A DNA stretch of 64,000 nucleotides from Hoeflea sp. IMCC20628 (GTDB lineage Bacteria > Pseudomonadota > Alphaproteobacteria > Rhizobiales > Rhizobiaceae), in assembly GCF_001011155.1 (NCBI RefSeq), contig NZ_CP011479.1, positions 2,808,501 through 2,872,500 on the forward strand, given 5' to 3'. This document shows, one piece after another, positions 1 through 64,000 of this stretch. Positions within the stretch are counted from its first letter, which is position 1. Every line of letters begins with the position of its first letter. Below the pieces are notes generated by a model. It was given only the letters and a program-made list of their open reading frames with translations, searched no databases and was not told the DNA's origin. The position numbers were made by a program, and so were the translations under genes.

Positions 1-1272
1 ACCCAGATGGGCGGTGTGGCGCTCAATCTGACACCAAAGGAGGAGCGTGACCGTTCAAGCCACGACATCGCGCTGGATCTGCGCAATCGCATTGCCGCGA
101 TTCCGTTGCCGCAAGGTGCAAGCCTGAAAGTGGTGGAGCCGCCGCCGGGACCGCCAGTGATGGCGACGCTTCTGGCCGAAATCTACGGGCCTGACGCTGA
201 AACGCGACGCTCAGTGGCGCGGCGAGTGGAAGAAGCATTCCGTTCGGCCGACTTCATTGTCGACATCGACAATTCCTGGGGCCAGCCCGCCGACCGGGTC
301 AGGGTTAAAATCTCGACCGATGAACTCGAGTTCTTCAAGGTCGAGGAGCGCGATGTGTTTGACACCATCGCAATCCTCAACACAGGCCAGACCGTGGGCT
401 ACTCGCACCGTGGCGGTGGGCGCACGCCAATTGCCATCCGGCTGGAACGGCCGCGTGCTGACCGCGTCGTCAATGAGAGTTTTCTGACCACGCCGATCCC
501 GGCCAATGTGCTGCCGGGCGACCGCAGCATCGTTGAACTGGGTGATGTGGTCGAGGTCTCCCGCGAGACATCATCGTTCCCGGTGTTTCGCCACAATGGT
601 CGCGCCGCCGAAATGGTGATGGCCGAAATGGCCGGCGCCTATGAAGCGCCGCTTTACGGCATGCTAGCCGTGCAGGAAGCGCTTGATGCGATGGACTGGA
701 CCGGACTGAAGAAGCCGGTGATCGCACTCAACGGTCAGCCCGCTGACGAACAGGTCTCGACCCTGTTGTGGGACGGCGAATGGGAAGTCACCTGGGTCAC
801 CTTCCGTGACATGGGCGCTGCCTTTGGCGTGGCTCTGCTCGGGATCTATATTCTGGTCGTTGCCCAGTTCGGCTCGTTCAAGGCGCCGCTGGTCATTCTC
901 ACCCCGGTGCCGCTGACCTTCATCGGCATTCTGCTCGGACACTGGCTGTTCGGGGCACCGTTCTCGGCCACCTCGATGATCGGCTTCATCGCGTTGGCGG
1001 GCATCATCGTGCGCAACTCGATCCTGCTGGTGGATTTCATCCGTCATGCCCATGTGCCGGGCACACCGCTGACGCCGGTGCTGATCGAAGCGGGCGCGAT
1101 CCGTTTCAAGCCGATCATCCTGACGGCACTTGCGGCGATGATCGGGGCTGCGGTGATCCTGACCGATCCGATCTTCCAGGGGCTGGCGATCTCGCTCTTG
1201 TTCGGCCTCGCCTCATCGACGGCGCTGACCGTGCTGGTGATCCCGGCGATCTACCGGGTGCTGCGCACCTGA
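1..1272 (+). CDS. RND efflux transporter, C-terminal part (5' end outside window)
   Basis: This is the last ~423 codons of an AcrB-type RND transporter, an inner-membrane proton-driven pump that works with a membrane fusion protein. The reading frame is open from base 1, so the true start lies upstream of the window. The visible part holds the second periplasmic porter loop (about the first 265 residues), followed by closely spaced hydrophobic helices. The terminal RND block with a KPIILTALAAMIG-like segment and an FGLASSTALTVLVIPAIY-like end is clear. The following gene is convergent, so this is the last gene of its operon. The substrate cannot be read from the fragment; the sequence suggests a drug/metal/lipophile HAE1-like pump rather than a CusA heavy-metal pump, but that is inference. 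Confidence 0.9.
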   Translation, partial: TQMGGVALNLTPKEERDRSSHDIALDLRNRIAAIPLPQGASLKVVEPPPGPPVMATLLAEIYGPDAETRRSVARRVEEAFRSADFIVDIDNSWGQPADRVRVKISTDELEFFKVEERDVFDTIAILNTGQTVGYSHRGGGRTPIAIRLERPRADRVVNESFLTTPIPANVLPGDRSIVELGDVVEVSRETSSFPVFRHNGRAAEMVMAEMAGAYEAPLYGMLAVQEALDAMDWTGLKKPVIALNGQPADEQVSTLLWDGEWEVTWVTFRDMGAAFGVALLGIYILVVAQFGSFKAPLVILTPVPLTFIGILLGHWLFGAPFSATSMIGFIALAGIIVRNSILLVDFIRHAHVPGTPLTPVLIEAGAIRFKPIILTALAAMIGAAVILTDPIFQGLAISLLFGLASSTALTVLVIPAIYRVLRT

Positions 1273-1305
1273 ACCGGCCTGCCGCCATCTGGACTTGAAA
1301 CTGTG

Positions 1306-1328
1306 CCGCCCGTCATTTTGACGGGCGG
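1306..1328. terminator. Hairpin between convergent RND and mog genes
   Basis: A perfect 10-bp inverted repeat (CCGCCCGTCA / TGACGGGCGG) with a 3-nt loop overlaps the mog stop codon and follows the RND stop. There is no strong T-tract on either side, so bidirectional termination is an inference from position and stem strength. Confidence 0.5.
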
Positions 1329-1840
1329 AATGCTTTCAGGATGTCATCATGGGTTTCGATGCGGCCGGCTTCGATGAGGTCAAGGCAGAACGGAATCGCC
1401 GGGAACACCGCCGTGAGGCAGGTGTCGATCGAGCCCGGCTTGCCCGGCAGATTGACAATCAGGGTCTTGCCGCGCGTGCCCGCTGTCTGCCGTGACAGGA
1501 TGGCGGTCGGCACGAATTCGAGGCTCTTCTTGCGCATCAATTCGCCAAAGCCCGGCAATTCCTTCTCCATCACCGCTTTCATCGCTTCGGGCGTGAGATC
1601 GCGCGGTGACGGGCCAGTGCCGCCGGTGGTCAGAACCATATCGACGCCGTCAACGTCACACAGGCGGATGAGGGTGTCGCGGACGCTTTCAAGCCCGTCC
1701 GGAATGACGTGTATGGCGATTTCGACAGGGCTGGAGATCACCCGTTCGAGCCAGGCCTTGACCGCAGGGCCGCCCAGATCTTCATACTCGCCACGACTGG
1801 CGCGGTCGGACACGGTGAGAACGGCGATACGAACGGTCAT
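1313..1840 (-). CDS. mog: Molybdopterin adenylyltransferase (MogA/MoaB family)
   Basis: A 175-residue protein of the MoCF_biosynth fold that activates molybdopterin by adenylation before molybdenum insertion. It has the N-terminal VRIAVLTVSDRASRGEYED-type strand, the central LTTGGTGPSPRDLTPEA glycine-rich motif, and the conserved LPGKPGSI segment that closes the active site. The frame stays open further upstream, but the ATG at 1840 gives the family-typical N-terminus and has a GGAG Shine-Dalgarno sequence about 7 nt upstream. It is convergent to the RND gene. No other moa/moe genes are present in the window. Confidence 0.88.
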   Translation of the reverse strand: MTVRIAVLTVSDRASRGEYEDLGGPAVKAWLERVISSPVEIAIHVIPDGLESVRDTLIRLCDVDGVDMVLTTGGTGPSPRDLTPEAMKAVMEKELPGFGELMRKKSLEFVPTAILSRQTAGTRGKTLIVNLPGKPGSIDTCLTAVFPAIPFCLDLIEAGRIETHDDILKAFRPSK

Positions 1841-1927
1841 GAGTGGCTCCGGAGCAAACGGGGAAGACGCCGGGTTTCTAGCAAGCGCACGGGCGAGCGG
1901 CAACAGGATGCGGAGCGGGCCATGCTG

Positions 1928-3550
1928 TTAGTGCCCCTCACCCTTCGCATGCGCCCTGATCATGTCGGCGGCTTTTTCGGCGATCATCACTGTGGGTGCA
2001 TTGGTGTTGCCGCCAATCAATGTCGGCATCACCGAAGCATCAACGATGCGCAATCCCTGGATCCCGTGAACTCTGAGCTGCGGATCAGTGACGGCAAGCG
2101 CGTCACGGCCCATGCGGCAGGTGCCGACGGGGTGGTAGATCGTGTCGGCGCGGGCGCGGATATGGCCCATCAGTTCGGCGTCATCCATACCGTCACGGGT
2201 GTAGACTTCCCTGAGCCGATATTTGCGCAAAGACGGTGCATCCATGATTTCACGGGTGATCCGGGCGCCTTTGAGCATCAAATCCGCATCGCGGTCATCG
2301 CAGAGATATTTCGGATCAATCCTTGGCGCCCGCATCGGGTCGGGTCCGTCGAGCCCGACCTCGCCGCGCGAATGCGGCCTGAGCACGCAGACATGGCAGG
2401 AATAGCCATAGCCCATGTGCAGTTTGCGGGAATGATCATCAACCAGTGCTGCGACGAAATGCAGTTGCAGGTCGGGGCGATCGAGATCCGGATCGGATTT
2501 GAGGAAGGCGCCGGCTTCCGCGCCCGGAGAAGCGACAACCCCGGTTCCATCCCGCCGCCAGCTCAGGATATCGCGGACCAGCTTGTAGGCGCCGACCGGT
2601 CCGAACCCCAGCACATCGGTGTCGCGGGTCTTGGCTGCGTAAATGTAATCGAGATGATCCTGCAGGTTCTGGCCAACGCCGGGAAGCTCCTTTGCCACAT
2701 CAATGCCGCGAGCACGCAGATGCTCTCCGGGCCCGATGCCTGACAGCATCAACAGTTGCGGCGAGTTGAACGCACCGCCACACAGGATCACCTCCGCACG
2801 GGCCTTGACCTGATGCTCGTGTCTGCCCTTGCGGTATTTGACGCCACTGGCGCGAAGACCTTCGAGCACCACTTTGGTGGCGTGGGCGCCGGTGATGACC
2901 TCCAGATTGGGACGGTTCATCACCGGATGCAGATAGGCAGCGGCAACCGAGCAGCGTTCGCCCCGTTTGCCGTCACGCCAGAACTGGGTGACCTGAAAAA
3001 GGCCGGCCCCTTCCTGGTCGGGACCGTTGAAATCATCGTTGCGGCGGATCTGGACTTCGGCGGCGGCGTCGACAAAGGCGTGGCTGATCGGCCGCGGACT
3101 CCGTTGTTCGGCCACCTCGAGCGGTCCGGACCCGCCGTGCAAGTCGTCGGAGCCCCGCACATTGCGCTCGGAGCGACGAAAAAGCGGCAACACGTCAGAC
3201 CAGCCCCAGCCGTCGCATCCGGCTTTTGCCCAATCATCATAATCGGAGGGATGGCCGCGGACATAGAGCATGGCGTTGAGCGCGCTCGATCCACCCAGCG
3301 CACGGTCGCGTGGCTGATAGCCCCGGCGTCCGCCAAGTCCGGGTTGCGGAACCGTTTCGAAGGCCCAATTGTTGATTTTCGGTCGTCCCGGCAGCGTAAC
3401 GATCATGCCGAGTGGCGCGCGCACCAGAATATTCTTGCCGTCGCCGCCGGCTTCCAGCAGGCAAACCGTCACCGAGGGATCTTCGCTCAAACGTGCAGCA
3501 AGAACCGACCCGGCCGAGCCGCCACCGACGATGACATAGTCAAACTCCAT
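1928..3550 (-). CDS. GMC family FAD-dependent oxidoreductase (choline dehydrogenase-like)
   Basis: A 540-residue flavoenzyme of the glucose-methanol-choline family, which oxidises alcohols to aldehydes or acids. Residues 5-30 form the FAD Rossmann motif (DYVIVGGGSAGSVLAARL). The family signature GGSSALNAMLYVRG lies near residue 85, and the C-terminal block has HPVGTCRMG and GGNTNAPTVMIAEKAADMI, carrying the catalytic His and Asn. Length is typical for BetA/AlkJ-type enzymes. The ATG at 3550 has a GGAGG site upstream. Neither betB nor betI is next to it, so choline need not be the substrate; many rhizobial paralogues act on other alcohols. Confidence 0.9.
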   Translation of the reverse strand: MEFDYVIVGGGSAGSVLAARLSEDPSVTVCLLEAGGDGKNILVRAPLGMIVTLPGRPKINNWAFETVPQPGLGGRRGYQPRDRALGGSSALNAMLYVRGHPSDYDDWAKAGCDGWGWSDVLPLFRRSERNVRGSDDLHGGSGPLEVAEQRSPRPISHAFVDAAAEVQIRRNDDFNGPDQEGAGLFQVTQFWRDGKRGERCSVAAAYLHPVMNRPNLEVITGAHATKVVLEGLRASGVKYRKGRHEHQVKARAEVILCGGAFNSPQLLMLSGIGPGEHLRARGIDVAKELPGVGQNLQDHLDYIYAAKTRDTDVLGFGPVGAYKLVRDILSWRRDGTGVVASPGAEAGAFLKSDPDLDRPDLQLHFVAALVDDHSRKLHMGYGYSCHVCVLRPHSRGEVGLDGPDPMRAPRIDPKYLCDDRDADLMLKGARITREIMDAPSLRKYRLREVYTRDGMDDAELMGHIRARADTIYHPVGTCRMGRDALAVTDPQLRVHGIQGLRIVDASVMPTLIGGNTNAPTVMIAEKAADMIRAHAKGEGH

Positions 3551-3647
3551 CCACGCCTCCTGCCAAGCCCATGCAGGGGAGCCTAGTACAGAAGCTTTCC
3601 GTTACAAACAGAAATTGACGTAACCAAAAAAAGGTAAGCCTGCAGGC

Positions 3648-4397
3648 CTAGACGCCGGCGCGTTCTGACAGGCGTGACAGATCGGGAACTTCGACATGGC
3701 GATTGTTGACCACCTTGATGACGTCTTCCTTGCGCAGCTTGGTCAATTGCCGGCTGACGGTTTCCATGGTCAGGCCAAGGAAATCGGCGATATCGGTCCG
3801 GCTCATCGGCAGATCAAAAGCGACCGAATCTTCTTCATTGTCCGGAAAAGCATGGGTGGCGATCAACAACAGATAACTCGCGACCTTCTCGCCTGCGGTC
3901 TTGCGCCCGAGCGTCAGCATCCAGTTGCGCGCTTCATCCAGTTCGTTGAGCGTTTGCTCCAGCAGCTTGTGCTCGAGTTCAGGCATTTCGCCGATCATGC
4001 GTTCAATGACGTTCTTGGGAAAGGAACAGACCTTGACGTCGGTAGCCGCCTCGGCGCTCACACCGTTCTCGGCGCGGAAGGGCCGGCCAAGGAAATCCGG
4101 CGCGAATTGCAGACCGACAATCTGCTGACGACCATCGGCCATCATTTTCGACAGCTTCACCACACCGGAAATGATGTTGGAATAGCTTTTTGTGGATAAG
4201 CTCTCGCCGATCAATTCCGTGCCCGGCTCAACCTCGCGCCGGCTGGAATGCTTGCTCAATTTCAGGAGTTGTTCGCTGGTCAATGCTCCGCACACACCGC
4301 GATGACGGCTCTCGCAAGCCTGGCACAGCAGAGGTGTATCCGAGTTGTGTACGTCTTTACGCTGAATATCCAAGGGGCGTTCTCCGATAAACTTCAC
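3648..4397 (-). CDS. Crp/Fnr family oxygen-responsive regulator (FnrN-type)
   Basis: A transcription factor of the FNR subgroup. Counting from the GTG at 4397, Cys25, Cys28 and Cys36 form the CX2CX7C cluster found in FnrN, and Cys124 sits where FNR has its fourth [4Fe-4S] ligand. The middle is a cNMP-type beta barrel, then a dimer helix. The C-terminal helix-turn-helix contains E-x-x-S-R (Glu212, Ser215, Arg216), which in FNR reads TTGAT-N4-ATCAA. No ATG is available in the open frame upstream: the longest start is a TTG at 4463, and the GTG gives the family-like length (249 aa), so the start is uncertain. An FNR-like box lies 126 nt upstream, suggesting autoregulation. Confidence 0.88.
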   Translation of the reverse strand: MKFIGERPLDIQRKDVHNSDTPLLCQACESRHRGVCGALTSEQLLKLSKHSSRREVEPGTELIGESLSTKSYSNIISGVVKLSKMMADGRQQIVGLQFAPDFLGRPFRAENGVSAEAATDVKVCSFPKNVIERMIGEMPELEHKLLEQTLNELDEARNWMLTLGRKTAGEKVASYLLLIATHAFPDNEEDSVAFDLPMSRTDIADFLGLTMETVSRQLTKLRKEDVIKVVNNRHVEVPDLSRLSERAGV

Positions 4398-4523
4398 TCT
4401 AACCGAACGCGCAGTACTTCCATATACACAAGATGTCGCAGAGGCTGATCTCCGTCGGCGCAACCAACCATTAACACGGAAATATCACTTTCACTGCATA
4501 TTTCACAAAGCAGCTTGCAGGAT

Positions 4524-4537
4524 TTGACCCGAATCAA
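4524..4537. promoter_or_regulatory. FNR/FixK-type box (anaerobox)
   Basis: TTGAC-CCGA-ATCAA matches the TTGAT-N4-ATCAA consensus at 9 of 10 defined bases. It lies in the divergent region between the FNR-type regulator and the ABC efflux operon, 34 nt before the latter's ATG, so it could serve either or both genes. Confidence 0.65.
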
Positions 4538-4571
4538 AAAATATCCTCGCGGATCTGTTAGGGTCCGGTGG

Positions 4572-5300
4572 ATGAGACCTGAAGCAGACACTCCGATGCC
4601 GCCGGTTTTCCAGATCACCGGCCTGACCAAGATCTACCGCACCGGAGACGTCGAAGTGCGGGCGCTCAATGGAGTCGATATGACACTCGAATCAGGCGAA
4701 ATGGTGGTTTTGCTGGGTCCATCAGGCAGCGGCAAGTCCACACTGCTCAACATTATTGGCGGACTTGACCGGCCGACTTCGGGTTCGGTCAAGTTCAAGG
4801 GCGAGGAACTGGCCGGCGCCAATGACCGGCAACTCACCTCCTACCGCCGCGACCATGTCGGCTTTGTGTTCCAGTTCTACAACCTGATTCCCAGCCTGAC
4901 CGCGTGGGAGAATGTGGCGTTGATCACCGAAGTGGCGTCAAAACCCATGTCAGCCGGCGATGCGCTGGCGCTTGTCGGGCTCGAAAGCCGCATGAACCAC
5001 TTTCCGGCGCAGCTTTCCGGCGGCGAGCAGCAGCGTGTGGCTATTGCCCGGGCGATCGCCAAAAGACCGGAAGTGCTTTTATGCGACGAGCCAACCGGCG
5101 CGCTTGATTCAGCCACCGGCATCATCGTTCTTGAAGCGCTCGCCCGGGTGAACGAGGAAACAGGCGCAACCACTGCCATTATCACCCACAATGCCGGCAT
5201 CCGGAAGATTGCCCACCGGGTGTTCACGTTCCTGGACGGCCGCATCGCCTCGTGTGAACTCAATCCCACCCGGATCAAGCCGTCGGAGGTAAGCTGGTGA
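4572..5300 (+). CDS. ABC transporter ATP-binding protein (LolD/MacB-type)
   Basis: A 242-residue ATPase of the MacB/LolD/DevA class. Walker [10 protein letters not shown] is at residues 49-57, the Q-loop at Gln101, the signature LSGGEQQ at 148-154, Walker B LLCDEP near 169-174, and the H-loop ITHN near 200. The ATG at 4572 was preferred because the protein then starts just before the first conserved strand; a second ATG lies 24 nt downstream. The stop overlaps the next start (GTGA), so ATPase and permease are translationally coupled. With the permease and HlyD-type protein that follow, it makes a tripartite export system. Confidence 0.92.
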
Positions 5301-7672
5301 AGGGCTTGAGCATGCTTGACCGCAAGCTGGTCCGCGATCTTGTGCGGCTGTGGGCGCAATCGCTGGCCGTGGCGTTGGTGATGGCCTGTGGCGTGATGAC
5401 GCTGATCCTGGCACTCGGCGCGACACGGGCGCTTGAAGATACCCGTGAGGCGTTTTACGACAGGACCCGATTCGGCCAGATTTTTGCCAGCGCGACACGG
5501 GCGCCCGAAAGCCTCAAGGCCGAAATCGCGGCTATCGACGGCGTCTCGGCTGTGGAAACCCGTATCGTCAATCCGGTGATCATCGACATCACCGGCATGG
5601 CCGAACCGGCGACAGGCATGCTGATTTCGATCCCCGACGATGGCGAACCAGCGGTCAACCGGCTCTATCTGCGCTCGGGCCGCATGCCGGAACCTGGCCG
5701 TCCCGATGAAGCGACCATCATCGAGGCCTTCGCTGAAGCCCACAATTTTCGCCCCGGCGACGGCTTCGACGTGCTGATCAATGGCCGCCAGCGGCATCTG
5801 TCGATCACCGGGATCACGCTGTCTCCGGAATATGTCTATGCCATCGGCCCGGGCGACATGGTGCCGGACCAGAAGCGCTTCGGCGTCATTCACATGCACC
5901 GGTCTGTGCTCGAAGGCGCCTATGACATGAAGGGAGCGTTCAACGACGTATCGCTGACACTGTCGCGTAATGCAGACAGCAGGGATGTGATTGCGCGGCT
6001 CGACACCATCCTCAAACCGCATGGCGGCGCCGGCGCCTATGACCGCACCGACCACATGTCAGATGCGTTCCTTGATTCCGAATTGACCCAGCTCAGAGCC
6101 ATGGCGCAGGTGATCCCGCCGATCTTTTTGTTCATTTCGGCTTTTCTGGTCAACATGATCCTGAGCAGGCTGATTGCGCTGGAACGCGAACAGATCGGCC
6201 TTTTGAAAGCCGTCGGGTACTCCAATGCAGCAATTGCCTGGCATTATGCCAAGCTGACGCTGGTGATCTCGGTCGTTGGCGTGGCGATCGGCGCCATCGC
6301 CGGCACCCGGCTGGGCCACGGCATGGCCTCGCTTTACGGCGAATTCTATTCGTTCCCGTTTCTGGTGTTCTCGCAATCTCCCGATCTCTATGTGATTTCC
6401 GCACTGGTGACCTTCGCCGCCGCGCTTGTTGGCGCTGCCAACGCCATCATCGGTGCGGTGCGGTTGCCGCCGGCCGTGGCGATGCGGCCACCAGCGCCGA
6501 CCGGATATCACAGCATCTTCAGCGGCTTGTCGGGGCGTTTCCGGCTGCCGTTCTCGCAACTCACCACCATGGCGCTGAGACATCTGGTGCGATGGCCGCT
6601 GCGCACCGCATTGACGACGCTGGGCACCGCCCTGCCGGTGGCGCTGCTGATCACATCGCTGTTCGCGTTTGATTCCATCGACCACATGATCGACACCATC
6701 TGGTTCAGGGCCGACCGGCAGGATGCGACGCTGACATTCGCTGCACAACGCTCCGACGAAGCCCTGCGCGATGTTGCCCGGTTGCCCGGCGTGCTGGCGG
6801 CGGAGCCGTTCCGCGCCGAAGCGGCAACGCTGAGGAACGGGCACCGGTCGCGAAATGTCGCGATCATCGGTTCCGACCCCGATACGGACATCAGCCGGGT
6901 TCTGGATCAGGATTTTGGTGCGATCAGACTGCCGCCGGCGGGGATATTGCTGTCAGAACGTCTGGCCAGCCACCTTGATCTCGTGCCCGGAGACCAGGTT
7001 GATGTCGAACTGAGTGACGGACAGGGCCGCCGGGTACTGGTGCCACTGGTCGGTGTCACCAACAGCTATGTCGGATTGACAGCAAACATGAGCCGAGAAG
7101 CGCTCGACCGTCTGTCAGGCCGGGGTTTGCGGATTTCCGGTGCACGGGTGATCGTCGACGAAAGCCGCATCAATGATCTCTATGACGAGGTCAAACAAAC
7201 GCCGGCGATCGCCTCGGTGGCTCTGCAAGGGATATCGCGGAAGCGGTTTCAGGCCGTCATCGAGGAAAATATCGGCATCAGCATCACCATCTATGTGTCG
7301 CTGGCCATGATCATCACGTTCGGGGTGATCTACAATTCGGCCCGGATCCAGCTGTCCGAGCGGGCCCGCGAACTTGCCAGCCTGCGCGTCTTTGGCTTCA
7401 CCAATGGTGAAGTGTCGAAGGTGCTGCTCACCGAGCTTGGTGTGATGGTAATCCTGGCGCAACCCCTGGGCTGGCTGATCGGTCACAGTTTTTCGAAACT
7501 GGTCGCAAAGGGCTTTGAAAGCGATCTGTTCCGAATTCCGCTTATCATCAATGCGTCCACCTATGCCGTGTCGAGCCTGATCGTGCTTGGCGGGGCGCTG
7601 GTGTCGGCGCTGATCGTGCGACGCCGCATCGACCGGCTCGATCTTATCCGCGTCTTGAAAACAAGGGACTGA
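5297..7672 (+). CDS. ABC transporter permease, FtsX/MacB type with two FtsX domains
   Basis: A 791-residue inner-membrane permease. There is one helix near the N-terminus (about residues 17-43), a large periplasmic region, a first FtsX block of three helices (about 270-395), a linker with another helix near 440, a second periplasmic region, and a second FtsX block at the C-terminus (about 660-780). This DevC-like duplicated layout fits export of a hydrophobic compound or lipoprotein rather than classical import. The GTG start overlaps the ATPase stop by 4 nt and has a strong GGAGGT site. A single permease subunit with two FtsX halves implies that one chain pairs with two ATPase copies. Confidence 0.9.
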
Positions 7673-7676
7673 AACC

Positions 7677-8888
7677 ATGGCCTCTGTGCTTGTCAAAAGC
7701 CTCGCAGGATTGGTATCCGCCGCCGTGATCGGCGGGGCGCTCTATGTCGCGTTCAGGGAAAGGCCGATCCTGGTCGATCTTGCCACGGTGACGATTGCGC
7801 CGCTGCAGGTGACGGTGAAGGAGGACGGGATCACCCGCATTCGCAATGTCTATGCAGTCTCTTCACCCATCACCGGCCATCTCGACCGAACCGAATTTTC
7901 AGTTGGCGACGAGATTGCTGCGGGCCAGAGCATCGCAAGCATCCACCCGCTCGATCCGCCGTTCCTGGATACACGAACGCGAACTGAACTAATGGCCGGC
8001 ATCGACGCGGCGCGTTCCAGCGTTGCGGTGGCCGAAGTGGAACTGGTTCGCGCTCGCACCGGACGCAACCTCGCCCGTGCCACGCACAACAGGGCCCTGA
8101 AACTTGCCGCGACCAATATTATGTCCCCGAGTGAACTGGAGCGGCTGGGCGGAGAACTCGAACTCGCCGAAGCTCAGGTGACCTCCGCCGAAGCGATGAT
8201 TGCACTTAGGCGAGCAGAGCTTGCCAGTGCGCAGGCCAGGCTGGCTCAGCCGGGGCAAACATCAACGCCGGAAGCCAATGGCGAATGCTGCATTGATATT
8301 GTTTCACCGATCGACGGGATCATCCTCTCGCTCACCGCCAAGAGCGAACAGGCCGCCACGGTGGGACAGCTGATTGCCGAAGTCGGCGACCCATCAGATC
8401 TCGAAATTCTGGTGGATTTGCTGTCGGCTGATGCGGTGAAGGTGCATCCGGGCAGTCCGGCGCTGATCACCGACTGGGGCGGGGTGGAGACATTGCAGGC
8501 GCAGGTGGAACGGATCGAACCGTCGGCCTTCACCAAGACCTCTGCACTGGGAATCTCCGAACAGCGGGTCAACGCCATCCTTGCCCTTAATCGCCCTCCG
8601 CCGGACGACCTCGGCCATGGATTCCGGGTGATCGCCAATCTGATCACGTGGTCCTCAGATGCGGCCCTGCAGATCCCGGTCAGCGCCCTTTACCGCGATG
8701 GCGGTGACTGGGCCGTGTTCAAGATGGACGATGGCCATGCGCGGGTGGTGCCGGTCGAGATCGAGCACATGACCGACCGGCGCGCCGAGATCCTGTCGGG
8801 CCTGACCGAAGGCGATCAGGTGATCCTTTATCCCGGTGACGCACTGGAGGACGGCAGCCTCATCGGTGACCGTGCCGAAGCGGATTAG
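7677..8888 (+). CDS. HlyD-family membrane fusion protein (efflux periplasmic adaptor)
   Basis: A 403-residue adaptor with an N-terminal membrane anchor (about 9-27) and a first lipoyl half including VSSPITGHL. A long Ala/Glu-rich coiled-coil hairpin covers about 100-200, the second lipoyl half includes IVSPIDGIILSL, and a beta-barrel with a C-terminal membrane-proximal domain (AEILSGLTEGDQVILYP) completes it. It starts 4 nt after the permease stop and ends the operon at a strong terminator. It should bridge the FtsX permease to an outer-membrane channel that is not encoded here. The adjacent pair Cys-Cys near residue 202 is unusual for an adaptor and may form a disulphide or bind metal; that is speculative. 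Confidence 0.9.
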   Translation: MASVLVKSLAGLVSAAVIGGALYVAFRERPILVDLATVTIAPLQVTVKEDGITRIRNVYAVSSPITGHLDRTEFSVGDEIAAGQSIASIHPLDPPFLDTRTRTELMAGIDAARSSVAVAEVELVRARTGRNLARATHNRALKLAATNIMSPSELERLGGELELAEAQVTSAEAMIALRRAELASAQARLAQPGQTSTPEANGECCIDIVSPIDGIILSLTAKSEQAATVGQLIAEVGDPSDLEILVDLLSADAVKVHPGSPALITDWGGVETLQAQVERIEPSAFTKTSALGISEQRVNAILALNRPPPDDLGHGFRVIANLITWSSDAALQIPVSALYRDGGDWAVFKMDDGHARVVPVEIEHMTDRRAEILSGLTEGDQVILYPGDALEDGSLIGDRAEAD

Positions 8889-8907
8889 GCCAGTTCAACG
8901 GTGATGA

Positions 8908-8935
8908 CTAAAGGGCGGCCAATGCCGCCCTTTAG
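8908..8935 (+). terminator. Rho-independent-type terminator of the efflux operon
   Basis: A perfect 12-bp stem, CTAAAGGGCGGC / GCCGCCCTTTAG, with a 4-nt loop begins about 20 nt after the HlyD-type stop codon and is followed by GCATTTT. It lies between convergent operons and may also act on the opposite strand. Confidence 0.8.
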
Positions 8936-8959
8936 CATTTTCGATCATGCAATGATGCT

Positions 8960-9469
8960 TCAGCCGCCCTGCTTCATTTTGCTATGGTCCATCTTGCCGT
9001 GGTCCATGTTCTCGTTCATTTTCTGAATGGTCTCAACGTTGAACTCGACATCCACCGAACCGGCCTTTTCGAAGACAAGCGTGACGGGGTATGTTTCGCC
9101 TTCCGTGAGCTGCTGCTCAAGACCGATGAACATGATGTGGTAACCGCCTGGCTTGAGCACGACCTCGCCGCCGGCTGGAACTTCCAGGCCATCGACGAGC
9201 TGGCGCATTTTCATGACTTCGCCCTCCATCGACATTTCATGAATTTCAACGCGGCCGGCAAATGCGGCTTCGCCACTGACAAGCCGGTCAGCCTCGGAAC
9301 CATTGTTATGGATCGTCATATAGCCGCCGGACACGGGCGCATTGGGCGGTGTTGCACGCGCAACCGGGTGGTCGATCATCAGTTCACCGACCTTGTAGTC
9401 GTGGGCGGACACGATCGCGGTTGAAAAACCGAGAAGGGCAGTGGAGAGAAGAATGGCAATTTTTTTCAT
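8960..9469 (-). CDS. PCu(A)C periplasmic copper chaperone
   Basis: A 169-residue exported protein. Residues 1-22 form a signal peptide ending AxA-like before His-Asp-Tyr. The core is the PCuAC (DUF461) fold with the copper motif HEMSMEG...MxM...GGYHIMF, matching the H-M...M...H-x-M ligand pattern. The C-terminus adds a Met/His-rich tail (MDHGKMDHSKM) that could bind more copper. Such proteins deliver Cu(I) to cytochrome oxidase. No Sco or cox gene is in the window, but the upstream minus-strand gene is a DUF2946-like protein of the kind often seen beside copper genes. Confidence 0.9.
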   Translation of the reverse strand: MKKIAILLSTALLGFSTAIVSAHDYKVGELMIDHPVARATPPNAPVSGGYMTIHNNGSEADRLVSGEAAFAGRVEIHEMSMEGEVMKMRQLVDGLEVPAGGEVVLKPGGYHIMFIGLEQQLTEGETYPVTLVFEKAGSVDVEFNVETIQKMNENMDHGKMDHSKMKQGG

Positions 9470-9647
9470 GGGATTGGCTTTCTTTCAGAGTGCCCGGAAC
9501 GGGCGGAATGGACTGGAACAGGACAGACGCCTTGCGAGGCGAATCTTGACCCGGCAATGGCAAGATTGACGACCCACGCCCAAGCTCAGGCGTTGATCAG
9601 GTCAAAGGCTGCGACAGGCGCAACGGTGCGCCAAGGCAGCAGAAAAA

Positions 9648-10043
9648 TCAGGCTTGGGAAGAAGGGGGGCCGCGCGGAGACGCGCTGGACTGCAGCACCG
9701 GAGGCGTGAACCCGATGTTGCGGGCGCGCACCGGTTCGGCAGGCGCAATCCTGCGGTTGATCACAAAGACGTCCAACGGGGACGGCAGATCAACAGAGGA
9801 GACAATGCGACAGGCTTCGCAAGGGCTGGCAACGCCATGTTTGCCGGTGCCCTCCCCATCAAGGCAGAGATCGGGAAGCGTGCCGTCGGGAAGAACGTAA
9901 TCGGCGACATTGACGCCGGCATAGGCTGAGGCCGCTGCCGAAGAAATGAGCGGTTTGTGGGCGAAGGCAACGAGCAGCAGCGACAGCGCGCACAGCATGC
10001 GCACCAATCCCGAACTGCTGATAACCCGTCGTGTCCCGATCAT
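9648..10043 (-). CDS. Small exported protein, DUF2946-like
   Basis: A 131-residue protein starting at the ATG at 10043, chosen over an upstream in-frame extension because an AGGTGAGG site precedes it. Residues 16-38 are hydrophobic and look like a signal peptide or anchor. The mature part has a CEAC dithiol pair near residue 75 and a Pro-rich tail. The layout (short, signal, cysteine pair, Pro/Ser tail) resembles DUF2946 proteins associated with copper handling, but I recognise it by layout and context only. It is upstream of the PCuAC gene on the same strand with a 178-nt gap, so co-transcription is possible and not certain. Confidence 0.6.
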   Translation of the reverse strand: MIGTRRVISSSGLVRMLCALSLLLVAFAHKPLISSAAASAYAGVNVADYVLPDGTLPDLCLDGEGTGKHGVASPCEACRIVSSVDLPSPLDVFVINRRIAPAEPVRARNIGFTPPVLQSSASPRGPPSSQA

Positions 10044-10173
10044 GTTCCTCACCTGTACTGCGAACCCGCCAACAGATACAGATCCGCAATGGCACTCACA
10101 AGAGCTTTGAGGCTTCTGCGTCAAGTTGCGCGGCAGTCAATTTCAATGGTGGGCCGGGTTATGAAACTCATCA

Positions 10174-10458
10174 TTACCTCAACGCCAGGCATCCGTTGGC
10201 CAGCGCCGGCAGGACTATCCAGGCGCCAGCGGCATAGAGCGATTTCCCCGCCTGCCCGGTGGTCATATTGACCACCACCGTGTGATTGCCGGTGCGCAAG
10301 ATTCGCGCTTCCGGCCCGAGGTTTTCGATAATCCGGTGTTCGGGACCGATCGCCAGAAATTCACTCGACACCGGCAGGAACCGCGCCGATGCAGCCATTG
10401 CCAGAACCCAGACAAACAGGATCGCAACCAGCATTGCCGCGTGGTTTACCAAAAGCAT
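10174..10458 (-). CDS. Hypothetical small membrane-anchored protein
   Basis: A 94-residue unknown from the ATG at 10458. One hydrophobic segment at residues 5-27 is followed by a soluble C-terminal part with GPEARILRTGNHTVVVN-like strands and a second weakly hydrophobic end (GAWIVLPAL). The frame extends 45 codons further upstream, but those residues look non-coding. Shine-Dalgarno support is weak. It lies divergent to the FAD oxidase gene and 130 nt upstream of the DUF2946-like gene on the same strand. I assign no function. Confidence 0.5.
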   Translation of the reverse strand: MLLVNHAAMLVAILFVWVLAMAASARFLPVSSEFLAIGPEHRIIENLGPEARILRTGNHTVVVNMTTGQAGKSLYAAGAWIVLPALANGCLALR

Positions 10459-10877
10459 AATGGAAGAATCGGAATTTGCGGGTTTCGAGTTTATTGGCAA
10501 CGCCAATCCATCCAGTCTAGGCCGAAGCCGGTTGCTGCCCATAGCGTCGGGACTGAAGCCCAAGACAAACCAATAGGTGATCAAGCCTTTCACACTTAGA
10601 GCATCGTTCGATTAATAAGGCTTACATCGCGATGCCACTGAGTATCACAAAATCGCACTATCCGCTGCCAGCGGTCTGGTTTGCTGTCAGCATCAAACAA
10701 TCATGGATTGTCGGCGAACTCCAGTTCACTCTTGTCAATTTGGCGGTGCGCGATAGTGTTCGGCGCAATCACGTCTGCACTCCGTGTTAACCTGATTGCT
10801 GCAATTTCCGGCAACAGCGTTCCGGATGTGTCTCATTGTCATGCCAATTTCCGGACGAACACACTGCGGGAAGCCAA

Positions 10878-12374
10878 ATGAACAAGATTACACGCAGATC
10901 CCTGCTCGCCGGTGCGGGCGCTGTTGTCGGTGCGGGCGCCTACAGAGCCTGGGATCAGCAGACAATTCCGGCCGGATTGCCTTTCCCGGCGACCGATCCC
11001 GTCCAGGCAACCGGTACCATTCTCAATGACGCCAGCCTGCTCAGCCCGACGCCGGTGGCGCGGCATCTGACGTTCTCTGAAGCCCCTGAGACGAAACTGC
11101 TGACCGCGCTCAGGTCTGAATTGACCGACGCGCAATCTGCCTCGCGGGCGTTTTCGGCAAGTGCGGCGCGGCATTCTATGGGTGGGCAAAGCCTGCCGCG
11201 CGAGGGAACCGCGGTGACGTTTGAGCAGAGCACGCTCACGCCTGACACCCAGGCAGGGACCTACCGTGTGGCGGCGGGTGTGCGCTGGAGCCAGGTGATC
11301 GCCGACCTCGACAAAATCGGTTTCTCGCCAAAGGTGATGCAGTCCAACAATGATTTTGGCGTCGCCAGCACCTTTGCAGTCAATGCCCATGGCTGGCCGG
11401 TTCCGCACAGCGCCTTTGGCAGCACAGTTCGCTCGCTGCGGCTGATGCGGGCCGATGGCGAGGTGATCACCTGTTCGCGCAATGAGAATGAAGACCAGTT
11501 CAGCCTCGCCATGGGCGGCTACGGGCTCAATGGCGTTATCCTCGATCTCGACGTCGAGATGGTCAAGAATGAACGGCTGATGCCGACATTCGAAACTGTC
11601 TCCGGAGCAGATTTCGGGCCGAAATTTGCCGGGGCTCTTGCCTCCGATCCATCGATCAGCATGGCCTATGGCCGGCTCGATGTGACCATTGACGGGTTCT
11701 TCGACGAGGCACTGATGATCACCTACCGGACTGACGAGAATCAGGCCGATCTGCCGCCCGCCTCCGGTTCAGGCTGGATGAGCAAGGTTTCGCGGGATAT
11801 TTTCCGCGCCCAGCTCGGCTCGGACCGGGCCAAACGACGCAGATGGTTTGTGGAAACCGAGGTCGGACCACGGCTCGGTAGCGGCGGCGTCACCCGCAAC
11901 AGCCTGATCAACGAGCCGGTGGTGACGCTGGATGATGGCGACCCGACGCGAACCGATATTCTGCATGAGTATTTCGTCTCACCTGCCCGGTTCCATGAAT
12001 TCATCGCCGCATGCCAAGACGTGATTCCGTCGTCGTTTCAGGAACTGCTCAACATCACGCTGCGCTATGTGGCGACTGATACCGACAGTGTCCTGACCTA
12101 CGCCACCGAACCCCGGATCGCCGCCGTTATGCTGTTTTCGCAAGAGATGTCGGTGCGCGGCGAAGCCGATATGGCGCGTATGACCCAGGCGCTGATCGAG
12201 CGGACGCTGGAGATTGGCGGCACCTATTACCTGCCCTACAGATTGCATGCCACTGACCCTCAGTTTCAGCGCGCCTACTCCCGCGCGGCTGAATTTGCCG
12301 CACGCAAGCGGGCTGCCGACCCCGGCCTTGTGTTCCGCAATGCGTTGTGGGACCGCTACATGGCGAAGCTTTGA
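10878..12374 (+). CDS. Tat-exported FAD-binding oxidase (PCMH domain, sugar-lactone oxidase-like)
   Basis: A 498-residue protein. The N-terminus TRRSLLAGAGAVVGAGA is a twin-arginine-type signal, so the flavoprotein is probably folded before export. A PCMH-type FAD domain occupies about 70-260 with ARHSMGGQSLP and DFGVASTFAVNAHGW, the FAD-binding loop seen in gulonolactone/arabinonolactone oxidases and DprE1. The C-terminal third is a substrate domain ending FRNALWDRYMAKL. The ATG at 10878 was chosen because it starts right at the Tat signal. It is followed by two genes that appear co-transcribed. The substrate is unknown. Confidence 0.82.
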   Translation: MNKITRRSLLAGAGAVVGAGAYRAWDQQTIPAGLPFPATDPVQATGTILNDASLLSPTPVARHLTFSEAPETKLLTALRSELTDAQSASRAFSASAARHSMGGQSLPREGTAVTFEQSTLTPDTQAGTYRVAAGVRWSQVIADLDKIGFSPKVMQSNNDFGVASTFAVNAHGWPVPHSAFGSTVRSLRLMRADGEVITCSRNENEDQFSLAMGGYGLNGVILDLDVEMVKNERLMPTFETVSGADFGPKFAGALASDPSISMAYGRLDVTIDGFFDEALMITYRTDENQADLPPASGSGWMSKVSRDIFRAQLGSDRAKRRRWFVETEVGPRLGSGGVTRNSLINEPVVTLDDGDPTRTDILHEYFVSPARFHEFIAACQDVIPSSFQELLNITLRYVATDTDSVLTYATEPRIAAVMLFSQEMSVRGEADMARMTQALIERTLEIGGTYYLPYRLHATDPQFQRAYSRAAEFAARKRAADPGLVFRNALWDRYMAKL

Positions 12375-12410
12375 AACCATGGGCGAAGTTTTGAGAACAG
12401 GATTGTCATC

Positions 12411-12821
12411 ATGATTACATTACGCTCGATATCCGCCGTTTACGCCGTGGTGCTGCTGGGTGCTGCGAGCCTCAACTACATTCCCGGCCTGACCGACAGT
12501 GAAGGCCGCGCCTTCGGCATTTTCGCACTCGATATCTTTGACGACCTGCTGCATGTCGCTTCGGCGCTGTGGGCCGCGATCGCTGCCTGGCTCGGTCGCA
12601 ATGCATCGCGAAAATTCCTGCTCTATTTCGGCATTCTGTATCTCGGTGACGGTTTGCTAGGTCTCGCCACGGGGTCGGGCTATCTCGATCTGGGGATCAT
12701 CAATTATGGCGTTGTCGATCTTGATTTCGGTTTCAAGATTCTCGCCAACCTGCCGCATATCGCGCTTGGCGGCGTTGCTGTTCTCTCCGCCCTTTTTGTC
12801 GAACGGACCAACCGCACATGA
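12411..12821 (+). CDS. Small multi-pass membrane protein (DUF4383-like)
   Basis: A 136-residue protein with four hydrophobic segments, about 5-22, 44-62, 70-88 and 105-128. An HxxNhhxH-like element near the end (NLPHIALGG) resembles the NHHL motif of DUF4383 proteins. It starts 37 nt after the FAD oxidase stop and overlaps the next gene by 4 nt (ATGA). Its role is unknown; the operon suggests a membrane partner for the exported flavoprotein. Confidence 0.65.
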   Translation: MITLRSISAVYAVVLLGAASLNYIPGLTDSEGRAFGIFALDIFDDLLHVASALWAAIAAWLGRNASRKFLLYFGILYLGDGLLGLATGSGYLDLGIINYGVVDLDFGFKILANLPHIALGGVAVLSALFVERTNRT

Positions 12822-13897
12822 GGCGGCTCTGGCGTGTGGTAAAATGGACAGCGCTGGCGCTGGTGCTTGGCGTCGTCGCGCTTTTGTCGCCGGTGGCCTA
12901 TGTCGAAAGTTTTTGCCGCGCCGATCCGGAATCGACTGCCTATCAGCCGCTGATCACCGATCCGGCGTTTCAGCGGGCGGAGGCCAACAGTTATCTCACC
13001 TATCCCGAATGGCACATTGTCTATGCCTATGAGGGATTGGCCAAAACGCTGGAGACTACGGACGAATACGCCTTTGATTACAGCGCCAGTATTTCGGGCT
13101 TCTGGCGCTCGTTCTGCGCCCTGAACCAGCAAGCCAACCGGCATGGCGGCGGTGATTTCAACACCCGCGCCACCATCCATGTCATCGGTGTCAGCTATAC
13201 GCTCGAAATGGTGATGAAGGCTGCTTACGAGGAAACCATCGGGCGGCTGTTTGCCGTCATTCGCGGCGCTGACAAATCCCCGCAAGATCTTTATGCCGCT
13301 CAGATGGCAGCCGATTATGCCACTTTCCTGCAGCAGGTACCCTGGTACAAATATGATTTCGAGACTGCAAAGGATGAGCTATGGGCCGAGCCGGTTACGT
13401 CATTCCTGCGCGGCTGGGAACGGCGGCTGGCGCTTGGCGGTGAGTTCAGCGCCAAGAGTGCCTATGCCGGTGTCATTGCTGAAGCGGTTGAAGCCGCGGG
13501 CGTCGCCCCCCTACGCATAAGAAGCGTGGTGACCGGACTTGAAGCATCTTCGCTTGAATTGATCGATGGCGTCGATGTGGTTGACACGACATCTGACGGG
13601 CTGATCATCGAGACGCCGCGCTACCGAAAATTTACCCATATTCTTGAAGCCATCATTGCCGGCGGCGGGACGGTCAACGAGATCGCCGGCAATGATGACA
13701 TCATGCTGTCGATGGTCGGATGGGATGATCCGGATCTCAAAACCCTCAAGCATGGCGCAATTCTTTCCCGAATTCCGCGTGACGGATATGGCGGCAGCGC
13801 CCGCTGGCTGGTCGGTGTCAGGGTATCAGAACTCGAGCCTGCGCTGTCCGAGATCAAGGCCCAGGGCCTTCAGATCGAGCATATCTACGATTACTGA
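12818..13897 (+). CDS. Conserved hypothetical membrane-anchored protein
   Basis: A 359-residue protein with a single N-terminal anchor (residues 9-28) and a large soluble part that should face the periplasm. The soluble part contains NSYLTYPEWHIVYAYEG and FWRSFCALNQQANRHGG segments that look strongly conserved in character (aromatic and charged), but I know no function for them. Translation is coupled to the preceding gene by an ATGA overlap, so the oxidase, the small membrane protein and this protein form a likely three-gene operon. The C-terminal 90 residues, with repeated beta-alpha pattern, may be a separate domain. Confidence 0.7.
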   Translation: MRRLWRVVKWTALALVLGVVALLSPVAYVESFCRADPESTAYQPLITDPAFQRAEANSYLTYPEWHIVYAYEGLAKTLETTDEYAFDYSASISGFWRSFCALNQQANRHGGGDFNTRATIHVIGVSYTLEMVMKAAYEETIGRLFAVIRGADKSPQDLYAAQMAADYATFLQQVPWYKYDFETAKDELWAEPVTSFLRGWERRLALGGEFSAKSAYAGVIAEAVEAAGVAPLRIRSVVTGLEASSLELIDGVDVVDTTSDGLIIETPRYRKFTHILEAIIAGGGTVNEIAGNDDIMLSMVGWDDPDLKTLKHGAILSRIPRDGYGGSARWLVGVRVSELEPALSEIKAQGLQIEHIYDY

Positions 13898-13939
13898 CAT
13901 GACCTTCTCGGCAGCACAGGCATATTGATCTGCCGGCTA

Positions 13940-14299
13940 TCAGGGCTGGCTGGTCAACACATAGGTCTTGCGCAGGCGCTCATGGATGGTCCATTCGCCT
14001 TCCCAGCCGAGCGGCAGGACGAGCACGTCGCCCGGTCCGATGCTGCGCGTGTCGCCGCCCTGTTTGCCTTCCACCGTCGCCGAACCACTCAGTACATGGC
14101 AGATTTCCGCGGATTTGGTCCGGTCGGCGGAAAACCGTCCTGGGGTGCATTCCCACACACCGACCTTGGTCATGCCGTCTGTCGAAGCCCAGAGTTGCTT
14201 GGCAGCCTCAACCTGCCCTTCGGTGAAGGTCGTTGGCTTGGGGGAGAATTCACCCAATTCGAGGCTTGTAAGGTCGCCGAAGCTCTTGAGATCTATCAT
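13940..14299 (-). CDS. Cupin domain protein (cupin_3/DUF861-like)
   Basis: A 119-residue single-domain cupin. The two cupin motifs appear as W(E)CTPGRFSADRTKSAEICHVLSG and GPGDVLVLPLGWEGEWTIHE. The metal ligand set looks partial (Glu and His in motif 1), as in the EutQ/ureidoglycine cupin_3 group. The ATG at 14299 has an AAGGA site; in-frame sequence upstream is not needed. It is convergent to the unknown anchored protein and divergent from the RHH regulator. A small-molecule binding or isomerase role is possible; the substrate is unknown. Confidence 0.8.
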   Translation of the reverse strand: MIDLKSFGDLTSLELGEFSPKPTTFTEGQVEAAKQLWASTDGMTKVGVWECTPGRFSADRTKSAEICHVLSGSATVEGKQGGDTRSIGPGDVLVLPLGWEGEWTIHERLRKTYVLTSQP

Positions 14300-14537
14300 T
14301 GCAATTCCTTGATGGTTGAGGCTCGCCGATATGGACCCGCGGCGCTGCAACCGGTGTCACTGGGAAGTCAGTTCAGGGTGTATGGCGACCTAAATTGGGT
14401 GTGTGATTCATTATCAAGCCTTTGGTGCGTCAGGCAAGGCAACCCCGCCAGATATCTCCCCTCAGAGTAGGCAATCAGGTTTCAGTGGAGCGTGAAGGCC
14501 GCCATTGGTGAGACGTTCCTCTTGCAATTCGCAAAAT

Positions 14538-14557
14538 TACCATCCATATACCATCCA
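14538..14557. promoter_or_regulatory. Tandem repeat upstream of RHH gene, possible operator
   Basis: TACCATCCA occurs at 14538-14546 and again at 14549-14557, an 11-bp period that puts both copies on the same face of the helix. It lies immediately before the Shine-Dalgarno (GGAAGG) of the ribbon-helix-helix gene. RHH proteins commonly bind tandem short repeats at about one-turn spacing, so autoregulation is a reasonable inference. Confidence 0.45.
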
Positions 14558-14574
14558 CATGGAAGGAATTTTGC

Positions 14575-14991
14575 ATGAGCAACATCAGACAGCTTCGGGA
14601 AAAGCCCCCGGAAACCGAGAAAATCACAATCAATCTGGGCTATGTCGACCTTGGCCGCATAGACCTTCTGGTGCAGGAGGGTTTTTATTCGAACCGGTCA
14701 GATTTCATTCGCACCGCCATTCGCAATCAACTGGTCAGCCACCAGGATGCTGTTGCCGGCTCCATCGAACGGCACACCATGGAACTGGGGCTGCGCGACT
14801 ACAGCCGCGCCGACCTTGAATCGCTGAGGGTCGCCGGTGAAATTCTGCATGTCAAAGTGGTTGGCCTGGCCCGCATCGCCGACGACGTGACGCCCGAACT
14901 GGCGCTCGCCACGATTGGAACGATAACCGTGTTGGGGGCGTTGCAGGCAAGCAAAGAAATCAAGACCGCACTGGCCGACCGCATCAAGTAG
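14575..14991 (+). CDS. Ribbon-helix-helix (CopG-like) transcriptional regulator
   Basis: A 138-residue protein whose residues 15-60 form a ribbon-helix-helix: a beta strand (KITINLGYVDL), a helix (GRIDLLVQEG) and a second helix after FYSNRSDFIRTAIRNQL. The C-terminal 75 residues contain an alternating beta-rich segment (VAGEILHVKVVGLARIADDV) that might be a dimerisation or ligand domain. It precedes the PHB-depolymerase-type esterase by 29 nt. In rhizobial genomes similar RHH proteins sit beside such esterases, so it probably regulates that operon. A tandem repeat before its start is a candidate binding site. Confidence 0.8.
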   Translation: MSNIRQLREKPPETEKITINLGYVDLGRIDLLVQEGFYSNRSDFIRTAIRNQLVSHQDAVAGSIERHTMELGLRDYSRADLESLRVAGEILHVKVVGLARIADDVTPELALATIGTITVLGALQASKEIKTALADRIK

Positions 14992-15020
14992 GCATTTCGA
15001 CACTTCTAAGGAAAACAACG

Positions 15021-16133
15021 ATGACATTCTTCAATGCCGACGCGCTGCGTCAGGCAATGGCTTCCGCACGCCGTGGCCGTTTCGATCCTGATCGCCTGGT
15101 GCAGGAAACACTGTCCCGTCACGGCCTTTCCTGGGATGGACCGGAGGGCGTGGCCAACACTGCGGCCGATGCCGGTCCGGGTTCGGCCTGGGGTCGGTTG
15201 CCAGGATTTACGTCACCGACCGCCCACGCAGGTCAGGCGTTCGTGAAGCCTGAAACCCGCGTCAGGCCAGACACTCCGGCGAGCGCCGGTTTCACCCAAC
15301 ACCGGTTTGACCACGCTGCCGGTAGCAGGGAGTTCCGGGTCTACCGTCCGGCTTCGGCCAGCAAAGGGCCGACAGGGCTGATTGTCATGCTGCATGGCTG
15401 CACCCAAACGCCCGAGGACTTTGCTGCCGGAACGGCGATGAACGAACAGGCTGAAAAACATGGTTTCGTCGTCGCCTACCCCGCTCAGTCGCGTGGCGCC
15501 AATGCGCAGACCTGCTGGAACTGGTTCAGCCGTGGCGACCAGAATCGCGACCGCGGCGAACCGGCAATCATCGCCGGTCTTACCCGGCAGGTCTGTGAAA
15601 GCCACGATATCCCGTTGGATCGGGTTTTTGTTGCGGGGCTGTCTGCGGGCGGCGCGATGGCCGTCATCATGGGCGAGACCTACCCGGAACTTTATTCCGG
15701 CGTCGCCGTTCACTCCGGCCTGCCGTTCGGAGCAGCGCGCGACGTTGCCTCAGCCTTCGCTGCGATGGGCGGCAAACCAATGGAGGGAAAGGCACGCTCC
15801 ACGATGACCCCACGTACAATCGTGTTTCACGGTACTTCGGACGCTGTTGTCCATCCGGTTAACGGCGATCTGATTGCGCGGGACGCGATGTCGAACGGTA
15901 CCGACACACAGTATCAGACCACCGAGCGCGGCACATTTGGCAGCCGTCAGTTTGAAAAACACACCACTTTCGGATCCCACGGCCAGTCGAGCATCGAGCA
16001 CTGGGTGATCGACGGAATGGGCCATGCCTGGTCCGGCGGTCGAGCTGCGGGATCTTACACCGATCCCGATGGTCCGGATGCCAGCGCCGAGATCGTCCGA
16101 TTTTTCCTGAACCCGCAAGAAGGGAACCGCTAA
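15021..16133 (+). CDS. PHB depolymerase family esterase
   Basis: A 370-residue alpha/beta hydrolase of the Esterase_PHB (LpqC-like) family. The oxyanion region is MLHGCTQTPEDFA, the nucleophile Ser208 lies in GLSAGG, the acid is in GTSDAVVHPVNG and the histidine in GMGHAWSGG. No signal peptide is visible, so it is likely cytoplasmic. About 90 N-terminal residues are low-complexity and poorly ordered before the catalytic domain. The next gene starts 1 nt after its stop, so the two are co-transcribed. Polyhydroxybutyrate is only one possible substrate; feruloyl or other ester substrates fit the family equally. Confidence 0.88.
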   Translation: MTFFNADALRQAMASARRGRFDPDRLVQETLSRHGLSWDGPEGVANTAADAGPGSAWGRLPGFTSPTAHAGQAFVKPETRVRPDTPASAGFTQHRFDHAAGSREFRVYRPASASKGPTGLIVMLHGCTQTPEDFAAGTAMNEQAEKHGFVVAYPAQSRGANAQTCWNWFSRGDQNRDRGEPAIIAGLTRQVCESHDIPLDRVFVAGLSAGGAMAVIMGETYPELYSGVAVHSGLPFGAARDVASAFAAMGGKPMEGKARSTMTPRTIVFHGTSDAVVHPVNGDLIARDAMSNGTDTQYQTTERGTFGSRQFEKHTTFGSHGQSSIEHWVIDGMGHAWSGGRAAGSYTDPDGPDASAEIVRFFLNPQEGNR

Positions 16134-16134
16134 C

Positions 16135-17271
16135 ATGGCCGATGCTTGCTTGAGATTTGACGCAATTAGAGAAGACCTGCCCGGGCCGAAATGGAAGGCC
16201 CGCTGGGATCGCTCATGGCCCGCCTATGAAGGCTGGTTCATCGCCCGAGGCGGCGACAGCGGACCGTCGCGCGCGGACTGTGAAGCAGCGCTGAGCCAAC
16301 ACATGCCCGAGCTCGTTCCCGTGTACAGGCGCCTAGTTGACCTTGCCGGTGGATCGGACCGCGCGGCGCGCTTCCTTTCGACCTGGTGTCCGCCAAACTA
16401 CCTCGGCGGCTGTTCGCTTGTGGCTATGTCAAACCACGACACGGTCCGGCTGGTGCGCAACTATGACCTTTCGCCTAACCTCAATGAGGGGCTTCTGCTC
16501 AAGTCAGCCTGGACGGGCCGAGGCGTGATGGGGATGGTGGAATTCCTCTGGGGCCTGTCCGATGGCATCAATGACGCAGGTCTCAGCATCGCGCTGGCCT
16601 ATGGCGGCCGCCAGGTCACGGGCACCGGCTTCGGCATCACCACGATCCTTCGCTATGTGCTGGAAACCTGCCGGACGGTCGAGGACGCGCTTGCTGTGCT
16701 GCGGCGGGTGCCATCTCATATGCCCTATAATGTCGTTCTGGCCGACGCGTCGGGAACCACTGCCAGCGTCGAGATGCTGGCGGGGGGCGGCATTCAGATT
16801 GTTGCCGACCCTGTGGCGACCAACCACCAGCACGACGGGTCACAGCCCGACCGCGGCCCGTTCACCCGGACATACGAACGTGCGGCCCATCTCAAACGGA
16901 TCGCGGATTCACGCAGGGACCCCAAGGGGCTTGCTGCGGAGTTTTTGAAAGAGCCGTTGCGTCAGGTCAGATATGAAGAGGGCTTCGGCACCTTGTTCAC
17001 AGCGGAGTATGATCCCCTCACCCGTGGCCTGACGCTTCACTGGTCTGACACTGAATGGCGCCAAAGTCTGGACGACTTTACCGAGCGCCAGACCGTCATC
17101 ACCTATGGCGGCAGCGAGCGGTCGATCCAGCTCAATCAGGGTTTGGAACGGGAGATCGACTGGGTGGCAATCGGGATGCGGTATGCTTCAGGCAACGCGC
17201 CCGACTGGCGCGAGTTTGCCACTCCGGGATACGGGTTCGAACCACAGCAGGTCTGCAGCGGCTGCCACTGA
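16135..17271 (+). CDS. C45 family Ntn-hydrolase/acyltransferase-like protein (paralogue 1)
   Basis: A 378-residue member of the C45 (acyl-CoA:6-aminopenicillanate acyltransferase-like) group. Cys93 in YLGGCSLV is the expected autocatalytic cleavage point and nucleophile, followed by VRNYDLSP. The second half has DGINDAGLSIALAYGGR and the VATNHQH loop typical of the family. It is about 55 residues longer than the paralogue at 18652-19623, mostly through a Cys-containing C-terminal tail ending CSGCH. It sits 1 nt after the esterase stop. Family members hydrolyse or transfer amide-linked acyl groups; the substrate here is unknown. Confidence 0.82.
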   Translation: MADACLRFDAIREDLPGPKWKARWDRSWPAYEGWFIARGGDSGPSRADCEAALSQHMPELVPVYRRLVDLAGGSDRAARFLSTWCPPNYLGGCSLVAMSNHDTVRLVRNYDLSPNLNEGLLLKSAWTGRGVMGMVEFLWGLSDGINDAGLSIALAYGGRQVTGTGFGITTILRYVLETCRTVEDALAVLRRVPSHMPYNVVLADASGTTASVEMLAGGGIQIVADPVATNHQHDGSQPDRGPFTRTYERAAHLKRIADSRRDPKGLAAEFLKEPLRQVRYEEGFGTLFTAEYDPLTRGLTLHWSDTEWRQSLDDFTERQTVITYGGSERSIQLNQGLEREIDWVAIGMRYASGNAPDWREFATPGYGFEPQQVCSGCH

Positions 17272-17311
17272 CCTGCTCACCTCCCGGCGCCAACGCGCCG
17301 GGTTGAATGTT

Positions 17312-18637
17312 TCAGACCCCGGTGGCGGCGCGAATGCCGATTGCCAGCTTGTCGATCAGTTCATCGATCTGTTCGGGTGTGATGATGTAGGGCGGCGCCA
17401 GCAGCACGTGGTCGCCGCTGCGGCCATCGATGGTGCCCGACATCGGATAGCAAATCAGGCCGGCATCAAAAGTCGCGGTCTTGATTTTGGGTGCTATACG
17501 GTCGGTGGGCGCGAAGGGTTGCTTGGTCTCGCGATCCTGCACCAGTTCGACGCCGACAAAGAGGCCGCGACCGCGTATGTCGCCGAAATGGGGATGCTGG
17601 CCAAAACGATCCTGCAGGCGGGTTTTGAGCAATTGGCCCATTTCCTCGACCTTCGTCAGTAATTGGCGATTCACGATCGCCCCGACAACGGCAAGCCCCG
17701 CAGCGCAGGCGGCCGGATGGCCCATATAGGTGTGGCCGTGCTGGAAGAAGCCACTGCCGTTCTCGATCGCCTTGTAGATTTCGCCGGAACACAGCATCGC
17801 TCCAAGCGGCTGGTAGCCGCCGCCAAGTCCCTTCGCGATGGCAATGATGTCGGGCCTGACGTCATCCTGCTCGGATGCGAACAGGCTGCCGGTGCGTCCC
17901 ATGCCGCACATCACCTCATCGAGGATCAGCAGAACGCCGTAGCGGTCACAAATTTCGCGAATCCGCTTGAAATAACCCGGTGCTGGCGGCACTGCGCCTG
18001 ATGTGGCCCCGACCACCGGCTCGGCCATGAACGCCATCACCGTTTCAGGACCGACACGAAGAATTTCTGTCTCCAGCGCATTGGCGGCGCGCAGACCATA
18101 GGCCTCCGGCGTTTCATCAGCGTGGCGCAAGCGGTAGTCGTAACAGGGATCGATGTGGCTCACATCCAAGAGCAGCGGGCCGAACTGGGCGCGGCGCCAT
18201 TCATTGCCGCCCGCCGACAGGGCGCCGATGGTGTTGCCGTGATAGCTCTGCTTGCGCGCGATCAATCGGGAGCGGCCGGGCTCGCCCTTCTCTACGAAAT
18301 ATTGCCGGGCGAGCTTGATCGCCGCTTCTGTCGCCTCGGATCCGCCGGAGACGAAATAGACCCGGTCGATCCCTTCGGGCGCTTTCGAAATCAACAGATC
18401 AGCCAAAGTCTCAGCCGGCTCGGATGTGAAAAAGCCGGTATGAGCGAAGGCTATTGCGTCGAGTTGAGCCTTTACTGCATCGATGACATCGGTGTCGCCG
18501 TGTCCAAGGCAGGACACCGCCGCGCCGCCCGATCCGTCAAGATACTGCTTGCCGCTCTGATCAAACAGGTAGCACCCCTTCCCCGAAGCCACGACAGGCG
18601 GGTGAATTTTCGTATGGCGGGAAAAGACATGGCTCAT
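17312..18637 (-). CDS. Class III PLP-dependent aminotransferase
   Basis: A 441-residue fold-type I aminotransferase of the omega-amino acid/amine class. The cofactor region includes SGGSEATEAAIKLAR (98-112), the Asp-Glu pair D240-E241 and the PLP lysine Lys269 in IAIAKGLGGGYQP. The C-terminal APPYIITPEQIDELI is typical. Such enzymes transaminate terminal amines (putrescine, GABA, beta-alanine, taurine). It is the last gene of the minus-strand run and starts 15 nt after the C45 stop, with an AAGGA site, so it is part of the decarboxylase/ligase cluster. An amine product of the decarboxylase is an obvious candidate substrate. Confidence 0.9.
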   Translation of the reverse strand: MSHVFSRHTKIHPPVVASGKGCYLFDQSGKQYLDGSGGAAVSCLGHGDTDVIDAVKAQLDAIAFAHTGFFTSEPAETLADLLISKAPEGIDRVYFVSGGSEATEAAIKLARQYFVEKGEPGRSRLIARKQSYHGNTIGALSAGGNEWRRAQFGPLLLDVSHIDPCYDYRLRHADETPEAYGLRAANALETEILRVGPETVMAFMAEPVVGATSGAVPPAPGYFKRIREICDRYGVLLILDEVMCGMGRTGSLFASEQDDVRPDIIAIAKGLGGGYQPLGAMLCSGEIYKAIENGSGFFQHGHTYMGHPAACAAGLAVVGAIVNRQLLTKVEEMGQLLKTRLQDRFGQHPHFGDIRGRGLFVGVELVQDRETKQPFAPTDRIAPKIKTATFDAGLICYPMSGTIDGRSGDHVLLAPPYIITPEQIDELIDKLAIGIRAATGV

Positions 18638-18651
18638 GGGGTTTGCGCTCC

Positions 18652-19623
18652 TTAGACCGGAATATGAATCATCCGCTGATCTTCAACGAAATTATGGATA
18701 TCGAATGGCCAGGTCCCCAAGGGCCAGCGAAGCTCCATTTGTCCGAGCCGGGGGCGATATATGGCAGTATAGAGCGTGCCAAATCCGTCGGCGAAGGCTG
18801 AGGAATATAGTGGCGGTTTGAGGAAGGCAGAAATGAATTTTTCCTCGGTATCTCTATGCATCGTCATCCGCTGCAGCAGATAGCGCTCGCGCTCGACGGT
18901 CGCAGTGAAGCGGGCATGCGCCGCCCATTCAACCTTTTCCTGATGATTGGTCGCAACTGCCGACTTGGTGATCAGCGTCGGTCTGTCGGGCGCCATATAG
19001 GCGGTGATATAATTCCGTTTCGCGTCCAGCACGGTGACATTGTAGCTCATGTGACTGGGAACGCGGGCCAGAACAGCCGCGGCCTGTTCGGTGGTTTCGC
19101 AGGTCTGCAGCACATAGCGCAGAATGATCGGCACGCCGAAGCCGTCACCGACTACGTGACGGCCGCCGAAGGTCAGGGAAATTGCCAGACCGGCATCGTT
19201 CATACCGTCGACCAGCCCCCAGAGGCCATCAGATGTTCCCAATACCGTGCGCCCCTGCCAGCCGGTGCGCATGATGAGCCGGTCAAAGGCCAGCGGACTG
19301 TAGTCGTAATTGCGCACCAGAACCGGCTCTGCACCGGTCCAGACTGCCTGGGAACAGCCGGACAGATAGGGCGGCGGATTGTAGAGGCTGAGAAAGCGGG
19401 CGGCTTCATCGCCGCCGCCGGCCAGTTCGCAGAGCTGCTCATAGATTACCAGCAGTTCGGGCATGTGGTGCTTCAGCGCCTGATAACACTGCCAGTATGT
19501 CGGCCGCGCTTCGACGCTCTCGCTGCTCCACCAGCGCTTGTAATCCGGCCAGTACTCGGCAAAAAGCCCGGCCCATTTCGGGCCAGGTTCCACTTCATCG
19601 ACTGAACGCCAAAGATGTTGCAT
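18652..19623 (-). CDS. C45 family Ntn-hydrolase/acyltransferase-like protein (paralogue 2)
   Basis: A 323-residue C45 protein, clearly paralogous to 16135-17271. Both have GPKW near the start, HHMPEL/QHMPEL, a GGDEAARFLS-type helix, PPPYLSGCS with the predicted nucleophile Cys90, RNYDYSP, a DGMNDAGLAISLTFGGR block and a VATNHQ loop. The C-terminal extension of paralogue 1 is missing. It lies 21 nt after the ATP-grasp gene and 15 nt before the aminotransferase. In this context it could remove or attach an amide-linked group on the ligase product. Confidence 0.82.
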   Translation of the reverse strand: MQHLWRSVDEVEPGPKWAGLFAEYWPDYKRWWSSESVEARPTYWQCYQALKHHMPELLVIYEQLCELAGGGDEAARFLSLYNPPPYLSGCSQAVWTGAEPVLVRNYDYSPLAFDRLIMRTGWQGRTVLGTSDGLWGLVDGMNDAGLAISLTFGGRHVVGDGFGVPIILRYVLQTCETTEQAAAVLARVPSHMSYNVTVLDAKRNYITAYMAPDRPTLITKSAVATNHQEKVEWAAHARFTATVERERYLLQRMTMHRDTEEKFISAFLKPPLYSSAFADGFGTLYTAIYRPRLGQMELRWPLGTWPFDIHNFVEDQRMIHIPV

Positions 19624-19644
19624 TTGACGTCCATGCTCCGGAGT

Positions 19645-21105
19645 TTAAAGAATCTTGAAGGCCGGCTCTGAAAACACCGGACCGACGTCTGCTGCCGGCA
19701 GCGGCTTTGCCACAAAGCTGTTCTTGATCCCGTGAATCCACTTCTTGGCGCGGTCGTTCAAAACGAAATTGTTCGTCATCGAACGCCCGCGAGTCACCAG
19801 AATGCCGAGGTCGGCGCCTTCATAGCGGTAATCGCCCGGCTTTTGAATACGCAGAAAGAAAGCCTCGTTTTCGCTCTCGACTGCGCGCCGGTGATAATCG
19901 AAGCGGTCGAACACAACGCGTCCGTCATCATGCATCTTGTAGATGCCGGTCTGCGGCGCTTCAGTGATGATGTCGACGCTGTCTTCGGTGTGCTTGACCA
20001 CCATCTGGCTCCAGCTGTCGATCATGTCCGGATCGGCCCAACGCGAATTCAGCTCGGCGATGTCGAGATTGAATTTGACCTTCGAGAAGTCGAGCAGATG
20101 GAACAGGAACAGGGGCGCATCCGCATGGGCAAATGCCGCATGATTGGTCATCGAGCTGGCGCCCGTAATGCGCGGATTGAGTTCGCCGAGCCAGATGTCA
20201 CCGGTTTTGGTGTCGATGAGAAAATCAAGTTCGAAATAACCGCTGTAGCCTTCCTTGCGCAACTGCTCGCCGAACTTGAAGGTGAGCTGCCTGGCCTTCT
20301 CACGCACCTTTTTCGGGAAGGCGGTGGAGAAGATCTCGTTGCCGCACCAGCCACCGCGGTATGGCGTGAGTTCCTTGAAGCCGACAAGCTCGGTCATCAG
20401 TGGCCCGACAATGGTCCCCTTTGACGTGGTGCAGGCTTCGATTGCCGAACCGCGGCAATCGATCCGCTTCATGATCTTGATCTCGCCCTCGCCGATGATC
20501 TCGTCCGCATGGCTGCGGAAATCGGCTTCAGACTTGATGAAAAATGTGGTGTGACCGCTGTCGCCAAAGGCCGACTGCAGAACCAGATCATGCCCGATTC
20601 CGGCCTTGTCGCAGGTTTCGCCCAGGTTTTCATAGGAGGTTACCTCGGCCAGCACGTTCGGCACGGAGGGAACGCCGGCCTTGTTGCCAACCCGCACGGT
20701 CTCGATCTTGTTGTCCATCGAGGTGCGAAGCTTGGCGCTCGGGAACCAGACGACGGCGCCGAGTTCATTGGCCAGACGCTCGGTCTCTTCATCGAACATC
20801 AGGAAGACGAATTTCGGGTTGCCGCCGCGGCGCTTGATGAAGTCGATGACTTCCTTGTGCTGCAGCAGGTAATTGTTGATGTCCTCGATCGACTGAAACT
20901 CGGCATGGGGCTGCTCGGACGGGCAGAACACGTTCGGATGGCGGCCGTCATAGCAATCGAGGTAGCAGATGTATTTGAAGTTCTTGCACCACTCGTCAAT
21001 GCCGAGCAGGTTGAAGTTGGTCGCGGAAATGAAATAGATCGGGTCTTCGTTCCGGTGAAAGAACCGGCGGATTTCCGACATGTTTTTCAGCATTTTCTTC
21101 GGCAT
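19645..21105 (-). CDS. ATP-grasp ligase (biotin carboxylase-like)
   Basis: A 486-residue ATP-grasp enzyme. A unique N-terminal domain of about 115 residues is followed by the ATP-grasp core: the SMDNKIETVRVGNKAGVPS entry, a KIMKRIDCRGSAIEA strand, and the metal/phosphate segment GYFELDFLID...WLGELNPRITGASSM with the acidic pair and Asn-Pro-Arg. It lacks the biotin carboxylase C-domain and any carboxyl-carrier, so it more likely forms an amide bond (acyl-phosphate plus amine) than carboxylates biotin. The frame is open far upstream, but ATG at 21105 lies 1 nt after the decarboxylase stop and has an AAGGGGA site, so the long extension is not coding. Partner substrates are unknown. Confidence 0.82.
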   Translation of the reverse strand: MPKKMLKNMSEIRRFFHRNEDPIYFISATNFNLLGIDEWCKNFKYICYLDCYDGRHPNVFCPSEQPHAEFQSIEDINNYLLQHKEVIDFIKRRGGNPKFVFLMFDEETERLANELGAVVWFPSAKLRTSMDNKIETVRVGNKAGVPSVPNVLAEVTSYENLGETCDKAGIGHDLVLQSAFGDSGHTTFFIKSEADFRSHADEIIGEGEIKIMKRIDCRGSAIEACTTSKGTIVGPLMTELVGFKELTPYRGGWCGNEIFSTAFPKKVREKARQLTFKFGEQLRKEGYSGYFELDFLIDTKTGDIWLGELNPRITGASSMTNHAAFAHADAPLFLFHLLDFSKVKFNLDIAELNSRWADPDMIDSWSQMVVKHTEDSVDIITEAPQTGIYKMHDDGRVVFDRFDYHRRAVESENEAFFLRIQKPGDYRYEGADLGILVTRGRSMTNNFVLNDRAKKWIHGIKNSFVAKPLPAADVGPVFSEPAFKIL

Positions 21106-21106
21106 C

Positions 21107-23857
21107 TTAGTCCCCTTTTTTATTTTTTGGTTTTGCCAAGGCGAGCCCGGCATGATTGTCCAGGGCTGCCTGAGTGAACACGCGCAGGCCCAGGTCCGGC
21201 CGGTATCCATGGATTTCACTGACATCGAGCGCGCGCATGAAGGCCAGAATCTCTCGCGACACCACCTGCCCCGGCACCAGAATCGGAAACCCGGGCGGAT
21301 AAGGGATGATGAAGGAGGCTGATACGATCTCGCGGCCGCTTTCGATCGCGTCGATGATCGAACCGTCGAGCTCGAGATAATCGCAGTTCTTGTCATCGTA
21401 GCTGAGAAAGAATGCCGACCTGATGTCACCTTCGATGGTGTCGTTGTCTGTGCGGAAGGCATCATGGAACCGGCTGAAATCGGGCAGTGGCGGCAAGTCA
21501 TGCATGAGGTTTTTGACGCGTTTTTCGAAACTCAGGCGCTCCATGCGCGATGCATCGTCAAGCAGGTCGTCAAGGTCGTTGGCGATTTCAACCAGCACCT
21601 CGATCAGGTAGGCAACGGACGACCGCGTGGTGCCGATATTGGTCATGAACAGGACAGTGTTGCGCGACGTCTTGTTGATCTGGATGCCGTATTTGTCCAT
21701 CAGGATCTTGTTCTTGAAAGTGTCGCCGTCCCAGCCGGTGCCGCCGACCACAACTGTCACGCGGGTCGCATCGAGAACAAACTCGTCTTTCTCCCAGCAA
21801 TTCCAGATGTCGGTCCAGCCCTGATCCGGCTCGTAGTAACTGGTGACGCCGCTCTCGCGGTGGGTTTCCGGAATCATATCGCCGGCTGTCAGAACCTTGA
21901 AATATTTCTGCAGCACCGGGTGTGTCGAAATCGCCCGGCGCATCGACATGGCCGCCTCGACCTGGCGTTGAACGAATTCGAACCCCTCCAGTTCCACCTG
22001 CCGCCGGCCGACATCCAGCGAGGCTATGATCTGGTAATTTGGCGAGGTTGACGTGTGCGTCATGTAGGCTTCATGAAAGCTCTGCTCGACCTCCCCCTTG
22101 AAGTCCTGATCGTTGACATGAATCATCGATCCCTGCCGCAAGGATGTCAGCGTCTTGTGGGTCGATTGGGTCGAATAGACCCGGATCCGTGAACTCGGTG
22201 GTGGCAGCAAACGCGTCTTGAGCAGCGTCTCGTCATCCGCATCCTTGAGTTTGGCCTGCTGCTTTTCGTAGAGCTTGGCGTATTGCGGCGTCTTGATCTT
22301 CTCCCGCAGGGTCTTGGCGGCGTTCATTCCGGTGCGCTGACGGTAGGTCGGGCCAAAACGGGCAAAGGCGAACCACGCCTCGTCCCAGAGGAAGACCAGA
22401 TCGGACTTGATGGCGAGGCATTCCTCCATCACCCGCTCGACATTGTAGACAATGCCGTCAAACGTGCAGTTGGTCAGAAGCAGCATTCTGACGCGGTCGA
22501 GCTTTCCGGCCGCCTTCAATTTCAGCAACTGGTGCTTGATTTCCTTCAGCGGTACCGCGCCATACATCGAGTATTCATTCAGCGGATAGCTGTCGAGATA
22601 GACCACCTGGGCGCCGGCCAGGACCATCCCGTAGTGATGGGATTTGTGGCAGTCACGATCGACCAGCACGATATCACCGGGCCGCACCAGAGCCTGGACG
22701 ACGATCTTGTTGCAGGTCGATGTGCCATTGGTGGAAAAGAACGTCTGCTTGGCGCCAAAAGCCCGCGCCGCGAGTTCCTGCGCTTCCTTGATCGGCCCAT
22801 GCGGCTCAAGCAGGCTGTCGAGTCCGCCACTGGTGGCTGAGGTCTCGGCCATGAAAATATTGGGGCCGTAAAAAGCGCCCATATCCTGGATCCAGTGCGA
22901 CCGGGAGATCGATTTGCCGCGGCTGATCGGCATGGCGTGGAAAACGCCGGTCGGCTGTTTCGAGTATTCCTTCAGGGCGGTGAAGAATGGTGTCTTGTAG
23001 CGCGCCTGAACACCACGAAGGATGTTGAGGTGCAGCTCCATGAAGTCTTCCTGATTGTAGAAGACACGGCGACAGATGCCGAGATCGAGACCAGCAATGG
23101 CTTCAACCGAGCGGTCGGTCACCAGATAGGCGTCAAGTTCGGGGCGAACTTTCGCGATCAGACGGCAAAGCTCAGGGCCATAGTCCTCCGGCGCGATCTC
23201 TTCAATTTCATCGATGCCGCCGGCACGGTTGAGGTAGCGGGTCAGGATCGGCAGTTCGACCTTGGATTCGAGCTTCAGACCGGGGCGGACGATGATGGCC
23301 TGAATGTTATGGTTGAACAGAATGCCTATGAGCGCGTCCTGAAGACTTGGAACGACCACCGATTCATAGGTGAACTGGTCATCCGCGCGGCGCATGGATT
23401 GAAGACTGTTCTTCAGCCAGCGCTCCTGGTGCTCGTTGAGGTCATCAACAATCATGACCTCGAAATAGGGTTTGGTCAGCGCCCGTGCTTCCGGCGACAG
23501 TACGGCCTCGTCTTCGTTCTCCTCGGCATCGACCACATCCCGGTCGAGCGGAATGTGACGGCGGCGATAGGCGCCGGTCGTCAGAGCGCGAAGCACGCGG
23601 CGGACGCTGAACGCAGCATCATCGACGTTTCCGTGATCGAACTGGCGTTGCATGTGGTTGAATGCCGAAACACCGGGAAAGGCCCAATAGGCTTCAATGA
23701 GCGACAGCGACTCGAATAGTTCGTTGATCTTTGCCCGCGTCGCCTTGGCCTTGCGGCCATCAGGCTCGCGTTTGAGAAAGTCCAGTGCTTCGCGCAAGGC
23801 ACTCCATCGATCTGTCCGAAGTTGAACCGCAGAGTAGTAATCGCTCATTGATTGCAT
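21107..23857 (-). CDS. Orn/Lys/Arg decarboxylase, large form with N-terminal extension
   Basis: A 916-residue PLP-dependent basic amino acid decarboxylase of fold type I. Residues of about 125-250 form the receiver-like wing domain beginning EVMIVDDLNEHQ. The catalytic domain follows, with the SATSGGLDSLL and FFSTNGTSTCNKIV motifs, DRDCHKSHH, and the PLP lysine Lys568 in STHKTLTSLRQ. The C-terminal domain contains TGWDGDTFKNKILMDKYGIQINKTS. An extra ~120 residues precede the wing domain, making it longer than AdiA, CadA or SpeC. The ATG at 23857 has an AAGGA site. It is 1 nt upstream of the ATP-grasp gene, so a decarboxylated amine may be handed to the ligase. Specificity (Arg, Lys or Orn) cannot be read from sequence. 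Confidence 0.88.
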   Translation of the reverse strand: MQSMSDYYSAVQLRTDRWSALREALDFLKREPDGRKAKATRAKINELFESLSLIEAYWAFPGVSAFNHMQRQFDHGNVDDAAFSVRRVLRALTTGAYRRRHIPLDRDVVDAEENEDEAVLSPEARALTKPYFEVMIVDDLNEHQERWLKNSLQSMRRADDQFTYESVVVPSLQDALIGILFNHNIQAIIVRPGLKLESKVELPILTRYLNRAGGIDEIEEIAPEDYGPELCRLIAKVRPELDAYLVTDRSVEAIAGLDLGICRRVFYNQEDFMELHLNILRGVQARYKTPFFTALKEYSKQPTGVFHAMPISRGKSISRSHWIQDMGAFYGPNIFMAETSATSGGLDSLLEPHGPIKEAQELAARAFGAKQTFFSTNGTSTCNKIVVQALVRPGDIVLVDRDCHKSHHYGMVLAGAQVVYLDSYPLNEYSMYGAVPLKEIKHQLLKLKAAGKLDRVRMLLLTNCTFDGIVYNVERVMEECLAIKSDLVFLWDEAWFAFARFGPTYRQRTGMNAAKTLREKIKTPQYAKLYEKQQAKLKDADDETLLKTRLLPPPSSRIRVYSTQSTHKTLTSLRQGSMIHVNDQDFKGEVEQSFHEAYMTHTSTSPNYQIIASLDVGRRQVELEGFEFVQRQVEAAMSMRRAISTHPVLQKYFKVLTAGDMIPETHRESGVTSYYEPDQGWTDIWNCWEKDEFVLDATRVTVVVGGTGWDGDTFKNKILMDKYGIQINKTSRNTVLFMTNIGTTRSSVAYLIEVLVEIANDLDDLLDDASRMERLSFEKRVKNLMHDLPPLPDFSRFHDAFRTDNDTIEGDIRSAFFLSYDDKNCDYLELDGSIIDAIESGREIVSASFIIPYPPGFPILVPGQVVSREILAFMRALDVSEIHGYRPDLGLRVFTQAALDNHAGLALAKPKNKKGD

Positions 23858-23930
23858 CAATTTTTCCTTTTCGGTTACACAATCTTCTGCAAGATCTCCG
23901 TTTTTTCGTCGTTTCTTGATCCCGTATGCT

Positions 23931-24911
23931 TCAGCCTGCTACCGTCTTGCCGGCAGCCATCGGTAATCCTGTTGCCGGGGTAGCTTCCGATGCCGGCAAC
24001 GGTGGAAGCGGGGCAACACCTGCCGGGAGAGCGGATGGCGGTAGACCGGCCTTCGATCCCTGCCCCGGGGTTTCGAGCGGGCCGAGGCTGTGCAGATATG
24101 CATCAACGCCGCTGGCCCGGTCGTAAACAGGAAAATCGACGGCGCGGTCCCGGAAACTCTTGAGCACCTGACCCAGCCCCATGAACCCGGTTTCGCGCTG
24201 GCGTCGGACCTGGTCGAGGTCAATTTCGACAGGGAACATATCCTCACCCGCCATTGAGCGATGCAGGATCGTCGCCGAGGGAGACACCACACAGGATTGA
24301 CCTATGCCACCAGCGCCCAGGCCGTTGATGTCGAAGATATAACACTGGAATTGCGCGGCGGTGGCTTGTGCAATCGCGATCTCGGTCGATCGGTCAATGG
24401 TGCCAGTCAGCACCGGGTGGATGAGGACTTCGACTCCCATGCTGGTCAAATGGCGCGTCGTTTCCGGGAACCAGATATCGTAGCAGATCGAGAGACCAAA
24501 GCGGCCAACACCGGGCACATCAAAGACACAGAATTCAGTGCCTCCGGCAATTCCTGCTTCATAGGGCAGGAAGGGAAACATCTTTCGATAATGCGAGACG
24601 ATCTCGCCTTGCGGATTGATCACCGTGGAGGTGTTGTAGATCAGTCCATCGTCGGCCTGTTCGAACATCGACCCGGGGATCACCCAGACATTATACCTGC
24701 GCGCTGCTGCCTGAAACCGTTCGATGGTTTCGTTGAGAAGCGGTTGCGCAAATCGCGACAGCGGCCCGAATGACGCCAGTTCGCTGAACACCACCATCTG
24801 GGTCCAGGGAAACCGGGCCATGACCACGTCGAGCTTGTGCAACATGGTTTCGACATTGGGTTCAACGGCATTGACATACATCTGGATGCCGGCAATTGCG
24901 AAAGGTGTCAT
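23931..24911 (-). CDS. Carbon-nitrogen hydrolase (nitrilase superfamily)
   Basis: A 326-residue nitrilase-superfamily amidase. The catalytic triad is visible: Glu44 (VFSELASFG), Lys110 (HYRKMFPF) and Cys143 (SICYDIWFPE). The C-terminal 45 residues are Pro/Ala-rich and probably disordered, an unusual tail for the family. It lies 73 nt upstream of the decarboxylase on the same strand. Family members include N-carbamoylputrescine amidase and other amidases of polyamine routes, which would suit the neighbouring decarboxylase. No clear Shine-Dalgarno precedes the ATG at 24911. Confidence 0.88.
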   Translation of the reverse strand: MTPFAIAGIQMYVNAVEPNVETMLHKLDVVMARFPWTQMVVFSELASFGPLSRFAQPLLNETIERFQAAARRYNVWVIPGSMFEQADDGLIYNTSTVINPQGEIVSHYRKMFPFLPYEAGIAGGTEFCVFDVPGVGRFGLSICYDIWFPETTRHLTSMGVEVLIHPVLTGTIDRSTEIAIAQATAAQFQCYIFDINGLGAGGIGQSCVVSPSATILHRSMAGEDMFPVEIDLDQVRRQRETGFMGLGQVLKSFRDRAVDFPVYDRASGVDAYLHSLGPLETPGQGSKAGLPPSALPAGVAPLPPLPASEATPATGLPMAAGKTVAG

Positions 24912-24981
24912 AGGGGGGCGAACTCCGTGGATCTTTTTCCAGGTCTAGTTCCGCAGGATCGCGGTTGAGGCTCCGGCTTGG

Positions 24982-25413
24982 TTAGTTTCTGACGATCAGG
25001 ACCGAAACGGGCGAACGACGCACCACCCGGTCGGCCTGCGAACCGACCAGAAATTCACGCACCCGATCCGGAGAATGGCTGGCCATGACCACCAGGTCCG
25101 CGTGATAGGTATCAATCGCCTTGAGGACTTCCGTGTGCACGACCCCATGAGCCAGATGAACATGGGTTTCGATTGAGTTGTCGATATTGTCTTCGACAAT
25201 CGAGCTGAGCTGTGAATTGGCTTCCGTGAGCGCATGGGTTTCGAAACCCTCCTGCAGGAAACCGGCGACCAGCGGTGACCGGATGTTGGGCACCACCGAC
25301 AACACGTGCAGCACACCGCCACCGGCCTTAGCCAGCGCTACCGCTTCGGGCAGAGCAAGTTCCCATGATGGCTTATGCGTCAGATCGATGGTGACAAGGA
25401 TCGTCTTGTACAT
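24982..25413 (-). CDS. Universal stress protein (UspA family)
   Basis: A 143-residue single Usp domain. It has the N-terminal KTILVTIDLTHKPSWE strand-loop and the C-terminal SPVSVLIVR strand. The nucleotide loop, normally G-x2-G-x9-G-S/T, reads A-S-H-S-x9-G-S, so both early glycines are replaced and ATP binding may be weak. It follows the TRAP permease gene by 20 nt with an AGGAG site. Usp proteins encoded with TRAP transporters are known (TeaD regulates TeaABC), so it probably modulates this importer. Confidence 0.88.
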   Translation of the reverse strand: MYKTILVTIDLTHKPSWELALPEAVALAKAGGGVLHVLSVVPNIRSPLVAGFLQEGFETHALTEANSQLSSIVEDNIDNSIETHVHLAHGVVHTEVLKAIDTYHADLVVMASHSPDRVREFLVGSQADRVVRRSPVSVLIVRN

Positions 25414-25433
25414 ATCAATTCTCCTGGTTCAGT

Positions 25434-28187
25434 TTATGCAGCCGCGGTTGAAACAAACCGCGGCGACCGGCGCCGCTGCAACATCACGACCATGGCCAAG
25501 AGCAGAAGGGCAGGAATGAACATCCAGTATTTGCTGGGCACGTCGACAGGCTTGAGCACCCGCAAAACCTGCTGATCCCAATCCAGACCGGCGGACGATG
25601 CCGACGAGCCGAAAGCGACATCGTCGATGAACATCTTGTCGCCGTCCTGGCGGAAGGTGAGCCCGGCATTGGCCAGCTTTTCTTCCCCTGTCGCGCCCTC
25701 CCCGATGGGAAGCAAGGCAACAAACTCGATCGGATCGCCGAGATCATTGACGCCCGCAACCCGTACCCGCAAGGAGTCGCCACTGGCCGTACCTGCCGCA
25801 GCCTCGGTGATTTCAGCAGGGTCCTTCTCCAGATAGGGCGGAAAGATCATGTCCATGAAAAATCCGGGCCGGAACAGGGTGAAGGCAACCAGCAACAGGA
25901 TTGCGGATTCATAAATGCGGTTGCGAACCAGGAACCATCCTTGGGTGGCGGCAGCAAATAGCAACATCGCCACCGTCGCTATACAGAAGACGAATATCCC
26001 CTGCACCCATGTCACATTGATCAACAGAAGTTCGGTGTTGAAGATGAACAGGAACGGCAATGCGGCGGTACGCAGGCTGTAGAAGAAGGCAATCACGCCG
26101 GTCTTGATCGGATCGCCTCCCGAGACTGCGGCCGCAGCAAAACTTGCCAGACCGACCGGCGGGGTCACATCAGCCATGATGCCGAAGTAGAACACGAACA
26201 GATGAACCGCGATCAATGGCACAATCAGGCCATTCTGCTGTCCGAGCGTGACAATCACCGGCGCCAGCAGGGCCGATACGACGATGTAATTGGCTGTCGT
26301 CGGCAGACCCATCCCCAGGATCAGCGACAGGATTGCGGTGAGGAACAGGATTGCCATGATGTGGCCGCCCGAGAGAACTTCGACGACATCTGCAAGCGAT
26401 GACCCGACACCGGTCTGGCTCACCGTTCCGACAATGATGCCGGCGGTTGCAGTGGCGATGCCGATACCGATCATGTTGCGGGCACCAGTTACCAGTCCGT
26501 CAATGAGGTCGTTCCACCCCTGACGGACCGCATTTCCGATCTGGCTACTGCCGCGGAACATGGCCATCAATGGCCGCTGGGTCAGAAGAATGAACACCAT
26601 GTAGGAGGTGGCCCAGAAGGCTGACAGACCCGGAGAGAGGCGGTCCACCATCAGCGCCCAAACAAGAACTACCACCGGAAGAATGTAGTGCAGGCCCGAG
26701 CGGACCGTTGGTCCGGGCAATGGCAATTTGGTCACTGCCGCATTCGGATCATCCAGTTCAAGCGGCTCCTCCTTGGAGGCAACGCGGACCAAAGCGACAT
26801 AAGCGGACGAAATCAGCACAAAAACGATATAGGGAGCGGCAACCGGGAACGCCGGGCGCAGCCAGCCCATACCGTAATAGACGGCAAACGAGACCGCACA
26901 GATTGCGGCGATAGTAAAGGCGATACCGATCAGGCGCTGGACGATGGGTTTCGGGGTGTAAGCACGAGGCAACCCCTCCATGCCCGCCTTCATCGCTTCA
27001 AGATGCACGATATAGACCAGCGCGATGTAGGAGATCACTGCAGGAAGAAACGCGTGCTTGACGACGTCGAAATAGGGAATGCCGACATATTCAACCATCA
27101 GGAAGGCCGCGGCCCCCATGACAGGCGGCATGATCTGGCCGTTCACAGAAGATGCGACTTCAACCGCACCGGCTTTTTCAGCGGAGAATCCGACCTTCTT
27201 CATCAGCGGGATGGTGAATGTGCCTGTCGTCACCACATTGGCGATGGACGAGCCCGAAATCAGGCCGGTCATTGCAGATGAAACGACGGCTGCCTTTGCA
27301 GGTCCGCCACGCATATGCCCCATCAGGCTGAAGGCCACCTGGATGAAATAATTGCCTGCGCCGGCGCGGTCGAGCAACGAGCCGAACAGAACGAAGAGAA
27401 ACACGAACGACGTCGAGACACCCAGCGCGATGCCGAAGACACCTTCGGTGGTGATCCACTGATGGTTGACGATCTCGGAGAGATTGTTGCCCTTGTGGGC
27501 AATGATGTCGGGCATGTAGGGCCCGAGGACGGTATAGGCCAGGAAAAACGAAGCGACGATCATCAGCGCGGCGCCCAGTGACCGGCGGGTTGCTTCCAGC
27601 AACAGCAGAATGCCAATCACCGCAACCACGAAATCCTGGATGATCGGCGCGCCAACGCGGCTCGAGATGTCACGGTAGAAGAAATAGAGATAAAGAGCCG
27701 CCATGGCGCCGATGGCAGCCATTGCCCATTCCCAGGGTGGAATCCGGTCTCTTGCTGACCCGAGATAGACCGCGCCCGACACGGCCAGCGCCACAATCGG
27801 AATCCACCAGACAGGCGTGGCATCCTTCGACGACCACATGAACAGGGCTGCAAGGATCAGCGGTACCGCCATTCCGAGTCCGAGTTGAAATTTGGTCCGG
27901 TCCGCAGGAAACGCCGCAAAGGCGAGAAAAATGGCAAACGCCAGATGAATGGAGCGGGCTTCGGTGTCATTGAAGACGCCAAATCCGATCACGAAAGGAA
28001 TGGGAGAGGCAAACCAGAGCTGAAACAGTGACCAGAACAGGGCGACAAGCATGATAAACTTGCCCACTGCACCATGCGTGCCTCGCGCACCGGTATCGGA
28101 CGAGGCGACAAGCGCGTCCAGCTCCGATTGAGAGAGCCCGTGCTGGGCAGCGTCTGCTGATGTCTGCGGGTTGTTATTGTCTGCCAT
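25434..28187 (-). CDS. TRAP transporter fused permease (TAXI type, 4TM+12TM)
   Basis: A 917-residue integral membrane protein that fuses the small (DctQ-like) and large (DctM-like) TRAP subunits, as is usual for TAXI systems. About 20 hydrophobic helices are visible. The DctM core includes GGPAKAAVVSSAMTGLISGSS and GLPTTANYIVVSALLAPV. A soluble extracytoplasmic insert of about 110 residues lies near the C-terminus (GTASGDSLRVRVAGVND... to SKYW) before a last helix; this tail region is common in this fused family. The start at ATG 28187 has a GAGGGGG site; upstream in-frame codons are not needed. It imports a solute using a Na+ or H+ gradient. Confidence 0.92.
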   Translation of the reverse strand: MADNNNPQTSADAAQHGLSQSELDALVASSDTGARGTHGAVGKFIMLVALFWSLFQLWFASPIPFVIGFGVFNDTEARSIHLAFAIFLAFAAFPADRTKFQLGLGMAVPLILAALFMWSSKDATPVWWIPIVALAVSGAVYLGSARDRIPPWEWAMAAIGAMAALYLYFFYRDISSRVGAPIIQDFVVAVIGILLLLEATRRSLGAALMIVASFFLAYTVLGPYMPDIIAHKGNNLSEIVNHQWITTEGVFGIALGVSTSFVFLFVLFGSLLDRAGAGNYFIQVAFSLMGHMRGGPAKAAVVSSAMTGLISGSSIANVVTTGTFTIPLMKKVGFSAEKAGAVEVASSVNGQIMPPVMGAAAFLMVEYVGIPYFDVVKHAFLPAVISYIALVYIVHLEAMKAGMEGLPRAYTPKPIVQRLIGIAFTIAAICAVSFAVYYGMGWLRPAFPVAAPYIVFVLISSAYVALVRVASKEEPLELDDPNAAVTKLPLPGPTVRSGLHYILPVVVLVWALMVDRLSPGLSAFWATSYMVFILLTQRPLMAMFRGSSQIGNAVRQGWNDLIDGLVTGARNMIGIGIATATAGIIVGTVSQTGVGSSLADVVEVLSGGHIMAILFLTAILSLILGMGLPTTANYIVVSALLAPVIVTLGQQNGLIVPLIAVHLFVFYFGIMADVTPPVGLASFAAAAVSGGDPIKTGVIAFFYSLRTAALPFLFIFNTELLLINVTWVQGIFVFCIATVAMLLFAAATQGWFLVRNRIYESAILLLVAFTLFRPGFFMDMIFPPYLEKDPAEITEAAAGTASGDSLRVRVAGVNDLGDPIEFVALLPIGEGATGEEKLANAGLTFRQDGDKMFIDDVAFGSSASSAGLDWDQQVLRVLKPVDVPSKYWMFIPALLLLAMVVMLQRRRSPRFVSTAAA

Positions 28188-28247
28188 GAAATCCCCCTCG
28201 CCGCCCGATTCCGGGTCGATCACCTGTCCACTTTGGAACATATTTTG

Positions 28248-28284
28248 TTGGCAAGGGCGCGAGGTGATAATGCGCCCTTGCCAA
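28248..28284 (-). promoter_or_regulatory. Intercistronic hairpin between TAXI receptor and TRAP permease
   Basis: A perfect 13-bp inverted repeat (TTGGCAAGGGCGC / GCGCCCTTGCCAA) with an 11-nt loop lies in the gap between receptor and permease. On the transcribed strand it is followed by CAAAATA and not a T-run. It therefore looks like an mRNA-stabilising or partial-termination stem that favours expression of the receptor over the permease, as is typical in transporter operons. Confidence 0.6.
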
Positions 28285-28320
28285 TTCAGGCTACTGACTT
28301 TGACAAGTCAGCAGTGCGGA

Positions 28321-29280
28321 TCACATCCAGCCGCGTTCCTTGTAGTACTTCACAGCACCGGGATGAAGCGGTGCGGACAGACCACCGGAGATCATGTCCT
28401 CTTCCTTGAGGTTGGCAAATGCCGGGTGCAGACCCTTGAAGCGATCGAAGTTGTCAAACACAGCCTTGACGACCTGGTAGACAACATCGTCATCGACATC
28501 GGCAGAGGTGACGAATGTCGCCTTCACGCCAAATGTTTCAACATCGTCGGGCGTGCCGGGATACATGCCGCCGGGAACTGTTGCCTTGGCATAAAAGGCA
28601 TTGTCGGCGACCAGCTTGTCGATAGCTTCTCCGGTGACGGGCACCAGCTTGGCTTCGACAGTCGAGGTTGCTTCCTGGATCGAACCATTGGGATGTCCTA
28701 CGGTGTAGATGATCGCGTCAACCTTGTTGTCGCCAAGTGCTGCGGCCTGTTCAGCTGGCTTCAATTCCGAAGCAAGCGCGAAATCATCCATGGTCCAGCC
28801 TTTTGCCGCCAGCACCACTTCCATGGTTGCGAGCTGACCGGAACCGGGGTTGCCGACATTGACGCGCTTGCCCTTGAGGTCATCAAAGTTTTCAATTCCC
28901 GAATCTGCACGGGCAATAACCGTGAACGGCTCGCCATGGACGGAGAACACCGCACGAAGCTTGTCGACCTTGTTGCCTTCAAACTTGGAAGTGCCGTTAT
29001 AGGCATGGTACTGCCAATCGGACTGGGCCACGCCCATGTCCATATCGCCGGCAGCAATGGCGTTGATGTTGGCAATCGAACCACCGGTGGAAGGAGCTGT
29101 GCATTTGAGGTTGTGCTCGGCTGCGCCACGGTTGACGAGACGGCAAATCGACTGGCCGACCACGTAATAAACGCCGGTCTGACCGCCTGTGCCAATGGTT
29201 ATGAACTTATCCTCGGCCACGGAAGGCGAAATCGCCATCGCCATCGCGCTCGCCAAGATCAGGTTTCTCACATGTTTCAT
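28321..29280 (-). CDS. TAXI family TRAP solute-binding receptor
   Basis: A 319-residue periplasmic receptor. Residues 1-22 are a signal peptide (cleavage near SVA-ED). The family motif ITIGTGGQTGVYYVVGQSICR is at 27-47, followed by STGGSIANINAIAAGDMDMGVAQSDW. The C-terminal HPGAVKYYKERGW is typical. A GGGAG site precedes the ATG at 29280. It is the first gene of the minus-strand transporter operon, divergent from the XRE-cupin regulator. TAXI receptors often bind glutamate-like or other carboxylated ligands; the ligand here is unknown. Confidence 0.93.
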   Translation of the reverse strand: MKHVRNLILASAMAMAISPSVAEDKFITIGTGGQTGVYYVVGQSICRLVNRGAAEHNLKCTAPSTGGSIANINAIAAGDMDMGVAQSDWQYHAYNGTSKFEGNKVDKLRAVFSVHGEPFTVIARADSGIENFDDLKGKRVNVGNPGSGQLATMEVVLAAKGWTMDDFALASELKPAEQAAALGDNKVDAIIYTVGHPNGSIQEATSTVEAKLVPVTGEAIDKLVADNAFYAKATVPGGMYPGTPDDVETFGVKATFVTSADVDDDVVYQVVKAVFDNFDRFKGLHPAFANLKEEDMISGGLSAPLHPGAVKYYKERGWM

Positions 29281-29743
29281 TCATTTTCTCCCTTGTGAAC
29301 TCTTTGCCGTTGCTGCCCCCAGCCGCCAACGGCACAGACAGTATTCATACTTTCGCCTTCCAGAGCTACCTCTAAAAGGCCAAGCCACTCATTGAGGCAG
29401 AGATGAGCGGCAACGACGACAGAGTACGAACCGTGTTGCCGCCACACGCCCAGGTAGGCAGGAACCTGCAAGCATCCTGTGGTACCGCGCTGCCACGCTG
29501 TTCGAAACTGGAAGCATTGCCGGACCTCGTACGCATTGCCTTTTAAACTGTTGCGGACCTTTGGCTGCCCGCACTTGTCTGCCGCTTGGGACATCATTTC
29601 CTGCTCAACGCTCGAATGAAAACCCCCAATTTGTTACTGGCAATCCTAGGCATGTTTAATATATTATGCAACCCCGTTGAATAAACCGGTTGATTTTGAA
29701 ATGATGGGCGCACAGAACCAGGGGCACCCGCGGGAGAACATGC
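29281..29743. other. 463-bp divergent control region (TAXI operon / XRE-cupin regulator)
   Basis: No convincing gene is seen here; a 106-codon open frame on the minus strand (to 29597) lacks coding character. The region must contain the promoters of both divergent units. It becomes AT-rich near 29650-29700, where AACCGGTT is palindromic. It is the most likely place for the regulator to bind. Confidence 0.5.
29631..29660 (+). promoter_or_regulatory. Candidate sigma70-type promoter of the XRE-cupin gene
   Basis: TTGTTA at 29631-29636 and TTTAAT at 29655-29660 are separated by 18 nt, about 80 nt before the regulator start. The assignment rests on consensus match alone. Confidence 0.35.
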
Positions 29744-30340
29744 ATGTCAGCAGCACATGAACCGGAATTGAACATCGGCCAGCGTTTGAAAGCTGTACGG
29801 ACTGCACAGAAAATGTCGCAACGGGAACTGGCGCGCAAATCCGGTGTAACCAACGGAATGATTTCGCAAATCGAGGGAAACTCCACCAGTCCCAGCGTCT
29901 CGTCGCTGAAGCGGATTCTCGACGCGATTCCGATGAGCATGTCCGATTTCTTTTCCAACGAAACACACAATGCAAAGCAGGTCTTCTTCCGTGCCGGAGA
30001 ATTGCGTGAGCTCAATCCCAATGCAATTATTGCGAAAGACAGCGGTGACGTGAACAGCCTTTCGTTGCGCCAGGTGGGGAACAGCCGCAATTCGGCAATC
30101 CAGATGCTGTACGAACGCTACGCTCCGGGAAGTCACACCGGAGCGGACCTCTACAGTCATAATGGCGAAGAGGCGGGGATTGTCATTTCAGGGACCATAG
30201 AGGTGACTGTCGGTGATCAGACTGCGACACTTGGGGCGGGAGATGCCTATTTGTTCGAAAGCCGGGAACCGCATCGGTTTCACAACAGCAGCGATGATGA
30301 ATGCATTGTCGTCAGCGCCTGCACGCCACCGTCGTTCTGA
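29744..30340 (+). CDS. XRE-family regulator with C-terminal cupin (PuuR-like)
   Basis: A 198-residue two-domain regulator. Residues 10-65 form an XRE helix-turn-helix (RLKAVRTAQKMSQRELARKSGVTNGMISQIE). Residues of about 120-190 form a cupin_2 domain (GADLYSHNGEEAGIVISG...LGAGDAYLFESREPHRFHN), which should sense a small ligand. The architecture matches PuuR, the putrescine-responsive repressor, and other regulators of amine and amino acid catabolism. It is divergent from the TAXI-TRAP operon and 35 nt upstream of the BKACE gene, so it likely controls both. An amine or carboxylate inducer is inferred from the domain type and neighbours. Confidence 0.9.
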   Translation: MSAAHEPELNIGQRLKAVRTAQKMSQRELARKSGVTNGMISQIEGNSTSPSVSSLKRILDAIPMSMSDFFSNETHNAKQVFFRAGELRELNPNAIIAKDSGDVNSLSLRQVGNSRNSAIQMLYERYAPGSHTGADLYSHNGEEAGIVISGTIEVTVGDQTATLGAGDAYLFESREPHRFHNSSDDECIVVSACTPPSF

Positions 30341-30375
30341 TTATTTTTTGACCTGAACAGGGATTGCCGGACACC

Positions 30376-31173
30376 ATGATGACCAAATCAGACACTTCGC
30401 CGGCATCGCTGCCAGCCATCATGATCGCACCGAATGGCGCGCGCCTGAAAAAAGTGGACCACCCTGCCCTGCCGGAAACCGTTGCAGAAATCGTTGCGAC
30501 GGCGCTGGCCTGTGTGCGGGCCGGTGCGGACGGGATTCATGCGCATGTTCGCGACAAGGACGGCAACCACACACTCGATGCCGGCCTCTATGGTGAACTC
30601 CTTGCCGAACTGGCGCGGGTTGTTCCCGGGATGGTTCATCAGATCACCACCGAAGCGGTCGGCCGCTACAGTCCCGAAGAGCAGATCCGGCTGGTCAGGA
30701 CCGTCCAGCCCAAATCGGTTTCGGTGTCGCTTGCAGAAATGACCTCTGAAGGATGGACCAGCCAGGTCGAGAGTTTCTACCGGTGGTGCGATGAGGCCGG
30801 CGTGGCGGTCCAGCACATCCTCTATATGCCGGATGACCTGCGCAATCTCGCAAGGCTGTGTTCGCAGAAACTGATCCCGGCTGATGAACTTATGATGCTG
30901 TTTGTCCTGGGCCGGTACGGCCAAGGCGTGCCCAGCGAACCGCAAGCGATCTCCGGGTTCCTTGAATTACTGCCGCAACTGGCAGTGTCAGCAGATTGGG
31001 CGGTCTGTGCCTTCGGCCAAAGTGAGACCGCCTGCCTCCGCGCCGCCGAACGCCTGGGCGGGAAAATCCGCATCGGATTTGAAAACAACACACTGAATGA
31101 AGACGGCACCGTGGCACGCGACAATGCCGAACGGGTTACCCAGTTCATCGCCAGCCGCGGCATGCTTGCCTGA
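30376..31173 (+). CDS. BKACE family beta-keto acid cleavage enzyme (DUF849)
   Basis: A 265-residue TIM-barrel protein related to 3-keto-5-aminohexanoate cleavage enzyme. It shows the IMIAPNGAR entry, the metal-binding HAHVRDKDG, and strands ending HQITTEA, VSVSLAEM and RIGFENNTL. BKACE enzymes condense a beta-keto acid with acetyl-CoA. At 265 aa it is slightly short for the family. ATG at 30376 was chosen over a TTG 12 nt upstream; a second ATG follows directly. It is co-oriented with the XRE-cupin regulator and probably acts on a product of the imported solute. Confidence 0.85.
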   Translation: MMTKSDTSPASLPAIMIAPNGARLKKVDHPALPETVAEIVATALACVRAGADGIHAHVRDKDGNHTLDAGLYGELLAELARVVPGMVHQITTEAVGRYSPEEQIRLVRTVQPKSVSVSLAEMTSEGWTSQVESFYRWCDEAGVAVQHILYMPDDLRNLARLCSQKLIPADELMMLFVLGRYGQGVPSEPQAISGFLELLPQLAVSADWAVCAFGQSETACLRAAERLGGKIRIGFENNTLNEDGTVARDNAERVTQFIASRGMLA

Positions 31174-31219
31174 GCAGCAATCTCAAATGGGGAAAACGGC
31201 GGTCACGAATGCATGCCGG

Positions 31220-31248
31220 ATAAATATGAGTTGGCTGGGGCGCCTGGA
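31220..31248. repeat. attL core, 29-bp direct repeat
   Basis: 29 bases identical to 49293-49321. The last 17 bases match the 3' end of the tRNA-Gln gene (CCA, discriminator, acceptor strand, start of T-stem), but the rest of a tRNA is absent here. This is the expected scar at the end of an element integrated into a tRNA 3' end. Confidence 0.9.
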
Positions 31249-31365
31249 CAGTAATCCGTCTACTTTTAAGTCATTGCAGAGCAATTAAATAATTGTTTAT
31301 GTTGACTATTTTTTCAAACTTGTAACACATGACTGTAACACACGGACCATCCGCATGGAGCAATC

Positions 31366-33156
31366 ATGGCACGTCTCAGCTACCTTCTTCGACGTAACGG
31401 GAGCTACTATGCTCGGATGCGAGTGCCAATCGAATTAGTCGATGCAATTGGCAAAAAGGAGCTTGTGAAGGCTCTCGGCACTAAAGACGAGAACGAAGCT
31501 AAACGCTTGATGTGGCGGGTGGTGGAGGGATGGAACCGGGAGTTCGATGAACTCCGTTCACGGCGCGACATCACGCCAGATGACCAGGCCGTTGCAGTCT
31601 GGCAACGGTACGAAGAGATCACCGAACAGTACGACCAAAAAAGCCGAACGTTGCCTACATCGGCTGAAATCGAAGTTGAGGAAAGCCGTGTGATGCGTCG
31701 GCTTGAGAAAGGTGAAATTCGGTCCGACCTGATAAGCACCGTCAATGCCTACGCCGATTATGAGATGATGCTGAGCGCTCGCACCGACGATGCCAATGTT
31801 CGCGCCCGTCGCCTAGCAGCGCTCAGGCGCGCACTAAATGGCGGCGACTTCAAACTTGTGGAGTCGACGGCTCAAAAGTTCGTTAGCAACAACAGACTTC
31901 TGATCGATTCCGGCTCCGAACAATACCGAGAGCTCTGTTCAAAATTGATGCGTTCGGAGATCGAAGGTTTGCAGCGCACTCTTGAACGCGACGACGGCGA
32001 CTATTCCGGCATTCCAAAAGACCCAATTGTAAAGCCCGCGACCGGTAAAGCTCGTGAAACCGCAGAGCCAGGAGAAGAGACCATGGAACTGTTCGAGACC
32101 TACGCGAGCGAGAACCCAAGGAACATTACTGCCGACACAATTAACCAGGCCCGCCGCGACATAGGAAGCTTCGTTGATTATGTCGGCAATACCTGTCCGG
32201 CGCACCGGATCGATAAGAAGGCTGTCCGCGAATGGAAGGCGCTCTTGATGAAATACCCAGTCAAGGCAACTGAAACCAAGGCGTTCGCAGGGATGAGGCT
32301 TGTCCAGATCATCAAGCACAATGAGACAGTAGGTAAACCCGTCCTGACACCGCGCACCGTCAATCGCTACCTGTCGAGTCTTGGCGCATTCTGCAATTGG
32401 TTGGCGGCCCATGGATACTTGGATCAAAGTCCGACCATCGGTATGTCCCTGGCGAAGGTGAAGAAGAAAAGCACCCTACCCTTCACGACAGAACAGTTGA
32501 ACACTCTTTTCAAATCTCCGCTCTTTGCTGGATGCCAAAGCGCGGCGGCATGGAGCACGATTGCCAAGCCGGGCAATGAAAAAATCCGCGACCATCGCTT
32601 TTGGGTTCCACTCATAATGCTCTATTCCGGAGCGCGCCCGGCAGAGATAGCGCAGTTATCCATTGACGACATTCGAGAGCAACACGGCCATTGGATAATG
32701 CACATCACGACCGAAGGCGGCGGCGATAAGAGCGTGAAAACCGACGGCTCGATGCGCGTCGTGCCGGTTCACAAGGAACTCATAAAGCTCGGCTTGCTCA
32801 ATTATCAAGCTGGGATGAAGTCGGCAGGACAGGCCCGGCTATTCCCTCAAGCTGAACGGAACTCGCGTGGTCAGATGATTGCCGACTTCAGCCGTGAGTT
32901 TGGCCGGTATCTCACGCGGATCGGAATTAAGAACGGTCGCGGTTTGTCCCTGTACAGCTTCCGCCACGGCGCTGCTGATGCACTTCGCCGCGCCGGGCAC
33001 CTTGATGAACAATTCGGCTTCATCCTTGGCCACACCAGCGGCACCATGACGGGGCGATACGGGAATCTGCCGGAAGGGATGCTTGAACAGCGGGTGGCGC
33101 TGATTGACTCGATAGCCTATCCGGGCCTGGAATTGGATCACCTTAACTCGATCTGA
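31366..33156 (+). CDS. Tyrosine recombinase / phage integrase
   Basis: A 596-residue site-specific recombinase with an N-terminal arm-binding part (YLLRRNGSYYARMRVP), a long helical middle, a SAM-like core-binding domain near 245-370 and a catalytic domain. Arg424 (SGARPAEIAQL), Arg533 (YSFRHGAADAL), His556 (LGHTSG) and the nucleophile Tyr565 (TGRYG) are visible. The usual His two residues before the second Arg is replaced by Tyr. It starts 118 nt inside attL and appears intact, so the element may still be able to move. Confidence 0.92.
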   Translation: MARLSYLLRRNGSYYARMRVPIELVDAIGKKELVKALGTKDENEAKRLMWRVVEGWNREFDELRSRRDITPDDQAVAVWQRYEEITEQYDQKSRTLPTSAEIEVEESRVMRRLEKGEIRSDLISTVNAYADYEMMLSARTDDANVRARRLAALRRALNGGDFKLVESTAQKFVSNNRLLIDSGSEQYRELCSKLMRSEIEGLQRTLERDDGDYSGIPKDPIVKPATGKARETAEPGEETMELFETYASENPRNITADTINQARRDIGSFVDYVGNTCPAHRIDKKAVREWKALLMKYPVKATETKAFAGMRLVQIIKHNETVGKPVLTPRTVNRYLSSLGAFCNWLAAHGYLDQSPTIGMSLAKVKKKSTLPFTTEQLNTLFKSPLFAGCQSAAAWSTIAKPGNEKIRDHRFWVPLIMLYSGARPAEIAQLSIDDIREQHGHWIMHITTEGGGDKSVKTDGSMRVVPVHKELIKLGLLNYQAGMKSAGQARLFPQAERNSRGQMIADFSREFGRYLTRIGIKNGRGLSLYSFRHGAADALRRAGHLDEQFGFILGHTSGTMTGRYGNLPEGMLEQRVALIDSIAYPGLELDHLNSI

Positions 33157-33185
33157 TTATTTTCCTAATACATAGGATTATTTTC
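33155..33185. promoter_or_regulatory. Repeat cluster between integrase and portal genes
   Basis: GATTATTTTC occurs at 33155-33164 and 33176-33185 (21 bp apart, two helical turns), with the inverted repeat TCCTA-ATACA-TAGGA between them (33163-33177). It could be an operator or recombination-accessory site. Confidence 0.35.
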
Positions 33186-33246
33186 TTGATACCAGATTCG
33201 ACACATGAGACAATATTGCCAAGTTCAAATCGACTTGGAAATACCA

Positions 33247-34488
33247 ATGTATCAGACTGCATTAAATGGAATTAAGAAAACTCTAGGGTTCACGCCAGAA
33301 AAGAAATCATACTCACTTACTGATCCCATTTCGATTGACATATTTGGTGGAAACCCAACAGCTTCCGGCATGCCTGTTACGGCAAATTCAGCACTACACA
33401 ATGCAGCAGTGCTTCACGCAATCCGCCTGATTGCTGAAACAATTGGTTCTCTTCCTTGTAAGCTCTACCGCGAGGAAGCCGACAGCAAGGAACCAGCCAA
33501 AGACAATTCAAGCTATCGCCTTGTTCATGACCGGGCGAACGAATGGACCAGCGCAGGGCAGATCCGCGTCGATTTGACGACCGACGCCCTTATGCATGGC
33601 GCTGGCTTCGCCGAACTGATCCGCTTCGGCGACGGTCGGCCTTTTGAGCTTCACCGGCTCACGCCCGGCACGGTTCGACGCTGCTTTGAAGACAATGGCG
33701 AACCCTACTATCTGATCCAACTTTCGAATGGCCAAACCCGGCGGCTCTCCTTCCGTGACGTGCTCTATGTGTCGGCATTCAGTGGCGTGTCACCGATCAA
33801 GCTCGGCAAGGAAGCCATCGGTGTGGCGATGATTCTTGAGCGCCATGCTTCGCAGTTCTTCGGCTCCGGGACACGTCCATCTGGCGTGATCTCCAATGAT
33901 GACAAAGCGCTCAATGGCGACGCTGGTGCGAAAACGATTTCCAACATTCTCAAGTCCTTCCGGAACTGGCGGCAAAGCGCGAATGGCGACCCCCTGATTC
34001 TTGACGGCGGTTGGAAGTTCGATCAGCCCGCAATGACCTCGACCGATGCGCAGTTCCTCGAAAACCGAATTGAGCAGATCAACGAAATTGCCCGCATTTT
34101 TGGCGTACCGCCATCGATGCTCTATCAGCTTGATCGCGCCACCTGGGGCAACGCCGAACAGATGGCCGCAAGCTTCCTACAGCTCTGCCTTCGCCCATGG
34201 CTCGATAAATGGCAGGACGCTTACGCCACGGCGCTACTGACCGAAGACGAGCGCGACACGCACTATTTTGAGTTCGTAGTAGATGACCTGCAACGCGCAG
34301 ATGCAGCGGGCCGGGCTGAAATCTTCAGCAAGCTAGTCGCCATGCGCGCCATGACCCCGAATGAAGTCCGCGCCGCGATGAACCTTCCGGCGATGGACGG
34401 CGGCGACGAACTGGCCAACCCATACACAACAACCACGCCGCCGAACGGCAGCAATGACAACGCCCGACCGGCGAAGGAATCAGCGTGA
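33247..34488 (+). CDS. HK97-family phage portal protein
   Basis: A 413-residue portal, the dodecameric ring through which DNA enters the head. It shows NAALHNAAVLHAIRLIAETIGSLPCKLYR-type N-terminal helices, the FRDVLYVSAFS strand, a GLAP-equivalent stem with PSGVISNDDK, and the IARIFGVPPSMLYQLDRATWGNAEQ motif typical of PF04860. The ATG at 33247 was preferred over an upstream in-frame start at 33205. In most HK97-type phages the terminase genes precede the portal; here they come nine genes later. The stop overlaps the next start by 4 nt. Confidence 0.92.
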   Translation: MYQTALNGIKKTLGFTPEKKSYSLTDPISIDIFGGNPTASGMPVTANSALHNAAVLHAIRLIAETIGSLPCKLYREEADSKEPAKDNSSYRLVHDRANEWTSAGQIRVDLTTDALMHGAGFAELIRFGDGRPFELHRLTPGTVRRCFEDNGEPYYLIQLSNGQTRRLSFRDVLYVSAFSGVSPIKLGKEAIGVAMILERHASQFFGSGTRPSGVISNDDKALNGDAGAKTISNILKSFRNWRQSANGDPLILDGGWKFDQPAMTSTDAQFLENRIEQINEIARIFGVPPSMLYQLDRATWGNAEQMAASFLQLCLRPWLDKWQDAYATALLTEDERDTHYFEFVVDDLQRADAAGRAEIFSKLVAMRAMTPNEVRAAMNLPAMDGGDELANPYTTTTPPNGSNDNARPAKESA

Positions 34489-34814
34489 CACACATCGCAT
34501 TTTTTGGAGATGGCGAAAAAACCTTCCTTCTTCCTTCCGAACAGATTCTTGAACTTGAGCGCAAGACCGGCACCGGCATTGGTGCGATCTACGCCCGAGT
34601 GATGACCGGACAGTTTCAGTTCGATGACATCATTGAGGTGATCCGGCTCGGCCTTATCGGTGGCGGCACGACGCCGATGGAAGCACAGGCGCTTGTCGAA
34701 GCCTATGCCAAGCCAACGCCGATCATCGAAGTATTCCAGCTTGCTGCCGATATTCTCGAAGCTCGATGGAGCGGCAAGGTCGAAACTGAAACCGTTTCTG
34801 GTTTGCCAGCATGA
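34485..34814 (+). CDS. GTA-gp10-like tail assembly chaperone protein
   Basis: A 109-residue protein resembling the gene transfer agent family Phage_TAC_11: FFGDGEKTFLLPSEQILELERKTGTG, then DDIIEVIRLGLIGGG and a short helical tail. These proteins normally sit between the major tail protein and tape measure. Here the gene is between portal and capsid, overlapping both by 4 nt (GTGA and ATGA), which is unusual. The start is a GTG inside the portal stop. Identification is from recalled family pattern. Confidence 0.7.
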   Translation: MTHIAFFGDGEKTFLLPSEQILELERKTGTGIGAIYARVMTGQFQFDDIIEVIRLGLIGGGTTPMEAQALVEAYAKPTPIIEVFQLAADILEARWSGKVETETVSGLPA

Positions 34815-36409
34815 CCGAACGTCTCGAATTCAAAGCGGCCCTCACGGTTGACGATACCGGTGAGATCACCGGCATGGCGTGGCCATTCGGTTCACCGGAT
34901 CGCGTCGGCGACGTTATCGAAAAAGGCGCCATTTCAATGCCTGCCAGCGTTCCGATGCTGTTCGCCCATGATCAAGGGCAAGTTATTGGCATCTGGGATC
35001 AGCTCACAGAAAACAGCGATGGCCTGACCGTCAAAGGCCGGTTGCTTGTCGAAGATGTTGAGCGAGCCCGTGAAGTGCGCGCCATGATCCGCAGCAAGGC
35101 AGTTACCGGCTTGTCTATCGGTTTCGTGACCAAAACCGCCAAGCCCCGCCAACACGGGCGCACGATTACCGCCCTCAACCTCCACGAAATCTCAGTTGTC
35201 GCGATCCCATGCCATCCGGGCGCGCAAATCACGTCGATCAAAGCCGCCGATGGCACGGCAACGCAAAAGGAAAATCATATGGAAAATGAACTCGAAAACA
35301 CCCAGGCACCAACCGCCGACCCGGTGATCGAAAAGAAGGACTTCGACGCCCTGAAGGCTCGCCTCGACAAGATGGAAGCCAAGGCCAATCGACCGGTTGC
35401 AGCTAACAACAACAACCCTGACGGCTCGAACGACAACATCGAACGCAAGGCGCTCGCAAGCTTTGTGCGCACCGGTTCCGATATTGAAGTGAAGGCGGCA
35501 GCGTCCGACTCCAATGTCGATGGTGGCTATTTCGTATTGCCAACTGTGGACCTGTCCATTCGCAGCCTCATGACTGACCTTTCACCGCTGCGCGGACTGG
35601 CTGAAGTTGTCACTATTTCGAGCGATACCTATGAGCGCTTCTATTCGCTCGGCAAGCGTGGTGCGCAACGAGTTTCCCAGCGTGACGATCGCCCGCAGGA
35701 CACGGCACGCCCGGAACTGATCAAGCACAGCTACGGCGTCGGCGAATATTATGCTGCACCAGCCGCAACCCGTCATTTGCTGGATGATGCCAGCGTCGAC
35801 ATAGCAGCATGGTTGCTCGACAACGCCGTTCATGATTTCGCAGAAACCGAAGGCGAGGATTTCCTTACCTACACCGGTATGGACGGCTTTCCGCGCGGCT
35901 TGCTCGACTATCCCACCGCAGCCACAAAGGACTTCACCCGCGAATGGGGAATGTTTCAGTTTGTCCCTGCAGGCCATGCTAGCGCACCGACCGACGACAA
36001 TCTGGCGAAAGCCTTAATCGCGCTCGTTAGCTCGCTTCGCCGCCCCTACAAGGGTAACGCCCGCTTCCTGATGAATTCGGCAACGGCGCTTCGCCTTCGT
36101 CAAATTCAGGACACCACCAAGCGCTTCCTTTGGGCACCGACAGGCAACCTGATTGAAGGCATTGATCATCCGTTGCTCGGCTTCCGCGTCGAGATTGACG
36201 ACAACATGCCCGACATTGGCGAAAACGCCTTCCCGGTCGCCTTCGGCGATTTCCGGCAGGGATACGTGATCGTTGACCGGCACGGCATCCGCGTCGAACG
36301 CGATTCTGTGACTGTGAAGGGCCGCATCCTATTCGACACCTACAAGCGTGTCGGCGGTGGTGCTGGCGACTTCAACGCCATCAAATTCCTGAAAATCGCA
36401 GCGGCATAA
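34811..36409 (+). CDS. HK97-type prohead protease fused to major capsid protein
   Basis: A 532-residue fusion. Residues 1-145 are an S78 prohead protease with His53 (MLFAHDQG), Ser102 (TGLSIGF) and Glu126 (LHEISVVAIPCHPGA). About 160-205 is a charged helical delta/scaffold segment with an Asn-rich linker. The remainder is the HK97 capsid fold, with SNVDGGYFVLPTVD and GFPRGLL...FLMNSATALRLRQ. An internal ATG at 35279 (Met157) has a perfectly placed AAGGA site, so a capsid-only product of 376 aa is likely made as well. Fused protease-capsid genes are known in a minority of phages. Confidence 0.92.
   Translation: MTERLEFKAALTVDDTGEITGMAWPFGSPDRVGDVIEKGAISMPASVPMLFAHDQGQVIGIWDQLTENSDGLTVKGRLLVEDVERAREVRAMIRSKAVTGLSIGFVTKTAKPRQHGRTITALNLHEISVVAIPCHPGAQITSIKAADGTATQKENHMENELENTQAPTADPVIEKKDFDALKARLDKMEAKANRPVAANNNNPDGSNDNIERKALASFVRTGSDIEVKAAASDSNVDGGYFVLPTVDLSIRSLMTDLSPLRGLAEVVTISSDTYERFYSLGKRGAQRVSQRDDRPQDTARPELIKHSYGVGEYYAAPAATRHLLDDASVDIAAWLLDNAVHDFAETEGEDFLTYTGMDGFPRGLLDYPTAATKDFTREWGMFQFVPAGHASAPTDDNLAKALIALVSSLRRPYKGNARFLMNSATALRLRQIQDTTKRFLWAPTGNLIEGIDHPLLGFRVEIDDNMPDIGENAFPVAFGDFRQGYVIVDRHGIRVERDSVTVKGRILFDTYKRVGGGAGDFNAIKFLKIAAA
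35267..35281 (+). promoter_or_regulatory. Internal ribosome binding site and start for capsid-only protein
   Basis: AAGGA at 35267-35271 is 7 nt before an in-frame ATG (35279-35281) at the junction of the protease and scaffold-capsid parts. It fits dual translation of one gene into a fusion and a capsid-only form. Confidence 0.55.
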
Positions 36410-36420
36410 GGAGACCCATC

Positions 36421-36807
36421 ATGCGCGATATTTATTCCGACTTCGGCATTGCCGCTACCATTGCTCCGGCAGTTCAAGCCGCCACGATCAAGGGAACGGC
36501 AGTCGATACCAAGGGCTTCGGCTCTGCCATGCTGGCCATCAATACCGGCGCGATCGTTGGCGATGGTCTTTACAGCGTGAAGCTTCAGGAAAGCGACACG
36601 ACCACAGACGGCGATTTTGCTGATGTTGCCAGCGCTGACCTTCTTGGTGAGCTTCCGGCAGCACTTGCCGCAGCCACGGCCTATAAGCAGGGCTATATCG
36701 GCAGCAAGCGCTACATTCGTGCCTTGATCACCAAGGCCAGCGGCACCAGCATCGCTGCTGGTGCGGTTGTGATGCTCGGCCATCCGAACATGGCTCCGGT
36801 TGCCTAA
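36421..36807 (+). CDS. Phage capsid-associated protein, possible decoration protein
   Basis: A 128-residue, Ala/Gly/Thr-rich beta-type protein (MRDIYSDFGIAATIAPA start, KQGYIGSKRYIRALI near 95-110, HPNMAPVA end). Proteins of this type are often found immediately after HK97 capsid genes. It starts 11 nt after the capsid stop with a GGAG site. A head decoration or stabilising role fits its place and size; I considered a major tail protein, but it is short and lacks any tail-tube pattern I know. Confidence 0.6.
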   Translation: MRDIYSDFGIAATIAPAVQAATIKGTAVDTKGFGSAMLAINTGAIVGDGLYSVKLQESDTTTDGDFADVASADLLGELPAALAAATAYKQGYIGSKRYIRALITKASGTSIAAGAVVMLGHPNMAPVA

Positions 36808-36809
36808 CC

Positions 36810-37439
36810 ATGACCTTGTCGCTCGCAAATGACGAACAGACGCTTACGCTCGGTGGAAACACCGTGCGCTTGCGTCCGTCATTGCGGGCGGCGGCTCGCC
36901 TTGAACGCCTTCACAACGGCCTCGCAGGTCTCAGCCGTAGCATTAGCGAATTCCACATCGGCACTATCCGGGACATCATCAAAGCAGCCGCGACCGACCA
37001 CGACCAGGCAAAGGCATTCATCGCCGCCTTCGACGCCATGCCATTGAACATCGTAGCAAGCACCGTGGCCGCGCCAATCATCGCCTTGATCACCGGTTGC
37101 GTTCCCGCTTCAAGTGACGATGACAAGCCATCCACAACCGGCAAGCCCGTGCCTTGGCAGACCGTCTACAAAGAGCTTTATCGCATTGCGACCGGTTGGC
37201 TCGGCTGGACACCGGAAACAGCCTGGAACGCCACACCGACCGAAATCAATGAAGCCTTCACCGGGCACGTTGCCAAGCTAAAAGCTATTCATGGCAGCAA
37301 TGACAACGAAACGAGCGCTCAACAGTCTCTTCCCTACTCTGCCGATCATCTCAAAGAGATAGACGCGCAAGGGTTTGATCCCGCGTTCGATCGAGACGGG
37401 TTAACTTCCGTTCGGAACCAGATCGCGAGGAAGCGCTAA
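36810..37439 (+). CDS. Tail assembly chaperone-like protein, long form
   Basis: A 209-residue protein. The first 70 residues (LGGNTVRLRPSLRAAARLERLHNG) resemble GTA-type chaperones. The segment around 130-155 (WLGWTPETAWNATPTEINEAFTGH) resembles the short Phage_TAC_6 chaperone, so it may be a natural fusion of the two. The last 45 residues look unstructured. It lies 2 nt after the previous stop and overlaps the next gene (TAATG). A second chaperone-like gene is at 34485-34814. Confidence 0.6.
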   Translation: MTLSLANDEQTLTLGGNTVRLRPSLRAAARLERLHNGLAGLSRSISEFHIGTIRDIIKAAATDHDQAKAFIAAFDAMPLNIVASTVAAPIIALITGCVPASSDDDKPSTTGKPVPWQTVYKELYRIATGWLGWTPETAWNATPTEINEAFTGHVAKLKAIHGSNDNETSAQQSLPYSADHLKEIDAQGFDPAFDRDGLTSVRNQIARKR

Positions 37440-37876
37440 TGTCACGCCCACCCCGTATCTGTTCTTGCGGCAATGTCGTGCCGCACGGGTTCACCTGCCA
37501 ATGCCAGCGCCAAATGACACGCGAGCGCAACGCCCGGCATGACACCAACCGGCCTTCAGCCCGCCAACGTGGCTATGATTCACATTGGGAGAAAGCCCGC
37601 GCGGATTATCTCATAGCGCACCCTCGCTGCCAGTTTTGCAGCGAAGTAGCCACAACTGTTGATCACATCATCGCTCATCGCGGCGATCGTGGCTTGTTCT
37701 GGAATTCCGCGAACTGGCAACCCCTTTGCAAACGTTGCCACAACAGCGTGAAGCAGCGGATCGAGCGTGAGGCGGGGGTAGTCTCTAACTTGCAAGCGTT
37801 TGAGGGGACCGGCGGGGGGAGCACCGCGCAAGAGACGTCCGAAATAACTTTTTCTGAAAAGGCCAAAACTTCATGA
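37439..37876 (+). CDS. HNH endonuclease
   Basis: A 145-residue HNH nuclease. Zinc-binding CQFC (about residue 63) and CKRC (about 99) frame the TVDHIIAHRGD core and the FWNSANWQPLCKRCHNSVK motif. An additional Cys cluster at the N-terminus (CSCGN...CQCQ) may bind a second zinc. In HK97-type phages an HNH protein beside the terminase is required for packaging cleavage at cos sites, which is its likely role here. It overlaps both neighbours, by 1 and 4 nt. Confidence 0.9.
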   Translation: MSRPPRICSCGNVVPHGFTCQCQRQMTRERNARHDTNRPSARQRGYDSHWEKARADYLIAHPRCQFCSEVATTVDHIIAHRGDRGLFWNSANWQPLCKRCHNSVKQRIEREAGVVSNLQAFEGTGGGSTAQETSEITFSEKAKTS

Positions 37877-38178
37877 GTGCCGTCACCCTTGCGCTCGCAA
37901 AAGCGCACATGAACATCGACGGCACTGCCGACGATGAACTGATCCAACTCTACATAGACGCGGCTGAAACCTTCGTCGGCAATTATATCGGCAAGCCCCT
38001 CGCCGACCTCGACCCTATGCCGGACGATTTGAAGCTCGCGGTGCTGAAGCTGGTCGCCTTCTACTACGAACAGCGGGAAGCCGTTGCCTTTGGCATAACC
38101 ATGCAGATTGCGCCCTACGGCGTAACCAGCATCGCCAACTCCTACCGGGAAAATTGGTTTGGTGAAGATGGCGAATAA
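37873..38178 (+). CDS. Phage head-tail connector (gp6-like)
   Basis: A 101-residue helical protein matching the gp6/Phage_gp6 connector: LALAKAHMNIDGTADDELIQLYIDAAETFVGNYIG, then a C-terminal helix LKLAVLKLVAFYYEQREA. These form the ring below the portal that closes the head. Coupled to HNH by ATGA overlap. Confidence 0.85.
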   Translation: MSAVTLALAKAHMNIDGTADDELIQLYIDAAETFVGNYIGKPLADLDPMPDDLKLAVLKLVAFYYEQREAVAFGITMQIAPYGVTSIANSYRENWFGEDGE

Positions 38179-38596
38179 CGACAACGGCCTCGCCGCAACG
38201 ATGGCGGCTTTTGAACGTGCTCGGACAACGCCACGGGCCACAATTTTACCGGCTCTCATCAAGTCCGGAGAAGAACTCGCACAAGCCCAAAGTGCTCTCG
38301 CTGAAACGTCGCGGGATTCGGGGGCATTGATCGACAGCATTGAAACTACACTGCCTGGCCAATCGACACCGCCCTACTCGCAGCCAGGTGGCTCGCGAGT
38401 AGCTGGAGAAACTGAAGTGCTCGTAACCGCTGGCAATGCAGCCGTTCGCTATGCGCATCTGGTTGAGTTCGGAACCGCGAACGCTGAAGCACAGCCATTC
38501 TTTTGGCCAGCCTTCCGGCTGCTACGGAAGCGTCTGCAAAACCGCATCAATCGCGCTGCAAAGAAAGCCGTGAAAGACGCTTGGGGCAAATCATGA
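38168..38596 (+). CDS. HK97 gp10-like head completion protein
   Basis: A 142-residue protein with the HK97-gp10_like pattern: a long first helix, then SGALIDSIETTLPG, VTAGNAAVRYAHLVEFGTANAEAQPFFWPAFR and a basic C-terminal helix. The YAHLVEFGT...PFFWPAFR block is diagnostic. The ATG at 38168 is preferred to TTG/GTG codons 3 and 2 codons upstream. It overlaps the connector gene by 11 nt and the next by 4 nt. Confidence 0.85.
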   Translation: MANNDNGLAATMAAFERARTTPRATILPALIKSGEELAQAQSALAETSRDSGALIDSIETTLPGQSTPPYSQPGGSRVAGETEVLVTAGNAAVRYAHLVEFGTANAEAQPFFWPAFRLLRKRLQNRINRAAKKAVKDAWGKS

Positions 38597-39012
38597 TTGA
38601 GCCAACATTAGCGCTTCAGAGCGCCATTCGTTCAGCGCTCACAGCCTCACCGGACGTGACAGCCCTTGTTCCCGCTGACCACATTCGCAGCGGTAGCACA
38701 CGCCCGGAGAAGCTGCCGACGATCATCATGAGCAATGGCCGAACCATGTTCCTTGGCAATGCGTCAGGCTCGCAATACATCGCGCGCGTTCTTTTGGACC
38801 TTCACATTTGGGCATTGGAGGATGGCGCGGACACAGCGCAAGCGATTGGCTTTGCCGTCTGCACGACGCTAAAGACAGCGCCCGACGCTGCCGATTTCAG
38901 CTTCGATGAATTCAGCCTGCCCGCCGTTCGTTGGATGCGCGACCCTGATCCTGACTTGTCCTACACTCACGGCGTTGTCGCCATCGAAGCAGTCATTCGG
39001 TGGACCGTATGA
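38593..39012 (+). CDS. DUF3168 tail terminator-like protein
   Basis: A 139-residue protein of the DUF3168 type: EPTLALQSAIRSALTASPDVTALV at the start, VLLDLHIWALEDGADTAQAIG in the middle, YTHGVVAIEAVIRW at the end. Homologues cap the head-proximal tail (gpU-like). The ATG at 38593 overlaps the stop of the gp10-like gene. In most phages the major tail protein gene follows directly; here it is a head-tail adaptor instead. Confidence 0.8.
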   Translation: MIEPTLALQSAIRSALTASPDVTALVPADHIRSGSTRPEKLPTIIMSNGRTMFLGNASGSQYIARVLLDLHIWALEDGADTAQAIGFAVCTTLKTAPDAADFSFDEFSLPAVRWMRDPDPDLSYTHGVVAIEAVIRWTV

Positions 39013-39326
39013 TGCGCGCTGGCAAGCTTGATCGCACAATCACAATCGAACGGCTTGCCGAAACGATTTCACAGACGGGCGCGGTTTCATCCGCCTGGAC
39101 AAATATCGCCACGGTTCGCGCTGAGATCGTGACACAATCAGCGACTGAATTCCTGAACGGGTTTGGCGAAGCTGAAGACGGCAGCATCGTTTTCCGTATC
39201 AGGCATCTTTCAAACATCTCGACCGCCGACCGCGTGATCTACGACGCGACAGCATACAACGTGAAAGAGATTTCCGAGATTGGACGGCGGCGCGGGCTCG
39301 AGCTTCGCACGGTGGCCACATCATGA
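39009..39326 (+). CDS. Phage head-tail adaptor (SPP1 gp16-like)
   Basis: A 105-residue small beta-barrel of the phage head-tail joining family. The signature is RAGKLDRTITIERLAET at the N-terminus, WTNIATVRAEIVTQSATEF in the middle and DRVIYDATAYNVKEISEIGRRRG at the end. ATG at 39009 overlaps the preceding stop; a second ATG follows. The usual order is adaptor then gp10 then DUF3168; here the adaptor comes last. Confidence 0.85.
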   Translation: MMRAGKLDRTITIERLAETISQTGAVSSAWTNIATVRAEIVTQSATEFLNGFGEAEDGSIVFRIRHLSNISTADRVIYDATAYNVKEISEIGRRRGLELRTVATS

Positions 39327-39727
39327 CGCGCGGCCTGAAACCTTCGACCATCACGCCTGGCACATCACCGGTAGTCCGTGTTCCGTCTGCACCGTCCTAT
39401 CTGTCCAAGGAAGCCAAAAGCGAATGGCGGCGTGTGGCACCGATCTTGGTTCGTGAGCGCAAGGTGCTCACAGTTGCGGACCTGGCTACCCTTGAAAACT
39501 TCGTGATCGCCAGCGGCACCATGCGCGAAATGCACACGCTGCTTCAGGCTGAAGGCTATGTTTTGCCGAACGGAAAGAGACACCCCGCTGTAGGCATCCT
39601 GACAGCTATGCAGCAACAACAACTCCGATGCGCAGGCGAGCTTGGCCTTACACCTACCGCCCGATCGCGCGCCGTTATGATCGGCACCGACGACGATGAT
39701 GACGACAACCCGCTCGCAGTGACATGA
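39323..39727 (+). CDS. Terminase small subunit (P27 family)
   Basis: A 134-residue P27-type small terminase, which recognises DNA for packaging. It shows VPSAPSYLSKEAKSEWRRVAPIL and a helical ADLATLENFVIASGTMREMHTLL segment. An acidic run (DDDDDDN) near the C-terminus is notable and might contact the large subunit. ATGA overlaps on both sides couple it to the adaptor and the large subunit. Confidence 0.88.
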   Translation: MTRGLKPSTITPGTSPVVRVPSAPSYLSKEAKSEWRRVAPILVRERKVLTVADLATLENFVIASGTMREMHTLLQAEGYVLPNGKRHPAVGILTAMQQQQLRCAGELGLTPTARSRAVMIGTDDDDDDNPLAVT

Positions 39728-41346
39728 TGGCGAGCACCTACCCCGAATGGATTTTCGACGGCAGCCCGATAGACGACCCCTTTGGCTATGGCGAGCGGGC
39801 CGTCCGTTTCCTTCGGCTACTCAAGCACCCGGCAAGCACCGCACCGAAATCAGCATTCCAACTGTTCGACTGGCAAGAACGCATTATCCGCCGAATTTAC
39901 GGGCCGCGCCATCCGGACGGCAGACGCATAGTCGAAACCGTGTTTTGGATGATCCCGCGTGGCAACCGAAAGACAAGCCTTGCCGCTGCGCTGGCGCTGC
40001 TTCACACCATCGGCCCGGAAAGAGTTCCTGCCGGGCAGGTAATCTTTGCTGCTTCCGACCGTGAGCAAGCCGGTCTTGGCTTCAAGGAAGCGGCCAATAT
40101 CGTCCGCATGGACAAGCGCCTGGTCGCGGCGACAAAGATTTATGACGCTCACAACTCGGCAAAGAAGATCGCCTTCAAAGCAGAAGGCGTCGAGCTTCAG
40201 GCAATTTCCAGTGATGGCGCGGCACAGCACGGCAAAACACCATCCTTCGTGCTGGTCGACGAGATACACGTATGGAAGGGCCGCGATCTTTGGGAAGCGC
40301 TGAAGTCCGGAATGGTAAAAACCAGCGGCACCCTCATGGTGATCGCCACGACTGCCGGGCGCGGCTCTGAGAATATCGGCTTTGATCAATACGATTACGC
40401 CCGCCGCGTGGCATCGGGGGAAATCGAGAACCCCGCCTATCTGCCCATTATCTTTGAAGCTGCCAACGACAACGATTGGCAGGATGAAGATGTATGGCAC
40501 CGCGTTAATCCCGGCTTGAAGTACGGCTTCCCTAACCTCAATGCACTTCGTACGGCAGCCAAGGAAGCCGAACACCGCCCGGCAGACCGTTACGCATTTA
40601 AGCAATTCAATCTCAATGTCTGGATGGCGCATTCCCGCGATCCGATTTTCGATATGGCTGTATTCGACAGCGGCAAAATGCCGATCGACCTTGCAGACCT
40701 AGAAGAACTGCCCTGCTTCATCGGAGTCGATATGTCGGTGAATGGCGATCTGACTGCCGTTGTCGCCGCATGGCGGCATGATGATGGCCGGATCACAGTT
40801 CATCCTTGGTTCTTCGTGCCAAGTGAAGGTCTAAAAGGACGGGCAGAACGCGATGGCGTTCCCTATGAGCAATGGCGTGATGAGGGTCTTATCAACGTGA
40901 TCGAAGGACCGGTGATCGAACCGACCGAAGTCGAAAAACACATTCGCGAACTTTGCGCCCGTTTCGATGTTCGGGAAATCGCATTCGATCCTCATCTTGC
41001 TCGCATGACCATGCAGCGCCTTCATGATGACGGCTTACCGGCAATCGAGATGCGACAAGGCCCGCTCACCATGGGTCCGGCCATCGGCACACTTGAGCGC
41101 GTGGTGAATGGCCGGGCGCTCCGCCACAATGGTCACCCGGTCCTTCGCCATCACTTTGACAGCGTCGTTGCGTCGCGAAACGACACCGGTCTGGTTCGGA
41201 TGCACAAAGCTAGAAAGACCGATCGGATCGACGGCGCGATTGCCGCAGTTATGGCGGTTTCCCGTGCCGCTGCAAATGACAATCGCCGCTCAATCCTCGA
41301 CATGGACCCCGACGAATTCAATCGGTTGGTCGCAGAAGCAGCATAG
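39724..41346 (+). CDS. Terminase large subunit
   Basis: A 540-residue packaging ATPase-nuclease of the Terminase_1 (HK97 TerL) type. The Walker A-like site is PRGNRKTS (78-85, Lys83), and Walker B is SFVLVDEIH with Asp179 and Glu180. The RNase H-like nuclease has IGVDMSVNGDL, EIAFDPH and KTDRIDGAIAAVMAV acidic residues. It appears full length. The tape measure gene follows directly, so packaging genes come after the connector genes in this element and not before the portal. Confidence 0.93.
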   Translation: MMASTYPEWIFDGSPIDDPFGYGERAVRFLRLLKHPASTAPKSAFQLFDWQERIIRRIYGPRHPDGRRIVETVFWMIPRGNRKTSLAAALALLHTIGPERVPAGQVIFAASDREQAGLGFKEAANIVRMDKRLVAATKIYDAHNSAKKIAFKAEGVELQAISSDGAAQHGKTPSFVLVDEIHVWKGRDLWEALKSGMVKTSGTLMVIATTAGRGSENIGFDQYDYARRVASGEIENPAYLPIIFEAANDNDWQDEDVWHRVNPGLKYGFPNLNALRTAAKEAEHRPADRYAFKQFNLNVWMAHSRDPIFDMAVFDSGKMPIDLADLEELPCFIGVDMSVNGDLTAVVAAWRHDDGRITVHPWFFVPSEGLKGRAERDGVPYEQWRDEGLINVIEGPVIEPTEVEKHIRELCARFDVREIAFDPHLARMTMQRLHDDGLPAIEMRQGPLTMGPAIGTLERVVNGRALRHNGHPVLRHHFDSVVASRNDTGLVRMHKARKTDRIDGAIAAVMAVSRAAANDNRRSILDMDPDEFNRLVAEAA

Positions 41347-41355
41347 GAAATTCAG

Positions 41356-43362
41356 ATGGAAGACACGCAACGCCTTGTGGTGAGCCTTGAAGCCCGCCTG
41401 ACCAAATATGAAAAAGACATGGCGCGCGCCGGGAAAGCCACGAACGACAATTTCCAAAAGATGGAGCGACGTTCTACCCGCTTCTCTCAGAATATGGTGA
41501 AGTCGACCGGCAGGGTAAACACCGCGCTGGCATCGACCGCCGCAAGAGTTGGATCGCTTTCCAAGCTTTCGGGATTCAACGTATTTACAGCCGGGGCAGT
41601 TGCAGCTCTCGCACCGGTGCTTTCCATATCCGCAGCCTTGATGAAGGCGCGAGATGCTGTCACCAGCTTTGACAAGATCGCCAAGAACGCAAAGGCAACC
41701 GGGCTTGATTCCGATTTCTATCAAGGCCTCATTCACGGCGCGGACCTTGCCGGAGTGGGTGTAGATGAACTCAATGCTGGTATGGTCGCTTTTATCCGCA
41801 ATAGCGGCCTTGCAGCGGTCGGCCAGGGCGAGCTTGCGGGCAAGTTGAAGGAACTGAACCCGGAATTGCTGAAGCAGCTTCAAAGCGCCAAGACGCAAGA
41901 GGAGCGGTTTCGCCTGGTCGCCGACGCAGTCAAAGCAGTCACCTCCGAAACACAAAAAGCGGCGATCGCATCGGCAGCATTCGGGCGCAACGGCGCGCGC
42001 ATGGTCGAACTTCTAAAGGACGGCGCGGACGGACTCGACGCAATGGCGACCGAAGCTCGCCGCCTGGGGCTTGTGATCGACCGCGATGTGCTCGCCAAAT
42101 CCGAAGCGATGAACGATCAATTGAGTATCGCCACGCGCATTATGGACGCTGAATTCAAGAAGGCGCTTGTAGACCTCGCACCGGTCCTCGTTTCGACAGC
42201 GCGCCTTGCCGCCGATGTTGCGGGCGCTATTCGCCAAATCGTTGACGCCATGAAGGGGCTTGAAACCAAATCGAAGGCCGGGCTTCTGGAAATGCTGGCC
42301 GAAAAGGAGGCCAATCTCAAAAAAGCCGAAACCTCATCTGTTGCCGGGTTCATCCTTAGCGGTGCGGATGGCGAGGGGTTGGACCGGTTGAAAGGCGAGA
42401 TCGCCGGGATCAAGGCCGAACTGAAAAGCCGGGCGATCGATGAACTGCGCGGCGGGCTCAATCGACAAACTGCCGAATTGCAGCGCAAACCGGATGATAT
42501 TCCCGATACCGGCAATGGCCGATCGACAAGCCGCAACAAAGCCGCTGAAGCCGCATTGCGTGAAGCCGCTGCCGTCACGGATCTGATCACCGACTTGCAG
42601 GCCGAACGCAACGAGATCGGCATGAGCGATGTCGAACGGGATAAAAGCCGGACGCTTCGCCGGGCCGGGACAGGCGCAACCGCAGAACAACGGCAAGAGA
42701 TCGGTCGATTGATCGAAGCCATAAACGTCGAGAAGGAAGCACAACAGCAAGCCGCCGACACGGCGGCTTTCTTCAAAGACAGCACCTATCAGGCATTCAC
42801 CGACCTGATCCCGACGATCGAGACGGGCAACGCGGCACTAGACGGCTTCATCAACCGGCTGATCGAAGCCGTGGCACAAGCTGCGCTTCTAGGCGAAGGA
42901 CCGCTCGCTGGCATGTTCGGTGGCACCGGTGCTGGTATCATCGGCGCGTTGTTCGGGTTTGCCGGTGGCGGCTATACCGGCGATGGCGATAAGAACCAAC
43001 CGGCAGGTATCGTCCACCGTGGCGAATTTGTCATGAGCAAACGGGCAACCAAGAACATCGGCATCGACCGTCTTACTGCGCTACATGGAAGTGCTTTGCG
43101 CGGCTTTGCGGACGGGGGATATGTCGGCACGGCACCGTCGATCCTGAAGCCGGACTTTCAGCCAGCGAACCAGAATGTTGCGCAGACAATTTCGATCAGT
43201 GCACCGATCACGATTGAAGGCTCCGCCGGCACACCCGATCAAAACGACGACCTGGCCAAGAAAATGCAGCGCGAACTTGAGGGCACCATGCGCGGCGTAG
43301 TGGCTGATGAGTTGCGCGTGCAGATGCGGCCTGGCAACATGCTGAACAACGGAAAGAGGTAA
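41356..43362 (+). CDS. Phage tail tape measure protein (short)
   Basis: A 668-residue tape measure-type protein. It has an N-terminal TMP signature (LVVSLEARLTKYEKDMARAGKA), a hydrophobic region near 75-100, long helical/coiled-coil stretches, and a C-terminal AGGGYTGDG...AGIVHRGEFVMSKRATKNIG motif found at the ends of many tape measure proteins. At about 0.15 nm per residue it would correspond to a tail near 100 nm. No tail-tube, distal tail or fibre genes follow, and the next gene is on the other strand. Confidence 0.85.
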   Translation: MEDTQRLVVSLEARLTKYEKDMARAGKATNDNFQKMERRSTRFSQNMVKSTGRVNTALASTAARVGSLSKLSGFNVFTAGAVAALAPVLSISAALMKARDAVTSFDKIAKNAKATGLDSDFYQGLIHGADLAGVGVDELNAGMVAFIRNSGLAAVGQGELAGKLKELNPELLKQLQSAKTQEERFRLVADAVKAVTSETQKAAIASAAFGRNGARMVELLKDGADGLDAMATEARRLGLVIDRDVLAKSEAMNDQLSIATRIMDAEFKKALVDLAPVLVSTARLAADVAGAIRQIVDAMKGLETKSKAGLLEMLAEKEANLKKAETSSVAGFILSGADGEGLDRLKGEIAGIKAELKSRAIDELRGGLNRQTAELQRKPDDIPDTGNGRSTSRNKAAEAALREAAAVTDLITDLQAERNEIGMSDVERDKSRTLRRAGTGATAEQRQEIGRLIEAINVEKEAQQQAADTAAFFKDSTYQAFTDLIPTIETGNAALDGFINRLIEAVAQAALLGEGPLAGMFGGTGAGIIGALFGFAGGGYTGDGDKNQPAGIVHRGEFVMSKRATKNIGIDRLTALHGSALRGFADGGYVGTAPSILKPDFQPANQNVAQTISISAPITIEGSAGTPDQNDDLAKKMQRELEGTMRGVVADELRVQMRPGNMLNNGKR

Positions 43363-43386
43363 TCAAATCCATCCGGATTCTATATT

Positions 43387-44430
43387 CTAAATTTTTGTAA
43401 CGAAATAGAAAGCGTAGTTTGCTACGGATGACACAATAAGCCCTATAAATACGTCACGAACAAGCCTAAAGGGTTCTTTGCTCTGTTCAAAGCGAAACTC
43501 TTTCATACTTTTTTCCGCTTTTTTATTTAGTACAACATAAGATTTTTTCTTACTTCCGGAATTTCCTACCCATATAGAGAAAAAAATCATTGATGCAAAA
43601 AATATTATATAATACAATATTTGAAATGCAGATGGCCCAACCTCAAGGTATCTCCTCAATACCTCTATTGTTGAGCTATAAAATTTTTCAATTCCGTCAT
43701 TTTTATTAAAAATTGGAGTAATTATATTGTCTATTTGCGCTTTTGTTCTGTAGTAATCCACTATTACAGGAACACCAACGGAGGACGCAAGAAAAATTGA
43801 AACAAAAATACTTCTTACAATACTTATAAGCTTGTATGGAGTTTTTTCATCAATGATAAAATCGTCTAATGACGCCTTTAACATATTATCTATGTCTTCC
43901 GCCCATGTTCGCTCCGTAGATCTTATCAAATAAACAATTCCATAAGTATCGTAATTACTCCCAGTAATAAAAACCCCAGGTTTATACGATCTACTCAAAA
44001 AATTGTGAGAAGAAAATGCTTTAAAATCGATTTCTTGTTTTTCTGGTATCTCTTTTCCGGGGAAAAAAATTAAATACGTAATAATAAATTTGATAGATAC
44101 AGTTTCTGAATTTGATGTGTCAACGTAACTTGAAAATGTTTCAATGTTCGAGATAGTACGAATATGCCCATCTGCGTAACCAATCTTTGCATTGAACTCG
44201 ATTAAGTCAAATTCGTTCTGTTGAGCAATTCTTTGTTCAATGAGCTGAATTAGATGATTTACACCTTCTTTATTTAAGTCGAACTGACCTTTAATGGGCC
44301 TCTCAATTTCATAAGGTTGCCCCAATAGGCTTTTCACAAAATCTCCAATTTTTTCACGCTTTACGCGAAAAGAAAAACCTGAGGAACCCTCACCGTCTCC
44401 GTCCTCTGAGAGTATTAGTTGATTTGCCAT
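43387..44430 (-). CDS. Unknown membrane protein, AT-rich cargo gene
   Basis: A 347-residue protein that I do not recognise. It is the only reverse-strand gene in the element and is visibly much more AT-rich than anything around it. Residues 1-190 look soluble with mixed alpha/beta character. Three hydrophobic helices lie at about 197-222, 272-294 and 327-346. A Lys-rich stretch separates the last two. The ATG at 44430 follows a GGGG-containing site; an ATG 15 nt upstream has none. Reverse orientation, composition and place after the structural genes suggest a recently acquired cargo (moron) gene, for instance superinfection exclusion or defence; that is inference. Confidence 0.65.
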   Translation of the reverse strand: MANQLILSEDGDGEGSSGFSFRVKREKIGDFVKSLLGQPYEIERPIKGQFDLNKEGVNHLIQLIEQRIAQQNEFDLIEFNAKIGYADGHIRTISNIETFSSYVDTSNSETVSIKFIITYLIFFPGKEIPEKQEIDFKAFSSHNFLSRSYKPGVFITGSNYDTYGIVYLIRSTERTWAEDIDNMLKASLDDFIIDEKTPYKLISIVRSIFVSIFLASSVGVPVIVDYYRTKAQIDNIITPIFNKNDGIEKFYSSTIEVLRRYLEVGPSAFQILYYIIFFASMIFFSIWVGNSGSKKKSYVVLNKKAEKSMKEFRFEQSKEPFRLVRDVFIGLIVSSVANYAFYFVTKI

Positions 44431-44752
44431 CTTTGCCCCATTCATCTGAAATAGATAGGAATCTTTAAGGCGAGAGGCTCGCATAGATCGTTGCTTTTCT
44501 CAAATCCGTTTTGGATTGCCTAATCAAGCCATAAGTCTCGCTTTGATAGGCGGGGAGAGCCCTTGGCTGCCCCCCCCCCGCCTAAGTACAAAATTGCTGC
44601 GACCGTTCATACGCTGTCTAACCCTTGAAAGTCGGTTAAGGGCCGAATGTGTCGACGCAAATTCCGCCATAACCCGCACCCGCGATCTCTTGTCGGGCCT
44701 TGCTGGATTCTGTTGTTTCGTGTATATTGGTGGTCACAATAAGGAGCCCGTC
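44431..44752. other. Intergenic region with poly-C tract
   Basis: Non-coding as far as I can see. It contains a run of ten C at 44570-44579 and an inverted repeat AGGCGGGG (44548-44555) / CCCCGCCT (44576-44583). Near the right end AAGGAG at 44741-44746 is the ribosome site of the next gene. Confidence 0.45.
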
Positions 44753-45184
44753 ATGGCGAACCATATCAAACTACCTGCAGAGCGAATTCAGCAGTTAAGC
44801 GCACTCTCTAAAAATCTGAATATGAAGATACCAGATTGCATCGCGATGTTCATCAACGAACAGATCGCTAAGGGGAATTTGCCTGATGAAGTGCCTGGAA
44901 TGAAAGTCGAGCGCGCTGGCGACAGGGTCAAGCTTGACCTCGGCACTTTCTCCAAGACACTCACACGCGACCTGGCGAAATCCTATGCCGATACGATCAG
45001 GGGCATTACCGGTCCCATTCTGAAGCCATCGAAGAACAATCCATTTCTTTCAGACGCCAATCTCGGCGCTGTGAGAAGGGGAATGAGCGTCAAGCTTCTG
45101 GACCTTGATACCGGCGCGGAGAAGACCGTTTCCCGCTCGGTCGCCAATGACTTTGCCGCCAATTTGAGCAAGGCAGCCAATTAA
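44753..45184 (+). CDS. Small DNA-binding-like protein (possible ribbon-helix-helix)
   Basis: A 143-residue protein from the ATG at 44753, chosen for its AAGGAG site; a longer open frame upstream crosses the poly-C tract and is not credible. The first 45 residues (IKLPAERIQQLSALSKNLNMKIPDCIAMFINEQIAKG) have the strand-helix-helix pattern of RHH proteins. The remainder is unknown. It ends 4 nt before the HUH initiator gene, so it may be a copy-number or transcription regulator of that gene. Confidence 0.6.
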   Translation: MANHIKLPAERIQQLSALSKNLNMKIPDCIAMFINEQIAKGNLPDEVPGMKVERAGDRVKLDLGTFSKTLTRDLAKSYADTIRGITGPILKPSKNNPFLSDANLGAVRRGMSVKLLDLDTGAEKTVSRSVANDFAANLSKAAN

Positions 45185-45188
45185 AGCC

Positions 45189-46070
45189 GTGGCAAATGTT
45201 GACAAAAATGCGAAACAGAAGCGGGTGAAATCGGCCTATCGCGACGGCAAATTTCACCCGTTGTTTCAGGCGGTTGATGCATTCGAGCAAGCGGTGGCTG
45301 AAGGGGGCATTTCAGTTACATACGTAATACCCCCCTCACGCCCTACACAACCAACCAAAGTCATCTCTATCAATAAGCCACCCCAGACCAACAACAAGCC
45401 CAAGACCACACCCGAACAACTCACCGACAAAGAACGCGAACACTCCGACCGCTTCTGGCGTCAGTACAACATAGAAACCCCACACCTCACAAATCACCGC
45501 AAACCAGCCTTGTGGCGCGATCTGTCGGATCAGGCTCGCATCGAGTGGTTTCACCGCGCAATGCACTCCACGGGCAACCTGGCGGACTTTACGCTCAACC
45601 TATCGCCGGAGATAGAAGCAAAGGTGCGGGCAGCCAAGTCCGCTACCAAATACCTGGCCGATCGCCTTAACCGTGAGCTCAAAGCTGCACTTGGTCGGAA
45701 GGTCGATCTCTGGTTCGTGTTTGAGCTAACAGACCGGAAACGGCTGCATATTCATGGCGAGGTGAATCTCGCAGCCAAAGATTTCCAAGCAGCTCGAAAA
45801 GCCATGCGCCGGGCCGGTGGAGAATGGACGAAGAACCGTCAGCATCAAGTTAAGATTAGAGAAGCACCAACAGTGGTGTGGGCTAACTACTGCGCAAAAG
45901 AATCCTATAAGACCCAGCCAAAAGCCGGATATCTCTCGATCATTAAGAGGCCAATATCCGGTGATTGGTATTACGCATCAAACAATGTTCGCTCTGAATC
46001 ATGTATATTCTACAACAAGCGTCGAACGAAACTTCTTTCTGAATACACAAATATCGTTATGATCGATTGA
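45189..46070 (+). CDS. HUH-type rolling-circle replication initiator (putative)
   Basis: A 293-residue protein whose second half has the three motifs of HUH endonucleases in order. FTLNL is at 134-138, His-Ile-His (187-189) is in RLHIHGEV and forms the metal-binding HUH site, and Tyr234-x-x-Lys237 in WANYCAKES is the nucleophile motif. A second Tyr240 follows shortly. The N-terminal 80 residues are Pro/Thr/Lys-rich linker. The start is a GTG. Such proteins nick one strand to begin rolling-circle replication or act as relaxases or transposases. It follows a putative DNA-binding protein and precedes an AT-rich non-coding stretch that could hold the origin. Confidence 0.65.
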   Translation: MANVDKNAKQKRVKSAYRDGKFHPLFQAVDAFEQAVAEGGISVTYVIPPSRPTQPTKVISINKPPQTNNKPKTTPEQLTDKEREHSDRFWRQYNIETPHLTNHRKPALWRDLSDQARIEWFHRAMHSTGNLADFTLNLSPEIEAKVRAAKSATKYLADRLNRELKAALGRKVDLWFVFELTDRKRLHIHGEVNLAAKDFQAARKAMRRAGGEWTKNRQHQVKIREAPTVVWANYCAKESYKTQPKAGYLSIIKRPISGDWYYASNNVRSESCIFYNKRRTKLLSEYTNIVMID

Positions 46071-46151
46071 TATAGTTTTTTAATATTGCATAAAAACAAT
46101 ATTTGATATATAGTTTACATGTTCATGAAACTCCAAATGAACAATCAACAT

Positions 46152-46185
46152 AATGGCCGGTTTGGATTCGTCCTTTCCGGCCATT
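46152..46185 (+). terminator. Hairpin after HUH gene, terminator-like
   Basis: AATGGCCGG (46152-46160) and CCGGCCATT (46177-46185) form a 9-bp stem with a smaller GGA/TCC stem inside the 16-nt loop, followed by TATAT. It lies 82 nt after the HUH stop. Confidence 0.5.
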
Positions 46186-46195
46186 TATATCAGAT

Positions 46196-46211
46196 AAGTC
46201 AATTTTGACTT
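46196..46211. repeat. Palindrome in AT-rich region, possible origin or operator
   Basis: AAGTCAA-TT-TTGACTT is a perfect 7-bp inverted repeat in the AT-rich gap between the HUH gene and the next small gene. It is followed by repeated TTTGATTTT. A replication origin or operator is possible; nothing proves either. Confidence 0.35.
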
Positions 46212-46213
46212 AC

Positions 46214-46230
46214 CTATCTATTTGATTTTA
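46214..46230. repeat. 17-bp repeat, internal copy (second copy near attR)
   Basis: CTATCTATTTGATTTTA is identical to 49272-49288, just outside the attR core. See that entry. Confidence 0.6.
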
Positions 46231-46302
46231 TTTGATTTTTATTGTTGACATGAGAATCCACAAGATTCAGTTATAGCGCTCACCTCAACCAAGGAGAGCA
46301 CA

Positions 46303-46476
46303 ATGCTAACCGACACCTACCTTTCAGACACAACCTACCAGAACCTCATCGAAGCACTGCTGAAGCTCACACCTTCAGCGCTCGAGATCGAATGCACCGA
46401 CCGGCTCAAGATGATCCTTGGCGAGACTGCCCGGATTTGGCCCGACAGCATTCGCAGCGATGAACCTGCCGGTTAG
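46303..46476 (+). CDS. Hypothetical 57-residue protein
   Basis: A short gene supported by an AAGGAG site 6 nt before its ATG and normal codon use. The product is a 57-residue acidic helical protein (ATG CTA ACC... to GGT TAG) with Cys31 and Trp47. No family is recognised. A TTGACA element lies about 55 nt upstream, next to a GAATC-CACAA-GATTC inverted repeat, suggesting regulated expression. Confidence 0.55.
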   Translation: MLTDTYLSDTTYQNLIEALLKLTPSALEIECTDRLKMILGETARIWPDSIRSDEPAG

Positions 46477-46490
46477 GCCGCGCCCTGTTT

Positions 46491-46542
46491 CGTTATGCTC
46501 TGAAGCTAACACTTGACAAATCGTTATGATTAGAACATAACG
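46491..46542 (+). promoter_or_regulatory. Promoter with CGTTATG operator repeats
   Basis: TTGACA (46513-46518), a 17-nt spacer and CATAAC (46536-46541) form a sigma70-like promoter. CGTTATG (46522-46528) and its inverse CATAACG (46536-46542) flank a 7-nt spacer and cover the -10. A third copy CGTTATG lies upstream at 46491-46497, 31 bp (about three turns) away. This looks like a repressor-controlled promoter for the next gene. Confidence 0.55.
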
Positions 46543-46562
46543 CTCCTTAATGGGAGAAAGTC

Positions 46563-47063
46563 ATGGCACTCAGCAATGCAGAACGACAACGAAGGCATAC
46601 CAAGCGCAAGCGGGAAGCTCAGAAGGCACCTGGCGATGCAGTGAGCAATCTTGCGTCGCGTCCATTTTCGGAATTCTACGCCGATGACGCGAACGTCGAA
46701 GACTTCGAAATCCCGCTATTGATAGCGAGCATTCCGATCCCGGACTTTTACCATGACGGGCCAGCAGAATTTGCGGATGAATTGAAATTCTCCGAACTGC
46801 CCGACGCTAGCAACTCACTCCAACGGGCAGAAATGACCGTGGCTTGCCTTATCGACGCTGCCAGCGGCTTGGCGGCGCTCATCAACAAACATAAACGCGA
46901 GGAAATAGACGCACAGCTTCAACTACATGCAAACTCACAACCCATCGACCCCGTCGCGGCCAAGGCGAAGGAAGCTGACATTGCTCGGCTGAAAAAGATG
47001 CTGGCCCGGCTAGATAAGCAGGTCCGGTGGTCATTTCCACAGTGGAAAGTGACGGGCGATTAG
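46563..47063 (+). CDS. Hypothetical protein with basic N-terminus
   Basis: A 166-residue protein of unknown function. The first 24 residues are strongly basic (NAERQRRHTKRKREAQK), suggesting nucleic acid contact. The rest is acidic and helical, with two predicted helices near 85-110 and 130-150. It has a GGGAGAAAG site and its own operator-bearing promoter. It might be an early regulatory protein of the element. Confidence 0.6.
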   Translation: MALSNAERQRRHTKRKREAQKAPGDAVSNLASRPFSEFYADDANVEDFEIPLLIASIPIPDFYHDGPAEFADELKFSELPDASNSLQRAEMTVACLIDAASGLAALINKHKREEIDAQLQLHANSQPIDPVAAKAKEADIARLKKMLARLDKQVRWSFPQWKVTGD

Positions 47064-47075
47064 CCATTTAAAAAG

Positions 47076-47118
47076 GGACTGGCCAAGCAACGTTTCTCAG
47101 GCACCGCTTGGCCAGTCC
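47076..47118 (-). terminator. Strong hairpin with T-tract on minus strand
   Basis: GGACTGGCCAAGC (47076-47088) and GCTTGGCCAGTCC (47106-47118) form a perfect 13-bp stem with a 17-nt loop. Read on the minus strand it is followed by CTTTTT, an intrinsic terminator form, although no minus-strand gene is seen to its right inside the element. On the plus strand it could still act as a weak terminator. Confidence 0.5.
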
Positions 47119-47155
47119 ACACATTAGAGACATCACCAACTTAGGAAACTTAGCG

Positions 47156-47791
47156 ATGACAAACGACAATAACACACCATCCACACCCGCCACAATGCAC
47201 AAGGATGCGCAGCTTGCGGAGAGTTTCAAGCTAGCAAGCTCGCGACACAACAAATTGCAGGACGCCTATTCGAAATATGAAGAAGTCTCCGAGCTTCACC
47301 GTTCCCACTTGGAAAATTGGGGGGGTGAATTGTTGATGGCAATAGGGGCCTTGGAGCCTGCCGGTAACGTGCCTGATGATCTGATGGCCATGGTAACCGC
47401 CTTCAATCTTCACAGCGCTCAATTGCAGAACGAACTTCGAAGCCCGCAACCGCTGAAATTGAGTTTTGAAGAACAGATAGAATGCACAAAAAGCTTATGC
47501 GATGAAATCGAGAAGCCTGAAATCCCCGTCAAGCGCATTCATGAACGTATGGAACGGAAACAGTTCAACAGCTTCATCAACGGCCTTCATGGGCGGACAG
47601 GAACCGAAGACACAATGGCCGACAGCATTTATGAAACGGATGAGTTCTTCGTCGAAATTTTCAACAGTTCTCCGTCCGGCCTCTTCATCGCGGCTCACTA
47701 CAACAAATCGAACCTCGATTATCATGTTGTAGATGTTATTCGGACCCCCGATCCTGAGTTACAGGCTATGGAAATGAAGGGGACAGCATAA
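47156..47791 (+). CDS. Hypothetical protein of the element
   Basis: A 211-residue protein from the ATG at 47156 (weak AGGAA site). It is largely helical at the N-terminus (about 20-120) and more beta-like at the C-terminus (EFFVEIFNSSPSGLFIAAHY). No signal peptide, membrane segment or known motif is visible. It overlaps the next small gene by 1 nt (TAATG), so they form a pair. Confidence 0.6.
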   Translation: MTNDNNTPSTPATMHKDAQLAESFKLASSRHNKLQDAYSKYEEVSELHRSHLENWGGELLMAIGALEPAGNVPDDLMAMVTAFNLHSAQLQNELRSPQPLKLSFEEQIECTKSLCDEIEKPEIPVKRIHERMERKQFNSFINGLHGRTGTEDTMADSIYETDEFFVEIFNSSPSGLFIAAHYNKSNLDYHVVDVIRTPDPELQAMEMKGTA

Positions 47792-47988
47792 TGCCGATGC
47801 CGAAGGACACGCCTGCCGTTTTCGAAGAAATCCTTGCCGACTACCTGCATGGCACCATTGACGCCGATACGGTTCGCAGTCGGGTCGCTGACGCCATCAA
47901 GACAGAACCCGGCTTGCAGAAGTTCAAAGATGAGCATTTGGCATGGACGGACTATGACGAAAGCGTTGTTTGGCTTCAATCCACCTAA
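47791..47988 (+). CDS. Hypothetical 65-residue protein
   Basis: A small acidic helical protein translated from the ATG overlapping the previous stop. Composition (FEEILADYLHGTIDADTVRSRVADA) suggests two helices. Nothing identifies its role; it may partner with the upstream product. No signal or membrane segment is present. Confidence 0.55.
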   Translation: MPMPKDTPAVFEEILADYLHGTIDADTVRSRVADAIKTEPGLQKFKDEHLAWTDYDESVVWLQST

Positions 47989-48078
47989 CTATCGCAAGCC
48001 CGCCGGTCTCATTCGGCGGGCTTACAGTTTTAGGATATTCTTTTCAATCATGAGTCGGCTAAGTTGGGAAGCATCCGC

Positions 48079-49098
48079 ATGAGCAAGCAAAGTGATGAAC
48101 GTGGCGTTGGAGATTGGCCTGCGATATCCGAAAATCACTGGTATACACTTGCTATTACCAGCGCGATATTCACGGCACTCGCTGTCCTATGCTCATTCCT
48201 TTGGATTTTCGCTGATGGGTTTGACCCCGAAAAAGACGTAAAGAGTGCGCAAGTGCTAGCTCCCTTCGGAGTCGCATTGTTCGCTCTTGTGACTTTTTGC
48301 ACAGCAGGTTGGCGTGGTTCTATCAATACACGTCAGGCGAATCAGTCAGAAAACGAAGGTCGTGCAAAACTATTGCAGGAGGGTGCAAAGTTGCTTGCGG
48401 ATGTCGAAAAACCGGCTCACGTCTCTGCGGGAATCGCTACACTCGGTGTTCTAATATCAGGTCCAGATAAGGGGTATGCTTTTCAAGGTATGAGCTTACT
48501 TGCAGATTTTGTAGAGGACCGAATGTCAGAAAATCATAGCAACCGTCATCGTTCTCAAATTTCTGGCGCGATGCGAAGCGGCGAGCAGAATGGTGTGAAC
48601 ACAGGGCGCGAAATCTCATTCGACTGCACCAACTATGATCCTGACAATCACTATGATGACGACTACGTCACTTATTGGAACTTTATCCCAGGATTCGCAT
48701 CTATTCAGTACAAGAGTGGCATTTTCGATTACGACATTCACTATGAAATAGATAATCTCGACAATGTTAATTTCAATAATGTTGAAATTCGCGGATGGCG
48801 ACCAGTAAATGTAGATGATCGGTTCTACCGGTGTAGTTTTTCGAATTGCGATATAGGTTCTGTTTCTTCCCTCATCGCGCTTAGAAATCACAAAGAATTT
48901 GAATTTTCGTTTGAAAATTGCGACTTCTCAGGTTGTATCATACATGTTCGCGAACTTGTTGAAATAGGTCTGAAGAAACAACATAACTACTATCTACGCG
49001 GTCGACCGCCTATCTTACTTGGTTTCGACGAGCCGATTGATTGGTCAAAAATACTGCTTTGCGAGGAAACGAAGCCGGATCGACACTTCCTGCTTTGA
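48079..49098 (+). CDS. Two-TM protein with degenerate pentapeptide-like C-terminus (cargo candidate)
   Basis: A 339-residue protein and the last gene before attR. Two hydrophobic helices (about 20-44 and 60-80) are followed by a cytoplasmic helical stretch with LLQEGAKLLADVEKP...GIATLGVLISGP. A C-terminal half has repeats such as FNNVEIRGW, FYRCSFSNCDIGS and FSFENCDFSGCIIH, which look like degenerate pentapeptide repeats. The ATG at 48079 was chosen over TTG 15 nt upstream. Proteins with this TM-TM-pentapeptide layout are common among mobile-element cargo. A membrane sensing or phage exclusion role is inference. Confidence 0.6.
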   Translation: MSKQSDERGVGDWPAISENHWYTLAITSAIFTALAVLCSFLWIFADGFDPEKDVKSAQVLAPFGVALFALVTFCTAGWRGSINTRQANQSENEGRAKLLQEGAKLLADVEKPAHVSAGIATLGVLISGPDKGYAFQGMSLLADFVEDRMSENHSNRHRSQISGAMRSGEQNGVNTGREISFDCTNYDPDNHYDDDYVTYWNFIPGFASIQYKSGIFDYDIHYEIDNLDNVNFNNVEIRGWRPVNVDDRFYRCSFSNCDIGSVSSLIALRNHKEFEFSFENCDFSGCIIHVRELVEIGLKKQHNYYLRGRPPILLGFDEPIDWSKILLCEETKPDRHFLL

Positions 49099-49271
49099 AT
49101 CCAGGATTGGCTAAGTGCGACCGCTTGCGAAGCGTAAACCCAGCAGATCAGCGTCGGAACGCAGAAAAATAGGGTTTTTCCCAATTGTTATCCCAAGGTG
49201 TAAAATCGGAGGGTGGCTGATACGCTTGTATCATCCACAAAACTGTAACACTTGGCGTTTTCTAATTTAAT

Positions 49272-49288
49272 CTATCTATTTGATTTTA
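49272..49288. repeat. 17-bp repeat beside attR (second copy)
   Basis: Identical to 46214-46230 and located 4 bp outside the 29-bp att core, on the element side. Its place suggests an integrase arm-type or excision-factor site, with the internal copy perhaps a related regulatory site. Confidence 0.5.
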
Positions 49289-49292
49289 AACA

Positions 49293-49321
49293 ATAAATAT
49301 GAGTTGGCTGGGGCGCCTGGA
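49293..49321. repeat. attR core, 29-bp direct repeat
   Basis: Identical to 31220-31248. It overlaps the last 17 bases of the tRNA-Gln gene, which remains complete on this side, so integration did not destroy the tRNA. Confidence 0.9.
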
Positions 49322-49378
49322 TTCGAACCAGGGGTGACGGTACCAAAAACCATTGCCTTACCACTTGGCTACGCCCCA
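49305..49378 (-). tRNA. tRNA-Gln (anticodon TTG)
   Basis: A 74-nt cloverleaf read on the minus strand: acceptor TGGGGCG pairs with CGCCCCA, then D-arm GCC...GGC, anticodon stem ATGGT/ACCGT with loop TTTTGGT (anticodon TTG), T-arm CCTGG-TTCGAAT-CCAGG, discriminator G and an encoded CCA. Its 3' end is the integration site of the element to its left (downstream). Confidence 0.95.
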
Positions 49379-49508
49379 ACACTCAGCCCGACGCGTGGAT
49401 CAATCGCCGGGCGCATCCCGGAAATCTCCGGAAGCATCGCCGGGATAGCAAAAGACGCGCCCGATCACAAGCGGCGAAACCATCCCTCGGCAAGGAAATT
49501 CAGTGCAT

Positions 49509-49541
49509 CAAAAAACCCGCGCAGCATCACGCTACGCGGGT
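49509..49541 (-). terminator. Rho-independent terminator of bioY
   Basis: On the minus strand ACCCGCG...CGCGGGT (49515-49541), extended by AGC/GCT, is followed directly by six T. It lies about 50 nt after the bioY stop. Confidence 0.85.
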
Positions 49542-49591
49542 CACTCATTCAGTCACCCGAACAAAGCCCGAGTTTCGAAGTGTGTTTCGGC

Positions 49592-50173
49592 TTAGCGCCG
49601 CAGCAGGTTGGCGATCTGCCAGCCAGCGGGAACCACCGCAGCCGCCAACGCTGCCTTGATCACGTCGGTGGCGATGAACGGGCCAACGCCCCAGGCAAGC
49701 GCCTTGTCAGGTCCGAAGACCATTGCGATCCAGGCTGCGCCGAGAAGCAGGATGATGGCGGTGCCTGTCAGGTTGACGGCGAACAGCTTGAACGCGTTGC
49801 GGTCATACCCGCGATCGGCGGCCCAACCGGTCAGGCCGGCGGCAATAACGAAACCGGCGAGATAACCGGTTGTCGGACCTGCAAAATAGGCAAGACCGCC
49901 GCCATTGGTAAACACCGGAAGACCGGCGGCACCCTCAATCAGGTAAGCGGCAAGCGTTGCAAGCGCGAGTTTGCGACCGAAAGCAGCAGCGATGACAAAA
50001 ATCACCAGCGTCTGCATCGTGACCGGGACAGGCCAGAACGGAACGGTAATCTTGCCGGCAATGGCGATGGCTATGCTGCCAAACAGCGCAAGAGCGCCAA
50101 AAGTCGCGTAGCGGGCGGCTGTGCTTTCAGGGGCGAAAGACTCGACGAGGGAGCGAGCGGGGGCGATGGCCAT
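49592..50173 (-). CDS. bioY: Biotin ECF transporter S component BioY
   Basis: A 193-residue membrane protein with about six helices. It has the BioY features VPFWPVPVTMQTLVIFVIAAAFG near 45-65 and GLPVFTNGGGLAYFAGPTTGYLAGF near 85-110. The open frame extends upstream, but the ATG at 50173 has a GGAG site and gives the normal start. No bioM/bioN neighbours are present, as is usual for solitary rhizobial BioY, which can transport alone or with a shared ECF module. I saw no BioR-type palindrome upstream. Confidence 0.92.
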   Translation of the reverse strand: MAIAPARSLVESFAPESTAARYATFGALALFGSIAIAIAGKITVPFWPVPVTMQTLVIFVIAAAFGRKLALATLAAYLIEGAAGLPVFTNGGGLAYFAGPTTGYLAGFVIAAGLTGWAADRGYDRNAFKLFAVNLTGTAIILLLGAAWIAMVFGPDKALAWGVGPFIATDVIKAALAAAVVPAGWQIANLLRR

Positions 50174-50344
50174 GGATCTTTCTCCAGTTGGTTGGCATGC
50201 TGGCGCAGTCACGCCTTCAAATCGGTATATTGACTTAAGGGGCTGACAGCAAGACAGTCCCGCCAAAATCAACGGCCATCCACAACTGGCCATGGCAAAG
50301 GGCTTTGGCATTGAGCCAAGCCATTGCGGAAATTGGAGACATTG

Positions 50345-51253
50345 GTGAAAGAACCGGAGTTCGACAAGGCTTTCGAGCCGGCCCATGGTGATGCCGTGGC
50401 TGTTGCCGAGAATGTGCTGCGGGTGACCGCACCCAATGCCGGTCCGATGACCTTCCATGGCACCAACAGCTATATAATTGGCCGCGACACACTGGCGGTG
50501 ATCGACCCGGGGCCGGAAGATGAAAGCCATTGGCGGACCCTGGTCACTGCCATTGCCGGCCGTCCGGTCAGCCACATCTTCGTGACCCACACCCACAAGG
50601 ACCATTCACCACTGGCCGCGCGGCTCAAAGCTGACACGGGTGCTACGATTGTCGCCGAGGGGCCGCACCGCGCCGCGCGCCCGCTTTTCACCGGCGAGGT
50701 CAATCCGCTCAAGGAAAGCTCGGACATGGATTTTGTCACGGATGTCGCCTCTCTGCATGGCGACGTGATCAGTGGCGACGGCTGGGCCATGGAAACCTTG
50801 CACACGCCGGGCCATACGGCCAATCACGCAGCCTTCGCGCTGATGGGCACCGGCCTCGTTTTTTCCGGCGATCATGTCATGGCGTGGGCGACATCGATCA
50901 TTGCTCCACCCGATGGCGCGATGAGTGATTTCATGGCTTCGCTCGACATGCTGGCCGCACGCGACGACCGCGGCTACCTGCCTGGTCACGGCGGACCGGT
51001 AAAGGAGCCACGGCAATTTGTCCGGGCGCTGAAAACGCACCGGCGGATGCGCGAACGCGCCGTTCTCGGTCGAATTGAAAAGGGCGACCGGCTGATCAGC
51101 GAGATGGTCAAGGTGATCTACCGCAGCACCGATCCGCGGCTGCATGGAGCGGCGGCATTGTCAGTGCTGGCGCATCTGGAGGATCTGGTCAGCCGCGGCG
51201 AGGTCGTCACCGACGGACCGCCGGCGATCAACGGCGAATACCGGGCGGCTTAG
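50345..51253 (+). CDS. MBL-fold metallo-hydrolase (LACTB2-like)
   Basis: A 302-residue metallo-beta-lactamase fold protein. The zinc motif is THTHKDHSPLA, a further His lies in LHTPGHTANH, Asp is in SGDHVMAW and His in LPGHGGPV. A C-terminal winged-helix (RRMRERAVLGRIEKGDRLISEMVKVIY...GAAALSVLAHLEDLVSRGEV) places it with the LACTB2/BLACT_WH group, possible RNase or thioester hydrolase. The GTG at 50345 has a GGAG site; a TTG lies 21 nt upstream. It is divergent from bioY. Confidence 0.88.
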   Translation: MKEPEFDKAFEPAHGDAVAVAENVLRVTAPNAGPMTFHGTNSYIIGRDTLAVIDPGPEDESHWRTLVTAIAGRPVSHIFVTHTHKDHSPLAARLKADTGATIVAEGPHRAARPLFTGEVNPLKESSDMDFVTDVASLHGDVISGDGWAMETLHTPGHTANHAAFALMGTGLVFSGDHVMAWATSIIAPPDGAMSDFMASLDMLAARDDRGYLPGHGGPVKEPRQFVRALKTHRRMRERAVLGRIEKGDRLISEMVKVIYRSTDPRLHGAAALSVLAHLEDLVSRGEVVTDGPPAINGEYRAA

Positions 51254-51285
51254 GAGTTGTAGGGTGAACCCTGTAGCGTCAGTAT

Positions 51286-52197
51286 CTAGCCGCCGGCAAT
51301 GCCGAGCAACCGGATATCGAGGTCGCGCAGAAAGTCCTTCAGCAATTCGGCGTTCAGACCAAGATCATGGTCTCCGTCCCGTGTTGCGGCGCGCATGTCG
51401 ACAAAGGTGGTTTCCTCCTCTTCGACCAGCTGGATCAGCACATCTTGCGGAATGCCGAGGATCAGGGTTTTGGTTGCGTATTGCACGAGGGCGAATGTGG
51501 GTTGGGCTGCAAGCGGCTGGTTCTCGATGTCCGGGCGCGGCAGGGGGATGGGGGCCCGCGCAGGGTCAACCTCGCCACTGGATGTGACCTCGCTCTCGCC
51601 TGCTTGCTCAGTCGTCCGCTCGAGACCATCGACCAGCGCTTCAACTCCGACATTGGCAACCTGCGTCCACTTGTTTTCCTCCACCACCGCGCGCACCGCC
51701 AGAAGCACACGGTCGATGGCGCCCTCATAGCGTCGCCCGGTGACCTGCGGATAAGCCATGATTTGCAAGTCTCGTGCAGCCGGATCACCGCCATCCGACC
51801 GCCGCATCCAGGACGCGGTGATGACTGGTGGCTCAAGCCATTCCGGCGCGTCGACAATATCTGTCGACACATCATGGATCGTGGGAAGAAGAACATAGCG
51901 GCTGGCCGCAATGCCGACGGGGATCAGCACCAGCAGCGCCATCACCAGGCCACTGAAAGACGCATGGCCGCCTTTGGCGCCGACATGCCAGAGCATGAAA
52001 AAGCCTATCATCGACAGTCCCAGCACAAAGATCGCCAGAACCGACGCCAGCAAAATGGCAGCAACCGCATTGGGCAGCACCAGTATGCCCGCCCGGTGCA
52101 GTGCCAAAGCCATCAATGCCAGCAGCAGGGCGAATCGGCCAAGCCTGCGCGACCAACTGGCGGCGATGGATTGCGGTCGGTGAGGTCGGAAGGGCAT
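51286..52197 (-). CDS. DUF1499 membrane protein
   Basis: A 303-residue protein with three N-terminal hydrophobic helices (about 22-45, 48-72 and 80-100) and a DUF1499 domain (EPPVITASWMRRSDGG...YPQVTGRRYEGAIDRVLLAVRAVVEENKW). The function of DUF1499 is unknown. A Pro-rich linker interrupts the domain near 205-230, which is longer than in the minimal family. Start ATG 52197 was preferred, but a start 16 codons upstream is possible. It is convergent to the MBL hydrolase. Confidence 0.75.
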   Translation of the reverse strand: MPFRPHRPQSIAASWSRRLGRFALLLALMALALHRAGILVLPNAVAAILLASVLAIFVLGLSMIGFFMLWHVGAKGGHASFSGLVMALLVLIPVGIAASRYVLLPTIHDVSTDIVDAPEWLEPPVITASWMRRSDGGDPAARDLQIMAYPQVTGRRYEGAIDRVLLAVRAVVEENKWTQVANVGVEALVDGLERTTEQAGESEVTSSGEVDPARAPIPLPRPDIENQPLAAQPTFALVQYATKTLILGIPQDVLIQLVEEEETTFVDMRAATRDGDHDLGLNAELLKDFLRDLDIRLLGIAGG

Positions 52198-52378
52198 GGT
52201 GACGACCGGGTCTGCGGGACAAGAGGCGCGCGGGACTGCACGCATGGATGAGGTGGAATTCCTTAGCCGCTCAGGGCAGTCGCGGCAAGCGCCTCACTTC
52301 AGCCATGCTTGAAAGCAATCCTCGTTTCCGGGGGTAGATCAACCCGGACAAGGTCCACGGTTTTCAAGGAGATCCGCC

Positions 52379-52810
52379 ATGGCGACTGACGCCACATCAA
52401 CGCCCATGCATGGCCAAGTGCAGCCTGCCTCAACATCCGTGGGCGTGACGCAGCCAACATCTCTGCGCCGCCCAAGCGAAGCCACCCGCTCCCCGATGGC
52501 GCTGGATCTGGTTGAACTTGATCTGGCGCTGGACCTCAATGACGTCGGCGGAAACGGATTTTGCGAAGCCGTTCGCGAAGCCGCCAAGCGCGTAAACGGC
52601 GAATTCCTGTTTGATCTGCCTGCATCCGGGCTACTGGACGATGCGCAGCGAATTGCCGTTGTCTGCCTGTCGCGCGAAAATGGCGGACGGTTTGGCCTCG
52701 TGTTGCTGAGCAATGATGGCGACCAAGCCTGGGCAGTGGAACCTGATGATACAACTGCTGACCTGCTGCGGTTCGCCAAAGCCTTTGTCGCTGTGCTGGA
52801 AAAGCTCTGA
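52379..52810 (+). CDS. Hypothetical protein
   Basis: A 143-residue protein with an AAGGAGA ribosome site. The first 40 residues are low-complexity (Thr/Pro/Ser-rich). The rest is a mixed alpha/beta domain (RIAVVCLSRENGGRFGLVLLSNDG) that I do not recognise. No signal or membrane segment is visible. It stands alone between two divergent or separately promoted units. Confidence 0.6.
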   Translation: MATDATSTPMHGQVQPASTSVGVTQPTSLRRPSEATRSPMALDLVELDLALDLNDVGGNGFCEAVREAAKRVNGEFLFDLPASGLLDDAQRIAVVCLSRENGGRFGLVLLSNDGDQAWAVEPDDTTADLLRFAKAFVAVLEKL

Positions 52811-52996
52811 CATTCTTGGATCCAGCCATGATCTGATTGCACACTGACAGCCATCGCAAAAGCCGGAACGTGGTGCATCCGGACGGATCGGGGTGAGTGA
52901 ATTCAACTCGATTTTTATGTGCTGAACTCGCAAAATCGCTGCACATTGTTACACACGATGCTTTAGTCTCCGCACTTCAAGCGCGGGGATAGCCAA

Positions 52997-54238
52997 GTGG
53001 AATTGACGCAGACAGATCGTGACATCATGGAGGGCCGGCAGGGGCGAGCGGCTGCAGATGCATTCGGCCTTGTGGTGCGATTCGCCCAGGCTGTCGGCGC
53101 CAGGCGTCTGCTGCCTTGCGCCAGCGCCCATGTCGATGGATGCCTGTATCATGGGCAGGCCAGTCTCGACTTCGTCGAGCGTTTCGTGGCTCTGGAGGGC
53201 CGCGTCAAGGTTCCCACCACCCTCAATGTCGGCTCGGTCGATCTCATCCACCCGGATTTATTCATCGGCGACCCTGCGATTGGTGCTGCCGGAAAGCGGT
53301 TGATGGAAGCTCATGTTGAACTTGGCTGCACGCCAAGCTTCACCTGTGCGCCCTACCAGACCTTGCTCAGGCCGAAATTCGGCGATCAGCTGGCCTGGGC
53401 CGAATCCAACGCCATCGTATTTGCCAATTCTGTCATCGGTGCGCGCACCAACCGATATGGCGACTTCATCGATCTGGCCTGCGCGTTGACCGGCCGGGTT
53501 CCTGATTACGGCCTGCATCGGCCCAGAAACCGGCTCGCGCGCGTGATCGTCGAGATCAGCGGATTTGCCGATGCCGGCCCGGACCAAGCAGGCGGCATTG
53601 CAGTGGCGGCCGGACTGATTGTCGGCAAGCAATGCGGCGACACGATTGCCGCTATCACCGGACTGCCGGCCTGCACGAGCGAGGACGATCTCAAGGCACT
53701 TGGTGCGGCCGCTGCATCATCGGGCAGTGTGGCGATGTTTCATGCCGTCGGCCTGACGCCGGAAGCGCCGGATCTTCAGACTGCGACGGGCGGGGAAGAC
53801 ATTCCTGTCGTGGCGCGGCTCGGGCCGGCGGACATTTCGGACATTCTGGCCAAGCTCTGCACCGTGCCCGACGGCACGGCCCTCACGGCAGTGGCGCTTG
53901 GAACACCGCATTTTTCACTGACCGAGTTTGACAGGCTGATTCCGATGCTCGATCTGGCGCCGTTTTCCGTGCCTATCTACATCAACACCGGACGTCATGA
54001 ATGGCAGCAGCTGAGCGAAGATGGCCGTGCCGCGCGGCTGGAACGGGCCGGTGTCACCGTGGTTGTCGACACTTGCACCTATGTCACGTCGATCATCCGG
54101 GATCTGTCGGGGGCAGTGATGACCAATTCCGGAAAATGGGCCTATTACGCACCCGGAAACCTCGGGATTGATGTCGCCTTCGGCACCCTTGCCGACACGC
54201 TTTTGTCGGCCAAGGCCGGACGGGTGGTGCGGTCATGA
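52997..54238 (+). CDS. Aconitase X catalytic subunit (DUF521), putative cis-3-hydroxy-L-proline dehydratase
   Basis: A 413-residue AcnX large subunit. It shows [10 protein letters not shown] near 45, [11 protein letters not shown] (Cys pair likely contacting the iron-sulfur cluster), [22 protein letters not shown] (about 135-155), and [14 protein letters not shown] (about 372-385). Separate large and small subunits as here (type II) include the characterised cis-3-hydroxyproline dehydratase of Agrobacterium. The start is a GTG. The small subunit gene follows with an ATGA overlap. No proline racemase or permease is adjacent, so the substrate remains an inference. Confidence 0.85.
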
Positions 54239-54654
54239 GTGCGCGCGCTCTGGTGCACGGCACTGCCGAAGGCCCGGTTTTTCGGCTTGATGATCCCTTG
54301 AGCTTCTGGGGCGGGTTTGACAGCGCCAGCGGCACGGTGATCGACCGGTTTCACCCGCAGAACGGGGCCTGTCTGTCAGGCGCGATCCTGTTGATGGAGC
54401 GCGGCCGCGGCTCGTCCTCCGGCGCATCGGTGCTGGCCGAGGCGATCCGGCTCGGCACTGCGCCCGCGGCGATCATCCTGCTTGAAAATGACGCCATCAT
54501 CGCCACCGGCGCGCTTGTGGCGCAGATGCTCTACGGGATCGATTGTCCGGTGGTGGCCATTGGCGAGTGTGCTGAGTGGCAAAATCTGTCATCCCTGCCC
54601 CGGCTCGTGGTTGAAGCAGGGACGGAGACCGTAAGGATCACTCCGCAGCAATGA
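54235..54654 (+). CDS. Aconitase X swivel subunit (DUF126)
   Basis: A 139-residue AcnX small (swivelling) domain with [29 protein letters not shown] and [21 protein letters not shown], where the GRGSSS loop supplies active-site contacts. The start overlaps the catalytic subunit stop by 4 nt, so both are translated together. Its 3' end overlaps the convergent YeeE/YedE gene by 17 nt. Confidence 0.88.
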
Positions 54655-55726
54655 TTGCGGACGGGCTGGCAGACTCGCGCGCCACGGAGCGCAAGACAAG
54701 CTGGGTCAGCGCCGCGCCGCCAATCATCGAGGCCAGGCCGAGCAGCGAAGACACCGCCAGCACCGAACCGCCTGTGAGACCAGCGCCGATGGTGCAGCCG
54801 ACGGCCAGAATGCCGCCAAAGCCCATCAGCACCGATCCTGCTGCGTAGCGCCAGATTGACGGCACACCCGGCTCGGAGAAGGTCGAGATGCGGAACTCAC
54901 CCGAAAGCAGTGCGGCGACAAATGCACCGATGACAGCACCCAGGAGAACGCCCTGATCGAGCCCGGCAAATCCGCTTTCAAGCGCCAGTTCGCCGGTGGT
55001 GGCAAGCGGACGGATGAAGGACAGGCTTTCGGCCTGGATCGGCTCGAACACCTGGGTTGACAGCTGCCAGGTGAAATACCAGCCGGTAGCAACTGTGAGG
55101 CCGATCATGACACCGCCGAAAAGCCGCCAGAGCGACAGCTTCGCCTTGATCGCGAACCCGAGGGCAACGATGGCCAGGACTGCGCCAAGGGCAATGCCTG
55201 TCCAACGATCAAGACCTGTGAGTGCGAGCAAATCATTGTCGCCGATTGCAGCTGTACTCCAGACGCTGCCAATGCTGTCGCGCAGGGGCACCAGAACACC
55301 GCTATAGGTGGCGAGTGCGGTTACCGCGATGATGGCGATCGAAAAGACGCCGCGCAGATTACCCGAAGCGCCAAGCACCAGAAGCCGCGACACGCAGCCA
55401 CGCGCCAGCACCATGCCGATACCGAACACTAGGCCGCCGATGATGGCGCCTGACAGGCTCTGTGCCGTGGAGAAAAACCGGGTTTCCTCGACATTGATCA
55501 GGTCCGACCCGAGCAGAAGCTGCACCGCCAGAATGACGGCTGCAAATCCTGCGGCCCAGGTTGCCAGCGGTTTGAGGTCGCTCTCGCCCATGGCAGCAAG
55601 AACCGCCGAACGAGTGCAATAGCGGCTGCGCTGGGCAAACACGCCAAATGCAAGGCCAAGAACGAGGCCGCCAACAAGTGCTGTTTGTGGCTCGCCGATA
55701 AGATCGATCAGAGGTACGAGATCCAT
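54638..55726 (-). CDS. YeeE/YedE family sulfur-compound transporter
   Basis: A 362-residue polytopic protein with about ten helices and two inverted halves. Family cysteines lie in SRYCTRSA, LARGCVSRLL and AVGCTIGAGLTGG, the sites used to pass thiosulfate or related sulfur ions in TsuA. No tsuB/tusA-type gene is adjacent. ATG 55726 was chosen since a GGAG lies upstream; ATG 55741 is in frame too. The stop lies inside the end of the AcnX small subunit gene. Confidence 0.88.
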   Translation of the reverse strand: MDLVPLIDLIGEPQTALVGGLVLGLAFGVFAQRSRYCTRSAVLAAMGESDLKPLATWAAGFAAVILAVQLLLGSDLINVEETRFFSTAQSLSGAIIGGLVFGIGMVLARGCVSRLLVLGASGNLRGVFSIAIIAVTALATYSGVLVPLRDSIGSVWSTAAIGDNDLLALTGLDRWTGIALGAVLAIVALGFAIKAKLSLWRLFGGVMIGLTVATGWYFTWQLSTQVFEPIQAESLSFIRPLATTGELALESGFAGLDQGVLLGAVIGAFVAALLSGEFRISTFSEPGVPSIWRYAAGSVLMGFGGILAVGCTIGAGLTGGSVLAVSSLLGLASMIGGAALTQLVLRSVARESASPSAIIAAE

Positions 55727-55903
55727 CGCATTAGTCTCCATGAATTGTATCGGCAAAATACAATCTATGGCGAGTGATGAGATGGGCGGCATTTGCCGCG
55801 CGTCGAAGAGAAGTGGTTTTTTCTTCTCAAGGCCTCCGGATTATTGGAACAGCATTCCTCTTCGCAGATTCATTGGCATTTTAACGCCGATGCGATGTCG
55901 AGT

Positions 55904-58576
55904 TTATGCGCTGCGTGTTTTCTCGATTGCCGCCTGCGCTGCCGCCAACCGGGCAATGGGCACCCGGAACGGCGAACAGCTGACATAATCCAGACCGAGC
56001 GAATCACAGAATTTCACCGATGCCGGATCACCACCATGCTCGCCACAGATCCCGAGCTTGATGTCAGGACGCGTCGCCCTGCCCTTGTCCGTCGCGATAC
56101 GAACCAGTTCGCCGACACCGTCGATATCAAGCGTGACGAAGGGGTCCTGCTCGATGATGCCCTTTTGCTGGTAGGTCAAAAGGAACGATGAGGCATCATC
56201 ACGGGATATGCCGAAGGTGGTCTGGGTCAAATCGTTGGTGCCGAAGGAGAAGAACTCGGCAACCTCGGCAATTGCATGGGCACGAATGGCGGCGCGCGGC
56301 AGTTCGATCATGGTGCCGACAAGATAGGTGATGTCGACGCCGGCCTCGCCTATCACTTCGCGCGCCACGGCATCGATCCGCGCCTTGACGAAGTCAAGCT
56401 CCTCGCGAAGGCCGACCAGCGGGACCATGATTTCCGGCACAACCGGTGCGCCAGTGGATTTGGCAGCTTCAACGGCGGCTTCAAAGATGGCGCGGGCCTG
56501 CATTTCGGCGATTTCCGGATAGGAAATGGCCAAGCGGCACCCACGATGGCCGAGCATCGGATTGAACTCGTGCAGTTCGTCGACGCGCTGGCTGAGCTTT
56601 TCGACCGAAACCCCGATAACGCTCGCCACTTCGGCGATCTCTTCATCGGTTTTGGGCAGAAACTCGTGCAACGGCGGATCGAGCAAACGGATGGTGACCG
56701 GCAGGCCCTTCATGATCTCGAACAACTCGATGAAGTCGGAGCGCTGCATTGGCAACAGTTTTGCCAGTGCGGTTCGGCGACCGCCTTCGGAGCCGGCGAG
56801 AATCATCTCGCGCATGGCGGTGATCCGGTCGCCCTCAAAGAACATGTGCTCGGTGCGGCACAGGCCAATGCCTTCGGCGCCGAAGGAGCGCGCGGCACGG
56901 GCATCGGCCGGTGTTTCGGCATTGGTGCGGACTTTCATCCGCCGAGTAGCGTCGGCCCATTCCATGATCAGTCCGAAATCGCCCGAGAGTTCAGGCTGCA
57001 GCATTGCCACCGCGCCCCTGAGTACCTGGCCGGACGAGCCATCAAGCGTGATGACATCGCCTGCCCTGAGCGTTGTTCCGAGCGCTGTCAGCGTGCCGTT
57101 TCGCACATCGATCCGTATGCCGCCGGCACCGGATACGCACGGCGTCCCCATGCCACGGGCGACCACAGCCGCATGGCTGGTCATGCCGCCGCGCGAGGTG
57201 AGAATGCCTTCGGCGGCGTGCATGCCGTGAATGTCTTCTGGACTGGTTTCGACCCGCACCAGAATGACCTTGCGGCCGGTCTTGGCGGCTTCAACAGCCT
57301 CGTCGGAGGTGAAGACGATCTCACCGGTCGCAGCCCCGGGGGAGGCCGGCAGTCCGGAGCCGATGATGTTGCGGCTGGCATGCGGATCAATGGTCGGATG
57401 CAAAAGCTGATCGAGCGAGGCCGGGTCGATGCGCAGCACCGCTTGCTCGCGCGTAATCAGCCCCTCACCCGCCATATCGACGGCGATTTTCAAAGCCGCT
57501 TTGGCTGTCCGTTTGCCGGATCTGGTCTGAAGCATCCACAGCTTGCCGGATTGAATGGTGAATTCAAGGTCCTGCATGTCGTGGTAATGGCGTTCGAGCC
57601 GATCGCAGATGGCAAGGAATTCGGTGAAGGCTTCCGGCATCAGCTTTTCAAGCGAAGGCCGGTCGGAGCCGGCTTCGATCCGCGCGGCTTCGGTGATCGA
57701 TTGCGGTGTGCGAATACCGGCGACAACATCTTCGCCCTGGGCGTTGACGAGGAATTCTCCATAGAGCTCGTTGGCGCCGGTTGACGGATTGCGGGTGAAC
57801 GCCACGCCTGTGGCGGACTGATCGCCGAGATTGCCGAACACCATGGCCTGGACGTTAACTGCCGTACCCCAGGAGGCGGGGATGTCGTGCAATTGACGGT
57901 AGGTGATGGCGCGGGCGTTCATCCAGCTGGAAAAGACGGCGCCGATGGCGCCCCAAAGCTGCTGATGTGGATCCTGCGGGAACGGCACACCAAGTTCTTC
58001 CTCAATGATCGCCATGTAGCGGGCGATGATCTCGCGCCATTCGGCGGCGGACACATCGGTATCGAGTTCATGACCGAGGCGGGCCTTCTCGTCTTCGAGA
58101 ATATCCTCAAAGACCTCGTGATCGAGCCCCATCACCACGTCGCCATACATCTGAATAAAGCGGCGGTAACTGTCGAAGGCGAAGCGCTCGTCGCCTGAAT
58201 CGCGCGCAACAGCCAAGACGGTTTCGTCGTTGAGGCCGAGATTGAGTACGGTGTCCATCATGCCCGGCATTGAGGCGCGGGCGCCGGAGCGGACGGACAG
58301 CAACAGCGGCTTGTCCGGATCGCCAAAGGCACGCCCGGCTATTGTGCCAACGCCGACAAGCGCATCGCTGACCGCAGCTTCGAGACCATCAGGCATTTTG
58401 CGGCCATTGTCGTAATACCAGACGCAGGCATCGGTGGTGATTGTCAGACCCGGGGGCACCGGCAGGCCGAGATTGCACATTTCAGCAAGGTTTGCGCCCT
58501 TGCCGCCCAAGAGGTTCCGGTCCGCAGCCGAGCCTTCCGCTTGCCCGTCTCCGAAAGTGTAGACCCATTTCGTCAT
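55904..58576 (-). CDS. ppdK: Pyruvate, phosphate dikinase
   Basis: An 890-residue PPDK that interconverts pyruvate, ATP and Pi with PEP, AMP and PPi. The N-terminal nucleotide domain begins NLLGGKGANLAEMCNLGLPVPPG. The phosphohistidine domain has GGMTSHAAVVARGMGTPCV (catalytic His). The C-terminal PEP domain has EGIGLCRTEHMFF, GHRGCRLAISYPEI, EIMVPLVG and SFGTNDLTQTTFG, ending with LGICGEHGGDPASVKF. ATG 58576 has a GGAG site; a GTG 24 nt upstream is an alternative. The neighbourhood with RES-Xre and smc is typical of rhizobia. Confidence 0.95.
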   Translation of the reverse strand: MTKWVYTFGDGQAEGSAADRNLLGGKGANLAEMCNLGLPVPPGLTITTDACVWYYDNGRKMPDGLEAAVSDALVGVGTIAGRAFGDPDKPLLLSVRSGARASMPGMMDTVLNLGLNDETVLAVARDSGDERFAFDSYRRFIQMYGDVVMGLDHEVFEDILEDEKARLGHELDTDVSAAEWREIIARYMAIIEEELGVPFPQDPHQQLWGAIGAVFSSWMNARAITYRQLHDIPASWGTAVNVQAMVFGNLGDQSATGVAFTRNPSTGANELYGEFLVNAQGEDVVAGIRTPQSITEAARIEAGSDRPSLEKLMPEAFTEFLAICDRLERHYHDMQDLEFTIQSGKLWMLQTRSGKRTAKAALKIAVDMAGEGLITREQAVLRIDPASLDQLLHPTIDPHASRNIIGSGLPASPGAATGEIVFTSDEAVEAAKTGRKVILVRVETSPEDIHGMHAAEGILTSRGGMTSHAAVVARGMGTPCVSGAGGIRIDVRNGTLTALGTTLRAGDVITLDGSSGQVLRGAVAMLQPELSGDFGLIMEWADATRRMKVRTNAETPADARAARSFGAEGIGLCRTEHMFFEGDRITAMREMILAGSEGGRRTALAKLLPMQRSDFIELFEIMKGLPVTIRLLDPPLHEFLPKTDEEIAEVASVIGVSVEKLSQRVDELHEFNPMLGHRGCRLAISYPEIAEMQARAIFEAAVEAAKSTGAPVVPEIMVPLVGLREELDFVKARIDAVAREVIGEAGVDITYLVGTMIELPRAAIRAHAIAEVAEFFSFGTNDLTQTTFGISRDDASSFLLTYQQKGIIEQDPFVTLDIDGVGELVRIATDKGRATRPDIKLGICGEHGGDPASVKFCDSLGLDYVSCSPFRVPIARLAAAQAAIEKTRSA

Positions 58577-59034
58577 GCCGTTAGTCTCCGCGTCGCTCAC
58601 CGGAAAGAATGAACCTGACCGGCCATGCGCATGGCTTATGCGGTGCGTGGTTGAAAGGTCAACCCCGCCCTTGGCTGCACATGCGCCTATATCGATTGAA
58701 AGCCGCCTGACAACCTTTCGGACATCTGCACGGTTTCGTTCCGTGAGGCGCTATCCACCAATCTTGAAGAATCGCTTAGTGGGATCAGGCCCCGGGTTTA
58801 TGCGTCGGCTTGCAGGCTGCGTGGAATGATCCCATGCCGTCGGCGGGCCGCAGCTGTCACGGTGCATCACCAAAAGCAACGCAAAGTGATTGTTACGGTG
58901 GCATAATCCGCAGCAATCGAGCGATAGCATATGGACCCGGATGGCGCGGCGCTTTAACACGATTGTGAAATCCGGTCGTTGTTGGGCTCGCGGCGGAGAA
59001 TATCATCAGCTTTGAGCCCCGGGACACCACCACG
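58577..59034. other. 458-bp divergent intergenic region (ppdK / DegT aminotransferase)
   Basis: No gene is supported here. The region is G+C-rich and holds an imperfect long-range repeat GGGATCA (near 58780) / TGATCCC (near 58830) and an AT-richer patch near 58870-58930. The promoters of ppdK and the aminotransferase should lie within it, but I could not fix them. Confidence 0.4.
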
Positions 59035-60177
59035 ATGCCAACTGACAGCCGCGATCCAGTCCGTTTTGTCGATCTTGCTGCGCAGCAGGCGCTGATCCGC
59101 GATCGGGTCGACGCTGCAATTGCGCGGGTGCTTGACCACGGCCAATACATCATGGGCCCAGAGGTTGGTGAACTTGAGGCGCAGTTGTCGGCCCATTGCG
59201 GGGCAACGTATAGCGTTGCCTGTTCGTCAGGAACGGATGCACTGGCCATGGTTCTGATGGCCAAGAATCTCCGGCCCGGCCAAGCCGTCTTCTGCCCCGC
59301 CTTCACCTTCGTCGCCACGGCGGAAGTGGTGGCCTGGCTCGGCGCGCATATCTGGTTTGTTGATGTGGATGCCGACACCTTCAACATGGACCCGGCTTCG
59401 CTCGAAACCGCGATTGCCAACGCCCGGGAAGCAGGACACGAACCGGTCGGCGTCATTCCGGTGGATCTTTTCGGCATTCCGGCTGACTACGACGCGGTCT
59501 CAAAGATTGCCGCGCGCGAAAGCCTCTGGGTGCTGGGCGACGGCGCACAGGCCTATGGCGCACGCTACCACAACCGCCGGGTCGGCACGCTGGCGATGGC
59601 GACAGCCACCAGCTTCTTTCCGGCCAAGCCGCTGGGCGCCTATGGCGATGGCGGCGCGATCTTCACCGATGATGCCGAGCTGGCCGACACGCTTCGCTCG
59701 ATCCTGTTTCACGGCAAGGGCACCAGCCAGTATGACAATGTCCGCATTGGCATGACCGGCCGGATCGACACCATGCAGGCGGCGATCCTGATCGAGAAAC
59801 TCAGAATTTTCGATGATGAAATCGAAGCCCGCAACCGCATCGCGGCGCGCTATTCCGCACAGCTCGAAAGCCATGTCGCCACGCCGGTAGTGCCCAAGGG
59901 GCTGCAGTCGGTGTGGGCGCAATACACGGTCAAGCTACCCGAAGGCGCCGAACGCGCGGCCATCCAGACCAAGCTCAAGGAGCAGGGTGTGCCCAGTGCG
60001 GTCTATTATGCCAAGCCGCTGCATCTGCAGGATGCCTACAGCCATCACGGCATCGCCGGCGGCGCATTGCCGGTCACCGATATGCTGTCAGGTTGCGTGC
60101 TCAGCCTGCCGATGCACCCCTATCTCGATGAAGAAACCCAGGACCGGGTGACGAATGCGCTGATTTCGGCGCTGTAA
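59035..60177 (+). CDS. DegT/DnrJ/EryC1/StrS family aminotransferase
   Basis: A 380-residue PLP enzyme of the sugar aminotransferase family. It shows FVDLAAQQALIRDRVDAAIARVL at the start, QYIMGPEVGELE, a CSSGTDALAMVL cofactor loop, GDGAQAYGARY, and the PLP lysine in TSFFPAKPLGAYGDGGAIFT. The C-terminal LHLQDAYSH...LPVTDMLSGCVLSLPMHPYL is typical. It transfers an amino group to a keto-sugar nucleotide for surface polysaccharides, but no glycosyltransferase genes are near. No clear Shine-Dalgarno precedes its ATG. Confidence 0.9.
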   Translation: MPTDSRDPVRFVDLAAQQALIRDRVDAAIARVLDHGQYIMGPEVGELEAQLSAHCGATYSVACSSGTDALAMVLMAKNLRPGQAVFCPAFTFVATAEVVAWLGAHIWFVDVDADTFNMDPASLETAIANAREAGHEPVGVIPVDLFGIPADYDAVSKIAARESLWVLGDGAQAYGARYHNRRVGTLAMATATSFFPAKPLGAYGDGGAIFTDDAELADTLRSILFHGKGTSQYDNVRIGMTGRIDTMQAAILIEKLRIFDDEIEARNRIAARYSAQLESHVATPVVPKGLQSVWAQYTVKLPEGAERAAIQTKLKEQGVPSAVYYAKPLHLQDAYSHHGIAGGALPVTDMLSGCVLSLPMHPYLDEETQDRVTNALISAL

Positions 60178-60191
60178 GCCTGAGCTAACAC

Positions 60192-60872
60192 TCACTCCGT
60201 GGTGACGGTGTAATCCCGGGTGCCGTTCCAAATCATTTTCCAGCGCGCGCCCGGACGGACATTCTGCACCGAATGCGGCTCGAAGGCGACGAGGCAGGTG
60301 CCTCCCATCCTGCGTGCCGAGCGGTAGACGAAACCGCGTGATCCCTGCCCGCGCATCGCCCGCGCCAGCGCCTGCCCCGCCGGATAGGCGACCGCAATGT
60401 CGGGCGACAGGCAGGGCGTGCCAAGCGGTGCGGATCGCAGATCATGGAAATCGCCCATCAGGCCTGCAAGCAGTGCCTGATAGATGGCTTCGTCGTGGAA
60501 ATGGTTGATGTGTTCGAGTTCGCGGCTGCGGTGATTGGCGACCTCGGCGATGGCCGTGAGATCGTCAAAGCCTGAATACCAGGCACCGCGCGCCGCGTCG
60601 TTGAAGCGGTTGCCTTCGCTGCGGGTATAGGCGAAGGCGGCGTTGACATGGGTCTGTCCCCAGGCGCGAAACAGCAATTCGCGCGGGTCAAGATCGGCAA
60701 GCCCGGTTTTCTCCGCGATCAGGCGCTGGCTGGTGAGCCCTTCGAGGGCTTCAAGGACGGCAAGGTCCTCCGCGTCGTTTACCAACGGCGTCAGCACCGG
60801 CGGCTTGTAATAGGCCGTCGGGATCAGCCGCACCGTTGCGGACAGCGCCAGTGTTGCCAGAGGCAGCGTCAC
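60192..60872 (-). CDS. RES domain toxin
   Basis: A 226-residue RES-family protein, whose characterised members are ADP-ribosyl- or NAD-degrading toxins. The Arg-Glu-Ser fingerprint is spread across SATVRLIPTAYY, FAYTRSEGNRFN and SRELEHINHFHDEA, with a C-terminal MGGTCLVAFEPHSVQNVRPG barrel. The GTG start overlaps the antitoxin stop by 4 nt (GTGA). The gene appears intact. Its antitoxin gene upstream carries an in-frame TAG, so whether the toxin is still expressed or controlled is open. Confidence 0.85.
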   Translation of the reverse strand: MTLPLATLALSATVRLIPTAYYKPPVLTPLVNDAEDLAVLEALEGLTSQRLIAEKTGLADLDPRELLFRAWGQTHVNAAFAYTRSEGNRFNDAARGAWYSGFDDLTAIAEVANHRSRELEHINHFHDEAIYQALLAGLMGDFHDLRSAPLGTPCLSPDIAVAYPAGQALARAMRGQGSRGFVYRSARRMGGTCLVAFEPHSVQNVRPGARWKMIWNGTRDYTVTTE

Positions 60873-61294
60873 ACACCGCCCCGCAGGGCATCAATGTGGT
60901 TGCGGGTGGCGAGAATGGTGGGGAGACCGCCCTCGATCATCGCCTCCAGCGGCGTCCTTCCGTCAAACAGGGGTCCGGTGTTGCGCATCGTGACCCAGCG
61001 GTCGGCCAGCTCATCGCTGAAATAAAGATGCAAGCCTTTGTAGAGTCCGGTGACAGCACTGACACGCATCAGCTGGTCGCGGCTCAGACGGCCCTACCAG
61101 TTTTCGCTTTTCATCCGGGCGAAGGTGCGCGGGCTGATGTCGAGCAGTTGTGCCGCGGCCTCATTGCCGAGGCGCCAGGCCTGCACGATGCGCGAAAAAG
61201 CGGTGGCGGAGACCCGCGCCAGGCGGGCGGGATCCACTGCTGCCAGCGAGACCTGGTTTTCCAGGTCCGATCCTGACGTGTGCAGAGGTTCCAT
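60869..61294 (-). pseudogene. Xre/MbcA/ParS-type antitoxin, interrupted by in-frame amber stop
   Basis: Partner of the RES toxin. The upstream part (ATG 61294; VSATAFSRIVQAWRLGNEAAAQLLDISPRTFARMKSENW) is the Xre-like DNA-binding half. The downstream part (GRLSRDQLMRVSAVTGLYKGLHLYFSDE...TPLEAMIEGGLPTILATRNHIDALRGG) is the toxin-binding MbcA/ParS half. Both are in the same frame and separated only by a single TAG at 61094-61096, where homologues read through. A nonsense substitution or sequencing error would explain it. An ATG at 61069 could allow separate translation of the toxin-binding half. Confidence 0.75.
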
Positions 61295-61306
61295 TGCGCG
61301 CATCCT

Positions 61307-61348
61307 TGCCATCTGGCAGATAATATCACGCCAAATGGCAGACTTCAA
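61307..61348 (-). promoter_or_regulatory. Toxin-antitoxin promoter with tandem palindromes
   Basis: On the minus strand TTGAAG (61343-61348), a 17-nt spacer and TATTAT (61320-61325) form a strong promoter. Two related palindromes, TGCCATTTGGCG (61329-61340, in the spacer) and TGCCAGATGGCA (61307-61318, at the transcript start), are 22 bp apart, two helical turns. They are the likely antitoxin operators. Confidence 0.6.
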
Positions 61349-61411
61349 TCGAAACCGGTTCTGACATCACCGCACGCGCGGCCCGGATATCAGTAGATCG
61401 CGTCACATGGA

Positions 61412-64000
61412 TTATCCCGCGTCGCGCAATTGCTCGGCGGTCTGCAGATCCACCGAGACCAGCTGGCTGACGCCCTGCTCGGCCATGGTGACGCCGAACA
61501 GCCGGTTCATCCGGGCCATGGTGATCGGGTTGTGGGTGATGATGACGAAGCGGGTCTCAGTCGATGACGCCATTTCGTCCATCAAATTGCAAAAACGCTC
61601 GACATTGTGATCGTCCAGCGGCGCGTCGACCTCGTCGAGCACGCAGATCGGTGCCGGGTTGGTCAAAAACACCGCGAAGATCAGCGCCATGGCTGTCAGC
61701 GCCTGCTCGCCGCCCGACAGCAGCGTCATGGTTTGCGGCTTCTTGCCGGGCGGCCGGGCAAGAATTTCAAGCCCGGCCTCCAGCGGATCGTCGGATTCAA
61801 TCAATTGCAGTTCCGCCGTGCCGCCGCCGAAGAGATGGGTGAACAGCCGCTGGAACTGGGCGTTGACGACATCGAAGGCGACGAGCAGGCGTTCGCGGCC
61901 TTCCTTGTTGAGCCCCTGAATGCCGGCGCGCAGTTTCTTGATCGCGTCGATGATGTCCTCGCGCTCGGTGATGATCAGGTTGAGCCGGTCCGACAGTTCG
62001 GTCTGCTCTTCCTCGGCGCGCAGATTGACCGCGCCCAGCCGCTCGCGCTCGATCTTGAGGCGCTCGAGATTGCGTTCGACCAGGGCCGGATCCGGCATAT
62101 CCGCATCAGCAGCCAGACCGGTGTGGCGCATGGCTTCATGTGGCGGGCAATTGAGCGATTCGCGGATGCGGGCCTCACCCTCTTCGCGGCGTTCCCGTGC
62201 CGCCATCAAGCGTTCCTCGGTGCGCCCGCGCACTTCACGGCCTTGCGACAACGCGCCGATGGCTTCGGTGGCGAGCTTGTCAGCCTCGCGCGAGCGGGTT
62301 TCGGCCAGCGCCAGCGCGTCGGCAGCGTCCTTGCGGCGTTTTTCGACCTCGCTCAATTGGGTCAGCAAGGCGCGGCGACGGGCAGCCACTTCATCGGGCG
62401 CATCGGCAATGCCTGCAACCTCGGTCGCGGTTTCCCCGGACCGGGCGCGCAGTGCGGCGAGATGGCTTTCGGCATTGGCGGCGCGCTCGATCCATGAGGT
62501 CCGTTCCGATGCGATGGCTTCGAGCCTGCGGACACGACCGGCGTTTTCCCGCTCCAGCCCCTCATGGGCGGCGCGGGCTTCGGCCAGCGCGCCGCGATCA
62601 GTCGCAACTTCCGCATTGACCTGCACCAGCGCCGCGTCGAGGCCGGCCAGATCGGGACAGGCTTTCAGCGATTCCATCGCCTGCTCCAGCGCTGTGACGG
62701 CTTCAGCCAGTTGCGCGCCCACTTGCGCGCGGGATTCGGTCAGCACTGCACGGCGGTTTGACAACTCACCCGAGGCACGCTCGGCACTCGCAAGTTCATC
62801 ACGGGCACGGCTGAGCTTGCCGCTGGCGTCGCGGATCAGGTCACGCGCCAGACGGCCCTCGCCGACCCGGGCTGCGACCGCGGTCTCGCTCAGGGTCAGG
62901 GCTTCTTCGGTCAGGCGCAGTGCCTTGGTCGCCTCGACGGCTTCGGCATCCAGCTCAGTCAACCGGTTTTTCTGCCCGAGCCTTAAAGCGGCAGGGGTTG
63001 GTGCGTCAGCCGATGCGACATAGCCATCCCAGCGGAACAACGCGCCATCGCGGGTGACCAGCCGCTGGCCGGGCTTGAGCGATCCATGCAGCGCCAGGCC
63101 ATGGGCGGCATCAGCCACCAGCCCGACATGGGCAAGGCGGCGGGCGAGCTCCAAAGGCGCGCGGACATGGGTCGACAACGGCGTCACACCATCAGGAAGC
63201 GCAGGGTCCTGGCCGTCATTTTGCAGCTTCGCCCAATGGGCGGGTGCTGCCGGATCAAGCGGCAGATCGAGATCGTCGCCAAGAGCTGCGCCGAGTGCCG
63301 TCTCATAGCCACGATCTACCTTGATGCTCTCCACCACCGGCGGAAACAGGTCCGAGCCCTGGCCGGCATTGAGCATGCGGGCGATGGTCTTGGCTTCAGT
63401 CTCGATGGCATTGAGCCGGGCCTTTGCTTCGGTGACCGGCTGGCGCGCGGCAGTCTCGGCTTGGCGCGCCGCTTCAAGCGCTCCTTCAATCCCGGCCAGA
63501 GCGCTCTCGGCATCAGCAAGCGCCTTTTCGGCGATTTCGGTGTCGCGACGCTTGGCAGCAGGATCGGGCAGCCCGGCAACGCGCTCGGCGATCGTGGCGA
63601 GGTCGGCATCCTGGCTGCCGATCTGACGCTCAAGCCGGGCCTTGCGTTCGCCCGCCTCGCGGATGACGCGGTCGAGCTGGGTGCGCTCAGCTGCTGCTTC
63701 AGCGCGCTCGGCTGTGACGACACCCAGCGAAGTTTCGCTTTCCGTCAGTCTGGCCTGCGCCGCTTCAAACACGGTTTTGAGCGCAGCGGAGCGCTCGCCA
63801 CTGCCTTCGAGCGCCAGCTTCAGCTCGGCCTCCTCGGCAGACAGCCGCTGCATAATCCCGGCATTGTCGGCGATCAGACGTTCCTCGCGTTCAATGTCGG
63901 TTTTGAGCTGTGCCAGCCGCTGGTCGAGTTCGGCGCGGCGACGTGAAATCCGTTCGGCTTCCTCGTCAATCTGGGTGCGGGCGATCTGCAGCCGTTGCAA
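61412..64000 (-). CDS. smc: Chromosome segregation protein SMC, C-terminal part (5' end outside window)
   Basis: 862 codons of a condensin-type SMC ATPase; the N-terminal Walker A half lies beyond base 64000. Visible from N to C are an Ala/Glu/Arg-rich coiled coil, the hinge domain (about 210-335, GSDLFPPVVESIKVDRGYE...), the returning coiled coil, and the C-terminal ATPase with LSGGEQALTAMALIFA (signature) and ICVLDEVDAPLDDHN (Walker B). It compacts and helps segregate the chromosome. The stop is TAA at 61412. Confidence 0.95.
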   Translation of the reverse strand: MQRLQIARTQIDEEAERISRRRAELDQRLAQLKTDIEREERLIADNAGIMQRLSAEEAELKLALEGSGERSAALKTVFEAAQARLTESETSLGVVTAERAEAAAERTQLDRVIREAGERKARLERQIGSQDADLATIAERVAGLPDPAAKRRDTEIAEKALADAESALAGIEGALEAARQAETAARQPVTEAKARLNAIETEAKTIARMLNAGQGSDLFPPVVESIKVDRGYETALGAALGDDLDLPLDPAAPAHWAKLQNDGQDPALPDGVTPLSTHVRAPLELARRLAHVGLVADAAHGLALHGSLKPGQRLVTRDGALFRWDGYVASADAPTPAALRLGQKNRLTELDAEAVEATKALRLTEEALTLSETAVAARVGEGRLARDLIRDASGKLSRARDELASAERASGELSNRRAVLTESRAQVGAQLAEAVTALEQAMESLKACPDLAGLDAALVQVNAEVATDRGALAEARAAHEGLERENAGRVRRLEAIASERTSWIERAANAESHLAALRARSGETATEVAGIADAPDEVAARRRALLTQLSEVEKRRKDAADALALAETRSREADKLATEAIGALSQGREVRGRTEERLMAARERREEGEARIRESLNCPPHEAMRHTGLAADADMPDPALVERNLERLKIERERLGAVNLRAEEEQTELSDRLNLIITEREDIIDAIKKLRAGIQGLNKEGRERLLVAFDVVNAQFQRLFTHLFGGGTAELQLIESDDPLEAGLEILARPPGKKPQTMTLLSGGEQALTAMALIFAVFLTNPAPICVLDEVDAPLDDHNVERFCNLMDEMASSTETRFVIITHNPITMARMNRLFGVTMAEQGVSQLVSVDLQTAEQLRDAG

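What the first reader, a model, noticed from the sequence alone, without database searches (positions are those of the whole stretch)
17312..24911. Five-gene operon: amidase, basic amino acid decarboxylase, ATP-grasp ligase, C45 Ntn-hydrolase and aminotransferase
The genes lie on one strand with gaps of 1 to 73 nt, so they almost certainly act together. Decarboxylase plus ATP-grasp suggests making an amine and joining it to a carboxylate. The C45 protein and the nitrilase-type amidase suggest cleavage or exchange of amide bonds, and the aminotransferase suggests further use of a terminal amine. I know no described pathway with exactly this set. It could make or degrade an amide-linked polyamine compound (a small non-ribosomal metabolite, storage or signalling molecule). 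The functional reading is inference; the gene adjacency is seen.
Basis: partly seen in the sequence, partly recalled or inferred. Interest (0 to 1): 0.8.

Follow-up and report, generated by a model that had tools for sequence, protein, structure and literature searches.

The report
Conserved glutamate–GABA amide gene cluster
A four-gene unit shared by many unrelated Proteobacteria appears to handle glutamate and its breakdown product GABA through an unusual decarboxylase plus enzymes that make and break amide bonds; its function is inferred from gene context and has not been tested.

Summary
The operon is real, but its limits differ from the finding. In the window it is an eight-gene unit: TAXI binding protein, TRAP permease, Usp, nitrilase-type amidase, OKR-fold decarboxylase (DC), ATP-grasp (ATPG), C45 and class III aminotransferase. 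Across genomes the core is four genes, amidase-DC-ATPG-C45: in the best 80 of 569 database loci, DC is present in 76/76, C45 in 76/76 and amidase in 74/75 eligible loci, while the aminotransferase is directly downstream in 18/74.

"Basic amino acid decarboxylase" is probably wrong. All 108 ATPG-linked DC rows examined (105 distinct) have Gln where classical enzymes have the proposed amine-binding Glu, plus a new Arg after the PLP lysine. Relatives without ATPG sit beside aspartate/alanine antiporters. The importer's binding protein matches the glutamate-specific VcGluP. GABA aminotransferase lies within 12 kb of ATPG in at least 9 of 37 fetched cluster genomes. In six loci whose operon lacks DC, amidase-ATPG-C45 accompany an arginine-to-GABA pathway.

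Best reading: Glu is decarboxylated to GABA; ATPG, C45 and amidase make and break a GABA-containing amide. All substrates are inferred; the ligation partner is unknown. My searches of the held library found no paper on this set.

The parts
23931..24911 (-). nitrilase-type amidase (AMD), core gene 1
   Evidence: PF00795 112.7 bits; only hits far below the curated cut-offs, e.g. formamidase 71.8 of 406; nearest PDB formamidase 5g3o 61.9 bits; present in 74/75 eligible loci
21107..23857 (-). divergent OKR-fold PLP decarboxylase (DC), core gene 2 (start ATG 23857 or 23848)
   Evidence: PF01276 264.8 bits; 848 bits to PDB 9n0o; PLP Lys/Asp/Trp kept, PGHxGG lost, Ser to Arg, PGE to PGQ
19645..21105 (-). 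ATP-grasp ligase (ATPG), core gene 3
   Evidence: NF005096 768.5 bits; AF2 pLDDT 88.8; Foldseek best PurK/biotin carboxylase/GAR synthetase; E-x-N-x-R kept, biotin carboxylase QVEH absent
18652..19623 (-). C45 Ntn-type autoproteolytic amide hydrolase/acyltransferase, core gene 4
   Evidence: NF040521 183.8 bits; Gly89-Cys90 and R104-N105-x-D107 invariant in 19 rows; AF2 pLDDT 93.2, Foldseek best isopenicillin N acyltransferase 2x1c
17312..18637 (-). class III aminotransferase (PRK07483 type), accessory
   Evidence: NF005685 752.9 bits; directly downstream in 18/74 eligible loci, anywhere in 20/68 full loci
24982..25413 (-). universal stress protein, accessory
   Evidence: PF00582 81.3 bits
25434..28241 (-). 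TRAP fused permease, accessory
   Evidence: TIGR02123 657 bits; TRAP upstream in 40/71 eligible loci
28321..29280 (-). TAXI solute-binding protein, predicted L-glutamate receptor
   Evidence: TIGR02122 365.1 bits; 417 bits to 8s4j, the glutamate-specific VcGluP
29744..30340 (+). XRE-cupin regulator, PuuR-like, divergent
   Evidence: NF007408 PuuR 139.9 bits, below cut-off 211; homologue in 23/68 full loci
16135..17271 (+). second C45 protein, convergent, 43-44% identical to the core C45
   Evidence: NF040521 148.9 bits; identity; not a recent tandem copy in the tree, groups on a long branch with C45s of second ATPG-C45 pairs

Best explanation
A conserved four-gene glutamate/GABA module. The TAXI-TRAP system imports L-glutamate (inferred from close homology). 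DC, an OKR-fold decarboxylase whose active site seems to have changed from basic to acidic substrates, converts L-glutamate (or a close relative) to GABA and CO2 (inferred). ATPG uses ATP to join GABA to a second molecule by an amide bond. C45 and the nitrilase-type amidase cleave amide bonds of that product or its precursors, so GABA is held in, and released from, an amide form (chemistry class inferred from families; partner unknown). GABA leaves through GABA aminotransferase and succinate-semialdehyde dehydrogenase, sometimes encoded next door and in this genome elsewhere. Shown: gene order, conservation, family membership, changed DC residues, clustering with gabT. Inferred: every substrate.
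For: Core conservation: DC 76/76, C45 76/76, AMD 74/75 eligible loci; shuffled order AMD-ATPG-C45-DC in L144-L146. DC: Gln for Glu 108/108, Arg for Ser 108/108, Arg at the PGHxGG site 107/108 rows (105 distinct), against Glu, Ser and Gly in classical rows. DC relatives without ATPG beside AspT and, in two of three, AspD. TAXI protein 417 bits to VcGluP with the two key ligand residues kept; a C. sphaeroides TAXI is needed for sodium-dependent growth on L-Glu (PMC12632250 passages). gabT within 12 kb of ATPG in 9 genomes of the 21 searched; the 21 were the own genome and 20 of 37 fetched cluster genomes and deliberately held the 7 where gabT had already been seen, so the fair figure is at least 9 of 37. 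gabT 25/68, FMN-binding glutamate synthase family 19/68 full loci; SSADH beside DC in L196 (715 bits over 646). AMD-ATPG-C45 without DC in the operon, in arginine-to-GABA operons: L045, L046, L206, L208, L210 and, in another arrangement, L192. Own genome has gabT next to SSADH at C1:3051554-3054297.
Against: No activity of any DC of this clade is known to me; the review passages I read say the study of Rv2531c did not clarify its activity. The residue argument rests on a docking result and a proposal for Glu526 (PMC5607190 passages). Two Gammaproteobacterial clusters sit inside an ectoine-degradation operon, which GABA does not explain. SpeB-type ureohydrolases near DC in L112, L153 (curated model) and L154 (homology) point to arginine/agmatine. 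In Roseateles sp. XES5, one of the arginine-type cases, another DC lies elsewhere on the same plasmid, near arginase and ornithine cyclodeaminase genes (L006); for the other five such loci the rest of the genome was not searched for DC. Loci without DC also occur outside arginine operons (L156, L199-L201, L207, L209, L211). gabT is missing from 43 of 68 full loci and lies about 220 kb away here. Absence of canonical GAD in 21 cluster genomes is uninformative: base rate 1 of 142. ATPG partner unknown.
Confidence: 0.4

Rival explanations
1. Carrier version: ATPG first joins the side-chain carboxylate of glutamate to an amine, DC decarboxylates this gamma-glutamyl amide to a GABA amide, and C45 or the amidase then release GABA or trim the product. 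Similar in logic to the side-chain steps of butirosin biosynthesis (recalled).
For: DC has lost the proposed amine-binding Glu and gained Gln/Arg, which suits an amide as well as a carboxylate; ligase, decarboxylase and amide hydrolases form one closed set, which in 17 of 68 full loci has none of the TAXI, SBP5a-type or gabT neighbours tested.
Against: In the arginine-to-GABA operons ATPG and C45 occur without DC, and DC occurs without ATPG beside AspT.
Confidence: 0.2
2. One reading: a basic amino acid decarboxylase makes a diamine or agmatine, which the ATP-grasp joins to a carboxylate to form an amide-linked polyamine metabolite.
For: OKR family membership; SpeB-type ureohydrolases near DC in L112, L153 and L154; the unlinked DC of Roseateles sp. 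XES5 near arginase.
Against: Changed DC residues in all 108 rows sampled; acidic amino acid antiporters beside relatives; glutamate-type TAXI.
Confidence: 0.15
3. Puu-like protected route: ATPG acylates putrescine or a related diamine, an aminotransferase and a dehydrogenase oxidise the free end, and C45 hydrolyses the protected GABA.
For: PuuR-like regulator, gabT clustering, class III aminotransferase beside the cluster here and beside ATPG in L156.
Against: The window-type aminotransferase is found in 20 of 68 full loci and no oxidase or dehydrogenase is core; the TAXI importer resembles a glutamate receptor.
Confidence: 0.12
4. The shared metabolite is arginine or 4-guanidinobutyrate/4-guanidinobutyramide rather than GABA; the nitrilase-type amidase hydrolyses the amide on the way to GABA.
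For: Arginine operons around AMD-ATPG-C45; SpeB neighbours; arginase near the unlinked DC of L006.
Against: Does not explain the glutamate importer, glutamate synthase, glutamate dehydrogenase and AspT neighbours.
Confidence: 0.1

Closest known systems
Rv2531c of M. tuberculosis (PDB 9n0n/9n0o/9n0p), 'probable amino acid decarboxylase'
   Same: 848 bits over residues 10-897, same three changed active-site positions in the printed alignment
   Different: activity unknown (PMC12910592 passages); the context of its gene was not examined here
Classical OKR decarboxylases (AdiA, LdcI, SpeF types)
   Same: family, PLP lysine, Asp and Trp
   Different: PGHxGG, Ser and PGE motifs replaced; about 900 instead of about 690-760 residues
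Puu pathway (PuuA ligase, PuuD hydrolase, PuuR; recalled)
   Same: logic of amide formation and hydrolysis around GABA; a PuuR-like regulator
   Different: the ligase is ATP-grasp, the hydrolase is C45, there is a decarboxylase and no PuuB/PuuC in the unit
MfnA/MfnD of methanofuran synthesis (recalled)
   Same: decarboxylase plus ATP-grasp amide ligase
   Different: tyrosine and tyramine chemistry, no C45 or nitrilase; no sequence comparison made
C45 family: isopenicillin N acyltransferase; insect Tan (Tan recalled)
   Same: fold and Gly-Cys site; Tan cleaves beta-alanyl amides, one carbon shorter than GABA (recalled)
   Different: 14% identity to 2x1c in the model comparison; substrate unknown
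VcGluP TAXI glutamate receptor (8s4j)
   Same: 417 bits; Y45, Q93, S75, H123, E125 and Y200 conserved, read by me off the printed alignment
   Different: D157 to Q, M201 to T, S40 to G

Membership tests
Classical basic amino acid (OKR) decarboxylases | PLP lysine in S-x-H-K, aligned Asp and Trp | tested here: met
   108/108 rows
Classical basic amino acid (OKR) decarboxylases | PGHxGG motif | tested here: not met
   P-I-S/A-R-G type; Arg in 107/108 ATPG-type and 3/3 AspT-type rows against Gly in 3 classical rows, of which L002 and L003 are the same gene
Classical basic amino acid (OKR) decarboxylases | Glu of PGE, proposed to bind the substrate (LdcI Glu526, PMC5607190 passages) | tested here: not met
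   Gln in 108/108 rows; Glu in AdiA- and LdcI-type PDB sequences and in the paralogue of the same genome
Classical basic amino acid (OKR) decarboxylases | activity on Orn, Lys or Arg | not testable with these tools
   needs an enzyme assay
Biotin carboxylase (the NCBIfam name of ATPG) | E-x-N-x-R metal/ATP site (role recalled) | tested here: met
   E308, N310, R312 invariant in 19 rows
Biotin carboxylase (the NCBIfam name of ATPG) | Q-V-E-H with catalytic Glu (role recalled) | tested here: not met
   T-G-A-S-type sequence in the 9 of 19 ATPG rows printed, QVEH in 3 of 3 biotin carboxylases aligned, which had been picked by that motif
C45 autoproteolytic family | curated family score and Gly-Cys cleavage site | tested here: met
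   183.8 bits over cut-off 85; G89-C90 invariant in 19 rows
C45 autoproteolytic family | self-cleavage and amide activity | not testable with these tools
   needs protein
Puu pathway | glutamine-synthetase-like PuuA, PuuB oxidase, PuuC (recalled) | tested here: not met
   the ligase is ATP-grasp; family scans of the eight genes of 17312-29280 show no PuuA/PuuB/PuuC
TAXI glutamate receptors | TIGR02122 and the VcGluP Tyr45/Gln93 equivalents | tested here: met
   365.1 bits; Tyr and Gln kept in the alignment
Canonical glutamate decarboxylase GadB | TIGR01788 above cut-off | tested here: not met
   no match over the cut-off in the window's genome or 20 other cluster genomes, 6 of 21 with weaker matches; DC matches OKR families instead

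The most novel reading that the evidence does not exclude
The DC clade, including M. tuberculosis Rv2531c, is a previously unrecognised class of acidic amino acid (glutamate or gamma-glutamyl) decarboxylases in the fold of basic amino acid decarboxylases. In many Proteobacteria it works with an ATP-grasp ligase, a C45 enzyme and a nitrilase-type amidase in an undescribed GABA-amide cycle.
Probability: 0.3. Interest if true: 0.78.

Novelty: new variant of a known kind. Interest (0 to 1): 0.64.

Why it matters
It groups four poorly annotated protein families ('biotin carboxylase' NF005096, 'C45 peptidase', 'Orn/Lys/Arg decarboxylase', 'carbon-nitrogen hydrolase') into one functional unit and gives a testable substrate class (glutamate/GABA). 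It suggests that part of what databases call basic amino acid decarboxylase is mis-annotated, including a solved mycobacterial enzyme of unknown activity. The cluster also occurs on plasmids of nodule rhizobia, where arginine catabolism, with labelled 4-guanidinobutanoate and GABA, has been linked to nitrogen fixation (PMC7268258 passages).

Tried and rejected
Basic amino acid decarboxylation as first choice: lowered after the residue survey. Biotin carboxylase function for ATPG: rejected, QVEH missing. Absence of canonical GAD as evidence: dropped, base rate 1 of 142. Five-gene operon as the conserved unit: replaced by four genes. Tandem duplication of the two window C45 genes: not supported by the tree, though C45b is on a long branch. 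RNA elements: none at gathering scores in 16000-30500. Promoter-like sites 10 against 5.3 (sd 2.0) in shuffles, terminator-like 13 against 12.2 (sd 3.5): not used. Literature: one search found no paper; 101 (two) and 115 (one) listed unrelated papers; one gave 20 of 48 papers, none of which looked relevant from the listing. S. meliloti SMa0680/SMa0682 papers (passages) concern decarboxylase genes that I did not match to DC.

The DC survey kept only frames of 600 aa or more that hold all three search motifs: 108 ATPG-linked rows, 105 distinct, three genomes being held twice; loci with broken or cut DC frames (such as L044, L048, L059, L085, L108, L162, L163) are not in it. The gabT search was given the own genome and 20 of 37 fetched cluster genomes, including the 7 where gabT had been seen. 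A first regex survey failed and one missed rows; searches replaced them.
Full report
What is there. In transcription order they are a nitrilase-type amidase (AMD), an OKR-fold decarboxylase (DC), an ATP-grasp protein (ATPG), a C45 protein and a class III aminotransferase. Gaps are 73 (or 82), 1, 21 and 14 nt, depending on the DC start. On the same strand upstream lie Usp, a fused TRAP permease and a TAXI binding protein, with gaps of 70, 20 and 79 nt; a PuuR-like regulator is divergent. The unit is therefore better drawn as eight genes, 29280 to 17312. A second C45 gene lies convergent at 16135-17271.

What is conserved. Counting only loci whose contig reaches far enough, DC is present in 76/76, C45 in 76/76 and AMD in 74/75; L121 is the one miss. 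TRAP is upstream in 40/71 and the window-type aminotransferase is directly downstream in 18/74. So the core is four genes. In a second set of 20 loci from 17 genomes DC is in 9, C45 in 18 and AMD in 13. Gene order differs: AMD-DC-ATPG-C45 in the Alphaproteobacterial loci, AMD-ATPG-C45-DC in L144-L146. Partial sets exist: ATPG with C45 only (L207, L209, L211), ATPG with AMD only (L199, L200), ATPG with an aminotransferase only (L156). ATPG is patchy: 11 of 398 phylum genomes at E 1e-40, 5 of 199 family genomes, with 0 of 2 other genomes of the window's genus, 11 of 199 order genomes at E 1e-60, the window's own genome counted in each, and 9 of 321 genomes of the class of G442.

Likely transfer. 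The window proteins are closest to Rhodobacterales (ATPG 88% to Pseudorhodobacter aquimaris), while the ATPGs of Rhizobium leguminosarum and Sinorhizobium meliloti plasmids are 47-60% and those of Shinella and Sinorhizobium sp. RAC02 plasmids 65% identical (full-length or nearly full-length matches). A Pseudorhodobacter plasmid (L040) has the same order of regulator, TAXI, TRAP, Usp, AMD, DC, ATPG and C45, with the aminotransferase on the other strand. Horizontal acquisition by the window's lineage is an inference.

The decarboxylase is not a classical basic one. It is a close relative of M. tuberculosis Rv2531c (848 bits, PDB 9n0o); the review passages I read say the structural study did not clarify its activity (PMC12910592), and that study itself was not held. 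The PLP lysine, Asp and Trp are kept. Three positions differ from classical enzymes: the PGHxGG motif is replaced and carries Arg (107/108 ATPG-linked rows), a Ser shortly after the PLP lysine is Arg (108/108), and the Glu of PGE is Gln (108/108). The 108 rows are 105 distinct sequences, all from loci with ATPG; frames under 600 aa were left out. The three classical rows used as contrast, two of which (L002, L003) are the same gene of this genome, have Gly, Ser and Glu; the AdiA- and LdcI-type PDB sequences printed also have PGH, Ser and PGE. That Glu has been proposed to bind the substrate (PMC5607190 passages). Relatives of DC without ATPG (L007, L008, L041), with the same three changes, sit beside aspartate-alanine antiporters; L008 and L041 also have aspartate 4-decarboxylase; the antiporter and decarboxylase of L008 score above their curated cut-offs. 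I read this as a change to an acidic or amide substrate; it is inference, not assay.

Glutamate and GABA around it. The TAXI protein's best PDB match is VcGluP, 417 bits, a glutamate-specific receptor (PMC11574862 passages; PDB code also in PMC12344293). Reading its ligand residues off the printed alignment, Tyr45, Gln93, Ser75, His123, Glu125 and Tyr200 are kept, while Asp157, Met201 and Ser40 differ. In Cereibacter sphaeroides a TAXI system is needed for sodium-dependent growth on L-glutamate (PMC12632250 passages). The R. ponti gabT exceeds the curated GABA aminotransferase cut-off (542.8 over 506.65). In 21 cluster genomes this gabT finds 19 matches in 16 genomes at E 1e-100; 9 of them lie within 12 kb of ATPG in genomes of 3.6 to 6.6 Mb (G154, G691, G1280, G1077, G1254, G1331, G195, G814, G1183). 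The 21 were the window's genome and 20 of 37 genomes fetched, and I had put in the 7 where gabT had already been seen; the fair statement is at least 9 of 37, still far more than one or two gabT genes per genome would give by chance. In 68 full loci, gabT is present in 25, an FMN-binding glutamate synthase family gene in 19 and TAXI in 39. An SSADH above cut-off adjoins DC in L196. A glutamate-dehydrogenase-like gene (448.8 bits, below its cut-off) lies near DC in a rhizobial plasmid. The window's genome keeps gabT and SSADH together about 220 kb away. Canonical GAD is not found above its cut-off in any of the 21 genomes, but that is uninformative because only 1 of 142 class genomes has it.

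The same trio in arginine-to-GABA operons. In Shinella and Roseateles sp. XES5 plasmids ATPG and C45 sit between the ketoarginine/4-guanidinobutyrate genes and D-amino acid dehydrogenase and racemase genes, with AMD and an Lrp regulator next door. The same order recurs in L206, L208 and L210, and a different arrangement AMD-ATPG-C45-permease-SpeB-ketoarginine decarboxylase-ALDH-DadA-racemase in L192. The curated models agree for the decarboxylase (737 over 500), DadA (473.5 over 383) and SpeB (212.3 over 174.3) of L045. DC is absent from these six operons; in Roseateles sp. XES5, however, a DC lies elsewhere on the same plasmid near arginase and ornithine cyclodeaminase genes (L006), and I did not search the other five genomes for one. 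The simplest common metabolite of the DC and arginine versions is GABA.

Structures. AF2 models are good (ATPG pLDDT 88.8, C45 93.2). ATPG matches PurK, biotin carboxylase and GAR synthetase; it keeps E-x-N-x-R but lacks QVEH of the three biotin carboxylases aligned with it, so it is better read as an acid-amine ligase. C45 matches isopenicillin N acyltransferase, then NAAA and acid ceramidase; the Gly-Cys site and R-N-x-D are invariant in 19 rows, including the second window C45.

Mechanism I commit to. Glutamate in, GABA by DC, GABA amide by ATPG, release by C45 and/or the amidase, and carbon to succinate by GabT and SSADH. Shown: gene set, conservation, residue changes, clustering. Inferred: all substrates and the direction. 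Main strains on the model: two clusters inside an ectoine-degradation operon (L144, L145; DoeB 491.4 over 402.7 in L144), SpeB genes near DC in L112 and L153 (curated model) and L154 (homology), the unlinked DC of L006 near arginase, and 17 of 68 full loci with none of the TAXI, SBP5a-type or gabT neighbours tested.

Novelty. Searches of the held full-text library showed no paper describing this gene set; most subscription papers are not in that library. The families are known; the combination and the proposed decarboxylase specificity appear new.

Noticed in passing
16135-17271 (+): Second C45 gene with the catalytic residues kept, convergent to the operon; in the tree it groups (long branch) with C45s of second ATPG-C45 pairs in another family of the same order, not with the core C45.
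   Followed up: partly
15021-16133 (+): An esterase-like ORF (PHB-depolymerase-like by eye, no family scan made) lies directly before the second C45 gene with a gap of 1 nt.
   Followed up: no
L144 and L145: The whole quartet is inserted in an ectoine-degradation (doe) gene cluster between DoeB/Lrp and the SSADH/aminotransferase genes in two genera of one family.
   Followed up: partly
L043, L047, L048, L044: On plasmids of Trifolium nodule rhizobia (L043, L047, L048) the cluster lies near a Nif11-type RiPP precursor with radical SAM maturases; in L044 (Vavilovia isolate) it lies beside nifHDKEN.
   Followed up: no
L045:15785-17572: 'Alanine racemase' of the arginine operon is a fusion of a racemase N-domain with an arginase-family domain.
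   Followed up: no
L007, L008, L041: DC relatives without ATPG sit with AspT antiporters (L008 and L041 also with aspartate 4-decarboxylase; L041 with an HdeA/HdeB-family chaperone), which looks like an acid-resistance locus.
   Followed up: partly
L006: Roseateles sp. XES5 carries a DC (56% identical) without ATPG beside it, near an ABC amino acid-type transporter, hutH, arginase and ornithine cyclodeaminase genes, on the plasmid that also holds the arginine-type cluster.
   Followed up: no
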